Shown: piece by piece, positions 1 to 64,000 of the stretch
How the letters are laid out: every line of letters starts with the position of its first letter
Position numbering within the stretch: the first letter of the stretch is position 1
NCBI GenBank assembly: GCA_963971285.1
Contig: OZ020264.1
Span: 13,468,431-13,532,430, forward strand
Length of the DNA: 64,000 nucleotides
Direction: 5' to 3'
Source: Astropecten irregularis
Taxonomy: Eukaryota > Echinodermata > Asteroidea > Paxillosida > Astropectinidae
Notes under the pieces: model-generated
Database searches by the model: none
What the model was told of the DNA's origin: nothing
The model's input: only the letters and a program-made list of their open reading frames with translations
Made by a program: the position numbers and the translations under genes

Positions 1-574
1 TCAATCTTCTTAAAGTAACTGATTGAGGTCTACCATTGACCTTTTTTAACTGCACTATTTCATTTAATGCTCTTTCTAATTAATCTTATTCAAAATGCAT
101 TATGTTGAAAAGAAAAATGCTATAGACTAGCTGTTCTAAAACAGCAATAGGCCTGTGTAAAAAGATTATGAAATTAGCCTTTACTTACTTTTTATTTTAC
201 TCTGAACTTAAATCGATCTTATCCATATCATTGAATCATAGCTTAGAAACAAAATTATTGTAATTCTTTGTTATCATCACTAGGTAGTACTTTTTGCCAA
301 CTGTTCATTTGCGTGTTTGAATATTTGAATATTTGAATATTTGAATTATCATGCCATATAAATTAAGCACGTGACAACCTTACATTAATAAAGCAACTAC
401 TCCTACAATATAAATTATTTTGTTCAGTTTTAACATCCTATCATGAAAGTCACGAGACCTAATTGTACTAATTCATCTCACTGGATTGAAAAGCATTTTC
501 CGGATCTTGCCGATGGACGTCGATGTCTACCGATTCTAGCCGACAGTCACCGATGATTACCGATCTTCATTTCT
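1..574. other. Region 3' of the eIF5A-like gene
   Basis: No coding sequence is seen. It should hold the 3' UTR of the minus-strand eIF5A paralog. A minus-strand AATAAA lies at 196-191. A short TTTGAATA tandem run sits at about 316-345, and a loose series of CCGAT-containing units lies at about 495-570, next to the stop codon. Confidence 0.5.
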
Positions 575-1962
575 TTACTTGGGTGGTTTCTTCAAGCCGC
601 ATATACGCTCCTGACCCATAGCCATCAGCAGGGTGACCTGTCCATAAAGATAATGAATTAACAACAACTAAATCAACAAACAAAAACCTACACAATTCGA
701 AAAAAACAAACCGTTGTTTTCGAATTATTTTAAAACTAAGGAAAAAGCACTCAGTAAATCAGTGACAGAGAAAAAACCGCAATGACATTTTTTGTATTCT
801 AGGGTTTCCCAATCAATCATGAGCTAATGTGAGTTGGCTTGGGATGGGCACGAGAGGGCGCTAGAACGGTCTAATGTTGGGAAAACATAAACATGTCACT
901 GTTATGTAATACATTTGCCACTTAAAAATACAAGCAGCCATTTGAAAGAGGGAAATATTTAAGGACGATGAACAACCCACCAACAACACATTAGAATTCA
1001 TTAACAGACAAACCAACATAACAAACGGGTAAACAACTCAAATCTTCTCACCATGATGTCTTCGTCGGCATGGAAACGATCTTTAACCTCCTTGCCAACA
1101 TCCCCCTCAGGCAAACGAACATCATACCTGGCAACGCCCTTGTTGTCAAGGAGATTGACGAAATCATCCATCACACCAATCACCTATAGACATGAAATAA
1201 CGAAATATTACAGCTAACGAGGGCGCTATAAGAAGACAAACCAAGAAAGGGGGTCAAATTGTTTTATGAATCCTCTGAAAATCAGGAAACGGCAAAAGTT
1301 GGTCATTAACAAGGAACTCAAGAGAACAAAGCAATGTTTTATTATAAAATCTACTCGCAGCAAGAACAAAAAATAGTGATTATCGCAAGGAAATTCTTGT
1401 CTCGTTCATAATTTGCAAATTCTCCTTACCTGATAGTCTTCACGTTTAACGTGAGGCACAGACATCGTGTGAGTGGAGGGGCAGATGTCCTCATACTTTT
1501 TACCAGAGAAGATATCCATTCCAATGATGTGCGCCTAAAAGAAGGGGAAAATATGAGAAATCACTAAGAAATGCACCACTGCTTCCATGACAACAACCAC
1601 TTCCTCCAAACCAAAGCAGTAAACAGGTGAATGATCGGGTAAGCTTGAAAATAAGCACTATAGGCCTAGGCCTACACTCCATCCCACATTACAAACTACC
1701 CACCAACTGCTCCCAAGACACAAATGAAACAAACCTTAGCATGTCCATGTTTTCCCGGCTGTGAAGTGGACATCTCAACTATCTTACACGGTTGTCCCTT
1801 CAGCATCACGTGACCTCCTTTGCGCAGCGCAGAACACTGAACTGGGAACGTCTTAGATGCGCCTGCATCAGCTTTCTCAAACTCGTCGTCGATTCGAATC
1901 TTGGCTTCTCCACAAGATCCTTCAAGTCGAGGTTTCTTGCTTGCTCGACCCTTTCTTGGCAT
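575..1962 (-). CDS. Divergent eIF5A paralog (eIF5A-like translation factor)
   Basis: Four coding exons: 1962-1735, 1534-1430, 1183-1052 and 637-575. Each intron has GT-AG ends, the phase is continuous, and the product is 175 aa. eIF5A binds the ribosomal E site and helps elongation and termination; its activity depends on hypusine. The hypusine-loop lysine is kept (K71 in PGKHGHAK), so modification is possible. The [10 protein letters not shown] block is also present. Differences from the canonical copy at 8460-10951: the N-terminus is about 21 residues longer and basic ([10 protein letters not shown]), SKTGK has become SQPGK, and the last exon encodes a divergent, basic C-terminus ending GLKKPPK. 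The two internal exons are 105 and 132 nt in both genes, so the copies arose by gene duplication with introns, not by retroposition. No frameshift or stop interrupts it. The identity of the last exon is the least certain part. Confidence 0.85.
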
Positions 1963-3365
1963 TTTGAACTCAGTGACTCAATCGTCCCTTTAATCTACGG
2001 TAGTTAGAAGCAAAGTTTGTTGATGGGGTGTGTCAGCCTATTCCACTCGCTGTGTGGCTTGAAACACGACCGGTTAAAACATTTACCGACGTTAAGAACT
2101 TCGTGATCTTAGTACAGGTTGGCATAAAGTCAATCAAAGTCACCTCGGAATGTATAAAAAGAAGTCAACTCTACAACATGATCAGTGAGCAGGTTGACAA
2201 GTTGATGTTGTATGGTAATAGATGTCTTATTCAATGCGTGTAATATTATTTACGCGTCAATTTTATACTGCATTGGCAGTCAAACGCGTTGCGATCAGTT
2301 GTGCAATAAATGCTAATGACCAACTTCCCATGACTGAACTCTACGGCTGTTGTATGAATGCACAGAGCATGTTGATCCCACGGTGTCCCGTTTCATTTAC
2401 GTATACATGTACATGTACTATTACTCAATACAATGCCAAACCGTAGCAAATTATGGTGTTTTAATATTCTAGCGCTCAGATCACCAGCATTACTAAACTA
2501 TGTCCTATTTATGTCGAATTATGAGGGACAAGTCTCAAAAGATACTCTAACTGGAACGAGTTTTCGAGTCGTCGGTTTCTAAGCTGACATGACGTCATGA
2601 TTTTGAACAAACCAATAGACTGGGCAGTATAACAAACAAAACAAAGATAAATTTACATAATACATTAAATACACCAGCATGGAGAACTACTGAATTGCAA
2701 AGATACGCTTTACGAATCGCGTTTTAATCTTTTCAGAATTTTGATTCGGACAAAACAGAGCAGATGATTTCCAATAAAACACAGATAATGTTACGTTATC
2801 TCAGCCACAATGAAAATAGACTGTCATGTCCATCCATGATGTGTTGTTATGGTAACGAGAGATTTTAAAATGAAAATACCAAAGACATTCAGAAATGAAT
2901 TAAAAAGTCAACAAAATTAGGAGTATGTACATGTAAATCGCCGCTTATAGTCACCGCAAGGGGTAACATCTAGGAAATTACAAAATCCTGAATTATTGAC
3001 AATCACTACTTAAACAATTATATCGATTCCATTTGTGAGGAGTTTTGACCCTGTTCATGAAATTAAAATTATGTGTAAATTACGGATTGTAATTGGTGGA
3101 AACAGATCTCATTGGCGAATTATTTTGCTTCTTGACAAATAGAAAATTCGATACTATTTGAATAATTATATATTCACCAAACTATATTCCCACACTTTTA
3201 AATTTTAAGTAGCTCGAATCACCGTCATTTTACAATATTGCAAATCAATCACATTGACAATCGATTCCCATTCCTCAATATTTGTCTGACAGAAAAATCA
3301 AATGCAAATTTGGTATTACTAGTGGAGTTTTAAACAATCTAGTCTACACAGAAATATGATAAAAC

Positions 3366-3418
3366 AACAAACAAACAAAACAAAACAAAACAAAACAAAA
3401 CAAAACAAAACAAAACAA
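3366..3418. repeat. (AAAAC)n microsatellite
   Basis: About nine tandem AAAAC units, preceded by two AAAC units, in intergenic sequence. This could be the A-rich tail of a degraded SINE, but no SINE body is recognised next to it. Confidence 0.9.
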
Positions 3419-4147
3419 CTATAGCTCCTATGAGAAAAATTACCGATTGTAAAAAAAGTTATTCAGAAAGCTAAAGATATCAATTTGAAAAGAAGTATTG
3501 CTAAACTTTGTGACATCCCCGATTTACAACACATGAACAGACCCCAAACAAAACAAAAAAAGGAAAAAAAAACACAAATGCAAATCATTCACGTAGTAAA
3601 CAAATCGTTATATAGACGATGGCAATACATGAATGTTGAAAACTAGTTGAACAATTAGTGTGATCTTTCTAGAAATATGAATAAAATGAATGAGTATGAA
3701 TAAATAAACCTACTTCTATGACAAAACTAATTTCTACAGCCACAAATTAAAAATAAAATTCTATTTGTGACTTGACACAGAAAAAACAATAGCAAAGAGG
3801 ATTTATAAACACCCCATCCCCAAACCCCCCCAAAACAAACACACAAACAAACAGAAAAGGACAAACGCACGAACACACGGACGCGGCACAAACAATGGAA
3901 CACAAAAACGCTCACAAACATCAAAACTAATGACTTATAGTAGACATAGTAATTCCGACTATATGTATTATTGTAAGGCAGAAAAATTATTGTTTTGGCT
4001 GTACATTTAAACTGTTACTGACAGCCATTAGGTACATAATATTCACACATTGAATTTAGGGTGTCCATATTATTATTTGTACCTCCATTCTTTTGATTCA
4101 AAGCCATGTCGTGCTATCCAGCTATGTAAATGCATGGTTACAGCTAA

Positions 4148-4532
4148 TTAAAGGTAGTATCATACTTTGGTTTTTGTCAAAGAAATACAGATTCATGGGC
4201 AAAAATATCAAGGAGGATACAGTTAGAGTAATCTGTGAAATTAACAGTCCCATACGGTGCCCACTTTTTGACAAAACAGTGAAAAACGGCCACAGTATTT
4301 TTTTTTTTTTTTTAAGTCTTTTCGCTTTTATTTTTGATCTTTTAAAAGATCAAAAAGATTTTCGGTCGTTGTTTTACTAATTTCTGGATAAATACAGCGT
4401 TTCAGGCAGGAAAATGTTAACAGTATGTTTCTACCACCACCATCTTCATACCCTGTAAGTTATAGGCCTATGTAAATCTGTGAATTTCTGTTTTGGTTTC
4501 ATACCAAAGTATGATACTACATGTACCTTCAA
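4148..4532. mobile_element. MITE, TTAAAGGTA terminal inverted repeat family
   Basis: The left end reads TTAAAGGTAGTATCATAC. The right end is its imperfect reverse complement, with ATGTA inserted. Related copies occur at 48751-49120 (same interior, for example ACAGTATGTTTCTACCA) and as an 87-bp version at 41799-41885. No open reading frame is present, so this is a non-autonomous DNA transposon. The target-site duplication is unclear. Confidence 0.75.
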
Positions 4533-5847
4533 TACAGATTGTGTACGTGCAGGGTCGAAAGCTCTGAAAAACAAAGCAATTTGACATCAACTTTGATAGA
4601 AGTTGCAGAAACTATAGTGAAACTAGTGGGTCATATTTCGGTCTTAAAGAAGGAACTGGTTCCCTGCTGTAATCCGGCAGTTTAATATGAGCACACGTTT
4701 GGTTACCAGGGTAACAATTATTAACAAAGTGGTTGACCAAATATGATTCAGGCAAAGGAACAATAGGCCTTATTCATGGCGCATCCATTTTGTCACCTTC
4801 CTTGTATACCCTTCGGAGAAGATAACACCAATTCTAAAAAGAAAACGGGTACCAGACTATTTTGAATCCAAGCTTCGGTTTGATTGCACTGCTTCGAATG
4901 CAGATGGATGCACCGTGAATAAGGTCTATGGTTCATGATAATCAACCATGCCAAAGTATAGCTCTGTTAATAGGCCAATATTTATGCATTAATTAATTTG
5001 TTTGCTATGAATATTGGGCATAATCGTTGTAAGTGGTAGGATAACAGAACTCAATGTCCCATATTTTGTTTTTACAACAAGAGTAATTGATAACGTCAGC
5101 AAAGCTTACACATTCACTAATTACCTCAATTAGATTTTATATAACCATTTCTATGATTTGATAATCTCGAAGCTTAATATAAAATCCAACCACAGTATCA
5201 TTCAGTATTTTGTTCACTTGTGAATTCTGCAAATTGACTGTACAGATTTCAAGCCATTTAATGCTGTTTTCACCACTTTTAGATAAGTACATGTACATGT
5301 AAGCGATGTATGCATGAAACGGTTAAACGCATAGAACGCTATTGTGGGACAAACTATGAAATCAATGGGAACTTTTACACTTCCAAACAATGGGATAATA
5401 TGTAATAATATAGATAAGGTTTAAAATCAGCAAAAGCACAATGATCATTATGATGTGCCTTTATAGCATCAGACGTGTATGAAAACAACCCAATTCAAAA
5501 AGCTTAATTCAAAAATTTACACAATTTATCCCACATTGATATTTCCTTGGCAACTGCATTTTCGCATAATTATAACTTTCAGAAAAATGTACAATTTGTT
5601 TTTGTTGCGATCTGCTTGTCCAATTAGCATTACGTCATTTAACATTCTAGCGAGTCATTCAACAAATTACCACTTTCAAACTGTTCAACTTGCAAAGAAA
5701 AACAAAATTCACAACTTCAATCCAAAAACCGAAAAAAAGTTCCAACATTTTGGTTATGCAATGCGACTCGTCAATGACTGAAGACAAAAGTCAATGTACA
5801 AAAATTATTTGGATTTGTTAATACTGGCGTAGTTCAGTTCTTTCCTA

Positions 5848-6023
5848 GGGCGTTTACGAAAAAAGGCTTGAGGCTAGGCTAGGGATTTATTTTGCTACCA
5901 CCATTTGGTGTCCTCAATGAAATGAAGGGCTTGAGATACACGGCGTTTTGTTTTGTGGGCCTCACATGGTTTTAGCAGAATAAATCCCAAGCCTAGCCTC
6001 AAGCCTGGTTTCATAAACGCCCC
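5848..6023. mobile_element. MITE with TA target duplication (GGGCGTTTA family)
   Basis: The terminal inverted repeats are about 50 bp: left GGGCGTTTACGAAAAAAG, right GTTTCATAAACGCCCC. They continue through GGCTTGAGGCTAGGCT and its complement near the right end. TA dinucleotides at 5846-5847 and 6024-6025 fit a Tc1/mariner-type duplication. No coding capacity. Confidence 0.8.
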
Positions 6024-6622
6024 TAGATTATGCTCGGATTTTTGAAATCGTTCATTTCGCAGAGAATCATGATTAATAAGTTACAGCATTTTCAAGACCC
6101 AACCCACAAACCCCAACCGGCCCCATCCAATACCACAATACCACTGGCATCTCGTTTTTATGAATTTCTCCATATTCCTTTTTCCGAATAACCCCAACCC
6201 ACCCACAATATCTCAACTACGTCTACTCCCACATCCACCCCCTACTTATGTCACCCCGCCCATTATATTAGACCCCGCCCACATGCTATATATTCCCCTA
6301 AGTAAACAAGTATGGCACTACAATAATAAGTCAAGAAATAATCTGTACAGGATGCTACAAAGAAGTCAAGGTACCAGACGCTTCACATTATTATTTATGT
6401 ATTATTTATTTAGGAAACCTTGCACTAGTGTATGGATTAGGTTTTACAGAATTCCAAATGCCACATACACACATTGCATCAAGTTACATGAACACATTTT
6501 TTTGCATTAGGCAAAGTGGCAATACACTGTGAGAACTCAAATGGTTTCCCCTTTCAACAAACTACCTGTAGAGGGCGGTATTACTTCCCATGCTCCTGTA
6601 TACATTATTGATTCAAATCCTG

Positions 6623-6914
6623 CGCCCAATTTCATGGAGTCCGTTACCGTTAGCAAAATTTTTTCGCTTACGGTAGCAGAATTTTTTTTGTTACGGGTAG
6701 CATATGTTACGGAAGAGTTTCCTTTTTGGTAACGGTAAGCAAGGAATTTGTGCAGAATGCATATGACAGCACGTTAGCAGAAAATGATCACAGTTACCCT
6801 AGAAATTCTTTGCTAACCGAGAGTCTTGCTTACGGATTCCATGAAATAGATTTTACGCGTAGCAGTGCCCGTTAGTGCAAAAATAGGCCGTAACGGATTC
6901 CATGAAATTGGGCC
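6623..6914. mobile_element. MITE with GCCCAATTTCATG terminal repeats
   Basis: The left end GCCCAATTTCATGGAGTC pairs with the right end GATTCCATGAAATTGGGC. The interior repeats GTTACGG/CCGTTAC and TAGCAAAA/TAGCAGAA blocks in both orientations. About 290 bp, with no ORF. Confidence 0.75.
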
Positions 6915-7801
6915 CTGTTGGCTTACGAGCCAAAGATATGGCCATGCAGCGGTTTGTGCCAATGTTAGATTGGACATGGATAAAACCCACACACATCTCC
7001 ATTATCAATCTACATCTTGAAATCCTTTCAGTATCTGCCCTGTTATATAAACAGCGCCCTCTACAGGTAACCACATGCCATTTTAGAGTAGCCTTTGGTG
7101 CCTTAACCCCCACAGACATTTTGTCTTGGATCCCTCCTGAACCAACCAAAACTCCATCATTGCGTACAGTTTCCCTATGACGCAATCTACCATACAATTG
7201 ATGGTTGATAAGGACAACACAGACCTCAGTCCATCACAGTTCAACTATACCATAAGATGGATTTGGGCAGGTTCCGGATAATTAAGATTAAAGACAAAAG
7301 AATGTAAATTTCTACTTTGTTGGTGGCTTTGAGTTATGATTGGTACTAGTGCAAACAATTACCTCATTGTAATAGCAACTCTACCAATACAAAACAGCCA
7401 CAAACATGATGGAAAATCGCTATTAATCTTAATTTTGTAACAAAGTTGGCTTTTTTTTTTACCTAGTTTGCAAGAAAACTGACACAGGTACGACCATGGA
7501 TTACTCAGAACAACAAGAAGTTCAAATGACGGTTCTTCAAGTCAACTGAGATCCTTGCTGAATCCAAAAAACAAAATACACTCTTTGTGTTCTGCTAACT
7601 TTGGAAGATAGCTTTTTAAAATATATATTTTTTTCTGATAAAAAAACACATGCATTTCTAATGAAAAAAGTATTTTTATCAATACATTCACAAGACACAA
7701 TATCCCCTTCAAAAACAAGGAAAATGAGACAATTAAGCATCAGAAAACTGACTTATTTGTGGCACATTTCCTTGTCACATCAGGAGACACAATTATTTTA
7801 A

Positions 7802-7807
7802 TTTATT
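7802..7807 (-). terminator. Candidate polyadenylation signal of EIF5A
   Basis: A minus-strand AATAAA about 650 nt beyond the EIF5A stop codon. It is the first canonical hexamer I found in that direction. Use is inferred only. Confidence 0.35.
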
Positions 7808-8459
7808 GATTTGGTGGAGTTTACCTTGCGCGAAACCTGCGACCAATTCTTAGTAATTTCAAGGCTCTGCCATGAACGCAAAGAAAAATTCCCGGCAGAC
7901 CAAGAAACATGTGGAAAAGTCTTTATAAAGCGATTAACATGTGACCAATGATCACATACTGTAGTCAAAGCAGCCATATGAGACAAGATGACTAACAGTG
8001 AGTCACATAATGCGAATAACTCCAAGAATTATTATCGCCAATAGTCAACAACTGTTAGAATCTTCAAACAAGCAACATCGAAAATGTCTGCAAACTTCTG
8101 CTGAGGTGTTCAGCAGTTTGTTTACTTTTAAAAATGTTGGAAATGTTGCTCGAAATGATAACCCCTGCCCCACCCTAAAAAATATTGTGACAAACCTCAG
8201 ATGAACTTGTCACGCTTATATGTAATGTTATGAAGAAGCTGGAAATAACGACCGATTTAGCTGATAGGAGGATCATAGTCTGCTTTGCTTATCTGGCCTG
8301 GCCCGCAGTCAGAATAAACGGCCAGACCTGATAGCAACAGCTAACCAAAAACCCCCCAATAATGCAGATAAATTAAACTTGTTGCTTACGGGAACCAAAT
8401 ATGCTTCACTGTGTTAGTTGACAAACGGGTGGTCTTATCACTGCGTCACGACCTGTCAA

Positions 8460-10951
8460 CTACTGCTTGGACATATTCTTAGTGGCAATCACTGCTTCAT
8501 CCTTCAAAGCTTTCAGCACAGTCACCTGTAATCAAAACCAATATTCTTTGTCAACTTGTCATCTTAACACAACCCGAATGGGACTAGAATGAGTGACAAA
8601 TGTTTTGTAGTAGTAGAGCGGCTTTCACATAAACAAACATGTGCATTGGAACACAGATATAACGAACACTGCAGGATGCACACAATTTGTTTGGTAAAGC
8701 AGTTACTCGTTATAGTGTTTTTCAGTCGCCGTCAGCAATTTTTATAAAGTGCCCTCTTATACAATTAAGTACAATGAATAACAAACCACCAAGCCACGTT
8801 TGATTCAACCCAGTAAATATTTCCTGTATCTGTCAAATGTTTTGATTTTTCTTTTCAACAGGAAAATTCAGTAAGTTTGGTACACAAACATTTGGACTCA
8901 AGGATGATGCTTCGGTATAGCTGAATGTTTGGCATAGTGGTGATTGTTATATCTGTGTTCCACTGTATTTGTTGCAGTGGCATTGGAACTCAAGATGAAC
9001 TGATCTTCCGAGTCCCGCATTGGATTATTAATGTCCATTAATGAATTAGGAAAATGCGTCTTCACAAAATTGACATTTCACTGCCTCAATATGCTGATGC
9101 AATCAACATAATGACTTGATCTATGTAAAACCTTAATTTGTTCCAATATTAACAACATGTATCTTTGTTAGTCATTGTGTTCTTTTATTATTTCAATGAA
9201 GAGTTTTGAACAATGATTGAAATAACTTTAATAAACACGTTCTCAAATTAAAAGCAATTCATAGGATTGAAAATTATCAAAAACATCACTTAGTTCCAGT
9301 CTCAAAGCATACTATGTATCAAGTTCTTACCTACGGTAGACCAATATTACTGTGAAATCATCCCCTCTGCCATGCTGGCAAATTTGCAACAAATAAAATT
9401 AAACCCTATAGAAACTGGGCAGAACATTCAAATGAAACCTTATTCCGACTAACTTACCATAAACTGCTCGTCATTATCGTACTTCTTTTGGATTTCTTCA
9501 CCAATATCATTGTCTGGTAGTTTCAGATCGTCACGTGTGGTACCGTCATCATCCATGATGGACAGATATCCATCCTCTATACCTATCAACTACAAACAAA
9601 TAACAATTCCCAATTAATGTCGACAAAATGGCAGAGGTTCATCAAGGATTGTGCTAGATTCTGGATTGTGCTTTTTAGAGAGCTAGGGCCTTTCTCAAAG
9701 CTCGGCTCCGGCTCTGTTTTTGTAAATATAGGTTGTCGTTTTCCATTAAAGCTGAAGCTCTGTTGTCCTTTTCAAACCAGAGAATCTACTTCTAAACCGC
9801 AGTCAAAAGCCTCTATTTTGATACCTGTAATTTTGAAATGGATTCACGAAATGGAGGCCTTGCCGGAGGCAGAGTCCAGCTTTTAGAAAAGCCCCTAGTA
9901 TTTAATGGATGTTGTGAGACAATCTTATGAAAAGGGTAGGGTTAAAGTTTCGAAAAGGCCTTTGAAAAGACTTTTGTGTATGACTGAGATATGAATCTAA
10001 TCAAACTTACCTGAAAATCAGTTCGTTTGACATTGGGAACGTTCATGTTGTGAGTCGACGGACAGATATCCTCGTACTTCTTCTGAGTGAAAAGGTCGAT
10101 GGCAACAAGATGAACCTGCAAGAGACGTGCACAATAACCAAGCATAAATACCAACACAACACATTTGACTAGACTGAAAATATCCTGTTGAACCCTTACC
10201 CTATGCACTTCACACACAAGACAAGACAAGAGCTGCTTACCACACATTACCACGGCCTCCAGAGGGGGGTCTGGATCATAAACCACACAGTACAACACAA
10301 ACCACACTGTAGTGGTATTCAGCATATGTGGTAAACTGCGGTATACAGGTGGGTTAGGGTTAATGTTGAGACCTTTCGGACTTTACTAGAGATACAAATG
10401 TGATGCTAATGTGTACATGTCACTTTTTTTTTCTTATGTTTTGTTCAAATATTTATAATCATTATTAAAATCAAATATAACTTATGTCACCTATTGATGT
10501 GCACAAGCAATCAGATAAATTGAAGGCGATCCTCTTTAATTCAATAATAAATGATGAAGAAGGCCATCATGCTTTGTAACAAGATGCAATCTTTGGTGGT
10601 AAAAGAAATGAGTATGCCCTTCAAAATTCATCACTGCATGGATAGAGCCATGTACATGTCTTGAATTTGGATCTGAATGGGTCAAGGTAATTATATCTAT
10701 GGAAACATTTGAAGGGGCACCAAGGCCAAGAACATGGGAAACAAAGGTCATGGCCTCCGTTAAATTCAAGCCTTGCATGTACAAACCTTTGCGTGACCGT
10801 GTTTGCCTGTCTTTGATGTGGACATTTCTACAATTTTGCAGGGACGCTCCTTGATGATGACATGACCGCCCTTACGCAGTGATGAGCACTGGGCAGGAAC
10901 GTATGAAGACGCCCCAGAGTCACCTACTCCATCAAAAGTATCGTCAGACAT
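8460..10951 (-). CDS. EIF5A: Eukaryotic translation initiation factor 5A
   Basis: Four coding exons: 10951-10787, 10115-10011, 9589-9458 and 8525-8460, with GT-AG introns and continuous frame; 155 aa, the usual family length. eIF5A is the hypusine-bearing factor that binds the ribosomal E site and relieves stalling at poly-proline and other hard sequences. The hypusine lysine falls exactly at K50 in [10 protein letters not shown]. Other family blocks present are [37 protein letters not shown] and a C-terminal OB-fold ending KNMSKQ. A splice acceptor 44 nt upstream of the ATG (AG at 10997-10996) shows that the 5' UTR is split; the likely first exon is near 12.95 kb. The paralog at 575-1962 shares the intron positions. 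A MITE (9686-9895) and a TACCACA-type element (10188-10363) sit inside its introns. Confidence 0.96.
9686..9895. mobile_element. MITE with TA target duplication (GGGCCTTTCTCAAAGC family), copy 1
   Basis: Left GGGCCTTTCTCAAAGCT, right AGCTTTTAGAAAAGCCCC, with TA at 9684-9685 and 9896-9897. It lies in the EIF5A intron next to exon 3. Interior text such as AACCAGAGAATCTACTTC recurs in opposite orientation at 20330-20539, which defines a family. Confidence 0.8.
10188..10363. mobile_element. TACCACA-rich inverted-repeat element, copy 1
   Basis: The right end reads GTGGGTTAGGGTTAA; the left end TTGAACCCTTACCC is its imperfect complement. The interior carries CTGCTTACCACACATTAC, AACCACACTGTAGTGG and TGTGGTAAACTGCGG in both orientations. 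The same arrangement occurs at 15014-15210 and, partly, 26420-26565. Non-coding, MITE-like. Confidence 0.7.
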
Positions 10952-11103
10952 TGTTAGAGCTCACTGCGCTATGCTATGTAACAATGAGCACAAATCTGCA
11001 ACAAGAAAACAAAAGTGAAAAACACACGGCAATTGTTAACAGTTAGTTACAAGTTGAGCGGTGCACGAGCTGACCTGCTTCGTATAGAAGCAATACGTAG
11101 ATA

Positions 11104-11274
11104 GAGCCACTGGTTTTCCGCAAAAAAACGGATAACGGACGGAATTCACGGAATCTGCTTCTTGAAATGGAATTCCATTTTCGAAACGGAACTAAGTAAA
11201 TTCACCAATTAAATTCACAAAATGGATTTGGGAAATGGAATTTGCACTTTTCTGAAATGGAAAATCAGTGGCCC
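11104..11274. mobile_element. MITE with GCCACTGRTTTTCC terminal repeats
   Basis: Left GAGCCACTGGTTTTCC, right GGAAAATCAGTGGCCC, both flanked by TA, which fits a TA target duplication. About 170 bp, no ORF. Located in the presumed EIF5A 5' intron. Confidence 0.6.
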
Positions 11275-12320
11275 TAAGTACGCAAATCATCAACATTGTT
11301 ATTTAGTCTGGGTAGAACACAATACTGAAAGTACACTTATTCGATTTCACACACTGAAACTTGTTTGCTTAACACAATCTGAAAGTTCATCAATGAATGT
11401 CAATGATTTTGTCCGTAGAGCATCAGTTCAAGTTATGGGTGTAACACACAAAACTCAAAGATGATGAGATTCTAAATCCAAGACAATTATATGATTTTTC
11501 ATACTCAAAAAGGGGTATATAACTTGCAAGTCTGACACACACATGGATAATGGTGTACCAGTGACGGGAGGGGGGGGGCATCACCTTGGCGTGTCATATA
11601 ACTTTAGTAATAACTGTCTACACATCTTTTTTCTTACATGATGCGGCAGTCGGTCATCTTAATCATCGATTAAAACAAATTGGCCAAATTTCCTATTTGC
11701 ATCACATAATGACTCATCTAGCATGACAATCTGATGGTATGGTCACTAATGTTTTGTTGGTCCAGGAAATTTACGAAGGTAACAAAGGCATGAAAGGTAA
11801 TATGTTAAATTTCATTCAATTTTCAAGTGTTAATCCTAACCCTAGCCCTACAGTACCCGTTGTAGAATAAAGGAATGCTGGTCAACTCGTATGCTTAAAA
11901 AGCATTCAATAGTTTTATAAAACAATTACAATCCTGAAAAATGTCAATCCCTCATACAAAACCTTGCGAAAAAATTCAGCCCCCCAAAACAGCCAATTCC
12001 TTGAATAACGTGGAATTGGATTAATCACTTGAGCATGTTGAGTGGCGTACGAGTTCAGAGGCTTGCAAGTTGACCAAACTGCGTACGAGCTGGTCGTCGC
12101 ACAAGTTGAGCGGCAATTATGACTTGAGTTGACCAAACAGCGCGCATACGAGTTGGTCAGCGTAAAAGTAGTTCGGTGTAAGATGAGTTGACCTGCTTCG
12201 GAATAAAGTAACGTTAGGCCTTGCCCTTGGCGGCTTGGGTCATGTATGACGTTGTCTATGATGTACTGACATGACTGATGTAGGAAGGCCCCCTATAACA
12301 CAAATAGCGCTCAGCACTAA

Positions 12321-12328
12321 TGACGTCA
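12321..12328. promoter_or_regulatory. CRE palindrome TGACGTCA
   Basis: A perfect 8-bp cAMP-response element between the divergent EIF5A and Y-box genes. CREB/ATF proteins bind this sequence in animals. Function here is inferred; it could also be a chance match. Confidence 0.4.
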
Positions 12329-12343
12329 CACGAGTGATTTGGC

Positions 12344-12379
12344 CAGCGCGCGCGCGCGTGCATGCACACACACACACAC
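12344..12379. repeat. (CG)n(CA)n microsatellite
   Basis: An alternating purine-pyrimidine run: GCGCGCGCGCGTGCATG followed by CACACACACACA. It could adopt Z-DNA under torsional stress. It lies 16 bp from the CRE. Confidence 0.85.
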
Positions 12380-12948
12380 CCAGGCCACCACATGTTCCAG
12401 TGTGCTATTTTTAGCGCAAGTGCAAAGTGCTTTTCACAAAAGAGACATGCAAGACTCGATACAACTTTACAAGAGACTCTGGGAACAGTGGGAAGAATAA
12501 TTAAACATGAAATTGAATGAATAATGGGGGTGATAGTCCTTGCTTGGAGAGTCTACAAATGATTATTATTTAACTTAAGCAGCGGTTTTCCATCGGAAGA
12601 ATTACTGCGTGATGACGAAACATAATTTAAGACTTCCCCAGTGTAAGTGTTAAACACGGCCATGTTGCAATATTGCATGAGTAATCATGGCGCGCTAGCC
12701 ATGCTGAAGTTACATACCAATGGCAATGTACGTGCAATGCAAGTGCACCGTCACAATTTACTTTCAACACCATCAAGGTTTTCAACTTGAAAAACGTCGA
12801 TTTCTCGAGATAGGTAACGAATCGGAAACTCTTTAAATGACAGATATTGGAGAAAAATACTCTGGATAAATTACAAGGGGAAGAAAAAAACGATTGCGGG
12901 TTAAATATAGAATATTAGAGGCTAGAAATTAACCCAATTTGTACTCAC

Positions 12949-13050
12949 ATGTGGCTCTCTAGCACGGGAAAAGGGCCGATGGGTGCAAGTACGACGCATG
13001 CGTATCACCCTGTCGACGGCTGATTTGCTCGGGAGGGGCTGGTCCAATTG
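12949..13050 (-). promoter_or_regulatory. Candidate EIF5A promoter and non-coding first exon
   Basis: Read on the minus strand, the order is: an inverted CCAAT box (13048-13044), a GC-rich CCCCTCCC, an NRF1-like GCATGCG (near 12996-13003), a pyrimidine tract CCTTTTCCC (12974-12966) that looks like a 5'-TOP start, and a strong splice donor CACAT|GTGAGT with the exon ending at 12949. The donor would pair with the acceptor at 10996. 5'-TOP starts are typical of translation-factor genes. The assignment is inference from signal order. Confidence 0.4.
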
Positions 13051-13254
13051 AAGTAATGTAGCCAACCCCTGAATGGACGCTCCCAAACTAGTAGGGGTGT
13101 TTTTTCTCAATTATTTGAGAATGTTCTAAAAATTATTATTCATTTAAACTAAGAAAAAGAAATAAATTAATTTGAACCTAATCGAATAAAAGCCTGATGA
13201 AAAGTTTGTTATTGGGAAGTTGCATTAAGAAATGGTCATCAAATAACCATAACA

Positions 13255-13350
13255 GAAACTGACTGGATTAATTTTAAGTCATTGAAAAGTGAACACCAAA
13301 AATGACCGGAGCGAGATTCGAACCCATGAACCCCGAAATACCGTACCGCT
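13255..13350 (-). mobile_element. tRNA-derived SINE fragment (family 1, copy 3)
   Basis: Matches the 3' side (as written on +) of the fuller copy at 33027-33250: shared text ACTGACTGG, AAGTCATTGAAAAG and a B-box-like GCGAGATTCGAACCC. The A-box part is missing, so the copy is truncated. Confidence 0.6.
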
Positions 13351-13959
13351 TCTTTTTCCATTTGATTGAACAAAAAATATATATCACTCAGGCATTGACG
13401 TAATTAGTCACTTCAGCTCAAATTTCTAAGGGGGTAAAAATTTCAAGTGGATTGGAGACGGGAAATTCATCAGGGTGGATTTTTTTCTCCTTGTCTAAAA
13501 ATCGAAATTTCAAGGAGGGAGAACCTGTTCTCCTACCTCCTTGCATATACCCAAAGGGGGCACTCCGCCCCATTACCGAAAATATCGTTTTTTCAGTTGA
13601 TAATAAACAGATTCTAATCGACAATTATTATTTTTTTTACATTTAGACACCCTGCTTGACTCGCCAGAATTCTCTTTGCTTTCGAAAATGTCAAATTTAT
13701 GCATTAGTGTTTGGAATGTAATAATTTGGCATTAGAACTTCAAGTGGACTTATTTTTTTAACCGGGCGATTGTTTCTGGACTTTACTTTGGAATTAAAAG
13801 AGACAGACACAAATTAATTGTCTAAATTTGCACTGATTTAAAATCAGAAGACAAGGAACCATTCAGAACTGGAGTCGACTTGAAATTTGGTATTTTACTC
13901 AAACACTTGGCGATAAAAACCACACCCCTCTGTGAATTCATGACATCGCTCAGTCCAAT

Positions 13960-14082
13960 ACTACGTCATCATTTTCCCACAATTCATTGGTGGAAGACGG
14001 ACTCCATCTTGGCAGCACAAAGAAAGATCGTTGTGCGAAGGGAAGTAAGATCATCGCCCGGTAAGAACATCTGCCTACAAAT
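13960..14082 (+). promoter_or_regulatory. Promoter and 5' UTR of the Y-box gene
   Basis: Contains an inverted CCAAT box (CATTGGTGG at about 13984) and CTCCATCTTGGC, an inverted YY1 site typical of positions just at or after the start site. A short GC-moderate leader then runs to the ATG at 14083. A Y-box factor could in principle bind its own inverted CCAAT box, but that is speculation. Confidence 0.5.
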
Positions 14083-17000
14083 ATGCCCGAAGAGTCGGAG
14101 CAACAACCTAAGGCTGATTTGCCGCAGGAGAAGACACTGCTGGGTAAGTTGATGTAAAAATCACCGGTAGGCACGCTGTGGTTGCGGAGAAAATTGCCAA
14201 AAAGGGTGAGCGGTTTTGCTACATTTTCTGCAAAAAGTGTATTGCACTACATGCAATGGGTGTACATGTACACGCGGCGTGTGAATGTATGACATGTGCA
14301 TACAGTTTTTTTAATTGGTACCCGCCCCTATACGTCAACACGTGTTTTCACTACGGGAACCAGGGACGTGTGTGAAAGTATGCGTGGCTCTTTTTTTTTT
14401 TTTTTTTTTTAAAGGGAAAGTAAGTTAAAGGCTTGGCAGGCCCGGCATTTGTCCTGCAAATCCTATTTTTGCCTTTCTCTTGCTGTGATTGGCCAATTTT
14501 CATTATGACTTTTGTCATGCTCGCAGGAATGTACCTCTAGCAAAATAACATTCATCATAATGAAGGCGGGCAAGACGTATAGAGAATTGGCCAATCGAAA
14601 GAATGACGGTGCCGGCAAAAAATTATGAAATTATCCTAGAAAAATCTTGTTTAAAACGTACAATTCACAACAGAAATTACAGCCAATACACAGGTAGGAA
14701 TAATAGCACGGTTACGTTAAAACTTCAAACAGACCATTGTTTTTTATTATAATTATATGATTGGGATTGGGAATAATTAAGCACAATTGTTTGTTTATGT
14801 GAAGCTTATGATTCCAGTACCAGTACTAAAGGAATGACATGGATAAATTAGAATTAATTTTATTCTTTGTGTTCATTTATTTCTGTATATTTGCAGCCTC
14901 CGGAGTCACAGGAACAGTGAAATGGTTCAACGTAAGAAGTGGTTATGGATTCATCAACAGGTATGCATTAAACAAATGCTTCCTACCTATGTGCAGTACA
15001 TTTTTAATGTGTCTTAACCTTAACATTCTGCACCTACCACACAAGACAAGCTGTTTACCACACAGTACCACAGTCTCCACAGACAGGGGGAACTGAACCA
15101 TAAACCATGCATTACCACATAAACCACACTGCGGTGTATTGTGGTATTCAGACACTTACCACAGTAAAAAGTGTGTGGTAAACTGTGGAATGCAGGAGGG
15201 TTAGGGTTAATCCTGACAAAATTCATCGAGGCCCAAAGTGCAGAAATGGTTTTGCATCACAAACACAAGTTACCAACCAATATAAGTGTGTGTATTGCCT
15301 GTAACTGGTCCCCCGCAGCTGTAAGTGGAATTCTGATTTGTTACCTTCATGAATATTTCAACGCACACAATACTGCACCTGCCATTATCTTTTCTATGTA
15401 GCAATAAAGGGGTCTGTAATGTTAACAATTCAAGATTCAATTCAACAAGACAAAGACTACTTTTTTTTTTCATGGCTTGAAATATCCACTAGACCTTGGA
15501 CCGAGTCTAGTGATTTCAGCGTCAGTCCAGTAAAGGGTGTACTGCACTAGTCTGGCTGTCTAGTGATTTTGTTTTCCTTGCACTATTAAAGTGGTGCCTA
15601 AATTGATTATTGTTGACACAATGCTGCATATAATTATGGTTTTTCTATAGTACATGAATGCCACAAGTCTAGTGGAAAAAGGTCAGGACTATTAAAATGC
15701 TTCAATTACTAGACATGCTAGACCTGCTGTCCAGTGCTTTTTTTTCACGAAGTTCAAGCCCTGTTATTCCTATTTGTATTAGCATGTTAATTGCCTCGCC
15801 CATTCATATAACTTACTTGTTTTTTTCTTTTGTTTTCCCAGAGATGACACACAGGAAGATATCTTTGTTCATCAGGTGAGATACTGATTGTTAAAGGGAA
15901 TTTTGCCGGCACTAGCATTCTTCTGATTGGTCAATACTTCATGCCAGCCTTCTTTCTTTAAACATTATTTTGCCGGAGGTACTTTCTTGCTGGCATGACA
16001 TATTGCAGATTCGCCAATCAGAGTAAGGGAACGTCACAACAATGTTTGCAGGAAGAATGCCGTTGCTGGCAAAATATACAACACAGACTTTATAAAAAAT
16101 GCTGACAATTATTGTCTTGAACTCATTAATCTCCAACTCATTAAAAGTGGTATAAATCTTTCAATTAAGAACTACTAGAACTATTAAGAACTGTAGGTTA
16201 GGATTAATGTGGTTTCTGTTTCTGATTTTGCAGACGGCCATCACAAAGAACAACCCCAAGAAATACCTGCGTAGTCTTGGAGATGGGGAGACTGTGGAAT
16301 TTGATGTGCTCGCTGGATCAAAAGTAAGTCTGTGCTTTTGCTGTTTTGAAACTTTTTAGTGCAAATCAAGTAATTATACACCAATTATTCATTGGCGGGG
16401 CAGTCCTTTGAGTGAAAACGAGAAGTCGACCTATACTGATAATTTATCTGGCCAAGTCTACGACGTGAATCTAAAACGTTTTCTTATTCTGATTACTACT
16501 CTGTTTCAGTAAGCCGCCTCTGCGAGATAAACTATCAGGACTTGCCATTATACTTGCCTTTATATATTTGGGGCTTCATAAGTGTAATGGCACTCATGGA
16601 GCACCTTAGCTATTTAGCTAGATTCTATTGTTGCTCCAAATGACAGGTGTTGTGATGAGTGACTTGCTTCATATTAATCTGAGTGTTTTATTGTGGATGG
16701 TCTTGTGTAGGGAGATGAAGCCTGTAACGTGACCGGACCAGATGGTGAAGCAGTCCAAGGCAGCAAGTACGCTCCGGACAGACGCCGATTCCGTAATCGA
16801 CGCAACTATTACCGTCGCCGCAAGAACGTAGACGGCGAAGAAGAACAAGAAGAGGAGAGGACCTCAGAGGGCGGAGACAATACAGAGGGACGACGCCCCC
16901 GTCAGGGCGGGCGGGGCAGAGGTGGAAGAGGGCGTGGCAGATATCGTAACCGAGGTTACCGGCGCCCACCTCAAGAGTCTGATGAGGGTGGTGAGAAGGT

Positions 17001-18326
17001 ACGCAGTCCTCCTAGCAGAGTATCATAACGCCTTTCTATTGCACATACATCTTGAAGTGCATTTGATCTGTCTTCATTTTGAATTCAAAGTTGAAGTAAG
17101 CACTCTAAGATGTGTTATAGACACCCAACTTAATAAAATGGTTTGGAAGTACAAACTAATTTGACAACCTCATCTACATGTAGGTGCTGTAATTGGGACC
17201 GTAGATGCCTGAAAATTAAGCAACTCTGTATGAGGCATGTGTTAATTATCCCTAAAATTAGCTTAACTTTCCAATGTATCTATTGTAGATTTTAAGAGAA
17301 ATACATATTGTACAAGTGATCTCTGAGGAAACTAATGCTAATCAAGATCTTGTAAAGTCAGTGTAACTCTTAACTCTTTTCAATGTTTTTGGCTTGGTTT
17401 TGTCTATTTCTGTTGGACTTTTGATAAATCAAATTTTTGCAACTTTTTTCCTGGCAAACAGAGGGACGACGGTGAAAAGACCGAGGATGGACAAAATCGA
17501 GACAACCGTCGCCGTTACCGTCCCCGTTACCGTAACTACAGAGGACCACGTCGCCAGGAAGGTGACGAGGAAGGAGGCGGAGATGAGAACAAAGAAAATG
17601 AGGGAGGAGAACAGCGCCCTCAACGTAGACGATACCGTCGACGCAGACCTCAAGGTCCACGCAACCAGAAGTCCGACTCTGCAGGAGAGGTGAGCAGAGA
17701 TCGTAATAATGATAATAATAGCAGTTCTGTCTTTCAGCACTTAAAGCGCGTATCAATATTACATGTCTCCCTGGTCAACAGGCTACATTTGCATTCCTGA
17801 AACAATCTCAACTCCCTGGGGAGTATACAGCCCCAGGTAATGTAAAGGGCACTAAGGCTAATCAAGCACACAAAGCCACCTCTACCTTCACAGGTATACC
17901 CCTTGCAGATCTCAACTCCCTGGGGAGCATACAGCCCCCGGCCGGCTGCTATAAGCGTACAAAGGCTAATCAAGCACAAAGTCATCTCTACCCTTAAATG
18001 TATCCATCTTGGGTGAAGAGGAGCAATATGTGACAAAGCGTCTTGCCAAAGGACTTAAGCACAGCTAGCCCATGGCTGGACTTGTACCCACAGTCTGTAG
18101 ATTGACCACAAGACCTTGAATACAACACGCGAGGCCACTTGCACACCAGATCGGGTTTGATTGATGGCATTGCTGTGGACCGACCGGCCTAGTTATGATT
18201 TGGCCATAAATGTAGAAACGAAACGAAATGCTAATCAATTGTTGTACTCTCTCGTCTTTTCAGGGAAGCCCGTCTGGTCCTGGTGATGACAGCACACAGG
18301 CAGATACATCGGAGAACAAGGAATGA
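14083..18326 (+). CDS. YBX1: Y-box binding protein (cold-shock domain protein)
   Basis: Seven exons: 14083-14143, 14897-14960, 15842-15875, 16234-16323, 16711-16998, 17462-17689 and 18264-18326; 275 aa with all phases consistent. Y-box proteins bind single-stranded DNA and mRNA, package mRNPs, and regulate transcription, splicing and translation in nucleus and cytoplasm. The cold-shock domain spans about residues 23-103, with RNP1 (GYGFIN, 36-41) and RNP2 (DIFVHQ, 48-53), followed by [18 protein letters not shown] and the VQGSKYA end. The tail (105-275) alternates Arg-rich clusters ([40 protein letters not shown]) with acidic ones, the classic Y-box C-terminal pattern. The 34-nt third exon is also typical. 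MITEs (14428, 15901), a TACCACA element (15014) and a SINE (17807) lie in introns. I saw no second Y-box gene in the window, so the YBX1 symbol marks family, not strict orthology. Confidence 0.96.
14428..14620. mobile_element. MITE, TTTTGCCGGCA family, copy 1
   Basis: The right end GACGGTGCCGGCAAAA is well preserved. The left end (TTGGCAGGCCCGGCAT) is degraded. Internal GATTGGCCAAT-type blocks face each other. Related to 15901-16074; both lie in introns of the Y-box gene. Confidence 0.6.
15014..15210. mobile_element. TACCACA-rich inverted-repeat element, copy 2
   Basis: Best preserved copy: the left TTAACCTTAACATTCTGC pairs with the right GGGTTAGGGTTAA region. The interior has TTTACCACACAGTACCAC and GTGTGTGGTAAACTGTGG. 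About 197 bp, in the second intron of the Y-box gene. Confidence 0.75.
15901..16074. mobile_element. MITE, TTTTGCCGGCA family, copy 2
   Basis: Left TTTTGCCGGCACTAGCAT, right ATGCCGTTGCTGGCAAAA, with internal ATTGGTCAATAC and TTCGCCAATCAGAG as inner complementary blocks. No ORF. Lies between exons 3 and 4 of the Y-box gene. Confidence 0.75.
17807..18140 (-). mobile_element. tRNA-derived SINE (family 2), copy 1, with internal duplication
   Basis: On the minus strand it reads a B-box-like GGGTACAAGTCC, then GCCATGGGCTAG, GACGCTTTGTCAC and CTCCTCTTCACCCAAG. The + strand end block CAACTCCCTGGGGAG occurs twice (17809 and 17908), so part was duplicated. A second copy lies at 37378-37611. Sits in the last Y-box intron. 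Confidence 0.6.
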
Positions 18327-19924
18327 ATAAGATCAAGTTAGGCCAGGCAGATACCCACACACATACCCAAACTCACACCTAGGGGATCCGGCAGACACTA
18401 CAAGCAATGTGCTTACCATCAAGTAAGGCCAGGCTACAAAGACACGGTGGCTTATCATAATTTATCATTTAAGGAGTGGCCATATTCTTTTCATGTGCTT
18501 CCTTGTTTTTTTGTTTTTCAGTCGAGATGAGTAATGTTGCTATTTGCCCAAGTTAGCCTGGCTAATGTGTGCACGAGACATAAAATATTTTGGGAATTAA
18601 TGATCCAGTATCATCTTATGGATTATGATCTTAAGAATAATGGAGGTGGTATCAAATGCCGATTGTTATTTGTGTGCCTACTTCAACAAGGAAGGGAATT
18701 TATTTTGTTTAAAATATCCGGTAATTGGTCTACCCTATCCTTACAATCCTAACCATTCACACTATTATTGTGAATTCAAACATCATTTACATCTTTGTCA
18801 AGTAGACAGAATTGCTGACCAATGTGTGGTTAATTTTCTTAACAAAGACGTCCTCTGGACGCTTGTTATTTTGTGAATAAGTAAAATCCTCACCTTGAAC
18901 CAGAGCATGGATTTCGAAAGTTTCAAGGGAATCTATTAAAATCCACTGTACGTCAGATGAAAACCATCAAAGGAAAAAAATGTTCAACCTTTAGTTTATA
19001 AAACTTAAATGTATAAACATGCCATCAGTGGCTCAGTTTGAAACAGTACTTAAATCAAAATTGATAACAAGAAACGGCAGTATTTTATATTCCGTGGGAA
19101 TCTATGATGAATTGTTAATTGAGGTTGCTCCGTGATTTTCGTTTATAAAGTGAAACTAATCTTGAAATGATGCTGGTTCTCGGACTGGCACATTGTTATA
19201 AGATGCGGACAAAAACTGTGGGATATTGAGAAAAAAGGCATCAGATACAGACATCCTGAAATCCTGTTGCTATGGCAATTGCTCATTAGTTACATCATGA
19301 AAACATAAATGGAACTCTCAAGCGGTTCGTAAGACCTGGCAAGTTATGTAGAGCGAATGTTAAAGGTATTATCGTAGTTCAGATGTTTGTGTCTTAAAAT
19401 CAGACCGCTTTTTTTGGCTGTGGTTTTTTCTATTACGAACCCAGGCATCTGCCAATGGAATTTTTTCATTTTTGTAGCAAATTTTTGTACCATTTTGATG
19501 AATTTCCCTCCCAAGACCACTCAAAGGACTTTTTTCATTTTCAATCTGAAATTCTTTTTTTTTTTGGAAGGGAAGAAAAAGAGAAAAAGAAATTCTATAC
19601 TTGCTGCATTTTGCTTTGGTTTTTCAAATATTTTTTTTATTTTTCTGGTGTGGAAGTTTACTTAAATTATAATCAAATAATGAAGATTCATTTAATGACG
19701 TTTATGAATTGGCAGGTGTCAGGTCAAAGGTTATTAAAACTAAATTCCCAGCCGCTTTCTTCGGGATATTTTTGTTCCTATTTTTGGCAGTTTTTGGTAA
19801 TTCCTGCATTTTGTTTCTTTCTGTTAATTTACAACCATCTTTTAGCAGGAGATCTTGTTTGTGACTTGACCACGCAAAAAAACCAACACCATTGTTGCGT
19901 CGGACAGAACAAATAAGGCTCAAA

Positions 19925-19930
19925 AATAAA
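19925..19930 (+). terminator. Candidate polyadenylation signal of the Y-box gene
   Basis: The first AATAAA I found on the plus strand after the stop at 18326; it implies a 3' UTR of about 1.6 kb. Use is inferred. Confidence 0.4.
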
Positions 19931-20191
19931 ACATCACGTTTGAGCAAAAGAAATAATTTTCAGACTTCTCATTTTGTCAATTGTGTTCTTTTATTTCAAA
20001 ATCAATTGTCGACTTGATTTCGTCTTAACATCCGTTTTCCAATTGAATACCCATGAGTTACATTTCTGCATGTTATACAAAACTTTGTACAATTGGCTCT
20101 TCTAGGAAACCAAAGAAAGTACTTTTATCATGTTAAAAACAACAAAAAATAGACATAAATTGTTAGAGTGAAACTTAAAACTATAAATTGA

Positions 20192-20197
20192 TTTATT
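20192..20197 (-). terminator. Candidate polyadenylation signal of PPIH
   Basis: A minus-strand AATAAA about 475 nt after the PPIH stop codon, the first canonical hexamer in that direction. Confidence 0.45.
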
Positions 20198-20329
20198 TAG
20201 AATATGCTTAATGCTCGGGTGTAAGAGGGGGTATAGGTTTGGGAGTAGGAGCCAACACAGGCAACTTTAATGAGGCGACAATTTCATCATTGTACATGAG
20301 CATTGGAAGAATCTTCAACTTCCAAACTG

Positions 20330-20539
20330 CGGCTTGGGCTTCATTTGCCCATCCATTTTTAAATAACGGGTATCAAAAAAGAGGCTTTTGGCCACGGTTC
20401 TGAAGTAGACTCTCTGGTTTAAAAAAGGAAACAGCTTCAGCTTCAATGAAAAACCACAATCTATACATGTATTTTGATTATATGGATGACAGAAGGAGCC
20501 GGAACCTGAGCTGCAGCCGAGGTTTGGAAAAAGGCCCCC
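20330..20539. mobile_element. MITE (GGGCCTTTCTCAAAGC family), copy 2, inverted
   Basis: The right terminus TTTGGAAAAAGGCCCCC is followed by TA. Internal blocks (AGACTCTCTGGTTTAAA, CAAAAAAGAGGCTTTTG) are the reverse complement of those in 9686-9895. The left terminus is lost. Confidence 0.6.
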
Positions 20540-20667
20540 TACATTCTCACCAAAAATCATGAAATGAAAATAGCGCCCTCTACAGTTCACAGAACTTTAC
20601 AAAATTATTTTAGTGCGCCCTCTCTAGTTCAAGACACAAGTCTTCACTGTCCAAGGAGTTTCACTTT

Positions 20668-22606
20668 TCACATTTCTCCACACTGTGAGATGATAACAGG
20701 GAGCTTGGGCCTATTATTTGATCCAGTCGGTACATTCTGAAACAAACCAAAGAAAGAAAAAATGCAGTTTGATAAGTGAAATTGAGATAAAGAGAATATA
20801 AAGCTGCCATTTGCTGATTTGATAAGAAGGGTCAAGATATGAAAGCAAGATCTTACCTCAATCTTTCTCATGACAAGTAATCCATCGATGACTTTACCAA
20901 AGACGACATGTTTAGTGTCTAGAAAGTCACACTTAGCACACGTAATGAAGAACTGAGAGCCATTAGTATTGGGTCCCGAGTTAGCCTGTACATAAATGTA
21001 CACAAGAAATAAAAGGTACCATGCTAAAAAATATGCCATTTCATTAGCACATTATGCTTCAAACATTTTGACAGACTTATGAACTGAAGCAAAGTCAGTT
21101 AAGGTAATCAATATGAAGTTGAACGTGAAGTCAGTCATTATTTCTGAATGACAAATGAGGCTTACCATTGATAGGAGTCCAGGTACATCATGTTTCAATT
21201 TGAAGTTCTCATCGGGGAATGATGTTCCGTGGTAAATGCATTGAGATCCAGTACCATCACCCTGTCCGCATAATACACACATTATTCAATAATATGCAAG
21301 ATGATAGAATTAACCCACAAACAACTTAGACGAATACTGTATCTGTAATTCTGGCTAATAATACGCTTACATGAGATGCATGATGAACATTTTAATAGAA
21401 ACTTAATTTCGGCAAATTCATGATCTCGGAGAAGAGATACATAGATGCTGTTATGCTTCAGGAAGATTTCATTAATTAATTGTTGTTTAAAAAACTGGAA
21501 GCATTTCAGCAACCTAAAAAGTCATAGGACTAGAAGACTCACGGAGAAGCCTTCTAACTTTATCTAAGTTCTGGTTCTAGAACTAGAAGGAAGGTTTTCA
21601 ATCCAAGTTACCTTGACAAAATCTCCTCCTTGTATCATGAAATCCTTGATAACTCGATGGAATGTTGCTCCTTTGTAGCCAATTGGTGTGGATTTCTCAT
21701 CTCTGTGAACAAATGCAAGAACATTTACAGTGGTTTCAGGTCAACTCGGTCCGTAACCAACTCGGTCCGAGTCAACTCGGTCCGTGACCAACTCGGTCCG
21801 TAACCAACTCGGTCCATGACCATCTCGGTCTGTAACCAACTCGGTCCGAGGCCAACTCGGTCCGTAACCAACTCGGTCCGTGGCCAACTCGGTCCGTGAC
21901 CAACTCGGTCCCTATGGGAAAATGCACGCAAAAACGTCTGGTAATTTTGTCGCAGCAAAACGAGTACGAAGTCTCGCATCTCGCATTTAATTTGTTTGAT
22001 GGAGAAATTGCAAATCTGCATTCATGCAAGCAGCTGACAAAATATTCCCAATTTCCCAGCCACTTGTAAGGTAAAAATATTGTTAGTATTACGCGTCAAT
22101 TATCAATGTTTACTCACAATTATTTATTCTAAAATAATGATGAAATTAACAATATTTTTCTAAATTAATGATTTTCAACATTTTATTACGCTACCTGTAT
22201 TCCCCCGTACAAAACTGCCTGAAATTCTCTGCTGTTTTGGGAACAATGTTGGCAAATAATTCCATCTTCATTCTTCCGATATCCTAAAAAGAAAAAATCA
22301 GACATCTTTTTGAAAACAAGTTACTAGTTATATAGTAAAAACTATTGAGAAAAGCATTAATTTGGTCAATAGAGGGCGCTGATACCAATATTGAAGCGAG
22401 TTTTGATTTTGAACGTGGACCTACAGACATAAAATACTAGACATGCGGCCATTTAGGATTTACGATCAACGTCAATATAGTTACAGTTCAAAGCAGACAA
22501 CACAATTCAGGGTTTAGACATTTTATAGAAATATTGTTACCTGTCCACCGACAGAAATATCGAAGAAAACAACAGGGTTTTCAGGATTCGTCGGACCCGT
22601 CGCCAT
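20668..22606 (-). CDS. PPIH: Peptidyl-prolyl cis-trans isomerase H (cyclophilin H, U4/U6 snRNP cyclophilin)
   Basis: Six exons: 22606-22541, 22283-22195, 21702-21612, 21261-21166, 20985-20857 and 20736-20668; 179 aa, continuous frame. PPIH is the spliceosomal cyclophilin that binds PRPF4/PRPF3 in the U4/U6.U5 tri-snRNP and isomerises prolyl bonds. Catalytic landmarks are intact: [15 protein letters not shown] (Arg, Phe, Met and Gln of the active site), [16 protein letters not shown], and [12 protein letters not shown]-type features that separate it from cyclophilin A are the short [10 protein letters not shown] start, [21 protein letters not shown]-type insert, [13 protein letters not shown] and the end ISQCGEM. 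One residue choice differs from vertebrates (CDFLDTKH for CDWLDGKH). A minisatellite array fills much of the second intron, close to exon 3. Head-to-head with ARMC9 and convergent with the Y-box gene. Confidence 0.96.
21741..21975. repeat. 16-bp minisatellite element, array 1
   Basis: About eleven units of roughly CAACTCGGTCCGTGAC with variants at the last bases and one short unit (CGAGT). It is followed by a conserved flank, CCCTATGGGAAAATGCA through AACGTCTGGTAATTTT. Located in the second intron of PPIH, starting about 40 bp from the exon 3 acceptor. Also seen at 24263-24465 and, inverted, at 25010-25255. Confidence 0.9.
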
Positions 22607-22939
22607 TTTTAAAATGTGAATCCTTTTCTTAGACTGGTTCCCGTTCCCTACAGTAGTCTCCTGACGTCTATCGTCACTCAAATGTAGGGACCGGTAGCGG
22701 GTAATGAATAGTGTCAGAATTCCTCCACTCTTATGTTAATGAGCTCCCATAATGCAACGGGGTTCTTTAAGTCTGATTCCCAGACCCAAAACATTGTATT
22801 CATACAGTACAGTTACGAGACCTGTCTAAAGCTAGCCGCGTATTCAGTCCGTGATTCAGCCGCGTATTCAGCCGCGTATTCCAAAACCTAGAATCCATGC
22901 AACAAAAGAGATTTAAAAATGCATTTATCATTTGAAACA

Positions 22940-23405
22940 AAGTGCCAGTTTCAAACAAAGTGTACCAAATATGCTTTATCGAAATCGATTTTTTTATTAA
23001 TGGATCAGGAAGACCAGGTCCCTGGGCACACTTAATTTCCGTACTGGCTAATTCCAATCACTAATTAGCGACTAATTAATCAATTGAAAATACCCCAATT
23101 TTCGGCCTTTATTCAACACATGCGGTTATTCAGAAGAAAGGTGTCACTTTCAAACAAAGTGTACCAAATATGCTTTATCTAAATCAAATTTTTATCAATG
23201 GATCATGAAAACCATGTCCCTGGGCACACTTAATTTCCGTACTGGCTAATTCCAATGAGTAATTAACGACTAATTAATCGATTGAAAATACCCCAATTTC
23301 CCGCAATTATTCAACACGTATAAAAAAGGTATATGCGGTTATTCAGAAGAAAGGTGTCACTTTCAAACAAAGTGTACCGTGCTTTATCTAAATCGAATTT
23401 TTATA
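22940..23405. repeat. Tandem duplication, period about 200-212 bp
   Basis: The block TTTCAAACAAAGTGTACC ... GGGCACACTTAATTTCCG ... GAAAATACCCCAATTT occurs twice in full (starting near 22948 and 23149) and a third time in part (from about 23360). Intergenic, no ORF. Confidence 0.85.
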
Positions 23406-23480
23406 ATAATAATAATAATAATATAATTCTTGTATAGCGCCAAATCCGTCAAAATTGACGCTCAAGGCGCTTCACAGAAA
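23403..23480. mobile_element. Retroposon tail: (TAA)n plus TTGTATAGCGCC
   Basis: A (TAA)n run followed by TTCTTGTATAGCGCC and CTCAAGGCGCTTCACA. This inverted-repeat hairpin tail is widespread in marine invertebrate genomes as the end of retroposed elements. It interrupts the third partial unit of the local tandem repeat. Confidence 0.55.
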
Positions 23481-24262
23481 TAAAAAAACTCATTTAGAAT
23501 TAAACAACAACCTTAAAAACTCATGAAGACCATGGGTTTAATTCCAATCACTATCTTTTTGCTTTTGAGGGGGTTACTACGTCCATGATGATAGTCAAAA
23601 TTTATAATAATTAAACAGCTGCATACTATGGCATGCTGACCGTCACGCATGGGACACGACTTGTGATCATCTTACACGTGCGCACACAAAAGTTGTAAAC
23701 ACCATATCTATAAATAGAAACACTTTTGTGCGCATGCGCAGAGCTGACCCAACCAGGAGCCTTCATTTACTACTAGCTACCTGTCCCTATATATTTTATG
23801 TATTGGGACGGGAACCAGTCTATCCTTTTCTCAATGGTTAACCAATAATATGACATGTTATCGCAAAGGGATAGCCGAGTACCATGGAACTGCCTCCTTC
23901 TCGCAGTTTTCTCGCATATTGTATAATGTGCTAATGTCATGATTGAGAACGAGGAAATTATTGAAATGCCACAATCGAGGTACTTGTTCTGCAAATTGTA
24001 AGTCAATTTTTAACGAATTTTATCGATTAACATTTATTAAAATTGTAATTGAACGAAGCTACATCAAAGCCCGATTCGTAGGCAGTTTAACTGTATAGTT
24101 TTCGTGTCGTTGGTCTTCTGTGAAATTTGCATAAAAAGAGTAAATACAAATCCGATGAAATGACACATTGACAGAGTTGCTATTTCAGTATTTGCAGTGT
24201 GTTAATGTTATGACAGTTCAGATGCAGTGTACATACACGCATGGTTGATTTTTGGGGTGCCA

Positions 24263-24465
24263 GTCAACTCGGTCCGTAACCAACTCGGTCCGAGTCAACT
24301 CGGTCCGTGACCAACTCGGTCCGAGACCAACTCGGTCCGAAGCCAACTCGGTCCGTGACCAACTCGGTCCGTGGCCAACTCGGTCCGAGGCCAACTCGGT
24401 CCGTGACCAACTCGGTCCGTAACCAACTCGGTCCGTGACCAACTCGGTCCCTATGGGAAAACGTA
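24263..24465. repeat. 16-bp minisatellite element, array 2
   Basis: About twelve units of the CAACTCGGTCCGTGAC type, in the same orientation as array 1, followed by CCCTATGGGAAAACGTACA. The order of variant units differs from arrays 1 and 3 after the first few units. Confidence 0.9.
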
Positions 24466-24859
24466 CACAAACAAGAATCCATGCAGTTTGCAGCAGCAGT
24501 GTACAACATGTAGGCTACTTGCATTAATGTTTTTTAATGTCATCATAACATAATATGTTTTGCTTGTGGCTGAAACCGTGAAGAAATAAATTATGTGTTA
24601 TTATGTTGATACCATAATTATTTGATAAAATGGTACAATACAATTTTAATTAAAATATTAATTAAATTATACACGAAGTCAAATGCCTTATGAAAACGTG
24701 CTTTTTATGTTTAAGATTAATAAATTAATTAATGAATAATAATGATGATTGTTTTTGATTTTTCAGCTTTGTTTTAATTAATCTGTGTATATACATATAA
24801 CATAATTTAATATAAGATTTATAATTGGCAGGTGTTTGGGAAGGCACGTCTTTTGATGA

Positions 24860-24896
<37 letters not shown>

Positions 24897-25009
24897 TGTC
24901 AGGCCCTGGGCAGCACCTGCCAATGTATTTTTCATTCTTTTAATGTTTTTAAGATTATAAATGAATAAATAAATAAATAGACCTAAATAAATAGTTAAAT
25001 TCACGCAAT

Positions 25010-25255
25010 TTCCGAGACTACGTACTCGTTTTGCTGCAACAAAATTACCAGACGTTTTTGCGTGCATTTTCCCATAGGGACCGAGTTGGTCACGGACCGA
25101 GTTGGTCACGGACCGAGTTGGTTACGGACCGAGTTGGCCTCGGACCGAGTTGGTTACGGACCGAGTTGGTCATGGACCGAGTTGGTTACGGACCGAGTTG
25201 GTCACGGACCGAGTTGACTCGGACCGAGTTGGTTACGGACCGAGTTGACCTGAAA
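25010..25255. repeat. 16-bp minisatellite element, array 3 (inverted)
   Basis: The reverse complement of array 1, including the flank (AAAATTACCAGACGTTTT ... CCCATAGGG) and the far end GTTGACCTGAAACC. The variant order matches array 1 almost unit for unit, so the whole element was copied. Confidence 0.9.
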
Positions 25256-25740
25256 CCGATTTTTGGTAACGATGGACGCTGTTCTGTATTATTTACAATG
25301 CAGCTGGTTCATGCTTGATGTGCGGTCTTGTCATTTACCTCAATTATTTCACAATGACAGAGTTTAGTTGTTTTAATGAGCAGTCAGTCTTTCACTTTCA
25401 TTTGAAAATGTTTGTTTTTACTTTGTGGTAGGCCTAACTAAATATTCAAAACAAAACAAAAATACAATTTGAATCTGAAAATTTCCATAATTCTTCATAA
25501 TTCTCAGATACATATTTGTGCTGTCATGATCATGATGTTGAAATCACTACAACCAAAGCCAACATTTTATTATTTAATATTTTCTGTCATTTCTTACTTT
25601 TATTTTTTTAGGTTGATTACATACTGGTCCTACAAGATTCTCTATCATTGAATTCCAAGAGTAACCAAGATTCAATTATGATGAAATATTTGAAATAATT
25701 CAAGTGATTGGATACCGGTACATGACTGTAGCATTGCAAT

Positions 25741-28700
25741 ATGGGATCGAAACGGGGACCAGGGAACACTCTCATTGCGTTTGAGGATGACCTCAACTCC
25801 ATAGTTAAAGAGGTAAGTCCCTTTAATGTACATTTCTAATCCACAGCTAATAAATATTAACCCTAGCATTGTTTGACAATAAGGCCGTATATTTGCATAA
25901 AAGTTGTGTGTTTTATCTTAAAACTTGTATGTTTCAACTTTCAAGCAACCTTTTATATTTTCAATCTTGCAACAGGGCCAAAAACAAATGTATACATTTA
26001 TTACCGGTATTTTCATTTTATCATCTTTATTTCCTCTGCAGAATGTTCCACGAGACAGATTTATTCTATTGTCCTAGACCTTTAAGTTTAAGAACCATTC
26101 CAAACTTATTATCAGCTGAATTTGTGTTTATTTCAACAGTATTTGGAGTTCTGCTCTTTTGGCACAACACTGAAATCGTTTGATTCGGAAGCGAGGGAGA
26201 GAGGTAAACCATTGAAACCACTTCCAAAGCGACCATGGGATGTAAAGAAGAAAGATCTACAGGTACGAAATACTTTGTAAAACAGACAAATTAGACAAAC
26301 AGACTAACAAATGGAGGCAAACCTTACAGGCCAGTATGCAGGCCATTTTACAGGCCACAATACAAGCCATTCACAGAGAAAGTTAGAGCACATGTAATAA
26401 CAGCCATTTTGGCTTCCAACTCATACAAGACAAGAGCTGCTTACCACACATTTGCACAGTCTCCATAGGTTGAACTGGACCATGAACCATACATTACCAC
26501 ACTAACCACACTGTGGTGTATTGTGGTATTCAGGATTCTACACGTTACCACAGCGTACCATGTTATTACAATTGTTATGTTATCTCTTTGCAGTCCAACC
26601 TGCTCTCTATGTTCAAGATTGGTTCTCGTAAGGAATTCTTTCAGCTTTGGGATGAGAACATTCCACAAGGTGTCAAGACCAATGATCCTGTCTGCAAGAA
26701 ATTAGAATTCTATCTGAGTATCTACTTTGCCATCTATCCTATCAAGTATCAACTCTCCACAGGCAAGAAGGTAAGAGACAGAATACAAAGTGATTTACTC
26801 ACCAAACCCTTCAGAGTAGCTGAGGTGGGATTCAAACTTCTGTTTTACTATTTCCTGGCAGACGTAATTAATCCATGTATTAATTGCATCTGTGTTCAGA
26901 GCTCACAGCTTGCGGTGTGCACGAAAATGTTGATGTATTGAAACACAAATCAAGGGGGTAACAGGACCACAATGTTGGGGGACAATAAAGGCTTCATAGA
27001 ACCTCTTGTTTTAGACAGTACCCCCATTCAATGTATTTGAATGGAAATAACAAAGCAATCATGAATATTCTCCTGCCATCATGCCATGAGGTGAACTGCT
27101 TGAGATGCTTCCCATCCAGAAGGGGTTATTAGTTCGCACTGTTAGCCAGAAAATCGTTTCTGTAATTATCTTTTCTTATTTTTGTTTCCTCAGAGTAAGA
27201 TCCGAGTGGAGGAATCCATGTTAGCCTTCAAGACCTTCCTGGAGTCACGTGGAGCTGCTCTCAGTCAAACCACAGAATTCCTACCGTTCTACGCCCTTCC
27301 GTTTGTACCTGATCCAACCAAGCATCCATCCTATAAGGAACTGTTTCAAGACTCTTGGGTACCAGACCTTCAGGTCAGATTGGAGAAGTTTTTGATGTTG
27401 ACTTTGCCAGCTCATCCTCAGCCGAGATTGTTTGAGATCTATGTATCCTTGACAAGTAGCTATCGTATAGTTTTTAGATCTTTCATTTGTATAAACATGA
27501 GAGTGTTAGATTGGGCGGTATTGTAGAGTTATTTGTTCTGGTTCATGAGCTGTTTGCTGTTTGTTAAGGGTCATCCTAATTACCGACAACTACCGACAAC
27601 GGTATGACTTCTTATTATTAGTATCCCGCTGTATAACCTTGGAGAAAGATCCTGCTAGGATCGAAACGTCAGGCCCTTCTTATTCCAGGTCTAATCATTA
27701 CATACTCTAGGTAATTGATTTTGTCGGGCAATAATTTTCCAACGATACAGTAATTGTATTTGTAGACTTTTAAACAGTTGAGTGGAAGTTTTTCTTAATT
27801 CAGTTTTTATAAACAGCAAGACTTGAACAACAGTAAGTATCTCAGTCTTATTCAGTGTTGTCATTCCTGTATTCACTCCAGTACATTTTAAGATGTACGG
27901 CTTTTCCCAGTTTCTCTGGATAAAATTAACTGATGCCTATTAATGTGTTTATTACTGACATTTTGATTATCTTTATCAGAAAATGCCGAGCAAATGAACC
28001 AGTTGCAGCAGAATGTAGTGGAAGCAGAGAAACGATGTATGACATATATCAAACGCTACAACAAACTACAGGTAAGAAATATTGGAGGAATCTTACACAT
28101 TATGGCGTTTATTGCTGGGAAAACATTTTCAATTCTATCTTTTGTATATATTTTTGTATGTACATTGACACTATGTATGAACCACACACTTTATATAGAA
28201 GATTATTTTTGTACATCTTGCTACCGCAAGTCTGACTTTATTCAGTACTTCGACCATGCGTAGCTTTAAGTCTTATACTTTGTATGAAACTTCAACATTA
28301 GAAAGTTGAACACAGTTTAAATTATTACATCTGTACAATACTAAAATGTTCTGCATGTTTGTATATTCTATTGCAGTCTGACTACCACAATTTAATAGGA
28401 ATAACTGCTGAACTAGTTGACTCGCTAGAAAGTTGTATCAACGGAAATCCGGTAAGCGTATTATATCAGCTCACAACATCCTATATGTGAAGTCAACTAA
28501 TTTTGGTTGACATCAACTCTTCATCGATCTAGTTCTAAGCCCAGAATATCATGAATCTGTGAATGTTTTTATTTACCTGCTTTCGATTTGTTTGGGAAGT
28601 TAGGTCCTGTGTCAGTTGACATCTTGATTTGCTGATTTTCAACACGTCATTAAAGCTTTAGACTTGCACTAGTTGAAATCGACTAATTTTATCCACTCAT

Positions 28701-31700
28701 TTGATTTTATTTCTGTGTATAATTCAAGGTCACACCGGAGTACTTGCAGACTGTATGCCAGAGGCTTTTCTCTAATCAACTACGGGAATCTGTGGATATC
28801 AACAGACCTTCCACTGTAAGCTGATGAGTAGTTGAATTAATGTCCTCTCAATTATGCAATCAGTTGTTATTTTAGTTGTTATTAAGTGCCATTTATTTGA
28901 AGCTGATAATTAGTGGATGCATTTGCCTCCCCATCCCCATGTTACGGTTGCCATGGCAACAAAATAATGAAATGGACCAATGAGCAGGCAACTCAGTTAA
29001 TATACGACCAGTGTATAAGGTTTGTACTACTAGACGTGCTAGAGCTATTTGAGTCAGTAGCATTCACATGGTAATGATTTAATGTTTGTCCCAGTATTCC
29101 CAATCTTAAAGGTAAATTTTTGTTCTCTTTCAGGCCGGAGAAATAATCAGAGCCTCATTTGCTCCTCCAAGGTAGATCAAATCCCATATATTCTTACAGT
29201 CAGGTTAATATTGCATATGGGTTATGTTTCAAATCCGTTTTTAGTTATAAATTACTTTATTCAGCGTCAAATATTTGATCGTGTTTGGGACAGTGATTTG
29301 GCAATCTCTATAGGGAAGCCTCATCATAGAGCTGGATAGCTCAGGTGAACGATCTCTGCTTTGATCAAACAGAGGTCTCGGGCTTAATCATTGGTTTTGT
29401 CAGATTTCATTTGCTTGAAACTCAATTATTTGCCCCGATAGTTTCAATTTCCCTTCATGTAATACCCCTTCCTCCCCCAACAATGCCCCGCCCCCTTCCC
29501 CATCCCTTCCACTCCTCTTGTATTGAATTGATCATTTTTGCTAATTGATTATTTTTGTTTGATTTGCATGTTGGTCGTGCTGCATGTATTCCCATTATGT
29601 TTTCCCTGCACTTTAGTCCAATACCGGAAGAGAAAAGGTAAATGAATCGCGTTACTCTTCTAGCTTTCATCGTGAAATTTCCGGACATTTCTGCTTCACC
29701 TTTCATGATCATACTTCTGTCCTCATTAGACTAGTTTCATGATTTTTATTGTTACGCTATTAAGCCATGAAAGCAGTTGTGGTATGATACTGCGAATGTT
29801 CAAATGATACTGATTTGTTGCTGAATGTACTGTTGAATTGTACCAGTTGTAATCTTGAAAAAAGCGACTCAGAAAATCAGTGTTATGCGGACATTTAGTT
29901 CCTTATAATGCGGCTATGCTTTTCTTTCTTGGCTTTTCCTTTTTTTTCTTTGTTGTTTCATTTAAATGTAAATTTGTGTTTTCTGGGTCATCAGAAGAAT
30001 ACCTGCCAGTTTTTTTTTTCCCACTTACCATATGTTTTTTGTAAATGTAAATTTCATTTTTTTTTTCATTTGACTCACTAATTCATTCTGTGTTTTCTGG
30101 TTATGTGTGGGTTTGCAAGCACAGTGTTGTGCTATAATAAATGGATTATAGTTACACTACCGTCTTAAATTGCATCCATCAACTGGATATTTTTGCTTTT
30201 TATCCCATATAAGTGTGAATATTACCTGTAGCCACAGCAATAGATAGGAGATAAGTCATGACATCTGCTTCACTAAATGCACAACGCTGTCACCTATAGT
30301 ATGATGCGGAAGACAGTTTACTGACGTAGCTGGTATGTTATTGGTGATTGAATGTTAGATGTTGTCTTTTGTTACAGTAATGAAGAGGTTCCCCTCTTAC
30401 CATCGTTGGATTATGAACGAGTCAAGCAAGATATGATCCATGCACCATCAAGGAGGAGGGAATTACTACTACAAGCTCTAAGATGGGTAAGAATCATCAA
30501 CCCTATAGACCGATCCAACAGCATGATATATCAGACATTACTAGTGTGTCCCCGCCTGCCTTTTGTCTGGCAACAAAGGAATTTATGCTCCGCCACACTC
30601 TAATTGCAGGGTGTACATCCCATGATTAGGGGAGCTACACCCTGCAATATAGAGTGCGGTGGACGTAATTTCTGTTGTTGCCGGACAAAATACGGGCAGG
30701 GACACTGCAGTAATTGCGGGTGTTTCCTACCTCCATGGTCACGCCGTCGGATCGGTGTATACAGTCTTCCTGCTCACCATTCCTCCTCATTGTACATGTA
30801 TTACTGTATCTTCCTTCTCCAGACGGTTGAATACTCATTGTAAGTTCACTTTTACTTCCGGTTCCAAAATCATGGGGCTCTATGGGCTGGGTTGTGCAAA
30901 TACTCGTCTCATGTGCCTTGTGCTCCTTGCTTTTTTGGTTTCACACTTGCAGAGGGTATTGACTTATCCAGCCTGTAAGTAAATGCAAACAAAGATCACA
31001 CAATTGTTTTCCATTTGCATTGTTTCGTAACCGTCTTGATTGGCAATTGTGTTGATTCTGAGTAACAGTCTTAAACTTGTGTGATTTCTTGAAGCGTTTA
31101 ACCCGAAGTGAACCAGGGGAGCAGAGGGATACAGTACTTGCAGCATACATACAACATGACTTACTGGGATGCTCACAGGATGATGAACATAGAGTAAGTA
31201 CTTTATTCCATTTACCTACCAGACCCCAGGCACTCTCCTTATACTGTACTCTGTATGCCCATGCCTACAAATCACCCAACCAGACCCCTGCACCCATCCT
31301 CAACTTAACAAAAAATACCAATATAAAATTCCTCGCCTTCTTCTAGCATAATACCAGATCTCAACCTTGCTCCCACCTTGTTCTCCGTTTATAATGATAC
31401 AGAAATCTGTGATGGATTCATTGGGCTCTGGGGATGAGGTTACACAACAGTACATGGCTAGGCTCTTCAATGCGTTTGCATCTTTATCATCAGGTAAGGA
31501 ATTATAAAAAGACAGCATCGCTGACCAACGTGATGTAGATGAGCTTAATTCCTTCCACATGGGAAGCATGTATAGCAGTTTGCCTCATGGCGTGAGAATA
31601 TTCATGATTGCTTTTCTATTTCCATTGAAATACATTGAATGGAGGTATTGTCTGGAACAAGAGGTTCAATGAACCTTAACTGTCCCCCAAAAATTCGCTT

Positions 31701-34700
31701 ACTGTGGTACGTTTATCCCGTTGTTTTGCATTTGAATAGATTTGGAATTTTAGTGCAGACTTGTAATCTGTGAGTTCCGAGCACAGATGCGGTGACATGG
31801 ACTACCTCTGCCTGGAATTCTTACTATTCTGCATGATATGTTAATTTGTTTGTTTGTTTGTTTGATTGTAGGGAGGACATATTTAGGTCGTAATGAGGAT
31901 ATAGTATCCGTTCTTCAATTGGCTTTACAATCAGAAGATAGGGGTCCCATCACTAGAGAGAACGTTCTTGGAGCATTGCAAAAACTCAGCCTCAAGTAAG
32001 TCACCAATGAGTAAATCCTTACAGCCTGAAACTACAAGCCCCAGACCCAGTCCCGAACCCCAAACCCCAAATCCCCAAACCTCTAATCCCAAACTTGATA
32101 TGACCCCAAACCCCAAATCCAGTACCCCAGACCCCAGATCCCAGATCTCAGACCCAGTCCTCTAGCTCCAAACCCCCGCAGACCTCAAATCAAACCCAAA
32201 ACCCAAACACCAAAACGCACATTTCCCCAACCAAGCCTTTCTTTCCTATATTTTGTAAACCACACCATAAACGGTTTTTGTTTTCTGACACTAGACGGCA
32301 TCTCCAGACATCAATGATAAATGCAGGCATCATAGACTGGCTGATCGGTGTGCTAGAAGACAGTGACTCCCTTTCCGATTATACCCTTGAATACTCAGTT
32401 GCTCTTCTGATGAATCTGTGTCTCAGAACATCAGGTAATTATCCAGATATTTCAAATATCTAAAGGCCATTAAGACCGCCAAGGCAAGAGGTTTTGGAGC
32501 TCTCTCTGTGAATCTTGGAATGATGGTGTCGCTCTGCGTTCATTTGTTTCAGGGAAGACACGGTGCGTCAATGACAAGTCTAAGATGTTGAAGGTTCTGA
32601 GTGACCTGCTAGGACATGAAGACCAAGAGGTAAGAGCAAACCACCAGTCCACATCAGTGTAACGTCAAACTGTCAATATTCAACACAGTTTTGAAAGTTA
32701 TCATACCCACAGTGCTTCTACTTTGCTATGGGGATCTTGGTGCTTGTATCCCTTAGCATGATACTTTGCTCTAATTGTTATTCTCCTCCTACGAGGTAAT
32801 GGATTCCAGAATTAAGGATAGAGATGGTACATGTATGTGCTTGTCGCAAGATTCACTTGTTTATATTTGTAATTACTGTTTATTTGTGCATAGATCCGCC
32901 CATATGTAAATGGAACCCTTTACAGCATCCTTTCTGTGTCGGAGATCCGAGAAGAAGCTAAGGCAATGGTAAGCCCAATTAAGAATCATGATCCAATTTA
33001 ACTATTTTTCATCAGATAAACACAAGGGAAACTGACTGGGTTAGATTAAGTCATTGAAAAGAGAACAAAGAAAAATTGAGTGGAGCGGGATTCAGACCAG
33101 TGACCACCGGAATACCATATTGGTGCTCTTACCAACTGAGCTATCCAGCCCTATGCTAGCAGTCTCCCTAATAGTCAATTATGTTTGCTCGGTTGGCTGT
33201 CAAAAGCCACAAAACCACTCACATACCGCCGTATCCCAAGAATCATTTATTAAACTATTGTTCACAATCGTTGGTTTTTGTTTTCAAATGTCTTGGCAAA
33301 AAAAAAAAAAAAATTAATGTTGCTTCATTAAATGTTGCTATTTGTATTTACATTGATGACTCACCTTTTAAATTTTGCTTATATTTTGACTCTGTGTTTG
33401 TGCTTAGGGAATGGAAGAAACACTGAAATGTTTCATCAAGGAGGACAGTCCTGAGATGAACCGGCAGATTCATTTCATCATTAAGCAGCTTAATACAGGT
33501 ATCTTTATACCATCCTTGTCATACACATACTCACATAGAGTAAGGCTTGGTCTCAAATCTCTGGCTGGGGCCGCAAATAACGCAAAAGTCTATAGAAGCT
33601 AGAAGCGGCTGCAGTCACTGGCTAGTGGCTGCCATAGATGCATGTGTAATTTGCAACCGTAGCCATAGATTTGGAATACAAATTGGCTTTAATAACCCCT
33701 TCCGCCCGTTTTTTTTTGTCTTCACCAGCCAGTCTTATTAGACACCGGCTCACATAGAGGTCATCTGGCAGGGTAACATATTGCGCTCTGCTCCGACTGC
33801 TCGAAAAAAATATTCAAATGCAATTCAAGGGATGTTTTTTTCTGTTTAGTTGAAATCCCCAAGATGATTTACTATTTACATTTGATTAAACTCTGTTTTT
33901 CTCAAGATGTGATCAGTGAAGACGTCGAATCTGATGATGAAGAAGAAGAAGAGGAAGCAGAGGTAATGATTTGCATATCATTTGCATGTATTGAATATTC
34001 ATTTTGATCATAACTTTGCTGAGACACCATGTATAGATATCTCATTTGTGAGTATATGTGGGTCTTTATAGAACCAGTTACTTGACATTTCAAATTGTAT
34101 ACACGTACTCTGTTGAGTCTGTTCGTCATATCTATTGCATACGATTTTGCATATTAAGTACAATATGGGCGACTCCAAGAGTTTGCAAAACATGTAAGCC
34201 CCTCCCCCTTCCCACAACTCCAGAGTTAATCTGTCTTGTAATTGGTCTATTTCATTGTAGGATGAGCAAGACCAAGATGCGATGGAGGCGGATCTTGATA
34301 AAGCAGAAGCAGTCAAAGCCAAACCAGGAGAACTAGCTGGAGAGAAACTGCTTAGTACGGAATACCTAGGGGTAAGGATTCATGAATTATTCATGATATT
34401 ACTTGAAAGTGTGTACCTAGGCCTCATGAATTATTCATATTTTTTTCATAATTTGTCCTATTAATGTAGTGTGTTTTGATGAGCCGTAGGAATTGTCTTT
34501 TTCATTTCCTAACTGAATTTTTCAATTCCAGATGCTGACCAATACTCAATATCTAAATCAAGACAAGGTAGCATATGAATATTCAGTGCTCATGAATTAT
34601 TCAAATCCCTCTACCCAATCAGTGTTCCAGTCTTGCTTGATCCCATCCTTACCCTGAACACTTAATGTATTAATATTATCGCACAGGCTAGGCATGCATT

Positions 34701-37700
34701 GTGTGGAATGAAAGTTCATGAATTATTCATATCCTTCTATCCATTCAGCATATAGGTATGTCATACCCCATTCAATACAGGGTGAGATTGTTTGAATTAT
34801 TCATATCTTGCTAATCAATCAGCATATAGGTTCTCTTAACATGATCATTAGTGGATGAAGGTTCATGAATTATTCATAACCAATCAGCACAAAAATAATG
34901 CAATATTGTGTCATGTCCTGCATCAATTTGAATATTGCCTCAGTTTAAGGTACAAGCGCCCCCTATGCCCAGGGAACAATTGGCAGTTAGGAGGTTGCCC
35001 CTTGTGTCCTGCATGTACAAGTCAGTCGGTCTGTGATTCAATCCTTAAACCCTGCCCACACTCCCAACAGCCTACAGCCCTCCGTATAACCACATTAACC
35101 TCTTGATTATATGTTAATATGCATGACGGCATCCAATACCAAATATGCACACTGTACACTCATTTCAAACAGGAATTTGTTCCTTTATTTTGTAACATAA
35201 CGTAAGCATGGATGCATGATTCAATATCAAACTGTTAGCATGCAAATTGACTTGAAATATTAGTAATCCCTAATTTAATCAGACATGACTCATTGAGGTT
35301 TGTGCATTAAAGTGAGCTTCGTATACTTTGGTGATGCATCTGAAAAAAAGATTTGATTAGAAAACAGTAGAAATCGAACACAAAAAATGAAAATTTTAAA
35401 ATTTTACAATTTGCCTGATTTGACCTGACATGTCGGATTACAGGCTGGCTGAAAGCAGTTCAGAATTTTGTATAATGTTGTCCAGGCCTTCATTTTAATA
35501 AAAATGAGGAGAGCTGCAAATCGCTCTCCTTAAATCAACAGAGAGAATTTAGGAGAGTGATTTGCTCTCACTAACAAAAATAAAATTTGAGCTGCAAATT
35601 CAACTCCTTAAATCAACATAGGGCCTACTCATACTAGTGAACAAAGAGAGCAATTTGCTCTTTTTAAACTAAGTTTCCGCATGTGTCCAATGATGTCAGA
35701 AAAAGGGAACATTAAAAATTTTACTTGTCCTTTTGAACATTTTTGTATTTTCCACAAAGGGTAAATGTTGGCTGGAAAAATGTATGTGATGTTTTGAAAA
35801 ATGGCATCCCTCCTTAAATTGTTAAGGAGCTCTTTTTTTCACTCTCCTTGGAAAACATTAAGGAGAGCGGAGTGGAGTGATCACTCTCAACTCTCTTTAG
35901 AAAGTAAGGCCTGGTTGTCTATGAATCTGCAGTTCTATGGCAAAAGCCAAAGTATGAAGTAACCATTAATGACTAGAATTGGACTGCTATGCAACTTTCA
36001 AGAACATTCAGCAAATGTTTAACTGGGGAGGGAGCATGTTTTGGTCTTGCTAATTGATTGTCATCACAAGATGAGTGGAAAGTCACCAGGTGTCATTAAC
36101 CTGTCCATCTATTCAAAAGCAACTTTCAAATCTACATAGCTGCCTCAGGTTTGAACAGACCAAGGAAGATGCCATTGGGAGATCTTGCCTCAGATTTTGT
36201 TACAGACATTTGCATGTATTCAGTCAATTTCTTTCTGCTTGATGTCCAGGGGTCAGCTATGAATGAGAAGCCATTCTCCAGACCAGAGACAGAACGACGG
36301 TCAGCGACTTCTGACCGTCAATCAGCGGCTGCAGAGAGGCGGTCAGCAACATCGCAGCACCGGTCAGTCCATGATGATATGGAAGCCAACCAAGAGTAAG
36401 AAATCTTGACTAGCGGAGAACCAGTCACACAAAGGACATATTACATGAGATTTTGGCTGGTGACCTACACTATCAGCCCAGTGCATATCAGCTCAGCTAA
36501 TTTCATGGATGGCAAATGTCAGAATTACAGAAGTCTTAGAATAAGTGTCATTAATTGTTTGAATTTCCATATAACTGGAAATGTTATATGAAATATAAGT
36601 GTGATTATGATCTAATGGATTAATTATTTGTTATTTGTTTATATTTCAGCAATGCAGTATCATCTAATGGACAGGTATGTTTATGTTCCTTATAGCTTGA
36701 GATTCATTCTGTCATGGGCTGTGGAACAATTGAGTTTATTGTAGAGCAGGGATGAAGGTATCGTCTGTCTGACAGAAATTGAAGAATTTGATTCCGAAAA
36801 CAAAGTATGCTTTCTGTTTACCTTTATTTCACTGGCGATCTCATTAAATCAGTAATGATGAATTTATTTATGTACAGGTCTCCAGGCCTCCTACAAGGAG
36901 TGGTAGTCAAGCCAGTCATCATTCAGCAGCAGCTGCAGCAACGACAGCAGCAGCAGCAGCAGCAGGGGACGCAAGTGGTAATTAGCACCGAATCTCATTA
37001 CTCGCTCATCAGAGTTTTTATAAAAAAATGATCACGACGGCTCAAGAAATGGTCAAGAAAAACCTACAAACTCTTTAGGAAAAGGATGATGGTTTCAAAC
37101 ATATGCCAAATCAAATATTGGTTGATGACAGGTCTTTAACAAAGTTTTATAAAGCAGGAGGTTTCATATCACTAATTGTTTGATTGGATTTGTTTGATTG
37201 TAGAATTTGAGCAGGACAAAGTGAAGCCGGCTTCGAGACCATCCGGGGTAAGTTTCATATCTCATTGGATCCTTCTCAGTAATCATTCAGAAATCTTCTC
37301 AATTCTACAGACAAACCAACAATAACATTTTGATTAACTCTTAAATTCACTTGCCTGGTCACCGGTCGACATTTACACTCAACTCCCTGGGGAGTATACA
37401 GCCCCAGCTACTGTAAATCACATACAGGCTGATCAAGCACAAAGGCATCTATGCCCTCACGGGAACCCATTTACACCTGGTTGAAGAGGAGCGATACGTG
37501 ACAAAGTGTCTTGCCCAAGGACGCAAGCATCACTAGCCCATGGCTTGATTCCAACCCACAATTTGTAGATTGACCACAAGACCTTGAGTACGACACACCA
37601 GACTACCAGGCTACAACACCCCACACTAAACATGCAAAGTTATACAATTATCGCAACGTTTCTGACAGAATCTCACAGAATTTATTGAGGTATTTCTTTG

Positions 37701-40217
37701 ATGATCATTGATTAGATGCACTTTTAATCTGTTTGTAATCTCTCATCCTTTGATGACAGGAAAACCGACCAGAACGAAACCCATCGTCCAAGTCAGTGAA
37801 CAGTAGAGCTGGATCCACTAAAGTCAGGTAAAATTAACAGATATACTTGCCCATTCTGCTTTGCGATGGATCATAGTTGTAGACAGTATCCAGAAGCCAG
37901 GCTTGATTGATTTCAAGCAGCTGTATTGTAGTAAAGTTCATGGCTGACAGGAGGATTTCAGGCCCGAAGGTCTGGGCCTTGCTGTTCAGTTGCTGGACCC
38001 CACTAGCATCAAACCATCTCTCCCCTAGACTTTGAGTCCGTCTGAGATGTGTCCCAGAAATCTAAATCTTTTAGCCTTTCACTGATTTTTATTCGGATTT
38101 CCTTCAATCTTAGATTCAATATTTGTTTTGTTTTGCAGAAGTGAATATGACTTGGCCTTTGCCAGCAGGCCTAAGATTCCCCGGGATTCCATCTCAGCTC
38201 AGGGTAGGCCGTCTAGTCGAGGTATGACACCGCCCCCAGCTCCAAAAGCCTCAGGATCACCACCTATGACCAGGCCGCACACTGGTGGCAGCAGACAGAG
38301 TAAGTATGCGATTTATTCACATAGCTGTTAATATGCAGGGACGGGATCCCACGATTCCTCTTCAGTCCAAGATTAGTAGAACTTCATCCTTAAGAATTAG
38401 GGAGTAACTTTGCGACCTGTACTCTGTCTTACTTTGTTTGTTGCTCATATCATCTAGTACATGTATGAATTTCCTGATTGTCAGGCAATTTGTTTCCTGT
38501 ACTTTTTACCCAAAATAACATTTTCCTATCATTGACAAGAGATATCCTATTGAATTATGATGTAATATTATTACAATGTGTGTGATTATCTGTAGTATGT
38601 ATTTCTGTTCAGAATTCATATTTGCTTGTTGACTCTTCTGAGTGTTGTGGTGTATCTGTTGAGATGGCTGAGCACGTAGACAGGTCTTGGGTTCGAATCC
38701 AGTTCAAACAAGCAATTCTACATTCTGACATTTCATTAGTCTGGTTCTGGTCTTGAAATCATCAGTACATCCACATTATTTCTTGTTTGTTTCCATTAAG
38801 TGAAAAAGGGCACCAGATCTGGTGTGCAGAATGGCAGCTTGCCTCCCGTTGAGAATGTGGAGTTGGATGATCATGTCATGAGTAGACCAAGAAGTACCTC
38901 TAGTAAGTCAGTCATCACTGGTGTGCTGTGAGGAAATACTGACAACTAACCAACTGCAGAATGCTACAGAAAGGAATCAGAGTGTCTGTAGCCTTTTGTG
39001 CGAAGAATCATTGCTGCTGGGCATTCTGTAGCTGTTTAAGATTCTACAGAATACTAGTGTGTACTACAGTTTGACCAAAATGTGACTAACTGCTGAATGC
39101 TCCAATATATCCTTAAGGGCTGTAATGCCTACAGACCCCTTCCCCATACTTATCATGCCAGAACATTCAGAATAAATAAGTAACAAAACCATGTATGCAT
39201 AACTCAAGCAATATTGAATAATCACAGCTGCAAGAAACTGTAAACATTTATGTATACAACGAACCGATGGCACGATATATTGTCTGCCATTACTGCAGTG
39301 TCCCCGTCTGCCTTTTGTCCAGCAACAAAAGAATTAATGCTCCGCCGCACTCTATAATCGAAGGGTGTATGTCCTATGATTAGGGGACGTACACCCTGCA
39401 GTATAGAGTGCAACGGATGTAAATTATTTTGTTGCTGGACAAAATATGGGCGGGGACACTGCAGTAATGGCGGGTGTTTCCTATCTGTATGGTTGTGCCG
39501 TTGGATCGGTATATAATAGTATGAATCTGAACACAATAATCCATTGAATGTACACTAATGCTTCATATTGGAAGGGTACTGGTCATTAATATTTACTGAT
39601 GGCCAATTAACAAACAATCAATTAATTATCAACAGGTGTATTGTCTTTGATGAGTTCGGTATCTCTTCATATTGGCAGTGGATCATCTGATCATCCATCC
39701 AGGGATCCTAGTGGATTAGCATCGGTTAAAAGTATGCTTAGCAAATGTAGGATCAGTCATGGTCCATATTTAGCTGCAAACAATGTTTGTCTTTACACAT
39801 CCTGGTGTCAGGTTATAGAGTTCCAGTGAATCGTATGACGCACGTATTACAAACAGAAAACAGGAAGCCAAGGCCCAGTTTCATAAGATCTGTTACCGTA
39901 TTAAAGCAACAATTCTTTGATTACAATAACATAATTGTTTTCTTTATTGGTTTGCTAAGGAAGGTTATTCAACCTAATGTGCATGGGTCAGTGAAAATTT
40001 AAAAATAGAATGTCATCTGCTGCTGTTAGATAAATCACCCCTGACAACAATTGAAGCTGGATTCATAAAGCAAACAAAGCCACGGTATAAATGTAAAGAT
40101 ATTGGTCTTTACTTCTTTTACATTGTATCTCATTTGATCCATTAATGAATGAATTTGTTCCATACAGGTGACCGTTCTGTTTTCAGCCCTGGATCTGTCG
40201 AGGAGAACGACCCGTGA
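25741..40217 (+). CDS. ARMC9: LisH domain-containing protein ARMC9
   Basis: 28 coding exons, all phases consistent, 908 aa: 25741-25812, 26140-26262, 26594-26770, 27194-27455, 27980-28071, 28377-28451, 28729-28815, 29134-29171, 30378-30486, 31095-31193, 31403-31493, 31872-31995, 32295-32434, 32553-32629, 32894-32968, 33408-33498, 33907-33962, 34261-34371, 34532-34567, 36250-36395, 36650-36674, 36878-36977, 37204-37247, 37760-37827, 38139-38299, 38801-38902, 39636-39731, 40168-40217. ARMC9 works at the ciliary base with TOGARAM1 in ciliary stability and signalling; human mutations cause Joubert syndrome. Landmarks: LisH at about 14-46, [15 protein letters not shown] (about 150), [26 protein letters not shown], armadillo-type helices at about 345-577 including [17 protein letters not shown], an acidic DEEEEEE stretch then MEADLDK, and [10 protein letters not shown]. 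The C-terminal third is Ser/Pro/Arg-rich with a GCA-encoded Ala run and poorly conserved, so exons after 34567 are less sure. The exon 4 donor (A|GTAGC) is weak. Confidence 0.93.
26420..26565. mobile_element. TACCACA-rich inverted-repeat element, copy 3 (partial)
   Basis: ACAAGACAAGAGCTGCTTAC, then ACACTAACCACACTGTGG and CACGTTACCACAGCG, match copies 1 and 2. The terminal TTAACCC ends are missing. In an ARMC9 intron, immediately before exon 3. Confidence 0.65.
27638..27672 (+). other. Degenerate hammerhead-like motif
   Basis: A GATCC-loop-GGATC stem is followed by GAAACGTC, the arrangement of stem II and the conserved GAAAC-GUC segment in retroelement (Penelope-like) hammerhead ribozymes. 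The CUGAUGA box is not intact (CTTGGAGAAA instead), so catalysis is unlikely. Lies in an ARMC9 intron. Confidence 0.3.
29330..29375 (+). mobile_element. Possible tRNA-like SINE relic
   Basis: GAGCTGGATAGCTCAGG resembles the D-arm/A-box start of the tRNA-derived SINE at 33151-33082. The rest is not clearly alignable. Confidence 0.3.
29617..29637 (+). other. Candidate 21-nt ARMC9 microexon
   Basis: Preceded by a pyrimidine-rich acceptor (TTTTCCCTGCACTTTAG) and followed by donor AAAAG|GTAAAT. Being 21 nt, it preserves frame between the exons ending at 29171 and starting at 30378. Inclusion would add seven residues (PIPEEKS-type) before NEEVPLLPS. Human ARMC9 as I remember it has no insert here. 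Could be a neural-type cassette or a chance arrangement. Confidence 0.35.
30509..30756. mobile_element. Foldback MITE, ACCGATCC family, copy 1
   Basis: A near-complete palindrome of 248 bp. Ends are ACCGATCC and GGATCGGT; inner arms include GTGTCCCCGCCTGCCTTT and its complement ACGGGCAGGGACAC, and CAGGGTGTACATCCC facing TACACCCTGCAATA. It begins 23 bp after an ARMC9 exon. A copy of the same length is at 39263-39510. Confidence 0.85.
33027..33250 (-). mobile_element. tRNA-derived SINE (family 1), copy 1
   Basis: On the minus strand, 33151-33082 is a tRNA-like head: GGCTGGATAGCTCAGTTGG (A box) and GGTCTGAATCCCGC (B box) about 50 nt apart. A tRNA-unrelated body follows (CTTTTCAATGACTTAATC). Copies at 41395-41582 and 13255-13350 share the body and the AATAGTCAAT/TATCCCAAGRATC segment. 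In an ARMC9 intron. Confidence 0.8.
35306..35964. mobile_element. Candidate 0.66-kb inverted-repeat element
   Basis: Left ATTAAAGTGAGCTTCGTATA with CTTTGG, right CCAAAGTATGAAGTAACC with ATTAAT; the ends resemble the TTAAAGGTA MITE family. The interior has facing blocks about AGGAGAGTGATTTGCTC. No ORF. In an ARMC9 intron. Confidence 0.5.
37378..37611 (-). mobile_element. tRNA-derived SINE (family 2), copy 2
   Basis: Same body as 17807-18140 (CAACTCCCTGGGGAGTAT, GACAAAGTGTCTTGCCC, CACTAGCCCATGGC, TTGACCACAAGACCTTGA) without the internal duplication. In an ARMC9 intron. Confidence 0.65.
38640..38712 (+). mobile_element. tRNA-like fragment with intact B box
   Basis: TTGAGATGGCTGAGCACG followed by GGGTTCGAATCCAG has the spacing of Pol III A and B boxes, but no acceptor stem pairs. 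Probably a SINE head, not a tRNA gene. In an ARMC9 intron. Confidence 0.4.
39263..39510. mobile_element. Foldback MITE, ACCGATCC family, copy 2
   Basis: A 248-bp palindrome homologous to 30509-30756: ends ACCGATGG and TTGGATCGGT, arms GTGTCCCCGTCTGCCTTT and GGGCGGGGACAC, centre ATGATTAGGGG. In the ARMC9 intron between exons 26 and 27 (38903-39635). Confidence 0.85.
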
Positions 40218-40224
40218 AATTGAC

Positions 40225-40230
40225 AATAAA
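40225..40230 (+). terminator. AATAAA eight nucleotides after the ARMC9 stop
   Basis: A polyadenylation hexamer sits almost on top of the stop codon at 40215-40217. If used, the 3' UTR would be very short. Later signals could be used instead, and the alternative last exon at 41721 argues for read-through forms. Confidence 0.4.
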
Positions 40231-40623
40231 ACCTCAAATTTTGCTCCTAATGTAAGATGGTGCCCAGTTTTCCCTCCCACTGTACTAACCCTCACAGATT
40301 GAATGGATGTCTGCACCACACTTTGCACCAAGAGATAATGAGACGACTTTTTATTTTATTTAATTATCTCACCAGTAACATATTTGTCAGAAGAATTCCT
40401 ATTTTCACTACCGATGGAATGTAATGTAATGTAGGAGCATGAAGAGTGTGAATTGTAGCACCGATACTAAACTGAGAATTATCACTATTAAAACGAGCTA
40501 GACAGAGCCCTCCAATGTGTGTGACATAATTGACTGCTGTCATCCTCTGTAGAAATATTGACAAAGAATTCAAACTTTGATGTAAAATGCCAAACCCAAA
40601 TGCATTTGAGAGCTGCACTTTGC

Positions 40624-41040
40624 TCTGAAACAAGAGTCTCTTCACAGTATAAATGGTTCTGGAAAGGGTACCTAGTCCACAGCAAGGCGGCAATGAATGC
40701 CTCCACCACGATGGTGTGAAAAAACTAGTCCCTCACACTGAAACAAGACTGATGGTCTCTTCTCAGTATAAATAGGACTGGAAGGGGTACCTAGTCCCAG
40801 CAAGGCAGTAATGAATGCCTCCACCCCTATTGTGTGGAGAAACCAGTCCCTCACACTGAAACAAGACTGATGGTCTCTTCTCAGTATAAATAGGACTGGA
40901 AGGGGTACCTAGTCCACAGCAAGGCAGTAATGAATGCTTCCACCCCTATTGTGTGGAGAAACCAGTCCCTCACACTGAAACAAGACTGATGGTCTCTTCA
41001 CAGTATAGATATGACTGGAAGGGTACCTAGTCCACACTGA
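40624..41040. repeat. Tandem repeat, period about 119 bp, 3.5 copies
   Basis: The unit includes GAAACAAGACTGATGGTC, CAGTATAAATAGGACTGG, GGTACCTAGTCCACAGC and CACCCCTATTGTGTGG. Units start near 40624, 40738, 40856 and 40975. Just downstream of the main ARMC9 stop. No splice signals; coding is unlikely. Confidence 0.9.
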
Positions 41041-41394
41041 ATCAAGAGTTGAGGCCATTTTAATGGAACAAGCCTAGCATATGTTGTTTGGATTAAGCTG
41101 ACGGCACATTCTCAATTTTATTGTACCGAGTCACATATCCTGTAAGTGTGGTATTTACAGGATATAGACACTAGGCAGGATATGTAGATCCATTTTCCAA
41201 GTATTTTCCTGTTTTCCCTCACTCATTAATGCCTTCCTTCTTCCGTGTTTGTGCGTACATGTAGACTGTTTGCTGTGGTTGTTGTTAATATTCCCATATT
41301 TGAGTCAAATACTGCCCTGATTAACCATGTAATTTCTTTGCAGGCAATAAGATCAATCTAATTGATAACATAATCATCAAATTCCTTCAAAAGA

Positions 41395-41582
41395 AATCCG
41401 AAAAACCGAAAATGAAAAATTGACTGGAGTGAGTGACCTGTGACCAGTGACCTGAAAACCGTACATGCACTTTACAAACTGAGCTATCCAGCACTCCATT
41501 GGTGGTGTCCCTAATAGTCAATCATCTTTGTTCGTTTGGCAGTCGGGAGCCATATACCGCTATATCCCAAGGATCGTTGAAG
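41395..41582 (-). mobile_element. tRNA-derived SINE (family 1), copy 2
   Basis: Shares AACTGAGCTATCCAGC (A-box complement), CCCTAATAGTCAATCAT and TATATCCCAAGGATCGTT with 33027-33250. The B-box region is decayed. Confidence 0.65.
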
Positions 41583-41720
41583 ATATGCACAGCATTTGCA
41601 ATAATATAGACATACAATTCTTTCGGTTTTTGTTGTTTTTTTCTCTCATATTGGACAGGATTTTCTGAAAAGTTTATGAATTCATGGCGCTTTTATCTTC
41701 TTTTTTCTATTTTCTCTCAG

Positions 41721-41767
41721 GTACATCGTCATGGAAACAGAATGGGACTGGAAATAGAAACAAATAG
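41721..41767 (+). other. Alternative ARMC9 terminal exon
   Basis: A strong acceptor (TTTTCTCTCAG) at 41720 opens in the phase left by the exon ending at 39731. It encodes STSSWKQNGTGNRNK then TAG at 41765-41767. This would replace the [16 protein letters not shown] end coded at 40168-40217. The stop is directly followed by GTGATT, a possible further donor. Confidence 0.45.
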
Positions 41768-41798
41768 GTGATTAATCATAAATAATGAAGATTGTCAG

Positions 41799-41885
41799 TT
41801 AAAGGTACATGTACCCTCATACATATTTTTGCCCATGAATCTGTGTTTTTATGACAAAAACCAAAGTATATGAAGCTACCTTTAA
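41799..41885. mobile_element. Short MITE, TTAAAGGTA family
   Basis: TTAAAGGTACATGTACCC at the left and GAAGCTACCTTTAA at the right, with CCCATGAATCTGTG shared (inverted) with 4148-4532. Confidence 0.65.
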
Positions 41886-42306
41886 TCTTATAAAATTCAC
41901 CTTGTGCTCAAAATAATTTAAAATCACAAGCCATTTACTTATACTGTATTTCATTGTTACACAAACCCACAAACATGTATATATTGGCCACACGTTCTAC
42001 GTTGTCATAGTAATCATGGATGATTTGTATATTTGTATTGTTCGAAACACGTATAGTCCTGAGGTTAATACATTAGCAGTCTGAAACAATAGAAAATCTC
42101 GCTATGAAGGCCAATGAATAATTAACAGGCATGCAACTTTTCCTCGGATCAGCTGATTTCCTCTTTTTTCACTTCACTCTTATGCCATTGAAAAGTGAAA
42201 AACACTTTACAAAATATGGTAAAGATTGGAATTTCCTCTTTTTTTGGAAAGTCCAAGTTGCATGCCTGAATTAAGTCTTGTTTCTCATCATGTAAATTAT
42301 TACTGG

Positions 42307-42452
42307 GGCCGATTTCACTAACGCTTTGTGATCATCGCTAAAGCCCAAATCCATCGCTAAGCGGAAAATTGCTACGAAAAGTAGCGATCGATTTTTTTGT
42401 TTTGAGCAATAGTGGTTTAGCGATGATTGCAAAGTGTTGGTGAAATCCGCGG
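42307..42452. mobile_element. MITE with GGCCGATTTCAC ends
   Basis: The left GATTTCACTAACGCTTTG plus GATCATCGCTAAA pairs with the right TTTAGCGATGATTGC plus AAAGTGTTGGTGAAATC. About 146 bp; no ORF. Confidence 0.75.
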
Positions 42453-45054
42453 CAGGTTTTGTGTTTGTGTTAATTTGTTTATTTTGTCCTCATCATTTCC
42501 TTTTTTTGTATGAATTGTAAGGATAGAAAGCTGTCATTTGTTGTGTTATTACAGACCAGCATAGTTTCCACAGTAACCACTTGATAAAAATGGAAACAGC
42601 ATTAAGAGCACACAAATGTTTATTAACCCTTATGACCTTACTGTGCTGGAATGGCTTTAGGGTTTGGTTAAGGGTTAGGGTAAGGACTTACCCTACACAA
42701 ATCTGTGCACATATTAAATGGTATCATATTCTATGTATGTATAGAGTATGTTCCATGTTCGTTCCTGGTCACGATTAGTGAACTCTCCTTCGAGAAATTG
42801 CTGTTACCATGGTTACTACACCTTTATCACTGTAATTATTCTGTAAAAATCATAATTTATATGAGATCAGTTGTAAGTGTCTTTCGGCTGAATTGAATTG
42901 CCTTCATTGTAATGGTGGATGTAGATGTTTCAAAATTATTCAGGAAAAAAATTCAGTTTTGACTGACAACAAAAATCACAATGCTACAATTGCCTTCATG
43001 AAATTTGGGGCAGAAGTTTAATTCCTATTTTTTGTAGAGAATTCAATAATTTGTGTAAGTGGCTGGTGACGTAAGCCCATCCTACTTTTCATGGTGATAA
43101 AACCATTTCAACTTGCGATGACTGACTTACCTAAATTGATGGAAATTTCATTTTTCCGATGAAAAAACAAACTTGCAAGTATGTATTCTTGGTGAAATAT
43201 ATTAAAAATTAGCATTGTCTATTTGGGAAAAGTTTATTTTCAATTCTTACAACACTGAATTTTGAATTGAAGAGTCTGATTTGCAAGGAAATACCTCATT
43301 TTAATGGAAATAGAAAATGAATTCTACATTTTGTGTTTATTTGTGAATTATTTAATTTGTTTGAAATCACCTTGTTATTTGAGAGTTAATGTGATAAGTG
43401 AACTTCCATAGGGGTTTTGGTTTGTGTAACACACTTGCACTAAGCTTAAATGTTAGATGCAATTCTGATGTTAGACTTAAGGTTGCACATGGCCAAGATA
43501 ATTACTGCTATTAAAGCAGATGTCGTGGCTTGTTTTGATCACCATGTTTGATGTTTTAGATACTCTGTTGTACCGTCACTTGAAAATCTACTGTTAATTA
43601 TTTGAACACTTTAAGTGCTAGAAAATGTCATGTTTCTTTTGAAACGTTCTGGTAAAATGTCCAATTTGTGTGTTTTTACACTGTACCACTTGGTTTCTTC
43701 AATCAGTAATTACATGAATAAATATCCACTTGCAGTCAGTAATGCACACCATGGACACATCAATGTAAGCGCAGCATGACCTCGCTGAATAAGCATTTTA
43801 TTCAACTTGGTTTTTAGCATAAAACAAAAATATTGCATGATTATTCAAATATTTTGCTATACTTTACTATTTTAAAGCTACATAATATTGAAAATTTTTA
43901 AAATTGCATTCCATTTGATTCCAAGATACAACCTCTGTCAAAATGAGTCTCTTATTCCGTAGAACTTAAACCTGTGGAAATTAGCGTACTGGCTAATAAG
44001 ACACAATCCTCTTTTTGTTGTCTCCAACCTTTTCTGGTTATTCAGTGCTATAATATATGTTAGTATATGCTTATGTGTATGCTCATATTATTTATTTATT
44101 AGTATATGGACCAATTTTACAGGTGAAATATTCAAATAGCAACATGTACATGCTAGAATTGACTAGTTACCTACTGCATTATTATTTCACTGAAGAGTGC
44201 ATGGGTTTACTGCAAACTAGCAATTACATAACATTAAACTGTAAAAATCTTTTGGATTACAAGAAATTCTGGCACTCTGAATAAACAAATTATCATTTAT
44301 GGCTTGAAAGCGAGTTATATTAGTTATAATGCACACAATTTTTTTTTATTTTTTTACTTTTTTTAAAACTTTTTTTTATATACTTTTTTTGGTATGTATT
44401 TAATAATAATTATTATTTCTTTTTTCTATACTTTACATTTCTGTCACAAACCATCCAAATGTTACAGCTTATAACAATTATTATCTTATATATTGTAAAG
44501 GTCCTTTTAATTTTTTTGGTAAACCTTGTTTGTCTATCGTGACCCTTAAAAGCCCTTAAGTATTTAGCTGAGTATATGAACAATGGATTATATTCATTTG
44601 CAATGTAAAAACAAATATTTGTGTAAATGTAAGAGATTAAATTTTGAAATAAAAGTTTGGCAAATATTATAAATGACAAAAGCACAAATATATACAGTAT
44701 TTGACTCTATTATTTTGCATTAATATAAAGTTGCAGCATTTTGTTATAAAACAAAAGAGTATACAGCATAATAACATAAAGTGAAAAGCGATTCATACAA
44801 TGGATAATATTGTTTGCAATAATATATAGGATATATATACATTACATAGAATTGAAAGTAAAAAGTGATGAGTTGTGAAAATGGAACTAAAACATAAATC
44901 ACCTCAATTAAAATTAGTACATATTATATTAACTGATGCTGCATAAATTAATTCCCGTCATCTGATTGGTAGATAGTTCATGGCATGTTTTGAATATTCA
45001 TCTAAGATTACAGCCGCGATATCTGTATGTCTAATACTGCCGATGGTGGCGCTG

Positions 45055-45125
45055 TTTCACAAGATGGCGGACGATTAGGCGGCGGGAAGTTTGCTTTTCG
45101 TGGTCAACATTTGTGATAAATTTGG
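45055..45125 (+). promoter_or_regulatory. Promoter-like element with YY1 site and orphan first exon
   Basis: TTTCACAAGATGGCGGACG contains a consensus YY1 site, a mark of many animal start sites. Then comes a GC-rich leader (GGCGGCGGGAAGTTTGC) and a donor ATTTG|GTAAGA at about 45124. The ATG within the site opens only a four-codon frame (ATG GCG GAC GAT TAG). No downstream exon is identified; all genes to the right are on the other strand. It may start a gene extending past the window or a non-coding RNA. Confidence 0.45.
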
Positions 45126-45591
45126 TAAGAGCGAGAGTTAATTCATTTCTTGTATCACATTCCAGCATAATTAGACAGAAAGATTCTTCTTGTACATTAA
45201 TCTGTCACACCAATTAACAAGGTTCGCCGACATAGTTTAATGAATTTTGGCATGATGCTGTGGTGCCGGTACTCGGTCATTGTCGGTACGCGGTAGGACT
45301 GGAGTGGGTACCGTACATCGTCTTTAAACAAATCAATCTAACTTTAGGCCTAAATTGTTATTTATCTTATATCGACACACCGCCGCCTGCCACAATAATG
45401 ACATGTAGGCCTTTTTACGTACATAAAATTTACACAGAAATGGAAGGTTAAAAATAAAGGATAGGCCTATGCAGCACAAATAATTAAGCACATAATAATC
45501 GGTGGTCTTTACAGCTTGATCTGACATCTTTAGTTACTTGAGCATTAGGCTAATATCATAATTAGCTATCATGTACACGTTAATTATAACC

Positions 45592-45719
45592 CGGCGATTG
45601 TAAAGTTCTGGACCCCGCCTCTGTGTTTTTACCAGACGCAGGAACGACCGTGAATACGTTCCATTGCGCATGATGTACATAGAATGAAAACACAGGGCGT
45701 CCCGAACTTTACAATCGCC
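45592..45719. mobile_element. MITE with GGCGATTGTAAAGTTC ends
   Basis: Left GGCGATTGTAAAGTTCTG, right CCGAACTTTACAATCGCC, plus an inner pair around CTGTGTTTT and GAAAACACAG. About 128 bp. Confidence 0.8.
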
Positions 45720-46894
45720 TATAAACAATAGCCAATGTTAAAGTGCGTTTTCATCATTGTAAAAAACAGTTAATTGTCGCATTGGCTGCAATTGTCTGCA
45801 CTTCGCCCCCTTTGTGTCTAAAGACCGACGTAATTATAATGTTATTCCTTCTCGAATGAAGTTATTTATGCATACAAAAGCTACATGTACAGGTTTCGTT
45901 CACTAAGAGCCGATATTCAGGAACCAAGCTCTGCATAGGCAGTTGCAGCTTGAGTCGTTTAGTGTTTCTAACCAGTTGGAGTAAGTACTGGAGGTAAATT
46001 TCCTGCTTTTAATAGCACACTATAAACCATGGTTGTGAATTAAATTAGTTAGTGCAATTGAATGTCATAATATTGGAGCACCGCAAGGTAGATTGAGCTC
46101 AATGGCGCATGCATGACTTCGTTCAGAAACTGTCTGATATAATCATGTTTTTGGTCTATTTTTCATCTTGCATTTTCATTTTTGTTTGAACCAAAGGTCG
46201 AACATTTTTCTCTCAAATTGTCCAATTAAAAAACAGTATGCTTACATTTTCGGAGTATTTACTACAAAAGTTAAAGACTACGGTTAACTTATTTCATTGT
46301 ATCTGTCTTCGTTTTTTTCTTTAAGTAAAGTCAAATAGGTTACAGAAAATGTAACAGATAACCCTTTAGACCCTAAAAACATGGTGAAATATTTACTACA
46401 AAAAGCAAAAATTACAGAGATTTAATGCTACCGATCATGTAAAACAATAGTAATGTTGTATTCTATACATTAATAGCAAATATTGATGACTGCGATAAAT
46501 TTATCTAATTGTATGCATTTTCGTGTTTGAAGTAGGCTTTAAGGCGGATTAGAACGGTAAGATACCATTGACTGTTGGAGGTATCTGTCTACACACATCC
46601 TGAATTAGGCTTGCATTACACTGAGCAGGTTTCAAAACCACTTTACCACCGAAAGCCTTAGTAAGAGTCTGACATTCAAATAATTTTCTTCATAATTATG
46701 CGGTGTGTTTTTGTGTAAATGGAGCTTTGACCCTCATTTTGAAACTGTCAGTTAGTAGGTATGTTGTTCGTTGGCTGGTTCTTAGCCGTATATGATCCAT
46801 GTAAATATATCTCTGTTCATTATCGTCCGTCGCCTGTAGGATCGGATTTCTGTGCCGGTTTTCTACATCTCTTAGATAAGATCATTGAACCTAC

Positions 46895-48010
46895 TCAGTG
46901 TTTGATGTTTTGGTATTCTTCGTTCTTGAGCTCATATTTGGTCTTCTCCTCTGGCTTGGCGTAGTCATACACATGACTTTCATCCTGGTCTTCAGGTATT
47001 TGGTTGTAAGTGTGCTGGATGTCGCCTGTTTCATTAGTCGTATTAAGTCCCATGTGCTGTGTGTTGCTGTCATCCGTTGGTTGTAGCTCCATGAAGGGAT
47101 AAGCTTTCTGTGCATTGGTTGCCTCCTCCTTCATGCTCTTAATATGGCGATGTCTGTGAACGAGGAGCAAGATGTTGATGATGACAGAGATGACGAAAAG
47201 GAGGATGAATAAAACGGCCGTAGCAATCCAGCCACCGTAGCAGGGTTGCAAGGAGACTGTTGGCAGTGCTGTTGTCATAGACAGCACATTTATTGGTCCT
47301 ATGGTGCAGTCTCTTGCTATACCAGGGGATGAGGATGGTAGCCCAATTTGACACGTGTAGATGCTACCATTATTAGCTGCACTTACTTCCAGATGTAAGG
47401 AGGATGTTTGTATGTTGTTGTTGGTTGATATACTCCATGGATAAATCTGTTCAGACGGTAGGACTTGTACCGAGACTCGAGGTTCACCCATCTCAGCAGT
47501 GCAACTCATGTTAAGACTGGTTCCTTCTTGTACAGTGTGTGGACCATTGGGGAAGCAGATAGGGAACATGTCAGATGGGAAGTAATTAACTGTTAAGTTA
47601 TAACCATCAGTTGCCAGTGTGGTGCTTCTGTCTCCATCTGAATCCTTGATTCTACAGTAATACTGCCCGGTGTCATTCCTTTGGATGTTGTAGATATTAA
47701 GGATTTCAGCCCTATATGCCATCGAGTTAGATCTGAAACTGAATGAATAACGGTTCGCTATGCCCATTTCATTCCTTGCTATAATCACATCCTGATTGCC
47801 GATGATTCTTGACCACTCAATGACATTACCTGCCTGCAGGTTGTTGGCTGCACATTGTAGCCGAACCATTTGACCCTCTACAGGATCATCTAATGGTGCC
47901 CATTTAATCAGAGTCACAGCTTGTCCGCTGACTCCACCCAGCGGACCTGTATGAAGAGAAGCTACAACACACAGCAGGAGTAGATACATCAACCTAGATC
48001 CACCATCCAT
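46895..48010 (-). CDS. IgR-A: intronless two-Ig-domain receptor with YxxM/YxN tail
   Basis: 371 aa in one exon. Residues 1-30 are a signal peptide (MYLLLLCVVASL core). Ig domain 1 has C53, W66 and C119 (NDTGQYYC); Ig domain 2 has C170 and C220 (NGSIYTC). They are joined by a YFPSDMFPICFPNG linker with an extra Cys, probably paired with C235. The TM segment is about 261-285. The cytoplasmic tail (286-371) has Tyr 304 in YPFM (YxxM, a PI3K p85 SH2 type site), Tyr 335 in YNQI, Tyr 348/350, Tyr 359 and Tyr 366 in YQNI (YxN, Grb2 type). There is no ITIM with a proper -2 residue and no ITAM. No family name is recognised. The start is supported by alignment with IgR-B over the signal peptide and 5' flank. 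First (3'-most in map order) of four tandem paralogs. Likely a cell-surface recognition receptor; the ligand is unknown. Confidence 0.85.
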   Translation of the reverse strand: MDGGSRLMYLLLLCVVASLHTGPLGGVSGQAVTLIKWAPLDDPVEGQMVRLQCAANNLQAGNVIEWSRIIGNQDVIIARNEMGIANRYSFSFRSNSMAYRAEILNIYNIQRNDTGQYYCRIKDSDGDRSTTLATDGYNLTVNYFPSDMFPICFPNGPHTVQEGTSLNMSCTAEMGEPRVSVQVLPSEQIYPWSISTNNNIQTSSLHLEVSAANNGSIYTCQIGLPSSSPGIARDCTIGPINVLSMTTALPTVSLQPCYGGWIATAVLFILLFVISVIINILLLVHRHRHIKSMKEEATNAQKAYPFMELQPTDDSNTQHMGLNTTNETGDIQHTYNQIPEDQDESHVYDYAKPEEKTKYELKNEEYQNIKH

Positions 48011-48175
48011 GGTTAGAGCAAGAACTTTCTCTTACAGAATGCGAAGGCTGTAGGGAGCTGTACTGGTTTATTCAGTCAAACAGGATGATATTGATCGGGC
48101 TAATATTTGGTTGTAGTCCTTACTGGTGGATGATGTAGATTACACTGCACTTGACACGGATGCCTGTGAATATAA
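48011..48175 (-). promoter_or_regulatory. Conserved 5' flank of IgR-A
   Basis: About 165 bp upstream of the ATG is nearly the same as the flanks of IgR-B and, for about 95 bp, IgR-C (TTTCTCTTACAGAATGCG and TCATTCAGTCAAAC-type text on +). It probably holds the shared 5' UTR and core promoter, copied with the genes. Confidence 0.6.
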
Positions 48176-48514
48176 AGCTACGCAGATGCTATCCTGTGTG
48201 GTTTTCATGTCACTCAATCCTTTAACCGCATTGCCATGACGGCATAGATATCGTTTTTAAATTTTCACCATACATTACTAATCAAAACGATGATGTAGCA
48301 ATAGTTTGGACTGTGTGCTTATTTTCATCGACATTATACAAATACATGCTAGCTACGATAGTTTGCATTTGTATTCATTCAAAATAATGAAGATATAAAT
48401 GATATAGTGGGATTTATTTCAGCGTTAACATGTTAATGTCAATGATAAACTGAATTATTGTATCGACCGAGCCACAAGTATATGGTTGGTCACGCGTTGT
48501 GAATACGTTGAGGT

Positions 48515-48659
48515 AATGGGAGACTTTTGGAGAGTCGGTCTTGAATCAACAGCGCACGCGCACGCACGCGCAATACAACGCGCGCATGCTCACAATTGCA
48601 CAAGCATGGTTTGCGCGTGCGCTGTTGACTCAAGACCGACTCTCCAAAAGTCTCCCATT
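48515..48659. mobile_element. Foldback MITE with AATGGGAGACTTTTGG ends
   Basis: 145 bp, with arms of about 50 bp: AATGGGAGACTTTTGGAG, then AGTCGGTCTTGA and CAACAGCGCACGCGC, all mirrored at the right end. Very high arm identity suggests a young insertion. Confidence 0.85.
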
Positions 48660-48750
48660 GGTTGTCATGTGCAAAAACTATTTGGAAACAAAGTAAAGTT
48701 GATTCGCATTCCTGCACATAAATCTAAGACTTGAAATAAATTACACTAAG

Positions 48751-49120
48751 TTAAAGGTATAATACATGATTGGTAAAGGTCACAGAACAGCGCCCACACT
48801 TTGTCTGATCCACCATGTAAATGAAATAATATACCTGTGAAAATTTAAGCTCAATCTGCCATCTGAGTCACGAGGAAATAACAAAAGAAAAAAAAGACTA
48901 ATTTTTTCTTATAGAACATATAGAATGGTTTTGATCTTACACCGAGATCAAAACTGTTTTCGGTCTTTGTTTTACCCATTTCTCGATAAATACACCATTT
49001 CAGGCGAAAATATTCTAACAGTATGTTTCTACCAGCACCATCTTTATATCCTGAAAGTTATAGGTAAATCTGTAAACATTTCTGTTTTGCTATGTTACCA
49101 ATCCTGTACTGTACCTTTAA
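48751..49120. mobile_element. MITE, TTAAAGGTA family, copy 2
   Basis: Left TTAAAGGTATAATACATG, right CTGTACTGTACCTTTAA; the interior shares GTATGTTTCTACCA and GAAAGTTATAGG with 4148-4532. Confidence 0.7.
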
Positions 49121-50330
49121 TTGGTCTTTTAGGGGATTCATCAGAAATGGCAGAATAAATAATGTACAATGAGAAACGCACCTTTTTACAGTCAAACCAA
49201 TCCACGATTACATACATAAAATGTTACTTTTACATAGGCCGTCCGTATTGTACTTGGAAATGAATAGCATTATTGTGTTTACAATCCACTGAAATTTACA
49301 GGGGAATTCCCCTGTATTATTAGGTTGTGTATATCTCCGCCACTTTTAGGTTCACAATAGTTTCCACGACCTGGGCTTTTAGTTATTGCCCAAGGCAAGC
49401 GTATGACGCAGATGAATAAGTACATTTAAATTGAATAATGTTCCCATGTGATGTGGATGGTTAACCAAGCAGTACATATACCTCCATGGAACACATGTAC
49501 CCTTAAACACTCAGCCTTTGTGAGGTCGAATCAGCTCACAGTGCGTCAGTAAGATTAATTGCTGAAAGGTTTAGGATTTGAACTTTCGTTTTGACACCAA
49601 AGCCCCAAATACACGGAAATAACATAAAGCAATTTTGAGTCGTGCGTGGGAATTTGTCAAAATGTAGATTTTTTTAGATGGATAGGAATCATGTATGGTT
49701 CCTTATTCTAGTCCAATATCTATATTACATCTAATTCACACCCAAAACTTGATATAAGTACGACATGATAAAGTATAATTATAGTAACGTACAGACATTC
49801 TGAGTACGCCGTTTAAAGTATAATGATGAGATACTTATAAAATACAATTATTTCCCAATATCGTGGTATAAGAACAACTCTCAATACAAATCTTAGGTTA
49901 CCTTTATAATTTTATGAACATCGAATTCAACTCTTGGTCCTTTTTATGCATAACTATATTAACATGACTTGAAAGTATTCAAGAATCGTGTGTATTCGCA
50001 CTGAATACAATTCGGGCAACTCAAAACAGCATTGAAATATGGTCTGAAATTGTGCATTAATTATTGTTTGCATAATATTTGTAAACCTCATCGGTGACGT
50101 AGCAAGCTGGTTTTTATATTTGCAGTTTCGTTTCCACTGTCTTGACTTTAATCAGTGCGTATATTCAATCAGATGGACATGTCATTTCTTTGTTATATAC
50201 AGAAAAATGTAAAGAGGTCGAGTGCATCACGTGATCCGTGATAGAGAGAGGAATGGGCGTGGTCTCAAATACGCCCGCCCTCCATAGCTAGCTACGTCAC
50301 TGCTCATTTGTTTCTCAAATCATACATCAC

Positions 50331-52409
50331 CTACTTGGCCATTGGCATAATGCTGGCGTACAATGTCTGTTCCTCCTTTGGCTCTTGTACGGTGTCTGAT
50401 GTGTCTTGTTGTAAATCAAGATCAGCATACATGACGTCATCTGATGTAAGATCCACATTGGCGTCTTGAAGATGGCGGGGAGGTACTTGACTGTAGTCAT
50501 CTATTGATGCAGTGTGGTGTAAATCCAGGGCATTGTGTCTCTGCTGGTGTGATGGTGGCTTGGGTGGGCGTGGTGGCATCTGGGCATCTTGCCCAGCATC
50601 TTCAGCATTTTGAGGCATCCTTGGGTAGTTATCTTCCTCTCCTTGGTGACCGGCATCTCCTGGGACTACCATTGGTTGTACATCTGGGGAATCGGAAGAC
50701 GACAAAGATGATCGAGACAGTTTTGGTTTGGGCTTTTGGGTGGATGTTTGATGTGATCTGTCTGGTGTATTAATCGCATCCTCTGGAGGAGGTGGTGATG
50801 GATATTGAGCCGAAGCTAGAGGAGCTTCATCGGTGGCAGTCTTTGAAGACTTGCGGATTCCTTTTGGTTTTGAAGTCAAGGGTGGTTTGGGGGTGTGAGA
50901 AACCGGCTTGACCATCGCTGTGGGTTTAGGCTTGGTGTGTGGTACAGCTGATACTGGGGAAGTAAGGGCTTCATCATCATTTGTGGTGAGTGTAGGAGTG
51001 GCGTATTGGGGTTCAGTGGTTTGAGGTGATTTGACAGGAAGAGGTTCAGCATCAGCCTTGATCTTCAGCTCATTGCTGTTTCCATCTGAAGTCAGCTTGT
51101 GTTTCTGCACCTCTGCATACATAGGCGCACCACTTATCTCATCAACTCCCTCTGAAGATGTTCTGTCAATACTTTGTCCATGTCCATGCTCAATCCTAAC
51201 ATTTGCTTCTATCTTTTGAGAACTTGATATATCCGGCGAGATATCATCTTCTTTCTTAAATGTATTGGTTTTCTGTGGAAGAGCGTAGAGACCATCTATT
51301 GCAGTGTTGTTATCCAACCTTGTGAAGTGCTCAGTTTCATGTTCAGATTCTACACTCACTATGACGTTGGGAGAGTTCTCCTTCATTTCAAGTTGGCTGT
51401 TAACGTATGTATCATTGGATACTGTGAACGTGTCAGGGTTCGTTTCGATGTGTTTCTGCTTTTTATCTGTGCTTGAGCCACGTCTGCATATTAAGCAGAA
51501 TACTATTAATAATATGAGGAGTAAGAGGAGACAACCTCCTCCTCCAGCCGCTCCTGCAATGATAGGTATTTGCAGACTGCTTGAGCCTGTAGTAGGCTCG
51601 ACTGTTCTGGGCTCATTACTGGTCACCACATCGTGGGTATCCTTTGATGTCGTTGGCTCATGTCTGGCTGGATATCTTGGTGTTGTCATGGTTACCACGG
51701 TGATTGGTCCAATGGTGCAGTTTCTTTCCACATCAGGGAAATAGTCTTTTGAACTGATTTGACACGTATAGATGCTACCATTATGAGCTGCACTTACTTG
51801 CAGATGTAATGTTGATATTTCCATGTCGTTGTTAGTTGATTTAGTCCATACATAAATCATTCCATTCGTTAATATTTCTACGTAGACATGTGGCTCACCT
51901 ACCTCAGTAGTGCAACTCATGTTTAGACTGGCTCCTTCTTGTACAGCGTGTGGACCACTAGGGAAGCAGACAGGGTACATGTCAGATGGGAAGTAATTAA
52001 CAGTTAAATCATAACCAGCAATTGCTAGAGTGGTTCCATCTGAATCCTTGAGCGTACAGTCATAATGCCCGGTGTGATTCCTCTGAATGTTGAAGATGGT
52101 AAGTATCTCAATCCTATGTGGAAATGTAGATTGGAGAGTGATTGAATGTCCGTCTAATGTACTTGTTGCATCCCTTGCAATCAAATACCGATTAGACATG
52201 TTTCTTGACCACTCGATTATATCGTCGGCTTTCACGTTGCTGCCATCACATTGTAGCTGAACCATATCCCCCTCTGCAGGATTACCTTCTGCTGGTGTTA
52301 TTTTGTCAAGAGTCACAGATTGTCCGCTGACTGCAACCAGCGGACCTGTATGAAGAGAAGCTACAACACACAGCAGGAGCAGATACATTAACCTAGATCC
52401 ACCATCCAT
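50331..52409 (-). CDS. IgR-B: intronless two-Ig-domain receptor with ITIM-ITSM tail
   Basis: 692 aa, single exon. Signal peptide 1-30 is nearly identical to IgR-A. Ig1: C54, W67, C118; Ig2: C166, C216. A short Thr/Pro stalk runs about 241-278, and the TM is about 281-307 (AGAAGGGG then a Leu/Ile core) with no charged residue. The long tail (309-692) has Tyr 335 (TYVNS, YxN type), Tyr 375, Tyr 431 (PMYAEV), Tyr 469, Tyr 639, then VMYADL (659-664, an ITIM by the V/I/L/S-x-Y-x-x-L/I/V rule) and TLYASI (682-687, an ITSM by T-x-Y-x-x-V/I). The two tyrosines are 23 residues apart. Proline motifs MPPRPPKPPS and KPKPT suit SH3 domains. By vertebrate analogy (PD-1, Siglecs), phosphorylation would recruit SHP-type phosphatases; that role is inferred. 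Its last 145 nt are identical to those of IgR-D. Confidence 0.88.
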   Translation of the reverse strand: MDGGSRLMYLLLLCVVASLHTGPLVAVSGQSVTLDKITPAEGNPAEGDMVQLQCDGSNVKADDIIEWSRNMSNRYLIARDATSTLDGHSITLQSTFPHRIEILTIFNIQRNHTGHYDCTLKDSDGTTLAIAGYDLTVNYFPSDMYPVCFPSGPHAVQEGASLNMSCTTEVGEPHVYVEILTNGMIYVWTKSTNNDMEISTLHLQVSAAHNGSIYTCQISSKDYFPDVERNCTIGPITVVTMTTPRYPARHEPTTSKDTHDVVTSNEPRTVEPTTGSSSLQIPIIAGAAGGGGCLLLLLILLIVFCLICRRGSSTDKKQKHIETNPDTFTVSNDTYVNSQLEMKENSPNVIVSVESEHETEHFTRLDNNTAIDGLYALPQKTNTFKKEDDISPDISSSQKIEANVRIEHGHGQSIDRTSSEGVDEISGAPMYAEVQKHKLTSDGNSNELKIKADAEPLPVKSPQTTEPQYATPTLTTNDDEALTSPVSAVPHTKPKPTAMVKPVSHTPKPPLTSKPKGIRKSSKTATDEAPLASAQYPSPPPPEDAINTPDRSHQTSTQKPKPKLSRSSLSSSDSPDVQPMVVPGDAGHQGEEDNYPRMPQNAEDAGQDAQMPPRPPKPPSHQQRHNALDLHHTASIDDYSQVPPRHLQDANVDLTSDDVMYADLDLQQDTSDTVQEPKEEQTLYASIMPMAK

Positions 52410-52578
52410 GGTTAGAACAAGAACTTTCTCTTACAGAATGCGAAGGCTGTAGGGAATTAACTGTACTGGTTCATTCAGTCAAACATCAGGATGATATGGA
52501 TCGGGCTAATATTGGTTTGTAGTCGTTACTGGTGGATGATGAAGAGTGCACTGCACTTGACGTGGATGCCGTATGAAT
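52410..52578 (-). promoter_or_regulatory. Conserved 5' flank of IgR-B
   Basis: Matches the IgR-A flank closely over about 165 bp, with small indels (AATTAACTG and CAT insertions). Probable 5' UTR and core promoter. Confidence 0.6.
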
Positions 52579-54721
52579 AATACTCAGAATTATTGGTTCA
52601 TTTCCGGGTTCATTCTGACATTCGTCAGATTTCACGCCTCAGTGATTCTGAAGTTCTGAGTCTGGGTAGACATAGGTCACCTTTGTAAATCCCCTGAACT
52701 ATTTATTCAACCGTGAGTTTTGGTACAAATTGCTGAATATTTATGAAATAAACCAGAATCAATACACGATGAATTAAACGTGATAATGCCTATGGAGTTT
52801 CAAATGCATTGGTTGTGTTCTTACAAAATTATAGGGATTGGAAAAACCGACATATCTGACGATTTGTTGGAAAACTCTCTAAGATTGAAACATTTCTCAA
52901 AGATATTCTGCACTGGATAATGACAGGGTAATAATGAGCTCTGTGTGAATGAACGATAAGTGACATATTCACCAATTGCTTGTTGGCTTTGATTGATATA
53001 AATGTCTCACTGTGTCTGATAGAGAATTAGACCTAGAACCTTTTGAATTCCATTATTAATGAACACCTTGCACTTTATTTGGTATTGTTTGAACATGCTT
53101 TGTCTTGAAAATGATGCAGTGTTAATAATTATGATTGATATTTCTAAGACATCGGGTCAATAATATTGCAGAATGACTGAAATTTATATACATGTATTTA
53201 TTTGCAACTCCCTCACCCTACCCCCTAGGGTGTGTGCAAAATCATGTTAAAATTGGAGGATTTTGGGAAAGTTAAAACAGTTCATTAAAACCTCGAACTT
53301 TGACTTCACCTGGTCACGCCCATAGAGGGCGGTATTCAAACCAATCAAACCAATTCATCCTCTTGCTGATTGGGGGAGTGTGTGTCAGAAGTGTGTGGTT
53401 TGAACCAGAATTCATTGCATGTGACCCATTTTGTACTGATGATCACATCGATGAAATCGTGAAAAAATTGATGAAACATGAATAGAAATGGATCAAAGTT
53501 TGACTCTATGTTTGACCTCTATACAATTCACACAATTTAATAAATTACCGGGGAAATGAATAGAATAAGTAAACACTGCCGTATTTACAGTCTAATCTCG
53601 AGTCTCAGTTGAATCAAACATGTTATAATTATATGTTTATCTTCATGTTTATTCACTGTACTAATCACAAGGTATTATTCATGTGGGTGTGGCATACCAT
53701 TGTTATAAACAACACTCTTAAATTGATGACTGACTGGTAATCAGAATGTACGCATACACGATTTAGACAGCAAAGAAACAAATTAGGATTAATAATTATA
53801 TTAATAAGTAAAAATTACAGCCAAGATCAATTGTTCTAGTTACAAATAATAGTTACCAAGACCGATACAAACATGCCATATTTAAAATGGATGTGGAAAC
53901 TAAATTAAGAGAATTATTTGGTAATGTTATAAGAAATCAAAGAGTAAGATTCTTTTACGTGCAAAATAATTATTAAAGTAGGTATTATGCAGTGTTATTT
54001 TAATTGTATTCCATTCCATTATGATATGAAAAGGAACGAAGCTTTTAATAAAACATATTTTGAAACTTATACTTTATGTACATGCACAATTCACATGCAC
54101 CAGCATACATCTATAGGGCGCCCTCTATATACAATTCTCGAAATTAATGATAGTCGTGTTTATCGGATCAGTTTATGTGATAATCAACATGATCACAACA
54201 CGAACCAGTCTCAACCACTCTGAAATTGCAGTTTGATACATGGTTTGTTCTTATCATTTCTACAACTAGTTTCCATCCGATTATAATAAATACAAAGTCA
54301 TATTTCTTCCCTTTGCCTAATGTCGAACAGAAGCAATTTCCTTCTGAAAAATTTCGCCATTGGATATTGAATGTTTTCCTTTTGTCTACTTTTTAAATCT
54401 GTTGACATCAGACTGATGTAACTGCTTATCGTTTTTTTTTTTTTTTTTAAGGATGTTTAAAGGTCCGGAGTTTTGCGAATTTAGGCATACAATACAGCAT
54501 CATATACATATGTACAGAATTGAAACAAGCAAAACCAAAGCTCCATTATATATGAATCTATATCGTTAGTAAGTTTCAACCTGATAATCATTTAAGACTC
54601 AGCAATCACTCTTACGTCTTCATATGTGGTGCTACTTTTACGGATTGGAAGTTCGTTCCAATCCCTTCTCCGTCTGTCTGGTATTAGGTAAGCTAATCGT
54701 TGGCTGTGTTAGCCGTAGGTT
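52579..54721. other. Spacer between IgR-B and IgR-C
   Basis: No gene recognised. The last 60-150 bp beside IgR-C (about 54590-54721) look like decayed tail-coding sequence of the IgR-A type (see findings). A poly-T run lies at about 54431-54450. The rest is AT-rich unique sequence. Confidence 0.45.
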
Positions 54722-55966
54722 TCATGTATTGTTTGTAGTGTCATCAATTTGCTGTAGCTCCATGCAGTTATCAGCTATCTGTGCATTGGTTGTATTCTCC
54801 TCTGTGGGTCTTAGAAGACGTCTGAGTTTGATGACGTAATAGATGAGGAAGAGGCAGATGATGAAGATGATGATAACAAAGATAATGAAAGGGACGATGA
54901 TGGCAGCAGAGGAAGGACATACAGAACAGCATGTGCATGACTGATCGGTCTCTGGTGGGGTCGAGGTTGCATCCTGCTGTGTACCACTGGTAGCTGCCGT
55001 CGTCCCTGCGTTGCTGGATTGTGGGGATTCTGTTGTAGGGTTTATAGTGCTACTGCCAGACTCGCAGGTTGTGTGCATGTAGGGAAGAGTTGATGGTTTG
55101 AAGGTTGTCGTGTATAATGGTGTTGCCATGGATATCACGTTGACAGAACCACCTTCAGTTGTTTCTTGCTCACCTTGGATATCTGTTGATGTCGTTGACT
55201 CATGAGTGGTTGGGGTTTGGTGTCTTGGTGTTGTCATAGTTACCACGGTGATTGGTCCGATGGTGCAGGATCTTACCATACACGAAAATGATGCGTATTT
55301 TGAACTGATTTGACATGTGTATATGCTACCATTATTATCTGCACTTACTTGCAGATGTAAGGAGGATGTTTTGATGTCGTTGTTAATTGATTTATTCCAT
55401 TGATAAACATGTCCACACGTCAACATTTGTACCCAGACTTGTGGTTGACCTGTCTCAGTAGTGCAACTCATGTTTAGACTGGTCCCTTCTTGTACAGTGA
55501 TTGAGCCATTAGGGAAGCAGACAGGGTACATGTCAGATGGGAAGTAAAGAACTGTTAAACCATATTTATCAGAGTCCAGTTCGGTGCCGCTGTCTCCATC
55601 TGAGTCCTTGATTCTACAGTAATACCGCCCGGTGTCATTCCTATGAACGTTGTAGATCGTAAGAGTTTCAGCCCTTTTTGCCATCGAGGGAGACACGATG
55701 TTGATTGAATAACTTTTCCCGTTGTCTGTGGTCGTTCCATTCCTTGCTATAATCACATCATGATTGGCGATGTTTCTGGACCACTCAATGACATTACCTG
55801 CCTGCAGGTTGAAGGCATCACAACGTAGCTGAACCATGTCACCCTCTACAGGAATATCTCCCGGTTCAGATTTAAACAGAATCACGATTCTGCTGACCTC
55901 AGGACTGGTAGGAAGAGAAGCTACAACACACAGGAGCAGATACATTAACCTATATCCACCATCCAT
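54722..55966 (-). CDS. IgR-C: intronless two-Ig-domain receptor with short tyrosine-free tail
   Basis: 414 aa, one exon. The signal peptide (MYLLLCVVASL) is one Leu shorter than in IgR-A. Ig1: C49, W62, C117; Ig2: C168, C218, with extra cysteines C183 and C229. It has a long Thr/Ser/Pro-rich, mucin-like stalk (about 243-345) with a CTCCSVC cluster just before the TM (354-379). The tail has only about 35 residues, begins KLRRLLRP, and contains no tyrosine. Its AQIADNCMELQQIDD aligns with AQKAYPFMELQPTDD of IgR-A, with the YxxM tyrosine replaced, and it stops soon after. It could bind the same kind of ligand as its neighbours without tyrosine signalling, a decoy-like form. Whether it signals through a partner is unknown; the TM has no charged residue. 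Confidence 0.85.
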   Translation of the reverse strand: MDGGYRLMYLLLCVVASLPTSPEVSRIVILFKSEPGDIPVEGDMVQLRCDAFNLQAGNVIEWSRNIANHDVIIARNGTTTDNGKSYSINIVSPSMAKRAETLTIYNVHRNDTGRYYCRIKDSDGDSGTELDSDKYGLTVLYFPSDMYPVCFPNGSITVQEGTSLNMSCTTETGQPQVWVQMLTCGHVYQWNKSINNDIKTSSLHLQVSADNNGSIYTCQISSKYASFSCMVRSCTIGPITVVTMTTPRHQTPTTHESTTSTDIQGEQETTEGGSVNVISMATPLYTTTFKPSTLPYMHTTCESGSSTINPTTESPQSSNAGTTAATSGTQQDATSTPPETDQSCTCCSVCPSSAAIIVPFIIFVIIIFIICLFLIYYVIKLRRLLRPTEENTTNAQIADNCMELQQIDDTTNNT

Positions 55967-56065
55967 GGTTAGAGCAGGAACTTTCTCTTACAGAATGTGA
56001 AGGCTGTAGGGAGCTGCACTGGTTCATTCAGTCAAACAGGACGATATTGATCGGTATTAACATTT
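55967..56065 (-). promoter_or_regulatory. Conserved 5' flank of IgR-C
   Basis: About 95 bp upstream of the ATG match IgR-A and IgR-B (GGTTCATTCAGTCAAACAGG on +), then similarity is lost. Probable 5' UTR. Confidence 0.55.
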
Positions 56066-56954
56066 GATCCTTGTTGTATCATGGAGGGCTTATGAATTCA
56101 TAGTTAGTTATGTACACGTATTCTTACAGGGTTCTTTCAATAGCCTGACGTCATGCTCCAGTGAGTTTGAAAGAGTATGCAAAGATTTTACCGCGTCAGA
56201 AATGATTTTCATAATCGTTTATTCATAGGAACAGGGGCGTCTGTCATTTAAGTCTTTTCTTTGCAATCATCGCTATATATTACACTTAAGTTCAAATCGC
56301 CTTTGCAAGGCCGGCGTCGCTGATTTTGCGTTTACTAAATTTATAGTCACCACAGTTGCGATCATTAAAAATTGAACGTTTTGTTCGAGGCTAAAATACC
56401 TGACATTTGACATTTTCAAGAAGCGTTCTTCGTCAATGTCACTTTTCACTATAGTACCCATTGATCTCTATTTTTGAGTGGTATTTGCCGCCATGACTGA
56501 ACGCGCGCGTTAAGGCCATGCAGGATGGTTCGAAAATTCAAAAGCGATATAGAATGTGTTTGAATAGGGTCAAGCATGCAGATTTTTCAATCTACAGCTA
56601 GACTATCACTCCTTTTGGGATTTTGTGTACCAAACTTTAGTGTAAACTATTTGACAACGCATTCAATGCACACTTACGGCTTATCCGTGAAAGGGCCTAT
56701 TAACAGCTGTAAGGTTGCACAGTCTTATGAAGTGATCTTTATGCCGAATTATATGCGTTTGAATGATTTGGCCCTATTCACGTGACCAATGGCGGCCCCC
56801 AGTCAGACATAGATTTCTATGTGAAATTGTACGTTTCTAGTTCTATGATGAGGAACCAAACAAAGAAACACATCACTGAATAGTTTTTGATTTATTGACA
56901 GTATGTTTTTTCGCTCGATGCAGTTTTTCGTCTCTAATGCGAGCGTCTGTAAGG

Positions 56955-57562
56955 CCCATGGCCAGAGTTGTAATGACTCGAGTCAATGACTCGACTCGAG
57001 TCCGACTCGAGTCACATTTTTTGGTGACTCGACTCAACTCGAGTCCCGAAGGCTAAATGACTCGACTCGTGACTCGACTCGAGTCTCTCATCAGAATGGC
57101 TCGACTCGACTCGAGTAAGGCTAATAATGACTCGAGTCCCCCCTTCCCGCCCCAAAAATAAAACTTTGTCGCCATTATGTCGCATTACGTACTCCCTCCC
57201 TCTAGCACTATCTTGTGGTTTTGTAAATCCACGAAACCAGACTAACGTTTCACAACTGTGATAATTATGTGCATGTAAATGTGTTTCATCACAGGTTGTG
57301 ACCCGGATGTACTGGTAAATTAAAAAACAAAGCAAACAAATTCCAGTCTCTTGGTGTTTGTTTATTTCTAAATATTTGTGACTCGAATTGACTCGATCTA
57401 AATAATTGACTCGACTCGACTCGACTCGACTACACACCGTGACTCGACTCGACTCGACATTCATGACCAAATGACTCGACTCGACTCGAGTCACTACTTT
57501 AAAATGACTCGACTCGACTCGAGTCACAAAAAACAGTGACTCGTTACAACTCTGCCCATGGC
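56955..57562. mobile_element. hAT-type MITE with 8-bp target duplication, GACTCGA-rich
   Basis: The element is 56963-57554 (592 bp), flanked by CCCATGGC at 56955-56962 and 57555-57562, an exact 8-bp target-site duplication. The ends CAGAGTTGTAATGACTCG and GTGACTCGTTACAACTCTG are inverted repeats of the CAGRG type usual for hAT. Both arms are made of GACTCGACTCGAGTC variants; the middle (about 57140-57370) is unique sequence. No transposase. Confidence 0.9.
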
Positions 57563-58323
57563 ACACGAGGCATTTTATAGGCAATCTCCAGGACGAAAGG
57601 GTGAGTTCTTTCGTCTTTGAACTTTACATGATATTGTCTTTGGAATAATGAAAAACTACCAGAAAAATGTATTTTATACTAGCAGGATTTTCCTATTGTA
57701 TTATGTGGTGTACTTGGTTGCCTCCACTTTGCCTGTTATCGCCCTAACTTTCAAAATCCAAGCAAGTTTCGGACTGCTCATTTTATGATGCAGAGTTTGC
57801 AATAGTGAATCCGGGCACCGAAGTCAAATAATGAACAGTTATGCATCAAATCTATCGGCTGCTTAGTGTATTGTGGCTCCCCATTCGCCAAAGGCAGATG
57901 CGTGACAGGGGCGGGGTTTATGGCCAAATACGGGAGTTAGCCAATTTTGCAAAATCTCTTTCAAAAATCGGGATTTGAAATGGGACAAATGGCTGCAATA
58001 TCACAGACATTCCATGGAAGAGACACATGCCCGTACGTGGCCGTTCACCAAGAAGTTAAGATACTGGTTTAAAATAAGAATGTTTTTTTTTTACTTATAC
58101 CGACCAAAAGAGACTTCGAACTCTCTAGCAATTTGTCGTCACAAGAGGGCGATATTCATATAATTTCAAGACCTCCAGTTTTGTCTGACTAGGCGTGTGG
58201 GGTTTTATTAATTCATTGTACCGAGACTCATGTATGCGTATCACTCAATGCTGCAATTCATTTTAATCACTTCAAAGAAGCATTTACACAAAATATAAAA
58301 ACATGCAATCAAAACAAATTATA

Positions 58324-58611
58324 CAATTCAGCAGGCGCGGTTCTACGAATTCTAAGAAAATGCAAGTGAAAAAAAAATTCTTGACTATACTGGATTTTTG
58401 CAGTTATTAAGCGCAAATTACATACAAAAAAACGCGTTGTGTGGGCTATAATGGGCATGTTTTAATAAGACATAGCAGAAGCAAGTGTTAGAAGAACCCA
58501 AAATATTGGGTCTTCTAGCCCCCCCCCCCCCCCAAAAAAAAGAAAATAATAAATAATGGCTCTTCTAGCCCCCCAAAAAATTCTGGCTCTAGAACCGCGC
58601 CTGCAATTCAG
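58324..58611. mobile_element. hAT-type MITE with 8-bp target duplication CAATTCAG
   Basis: The element is 58332-58603 (272 bp). CAATTCAG occurs on both sides (58324-58331 and 58604-58611). Ends are CAGGCGCGGTTCTA and TAGAACCGCGCCTG, a perfect 14-bp terminal inverted repeat. It contains poly-C/poly-A runs near 58520. No coding capacity. Confidence 0.9.
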
Positions 58612-60259
58612 GAAATTAAATTGTGCCATTTAATGGGCAGACGAAAGCAACATCCCCGCCCCATTCACAATTCTTTAGCATGTCTTACATGTCTTGTATG
58701 TTGCACTCTTTTTAAGTTCGAAATTTCTTTGCTTATACGTTTATTGAATTAAACAAACGTAGCTTTCATTACGTACCCTCAATAAACGCTAGAAAATGTC
58801 AGTTTGTATTTTGCGACATGTTGGTGAAAGAATGAGATGTAAAAGCTTTATTGATGTTTCCGCAAATGTGAAGCACAGTTTCAATACGATCCAAACATTA
58901 TGTAAGAAAAGAATGCATTTCCTTCGGATAAGGCTCTATCTCTATCATTAGACACTTTTAACGTTTTAATTGATTAATCATTTCTCACAGTCCGGTCTTT
59001 TTAGAACTCAGATTTTCCGATGTATGACCTGCAGAATAGGCCTAGTAAAGTTTATAGCAAATTAACTGTATATGTATGGGCGATTATATTTGCAATACAT
59101 TGTGCTTAATATCTATGCATGATGTACATGTATGTACAAAATAATGTAAGCTTTGTTCAATTATAAGCATTAAAATCATTTAGCTTTATACATTCTACTT
59201 ACAGTGCAAACACTACTTCTCTTTCTATAATTTGTATAACTGTTTTTCTGTGCAACTTCACTTACATTTTTGTTTAATATTAGCTGATGAGTAATGGATA
59301 CATGAGTTAATCGCTTATCAATATTATTTACATCAACACCTAGACCAATATGACTAGTAGCAAAGCTATGTTGTTCCCGTTGTTTTACATGTTGATTTAT
59401 GTGTTGTTTAACATAATGAGCATATTACCTGGTGAAGTGGCATACACTTTTCCTATGTTGAACATTTTTACAAATCTTTTCCTTATTTATTCATTGTCTG
59501 GTGCTTCCCTGGGCTAATCAAATAAACAGCTTTTGTGATGTACTTTCCACTAAACCCATGTTGGTCTCGTGCCAAAAGGCCTTATAACCTGTACGTGCAG
59601 ATTTACAAAAGCAATTTTACACCAACTATACGTTCAAAAATGTACTTGAGTTCTGCGTACCGGGAAGCTTATTTCATAGAAAAATGAACATTAAAAACAA
59701 AATTCCTTTTTTTCAGACATAGTTCTGGCATATTTTTATAAGAAAAATCGATTGCGTTATTAGAAATGTACATCCATGTAAAACAAGTATTTATTTAGAC
59801 AACATATAAAATTCAACATTATCAACAATATCAGGCGAGAAAAACATGTGCAAGCTTTTTATCAATAACAGCAGTAGATCAAATATTCATGACAAATTGG
59901 TAATCAACATGGATTTCTCTGTTTAGACTTTCTACCGACCGACTTCCAACCTGCGCCAATTCAGTTGAAAATGAATAAAGTTCAATCTATGACTGCATGG
60001 CTGTTTCTGTTGTCCTTCATTGATGAATTCTGAGCAAATAGATCGTAGTACATAAAGTAGTAAACAGCAGTTTCCATGTTATTATAATGTGGTTTGAATG
60101 ATAATGACAGAAAATAATTTACAGTCATAGAGAGGAGCTCTGAGATTCAGTATGTAGACATTTACCTGTATTGTGATATTTCCTACATCAAACAAACAAT
60201 TGTTCTACCGTGGCCATATCCTACAGATAAAATTCTATCTTTCCTCAATTCATACTCAT

Positions 60260-62602
60260 CTACTTGGCCATTGGCATAATGCTGGCGTACAATGTCTGTT
60301 CCTCCTTTGGCTCTTGTACGGTGTCTGATGTGTCTTGTTGTAAATCAAGATCAGCATACATGACGTCATCTGATGTAAGATCCACATTGGCGTCTTGAAG
60401 ATGGTTAGTAAGGTGGGAAGGTTGACTCTGCTCATTTGTTGATGCAGTGTGGTGTAGATCCAGGGCATTTTGTCTCTGCTGGTGTGATGGTGGCTTGGGT
60501 GGGCGTGGTGGCATCTGAGCTGCAGTCAGACTATCCTCATCATCCTCAGCAGCATCTCTGGACATCTCGTAGTTATATCCCCCATTCTCCTCATAGCTGC
60601 TACCTTCTGGAGAGCCTATTTGCACCTCATCTGGAGGCAGCTCAGTGTGGTAGAGAACTGATTGGCTTTGTGTCTGCTCAGTTGAAGATGCGGATTCTAC
60701 AGTTGGTTTAGGTAGAGGTGTGGGTTTGTGAAGGGATGGCAGGCGTGATGACACTGCCGTAGACGTGGATGTTTTCGGTGGTTTGGGTGAAACTGCAGGC
60801 TTCATGGATGATAGGCGACGGGTTTCATCATCTGTCGTGGGTATGTTTATTGCAGGTGGTGGCGGTGGATACTGCATCGGCTCTCTTAAAGATAACGGAG
60901 TCAGCGATGGTTGAGTTGATGTTACATCTTGGTTGATGTCAACCATCGGCTGGTTAGAGTATCTTGAATTTCTGACAGGTTTTGAAGCCACGGGTGGTTT
61001 AGAATTATGACAAACCGGTTTGACCGTCGCAGTGGGTTTTGGCTTGGATTGTAGGTCAGCTAATAGTGTGGAATTGAGGGTTTCCTCTTCATTTGAAATG
61101 AATGCAGGATTGTCGTATTCTTGTTCAGTGATTTGAGTTGATTTTCGAGGAATAGAATCTGCTTCAACATTGCGGATCTTCTCTTGGCTGTCTTCAAATT
61201 GTGCCCGTGGATTCTGTGCCTCTAGAATGATAGGTGCACTTTGTAAGTGTTCATCTTCGATTTTCGCATCTTTTGATGGAGTGTCTTGAGATATTTGTGA
61301 GTTTGGGGCTGTCTGTGGGAGGGCATAGAGAACTTCTGATCCAGTGATTTTATCTACCCTCGTAAAATGTTCTATTTCTGGTTCAGATGCAGTGTCCACT
61401 TGACTCTCGTGTCCAACTGCCAGTTCATTACCATATCTTGGCGATGATTGTCGTTTCTGCACCAGGGCATACATAGGAACGCTGCTTATTCCATCATCAC
61501 TTGATGTAGACGTGTTGAGACCTTGCTGTTGTGTGATTGGTCTGGTAGACGAAGAGTTGGCGGTGTCGGGTCTATAGTCTGAGTAATCAGTGTTGATATC
61601 GATGGTGTATTCAAGTTTCTTTTCTCTACACCATCCACGTCTAAAGGTGCAAACTGGAACCAGTATCAACAGTAAAATGAGGATGGTTCCTCCAGTAGCT
61701 ACTCCAGCAATGATACCTAGTGGGATGCCATCAGTAGTCGGATTAATGGACATCATTGAAGTACTTGAATAATTATCATGTATTATTGTTCCTGTGGCAG
61801 TGGTTCTCGGCAATGTGTTTGATTTCTCGGTTTGAGTTGTTGATACATGGTTGGTGGTGGATGGTGCTGTTGTTGTAGGAAGCACATTGATTCGACCAAT
61901 GTAACATGATCTTTCCATATCAGGGAATGCAGTGTCTGAGGTGATTTTACATTGGATGAGATTACCGTCATCAGCTGCACTTACTGTGAGTTCTAATGAG
62001 CGTTTTATTTCATCGTCAGTCACACTGTACATCCACCTGTATACAACACCAGAAGTCATTATATGCATTTGTATCGATGGGTTACCCTTCTCGCTAGTAC
62101 AGCTCATGGTAAGAGTCGTTCCTTCTTGTACAGTGATAGGTCCGTTAGGGGAACAGGCAGGATATGGGAAGTATAACACTGATATTTGTGTCAGGGCAGT
62201 TGCCAAAGTCTGGTCTGTGCCGTCATGGGGATCTGACATTTTCACGTGACAGTAGTATGTACGGCTGTTATATCTATTAACATTATACATAGTCAGGGTT
62301 TCACTCCTTGCCGTTAGAGAAACTGGCTGTACAGACACTAAATATCCTGAGATCATGCTGGTTCCATATCTTGCTATCAGCACCTCAGTACCCATGATAT
62401 CTCTAAACCACTCAATGAAGAATCCTGATGGGAAGTTGGTAGCATCACATCGTAGTTCCACCGTGTCACCCTCTAGGATGTCGCCCATTGGAGATATCTT
62501 GTAGACTTGTATCGTTTGTCCATTGACTCCTGATATTGGACTGGTATTAAGAGAACACCACACATACATCAGACCCAAATACAACCAAGTCCCTCGATCC
62601 AT
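60260..62602 (-). CDS. IgR-D: intronless two-Ig-domain receptor with ITIM-ITSM tail
   Basis: 780 aa from the ATG at 62602, chosen because MDRGTWLYLGLMYVWCSL aligns with the signal peptides of the other three; the open frame extends 47 codons further upstream without a signal. Ig1: C52, W65, C118; Ig2: C168, C218. A Thr-rich stalk runs about 242-290; TM about 293-320. The tail holds Tyr 378 (VPMYALV), Tyr 426 (VLYALP), Tyr 496 (EYDNPAF), Tyr 651 (YHTEL), a long poly-Pro/Ser region, MPPRPPKPPS, then VMYADL (747-752, ITIM) and TLYASI (770-775, ITSM). Architecture is collinear with IgR-B (TRVDK, YALPQ, MYAxVQK blocks), but the ectodomain is the most diverged of the four and its 5' flank is unrelated. 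Inferred inhibitory-type receptor. Confidence 0.87.
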   Translation of the reverse strand: MDRGTWLYLGLMYVWCSLNTSPISGVNGQTIQVYKISPMGDILEGDTVELRCDATNFPSGFFIEWFRDIMGTEVLIARYGTSMISGYLVSVQPVSLTARSETLTMYNVNRYNSRTYYCHVKMSDPHDGTDQTLATALTQISVLYFPYPACSPNGPITVQEGTTLTMSCTSEKGNPSIQMHIMTSGVVYRWMYSVTDDEIKRSLELTVSAADDGNLIQCKITSDTAFPDMERSCYIGRINVLPTTTAPSTTNHVSTTQTEKSNTLPRTTATGTIIHDNYSSTSMMSINPTTDGIPLGIIAGVATGGTILILLLILVPVCTFRRGWCREKKLEYTIDINTDYSDYRPDTANSSSTRPITQQQGLNTSTSSDDGISSVPMYALVQKRQSSPRYGNELAVGHESQVDTASEPEIEHFTRVDKITGSEVLYALPQTAPNSQISQDTPSKDAKIEDEHLQSAPIILEAQNPRAQFEDSQEKIRNVEADSIPRKSTQITEQEYDNPAFISNEEETLNSTLLADLQSKPKPTATVKPVCHNSKPPVASKPVRNSRYSNQPMVDINQDVTSTQPSLTPLSLREPMQYPPPPPAINIPTTDDETRRLSSMKPAVSPKPPKTSTSTAVSSRLPSLHKPTPLPKPTVESASSTEQTQSQSVLYHTELPPDEVQIGSPEGSSYEENGGYNYEMSRDAAEDDEDSLTAAQMPPRPPKPPSHQQRQNALDLHHTASTNEQSQPSHLTNHLQDANVDLTSDDVMYADLDLQQDTSDTVQEPKEEQTLYASIMPMAK

Positions 62603-64000
62603 GGTTACAGGTTGCACGATGAATCTTGATATAGCAGAATGAACCACTACCATACACTGAGTATAAAGATAATGTGTGTATAATGTGTGTATAAGTTTGA
62701 ATGTACCTTCAGCTACGTGTATATAAACATGTATATAAACCATACATCAGTTCAGGTTCAGTCTTAATGCACGCTTCAGTGATTCATATTGTATGGAGTC
62801 TGAATACGTCTTAGGGGTGCGCCCCGGTGAATAGGTCCAAATCATTCCGCGGAGCTCATTAATATTTTGTAAAAAAAAATTGTTTTATAAAATTATTCGC
62901 TGTGCCCTACATGGGTAGTCTTCTAAGGAAAATTGATGGAACAGGGTCACCAGAGTTTGGACTTTCAACTTTTGTTTGGATGAAATCAGGTCCTAAAGTC
63001 GCTCTATTTTGGCATGCAGTGGAGGGGTACTTTTTTTAGTCTGGCACCAGTCAATAATGTAAATTTTAGGGTGATTTCTCTTTGGATGGTCTTTTCTAAA
63101 AAAAAAAAAAAAAAAAAGGGTCATCGGTCACCCTATATAAATCGAAAAGGAAAATAACAAATGAGGTTTTCAGCTTCATGTTGATATACGACTTGATTGC
63201 TTGGGAAACCTCTGAGTATTTTTAATATTTTTTTGAAAATGCCCATTTTGCATGAGAGCCAATGGGAAATTATTTATGAGGGTGCACCCTTAGAAGCCGA
63301 CAAATAATAGAAAAGCACCACACAGTATCATTTATTGAAGGAGATCAAAGACATAATAGAAGGCCTTCATTGAGGTAAGACATCTGAATTTGTGACTCGA
63401 ATCGTTTAGAGTCATTTGCTGATATAAATGATGCATACAAATTTAAACAACTTGATTTGGAGTTAAACGAACTGGGACACAAGAGGGCGTCAAACACTTT
63501 CCATGCGAACGTAATAATAGTTGAATGTGTATTGCATTATATACAAGGTGGTTTGTGTACATCTGACAATAATACCTACGATTGCCTGAAATCATGCATA
63601 GAAATCAAGTTCACTGGCTCAGACGTTACTTAACCCGTGTGACCTATGCCAGTTACAGGGTGTTTCAAAGGGAAATACCCGAGTATTTATAGTAGATGAC
63701 ATCACCTTAATCATTTGTCTCATTGGTGGTGTCGCTGTACTTTTGGGCGTCGGTCTTGTGCAACATTAAGTTTGCATTCTACGTATTCACAAAGTGAAAA
63801 TAGTTCAAAGGAACATTTTCTGCGTATACACTTTCATGAAATTACAAGGAAATACATTACACATACAAATCTGTTATTTACTTTTATTATTATATCATTC
63901 TAGGTTTTCAATAGACCATCATACTTTGTTTTAACCATTATATGGGTCAAACACAAACTGTCATTACATGCAATTGCGTATAACTATAAGCGTCTGTGTA
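62603..64000. other. Region upstream of IgR-D to the window end
   Basis: No gene recognised. Should contain the IgR-D promoter. A poly-A run lies at about 63099-63118. The small open frames have no domain content. Confidence 0.5.

Follow-up and report, generated by a model that had tools for sequence, protein, structure and literature searches.

Single-exon immunoglobulin receptors of the sea star Astropecten irregularis as a probable paired-receptor family with separate head and tail histories

Four neighboring minus-strand genes of Astropecten irregularis (A, B, C, and D; Table 1) are probably members of a paired-receptor family, a reading to which we give a probability of roughly 0.7 when taken as a whole, inferred steps included. 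They were found where an earlier note had placed them in the window, i.e., the entire stretch of 64,000 nucleotides that was analyzed. Comparisons within and between species indicate that a common two-Ig ectodomain is combined with cytoplasmic tails of two or more classes, each homologous between species, and that the histories of ectodomains and tails differ. This layout is that of the immune paired receptors of vertebrates, and its kind is already known from the FcoR family of Botryllus and the Alr family of Hydractinia.

All four proteins consist of a leader, a V-like domain (D1), a second Ig domain (D2), a single transmembrane (TM) segment according to hydropathy, and a tail. The TM segments contain no charged residue, which fits signaling via the receptors' own tails. 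As the earlier note had claimed, the coding part of each gene is intronless, and the frames are complete genes with a leader ATG. The gene coordinates take this shared ATG as the start codon, with CTAACC (A, B, and C) or GTAACC (D) preceding ATGGAT. An intron in the 5' untranslated region of A, B, and C is possible, judging from an acceptor-like CCCTACAG that ends 38 nt upstream of their ATG. The accompanying statement that all other genes of the window are intron-rich was examined for two only: ARMC9 has its two domains in different frames, and one frame of a cyclophilin spans no more than positions 94–139 of 159. Searches of the window by tblastn (E 0.01) with 15 queries, i.e., the four proteins and P0001–P0011, revealed no extra copies.

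Table 1. Positions of the four receptor genes and their features in the window
Feature	Position	Strand	Remarks
Gene A, single-exon CDS, 371 aa	46895..48010	(-)	leader, V-like D1, D2, TM, 87-aa tail
Gene A TM segment	47159..47215	(-)	hydropathy
A stretch 79% identical to B, from 5' flank to just past D2	47267..48171	(-)	nucleotide comparison
Gene B, single-exon CDS, 692 aa	50331..52409	(-)	A-type ectodomain + D-type ITIM-ITSM tail
Gene B TM segment	51486..51542	(-)	hydropathy
Gene B ITIM VMYADL	50418..50435	(-)	
Gene B ITSM TLYASI	50349..50366	(-)	
149-nt tract, B copy	50327..50475	(-)	99% identical to D copy, spans ITIM + ITSM
Gene C, single-exon CDS, 414 aa	54722..55966	(-)	A-type ectodomain, longer stalk, truncated tyrosine-free A-type tail
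Gene C TM segment	54842..54898	(-)	hydropathy
Gene D, single-exon CDS, 780 aa	60260..62602	(-)	divergent ectodomain, proline-rich ITIM-ITSM tail
Gene D TM segment	61658..61714	(-)	hydropathy
Gene D ITIM VMYADL	60347..60364	(-)	
Gene D ITSM TLYASI	60278..60295	(-)	
149-nt tract, D copy	60256..60404	(-)	99% identical to B copy

In the Ig profile search that had been proposed for these proteins, all four exceed Pfam cut-offs for several Ig models including V-set, and C52, W65, Y116, C118, and the cysteines of D2 are invariant across seven proteins. The Ig fold, cysteine pair, and tryptophan that define the Ig superfamily are found in A–D on the basis of Pfam and of structure models of B and D. 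These models, likewise proposed beforehand, support the Ig-domain layout, with a pLDDT of 85.9 for the ectodomain of D and blocks of pLDDT 53–67 in the second domain of B. The last 89 residues of B had no match among solved proteins.

Homology sorts the tails into two classes (B/D and A/C), which replace the four types counted in the title of the earlier note and the three in its text. B and D carry the ITIM VMYADL and the ITSM TLYASI that had been described, with tyrosines 23 apart. In shuffled tails, this arrangement arises at a frequency of 0.00085 for B and 0.00235 for D, though the two genes are not independent observations of it. Their last 24 codons are identical despite an ectodomain dS of ca. 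1 or more, and the identity of their 149-nt tract ends at the stop codon. Tail comparisons gave z values of 45 for B and D, 12 for B and P0001 of Asterias amurensis, and -0.6 for A and B, between whose tails there is no nucleotide match, while the tail of A is homologous to those of A. amurensis P0004 and P0005 (z 24 and 21). The A tail displays YPFM, YNQI, YDYAKP, YELK, and YQNI; the YxxM and YxN sites noted earlier are therefore present (YPFM and YQNI), but YxxM is not conserved. Most relatives read PYMEL at this position, which weakens the idea of A as a recruiter of PI3K. The ITAM-like motif is no longer present in A. The tail of C is of the A type with NCMEL at the tyrosine site and an early stop; its description as tyrosine-free holds past the membrane edge, where two tyrosines are located, but it is no tail type of its own. 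One class thus has members ending in ITIM-ITSM (B and D), and the other is marked by YMEL, YxxP, and YQN sites with an ITAM-like YxxL-x9-YxxL in some members; the classes do not divide cleanly into "inhibitory" and "activating" ones.

The genome harbors 60 matching loci, 42 of them on one contig (the search gave 63 rows, in which D appears three times and C8:1612 twice, each counted once as a locus). One open frame runs through both Ig domains in 51 of the 52 loci examined, though single family members may be dead; locus 1632640 ends shortly past the TM segment, and the tail of 13563045 includes a run of N. With tail classes defined as single-linkage clusters at z over 7, locus 13282728 has a strict ITIM-ITSM pair yet stays outside all of them (its best z, 5.8, is with 13264368), and 584811 is also unclassed. 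The ITIM-ITSM pair is found in four of 51 members compared to 0.041 expected and an ITAM-like motif in six compared to 0.44, in both cases among mutually related rows. Within the B/D class of 16 rows, seven carry the pair, one has both motifs at another spacing, three have only an ITIM-type site, and five have neither. In the A class, shuffling predicts 3.9 rows with a site that matches the ITIM or ITSM consensus, and 12 of 24 rows have one. The ITAM-like YxxL-x9-YxxL occurs in 13540467, which also carries TEYEEI, and in 584811, with a spacing outside the canonical 6–8. Strong positive selection in D1 is unsupported overall: pairwise dN/dS is below 1 overall (0.67 in D1, 0.63 in D2), with values above 1 in 19 (D1) and 10 (D2) of 99 non-independent pairs.

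Near-alike ectodomains joined to unrelated tails, the core of the layout that the earlier note had proposed, recur in five pairs of this genome (13264368/13540467, 13282728/13543824, 580176/584811, B/7606224, and 13249906/13546163) and, at the protein level, in A. amurensis (P0001 compared to P0004/P0005). Nucleotide identity of 77–90% ends 727–769 nt past the ATG, at or just beyond the end of D2, and the tails of the five pairs have no nucleotide match (z -1.4 to 0.7). Two pairs sit on unstarred forks (B/7606224, 93/69; 13546163 with 13249906 and 13261511, 81/90). Two of the five oppose ITIM/ITSM to ITAM-like motifs, from which opposite signs cannot be read because a single site resembling an ITIM or ITSM is also present in half of the A-type tails. 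In the other partner of a paired receptor, one would expect an ITAM, or a charged TM residue that could engage an ITAM adaptor, and no ITIM; ITAM-like motifs of unusual spacing are seen in 13540467 and 584811. Two further marks of paired receptors are present, i.e., similar ectodomains with differing tails (five pairs and trees) and an ITIM or ITIM-ITSM in one partner (B, D, 13264368, and 13282728).

A tree of 13 ectodomains (with P0002, two fused copies, and P0010 from zebrafish omitted from this and the following tree) unites A, B, and C (96/96) and, in another clade, A. amurensis P0001, P0004, and P0005 (100/100). Groupings by tail type are rejected on ectodomains (p-AU 9e-95 for {A,P0004,P0005}, 4e-31 for {B,D,P0001}, and 0.001 for {B,D}); tails cluster by type across species, and ectodomains do not follow. 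The second tree comprised 60 rows (51 of this genome and nine database proteins, without the halves of broken locus 7118567/7119227), on which the 16 rows of the B/D tail class take 15 changes; shuffled labels average 14.3, and 410 of 500 shuffles give a number as low. Strict labels require six changes on the head tree, compared to a mean of 7.3 after shuffling (51 of 300 shuffles as low), and relaxed labels six compared to 8.8 (6 of 300 as low), and with strict labels a partial clustering of tails on this tree is possible. From these separate histories of heads and tails, we infer recurrent recombination.

Such recombination, by gene conversion or unequal exchange, would re-join heads and tails so that pairs of one head and two tails recur. 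The V-like domain would bind a ligand, and a Src-family kinase would phosphorylate the tails. ITIM-ITSM would then recruit an SHP-2-like phosphatase for inhibition, while the other tail class would recruit Grb2- or Crk-type adaptors, or Syk if ITAM-like, to promote the response; C, devoid of a signaling tyrosine, could be a decoy or co-receptor. With less confidence, we expect expression in coelomocytes and a role in immunity or self/non-self recognition, and the immune role of A–D is presumed. More tentatively, at odds slightly short of even, sea stars may have evolved ca. 60 single-exon paired receptors across the genome independently of vertebrates. Recombination at a single recurring joint (the D2 end) would there couple changing heads anew to inhibitory or activating tails that stay conserved, such that one event gives both receptors for a new specificity.

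Vertebrate systems offer a close parallel to this arrangement of heads and tails. Siglec-11/16 and CEACAM1 with its ITAM-bearing relatives present highly similar ligand-binding ectodomains on differing tails, and in CEACAMs an ITIM-ITSM tail is matched by one with ITAM or ITAM-like motifs. Conversion maintains the similarity and in human Siglec-11 extended into ca. 240 bp of 5' untranslated region (PMC2832619, PMC5701461). However, their heads and tails are encoded in separate exons, whereas the sea-star head and tail share one, and the matches listed gave no clear sequence relation to these proteins above the level of Ig domains in general. In Jurkat cells, amphioxus BbLcLRR, which has ITIM or ITIM-like motifs, associates with SHIP1 and to a lesser extent with SHP1/2 (PMC8211107), but this is an LRR receptor with its TxYxxV site in the predicted ectodomain.

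The earlier note knew no described invertebrate family of such layout, but two precedents exist. In Botryllus, an invertebrate deuterostome, the FcoR genes form a clustered multigene family of the IgSF whose tails bear ITIM or hemITAM motifs; the proteins are composed of a V-type Ig, a sushi, and two C2 Ig domains, with motif-swapping splicing at oligomorphic loci. Hydractinia Alr genes are clustered IgSF genes with ITIM/ITAM motifs (PMC12065747), with 41 members (PMC11999971). By layout, these are the nearest invertebrate analogues, and the sea-star family is multigene and clustered like them. It might serve allorecognition or gamete recognition with the same ITIM/ITAM-like logic, which we consider unlikely. 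A–D have two Ig domains only and no Pfam match to a sushi domain, unlike FcoR, and thus lack its V Ig, sushi, and two C2 Ig composition. In FcoR, motifs are swapped by splicing, while in the sea star tails are exchanged between genes with two Ig domains in one exon. Alr comes from a cnidarian and acts in allorecognition, and no Alr sequences are among the protein-search matches listed. Sea stars are solitary and are not known to undergo a fusion reaction. In the open-licence literature searched, no paired-receptor precedent from echinoderms was found. An "Igkappa" gene has reportedly been claimed earlier for the sea star Asterias.

A family expanded for adhesion or neural wiring (nephrin/Neph, Dpr/DIP, or Dscam-like), whose tyrosine tails regulate junctions rather than immunity, is in our view unlikely. 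Adhesion proteins such as PECAM-1 and MPZL1 contain ITIM pairs as well, which counts against an immune paired-receptor reading. Yet many antibody domains score as well as the adhesion-type rows in the structure searches, so these rows reflect the fold, and the same lists contain the immune receptors SIRP-gamma, CD226, pIgR, and CD22. Naming the family by fold failed among the families listed, with rows for antibody V domains, Roughest, SYG-1, and SIRP tied or weak; SIRP-gamma tops the Foldseek rows for D at a TM-score of 0.37. Protein searches (two of them reporting only the best-sharing candidates) gave no characterized adhesion family among the matches listed, so the placement in a known non-immune adhesion family that the earlier note had envisaged fails so far. 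The closest relatives among these matches are sea-star proteins, and the single vertebrate protein is zebrafish CD22-like P0010 (24% identity over 49%). Around 60 clustered loci with swapped tails would also be atypical of wiring families.

Retrotransposed, mostly functionless single-exon copies, as intronless coding regions beside intron-bearing genes might suggest, are very improbable given both Ig domains open in 51 of 52 examined loci, tails conserved between species, and upstream DNA common to copies (87–169 nt of 5' flank in A, B, and C; ca. 400 nt in B and locus 7606224), which weakens a retrogene origin. Exons of other, larger genes, the second outcome that had been considered, are ruled out by complete open frames with a common ATG.

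For the paired-receptor reading, sequence by itself suffices to map the joint because head and tail lie in one exon, and the coelomocytes of sea stars lend themselves to tests; a link to immune failure in sea-star disease is speculation. If true, the finding would establish a paired-receptor system in echinoderms alongside the tunicate and cnidarian examples, and it would suggest that the re-pairing of heads and tails recurs wherever ITIM signaling meets changing ligands.

Across five pairs of loci of this sea-star receptor family, a nucleotide match that begins upstream of the ATG or inside the first 93 nt ends at nt 727–769, past which no nucleotide match was found, and tail z ranges from -1.4 to 0.7 (see table, where percentages are nucleotide identity; loci of this genome are named by position). 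The same pattern recurs in two more pairs, 13277834/7099397 and 13249906/13261511, the latter with a tail z of 3.4; 13277834 and 13261511 carry no ITIM. In the 60-row tree, fork support is starred for pairs 2, 3 and 4 and unstarred for pairs 1 (93/69) and 5.

Head-sharing pairs, receptor groups on contig C29 and other features of the window
Feature	Position or loci	Strand	Remarks
Pair 1	B / 7606224		77.5%; match also ~400 nt upstream
Pair 2	13264368 (ITIM-ITSM) / 13540467 (ITAM-like)		88.4%
Pair 3	13282728 (ITIM-ITSM) / 13543824		83.6%
Pair 4	580176 (ITIM- and ITSM-type sites) / 584811 (ITAM-like)		83.8%
Pair 5	13249906 / 13546163 (ITIM)		90.5%
Receptor group	C29, 0.54-0.64 Mb		13 loci
Receptor group	C29, 13.246-13.285 Mb	+	9 loci; 13246136-13285079 (stretches L009-L013)
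Receptor group	C29, 13.515-13.565 Mb	-	11 loci, including A-D; 13515328-13564799 (window, stretches L014-L017)
ARMC9 exons	window 27146-27526, 32104-32463	+	CTLH and ARM domains pass the Pfam thresholds
Cyclophilin-type peptidyl-prolyl isomerase exon	window 20668-21051	-
16-nt unit arrays (CAACTCGGTCCGTRAC)	window 21742-21911, 24265-24450, 25078-25247		third on opposite strand
Minisatellite	window 57012-57623		33-65 nt units, GACTCGACTCG-rich
Short inverted repeat	window 48515-48659		48-nt arms, 98% complementary, 49 nt spacer

Judged from the sequences, heads and tails have different histories. By ectodomain, A, B and C form one clade and the database proteins P0001, P0004 and P0005 another, with tail-type clades rejected; by tail, the partners of A are P0004 and P0005, and P0001 joins B and D. 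Older ectodomain lineages are common to different species, e.g., 580176 and 584811 with P0003 and P0006–P0009 (98/86). On the 60-row ectodomain tree, the B/D tail class lies as if randomly dealt (its 16 rows need 15 changes, against a mean of 14.3 after shuffling); tails labelled by motif may cluster weakly.

The ITIM-ITSM end common to B and D spans 149 nt at 99% identity, with zero differences in the last 24 codons against an ectodomain dS of ~1 or more, and the identity is absent beyond the stop codon. Since D1 and D2 can differ in dS within a pair (0.175 and 0.463 for 13249906/13264368), exchange may also affect individual domains.

The tail of P0001 (Asterias amurensis) carries ITYAEL and TLYASI at spacing 23, and those of P0006–P0008 an ITIM-ITSM pair at spacing 24; the chance of such pairs in shuffled tails is 0.0005 to 0.0034. 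In the A class, PYMEL, QYM and YDYAKP are common to many rows, and YQN ends 7 of 24 tails. ITAM-like YxxL/I-x6-12-YxxL/I occurs in 6 of the 51 rows from this genome (0.44 expected). The tail classes do not split cleanly: an ITIM or ITSM consensus is present in 12 of the 24 rows of the A class, where shuffling predicts 3.9, and both are missing from 5 of the 16 B/D-class rows. C's tail is an A-class tail that ends early. Locus 13546163 (L015) has an ITIM, and its frame stops directly before the ITSM position of its close tail relative 13264368.

A whole-genome search with B gave 63 rows merging to at least 60 loci, counts that are lower bounds with other Ig genes possible among the weakest rows; 42 of these loci lie on C29 and 5 on C20. 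One open frame crosses both Ig domains in 51 of 52 loci examined (the remaining one is broken), and 50 of these 51 have a TM segment; the product of the exception, 13538034, is perhaps secreted. The two later C29 groups lie in opposite orientation ~230 kb apart. Ectodomain sisters occur across them, and the two groups are perhaps the arms of an old inverted duplication. Elsewhere in the window, ARMC9 is a neighbour with introns, the inverted repeat resembles a MITE, and a 203-aa open frame from the minisatellite has no Pfam match and is probably not a gene.

Against 5.8 billion proteins, B gave at least 3 matches, all Asterias amurensis among the matches listed (7989 candidates scored). A short-member profile returned six A. 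amurensis rows (one of them, P0003, belonging to the query profile), one from A. rubens (LOC117302625) and a zebrafish CD22-like protein at 24% identity. A long-member profile gave at least one match (7986 candidates scored), Patiria miniata LOC119732596, sister of locus 3470769 in the ectodomain tree (100/94). These relatives make a sea-star origin of the window very probable. The 908-aa A. amurensis model P0002 joins two complete receptor copies head-to-tail and is probably a gene-prediction fusion.

The anatomy of B and D fits inhibitory receptors, and the second tail class may recruit adaptors and, through its ITAM-like tails, Syk; the phosphatase and kinase steps are inferred from vertebrate families. 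PMC5701461 and PMC2832619 describe the same head-tail pattern for Siglec-11/16 and CEACAM, respectively. The earlier note recognised no described invertebrate family with this combination, but Botryllus and Hydractinia have families of Ig receptors that bear ITIM and ITAM-type motifs (PMC12065747). No echinoderm case was found in the open-licence literature searched. Within the databases and open-licence literature searched, the family is new and its kind already known; what sets it apart is the one-exon layout together with the recurrent joint.
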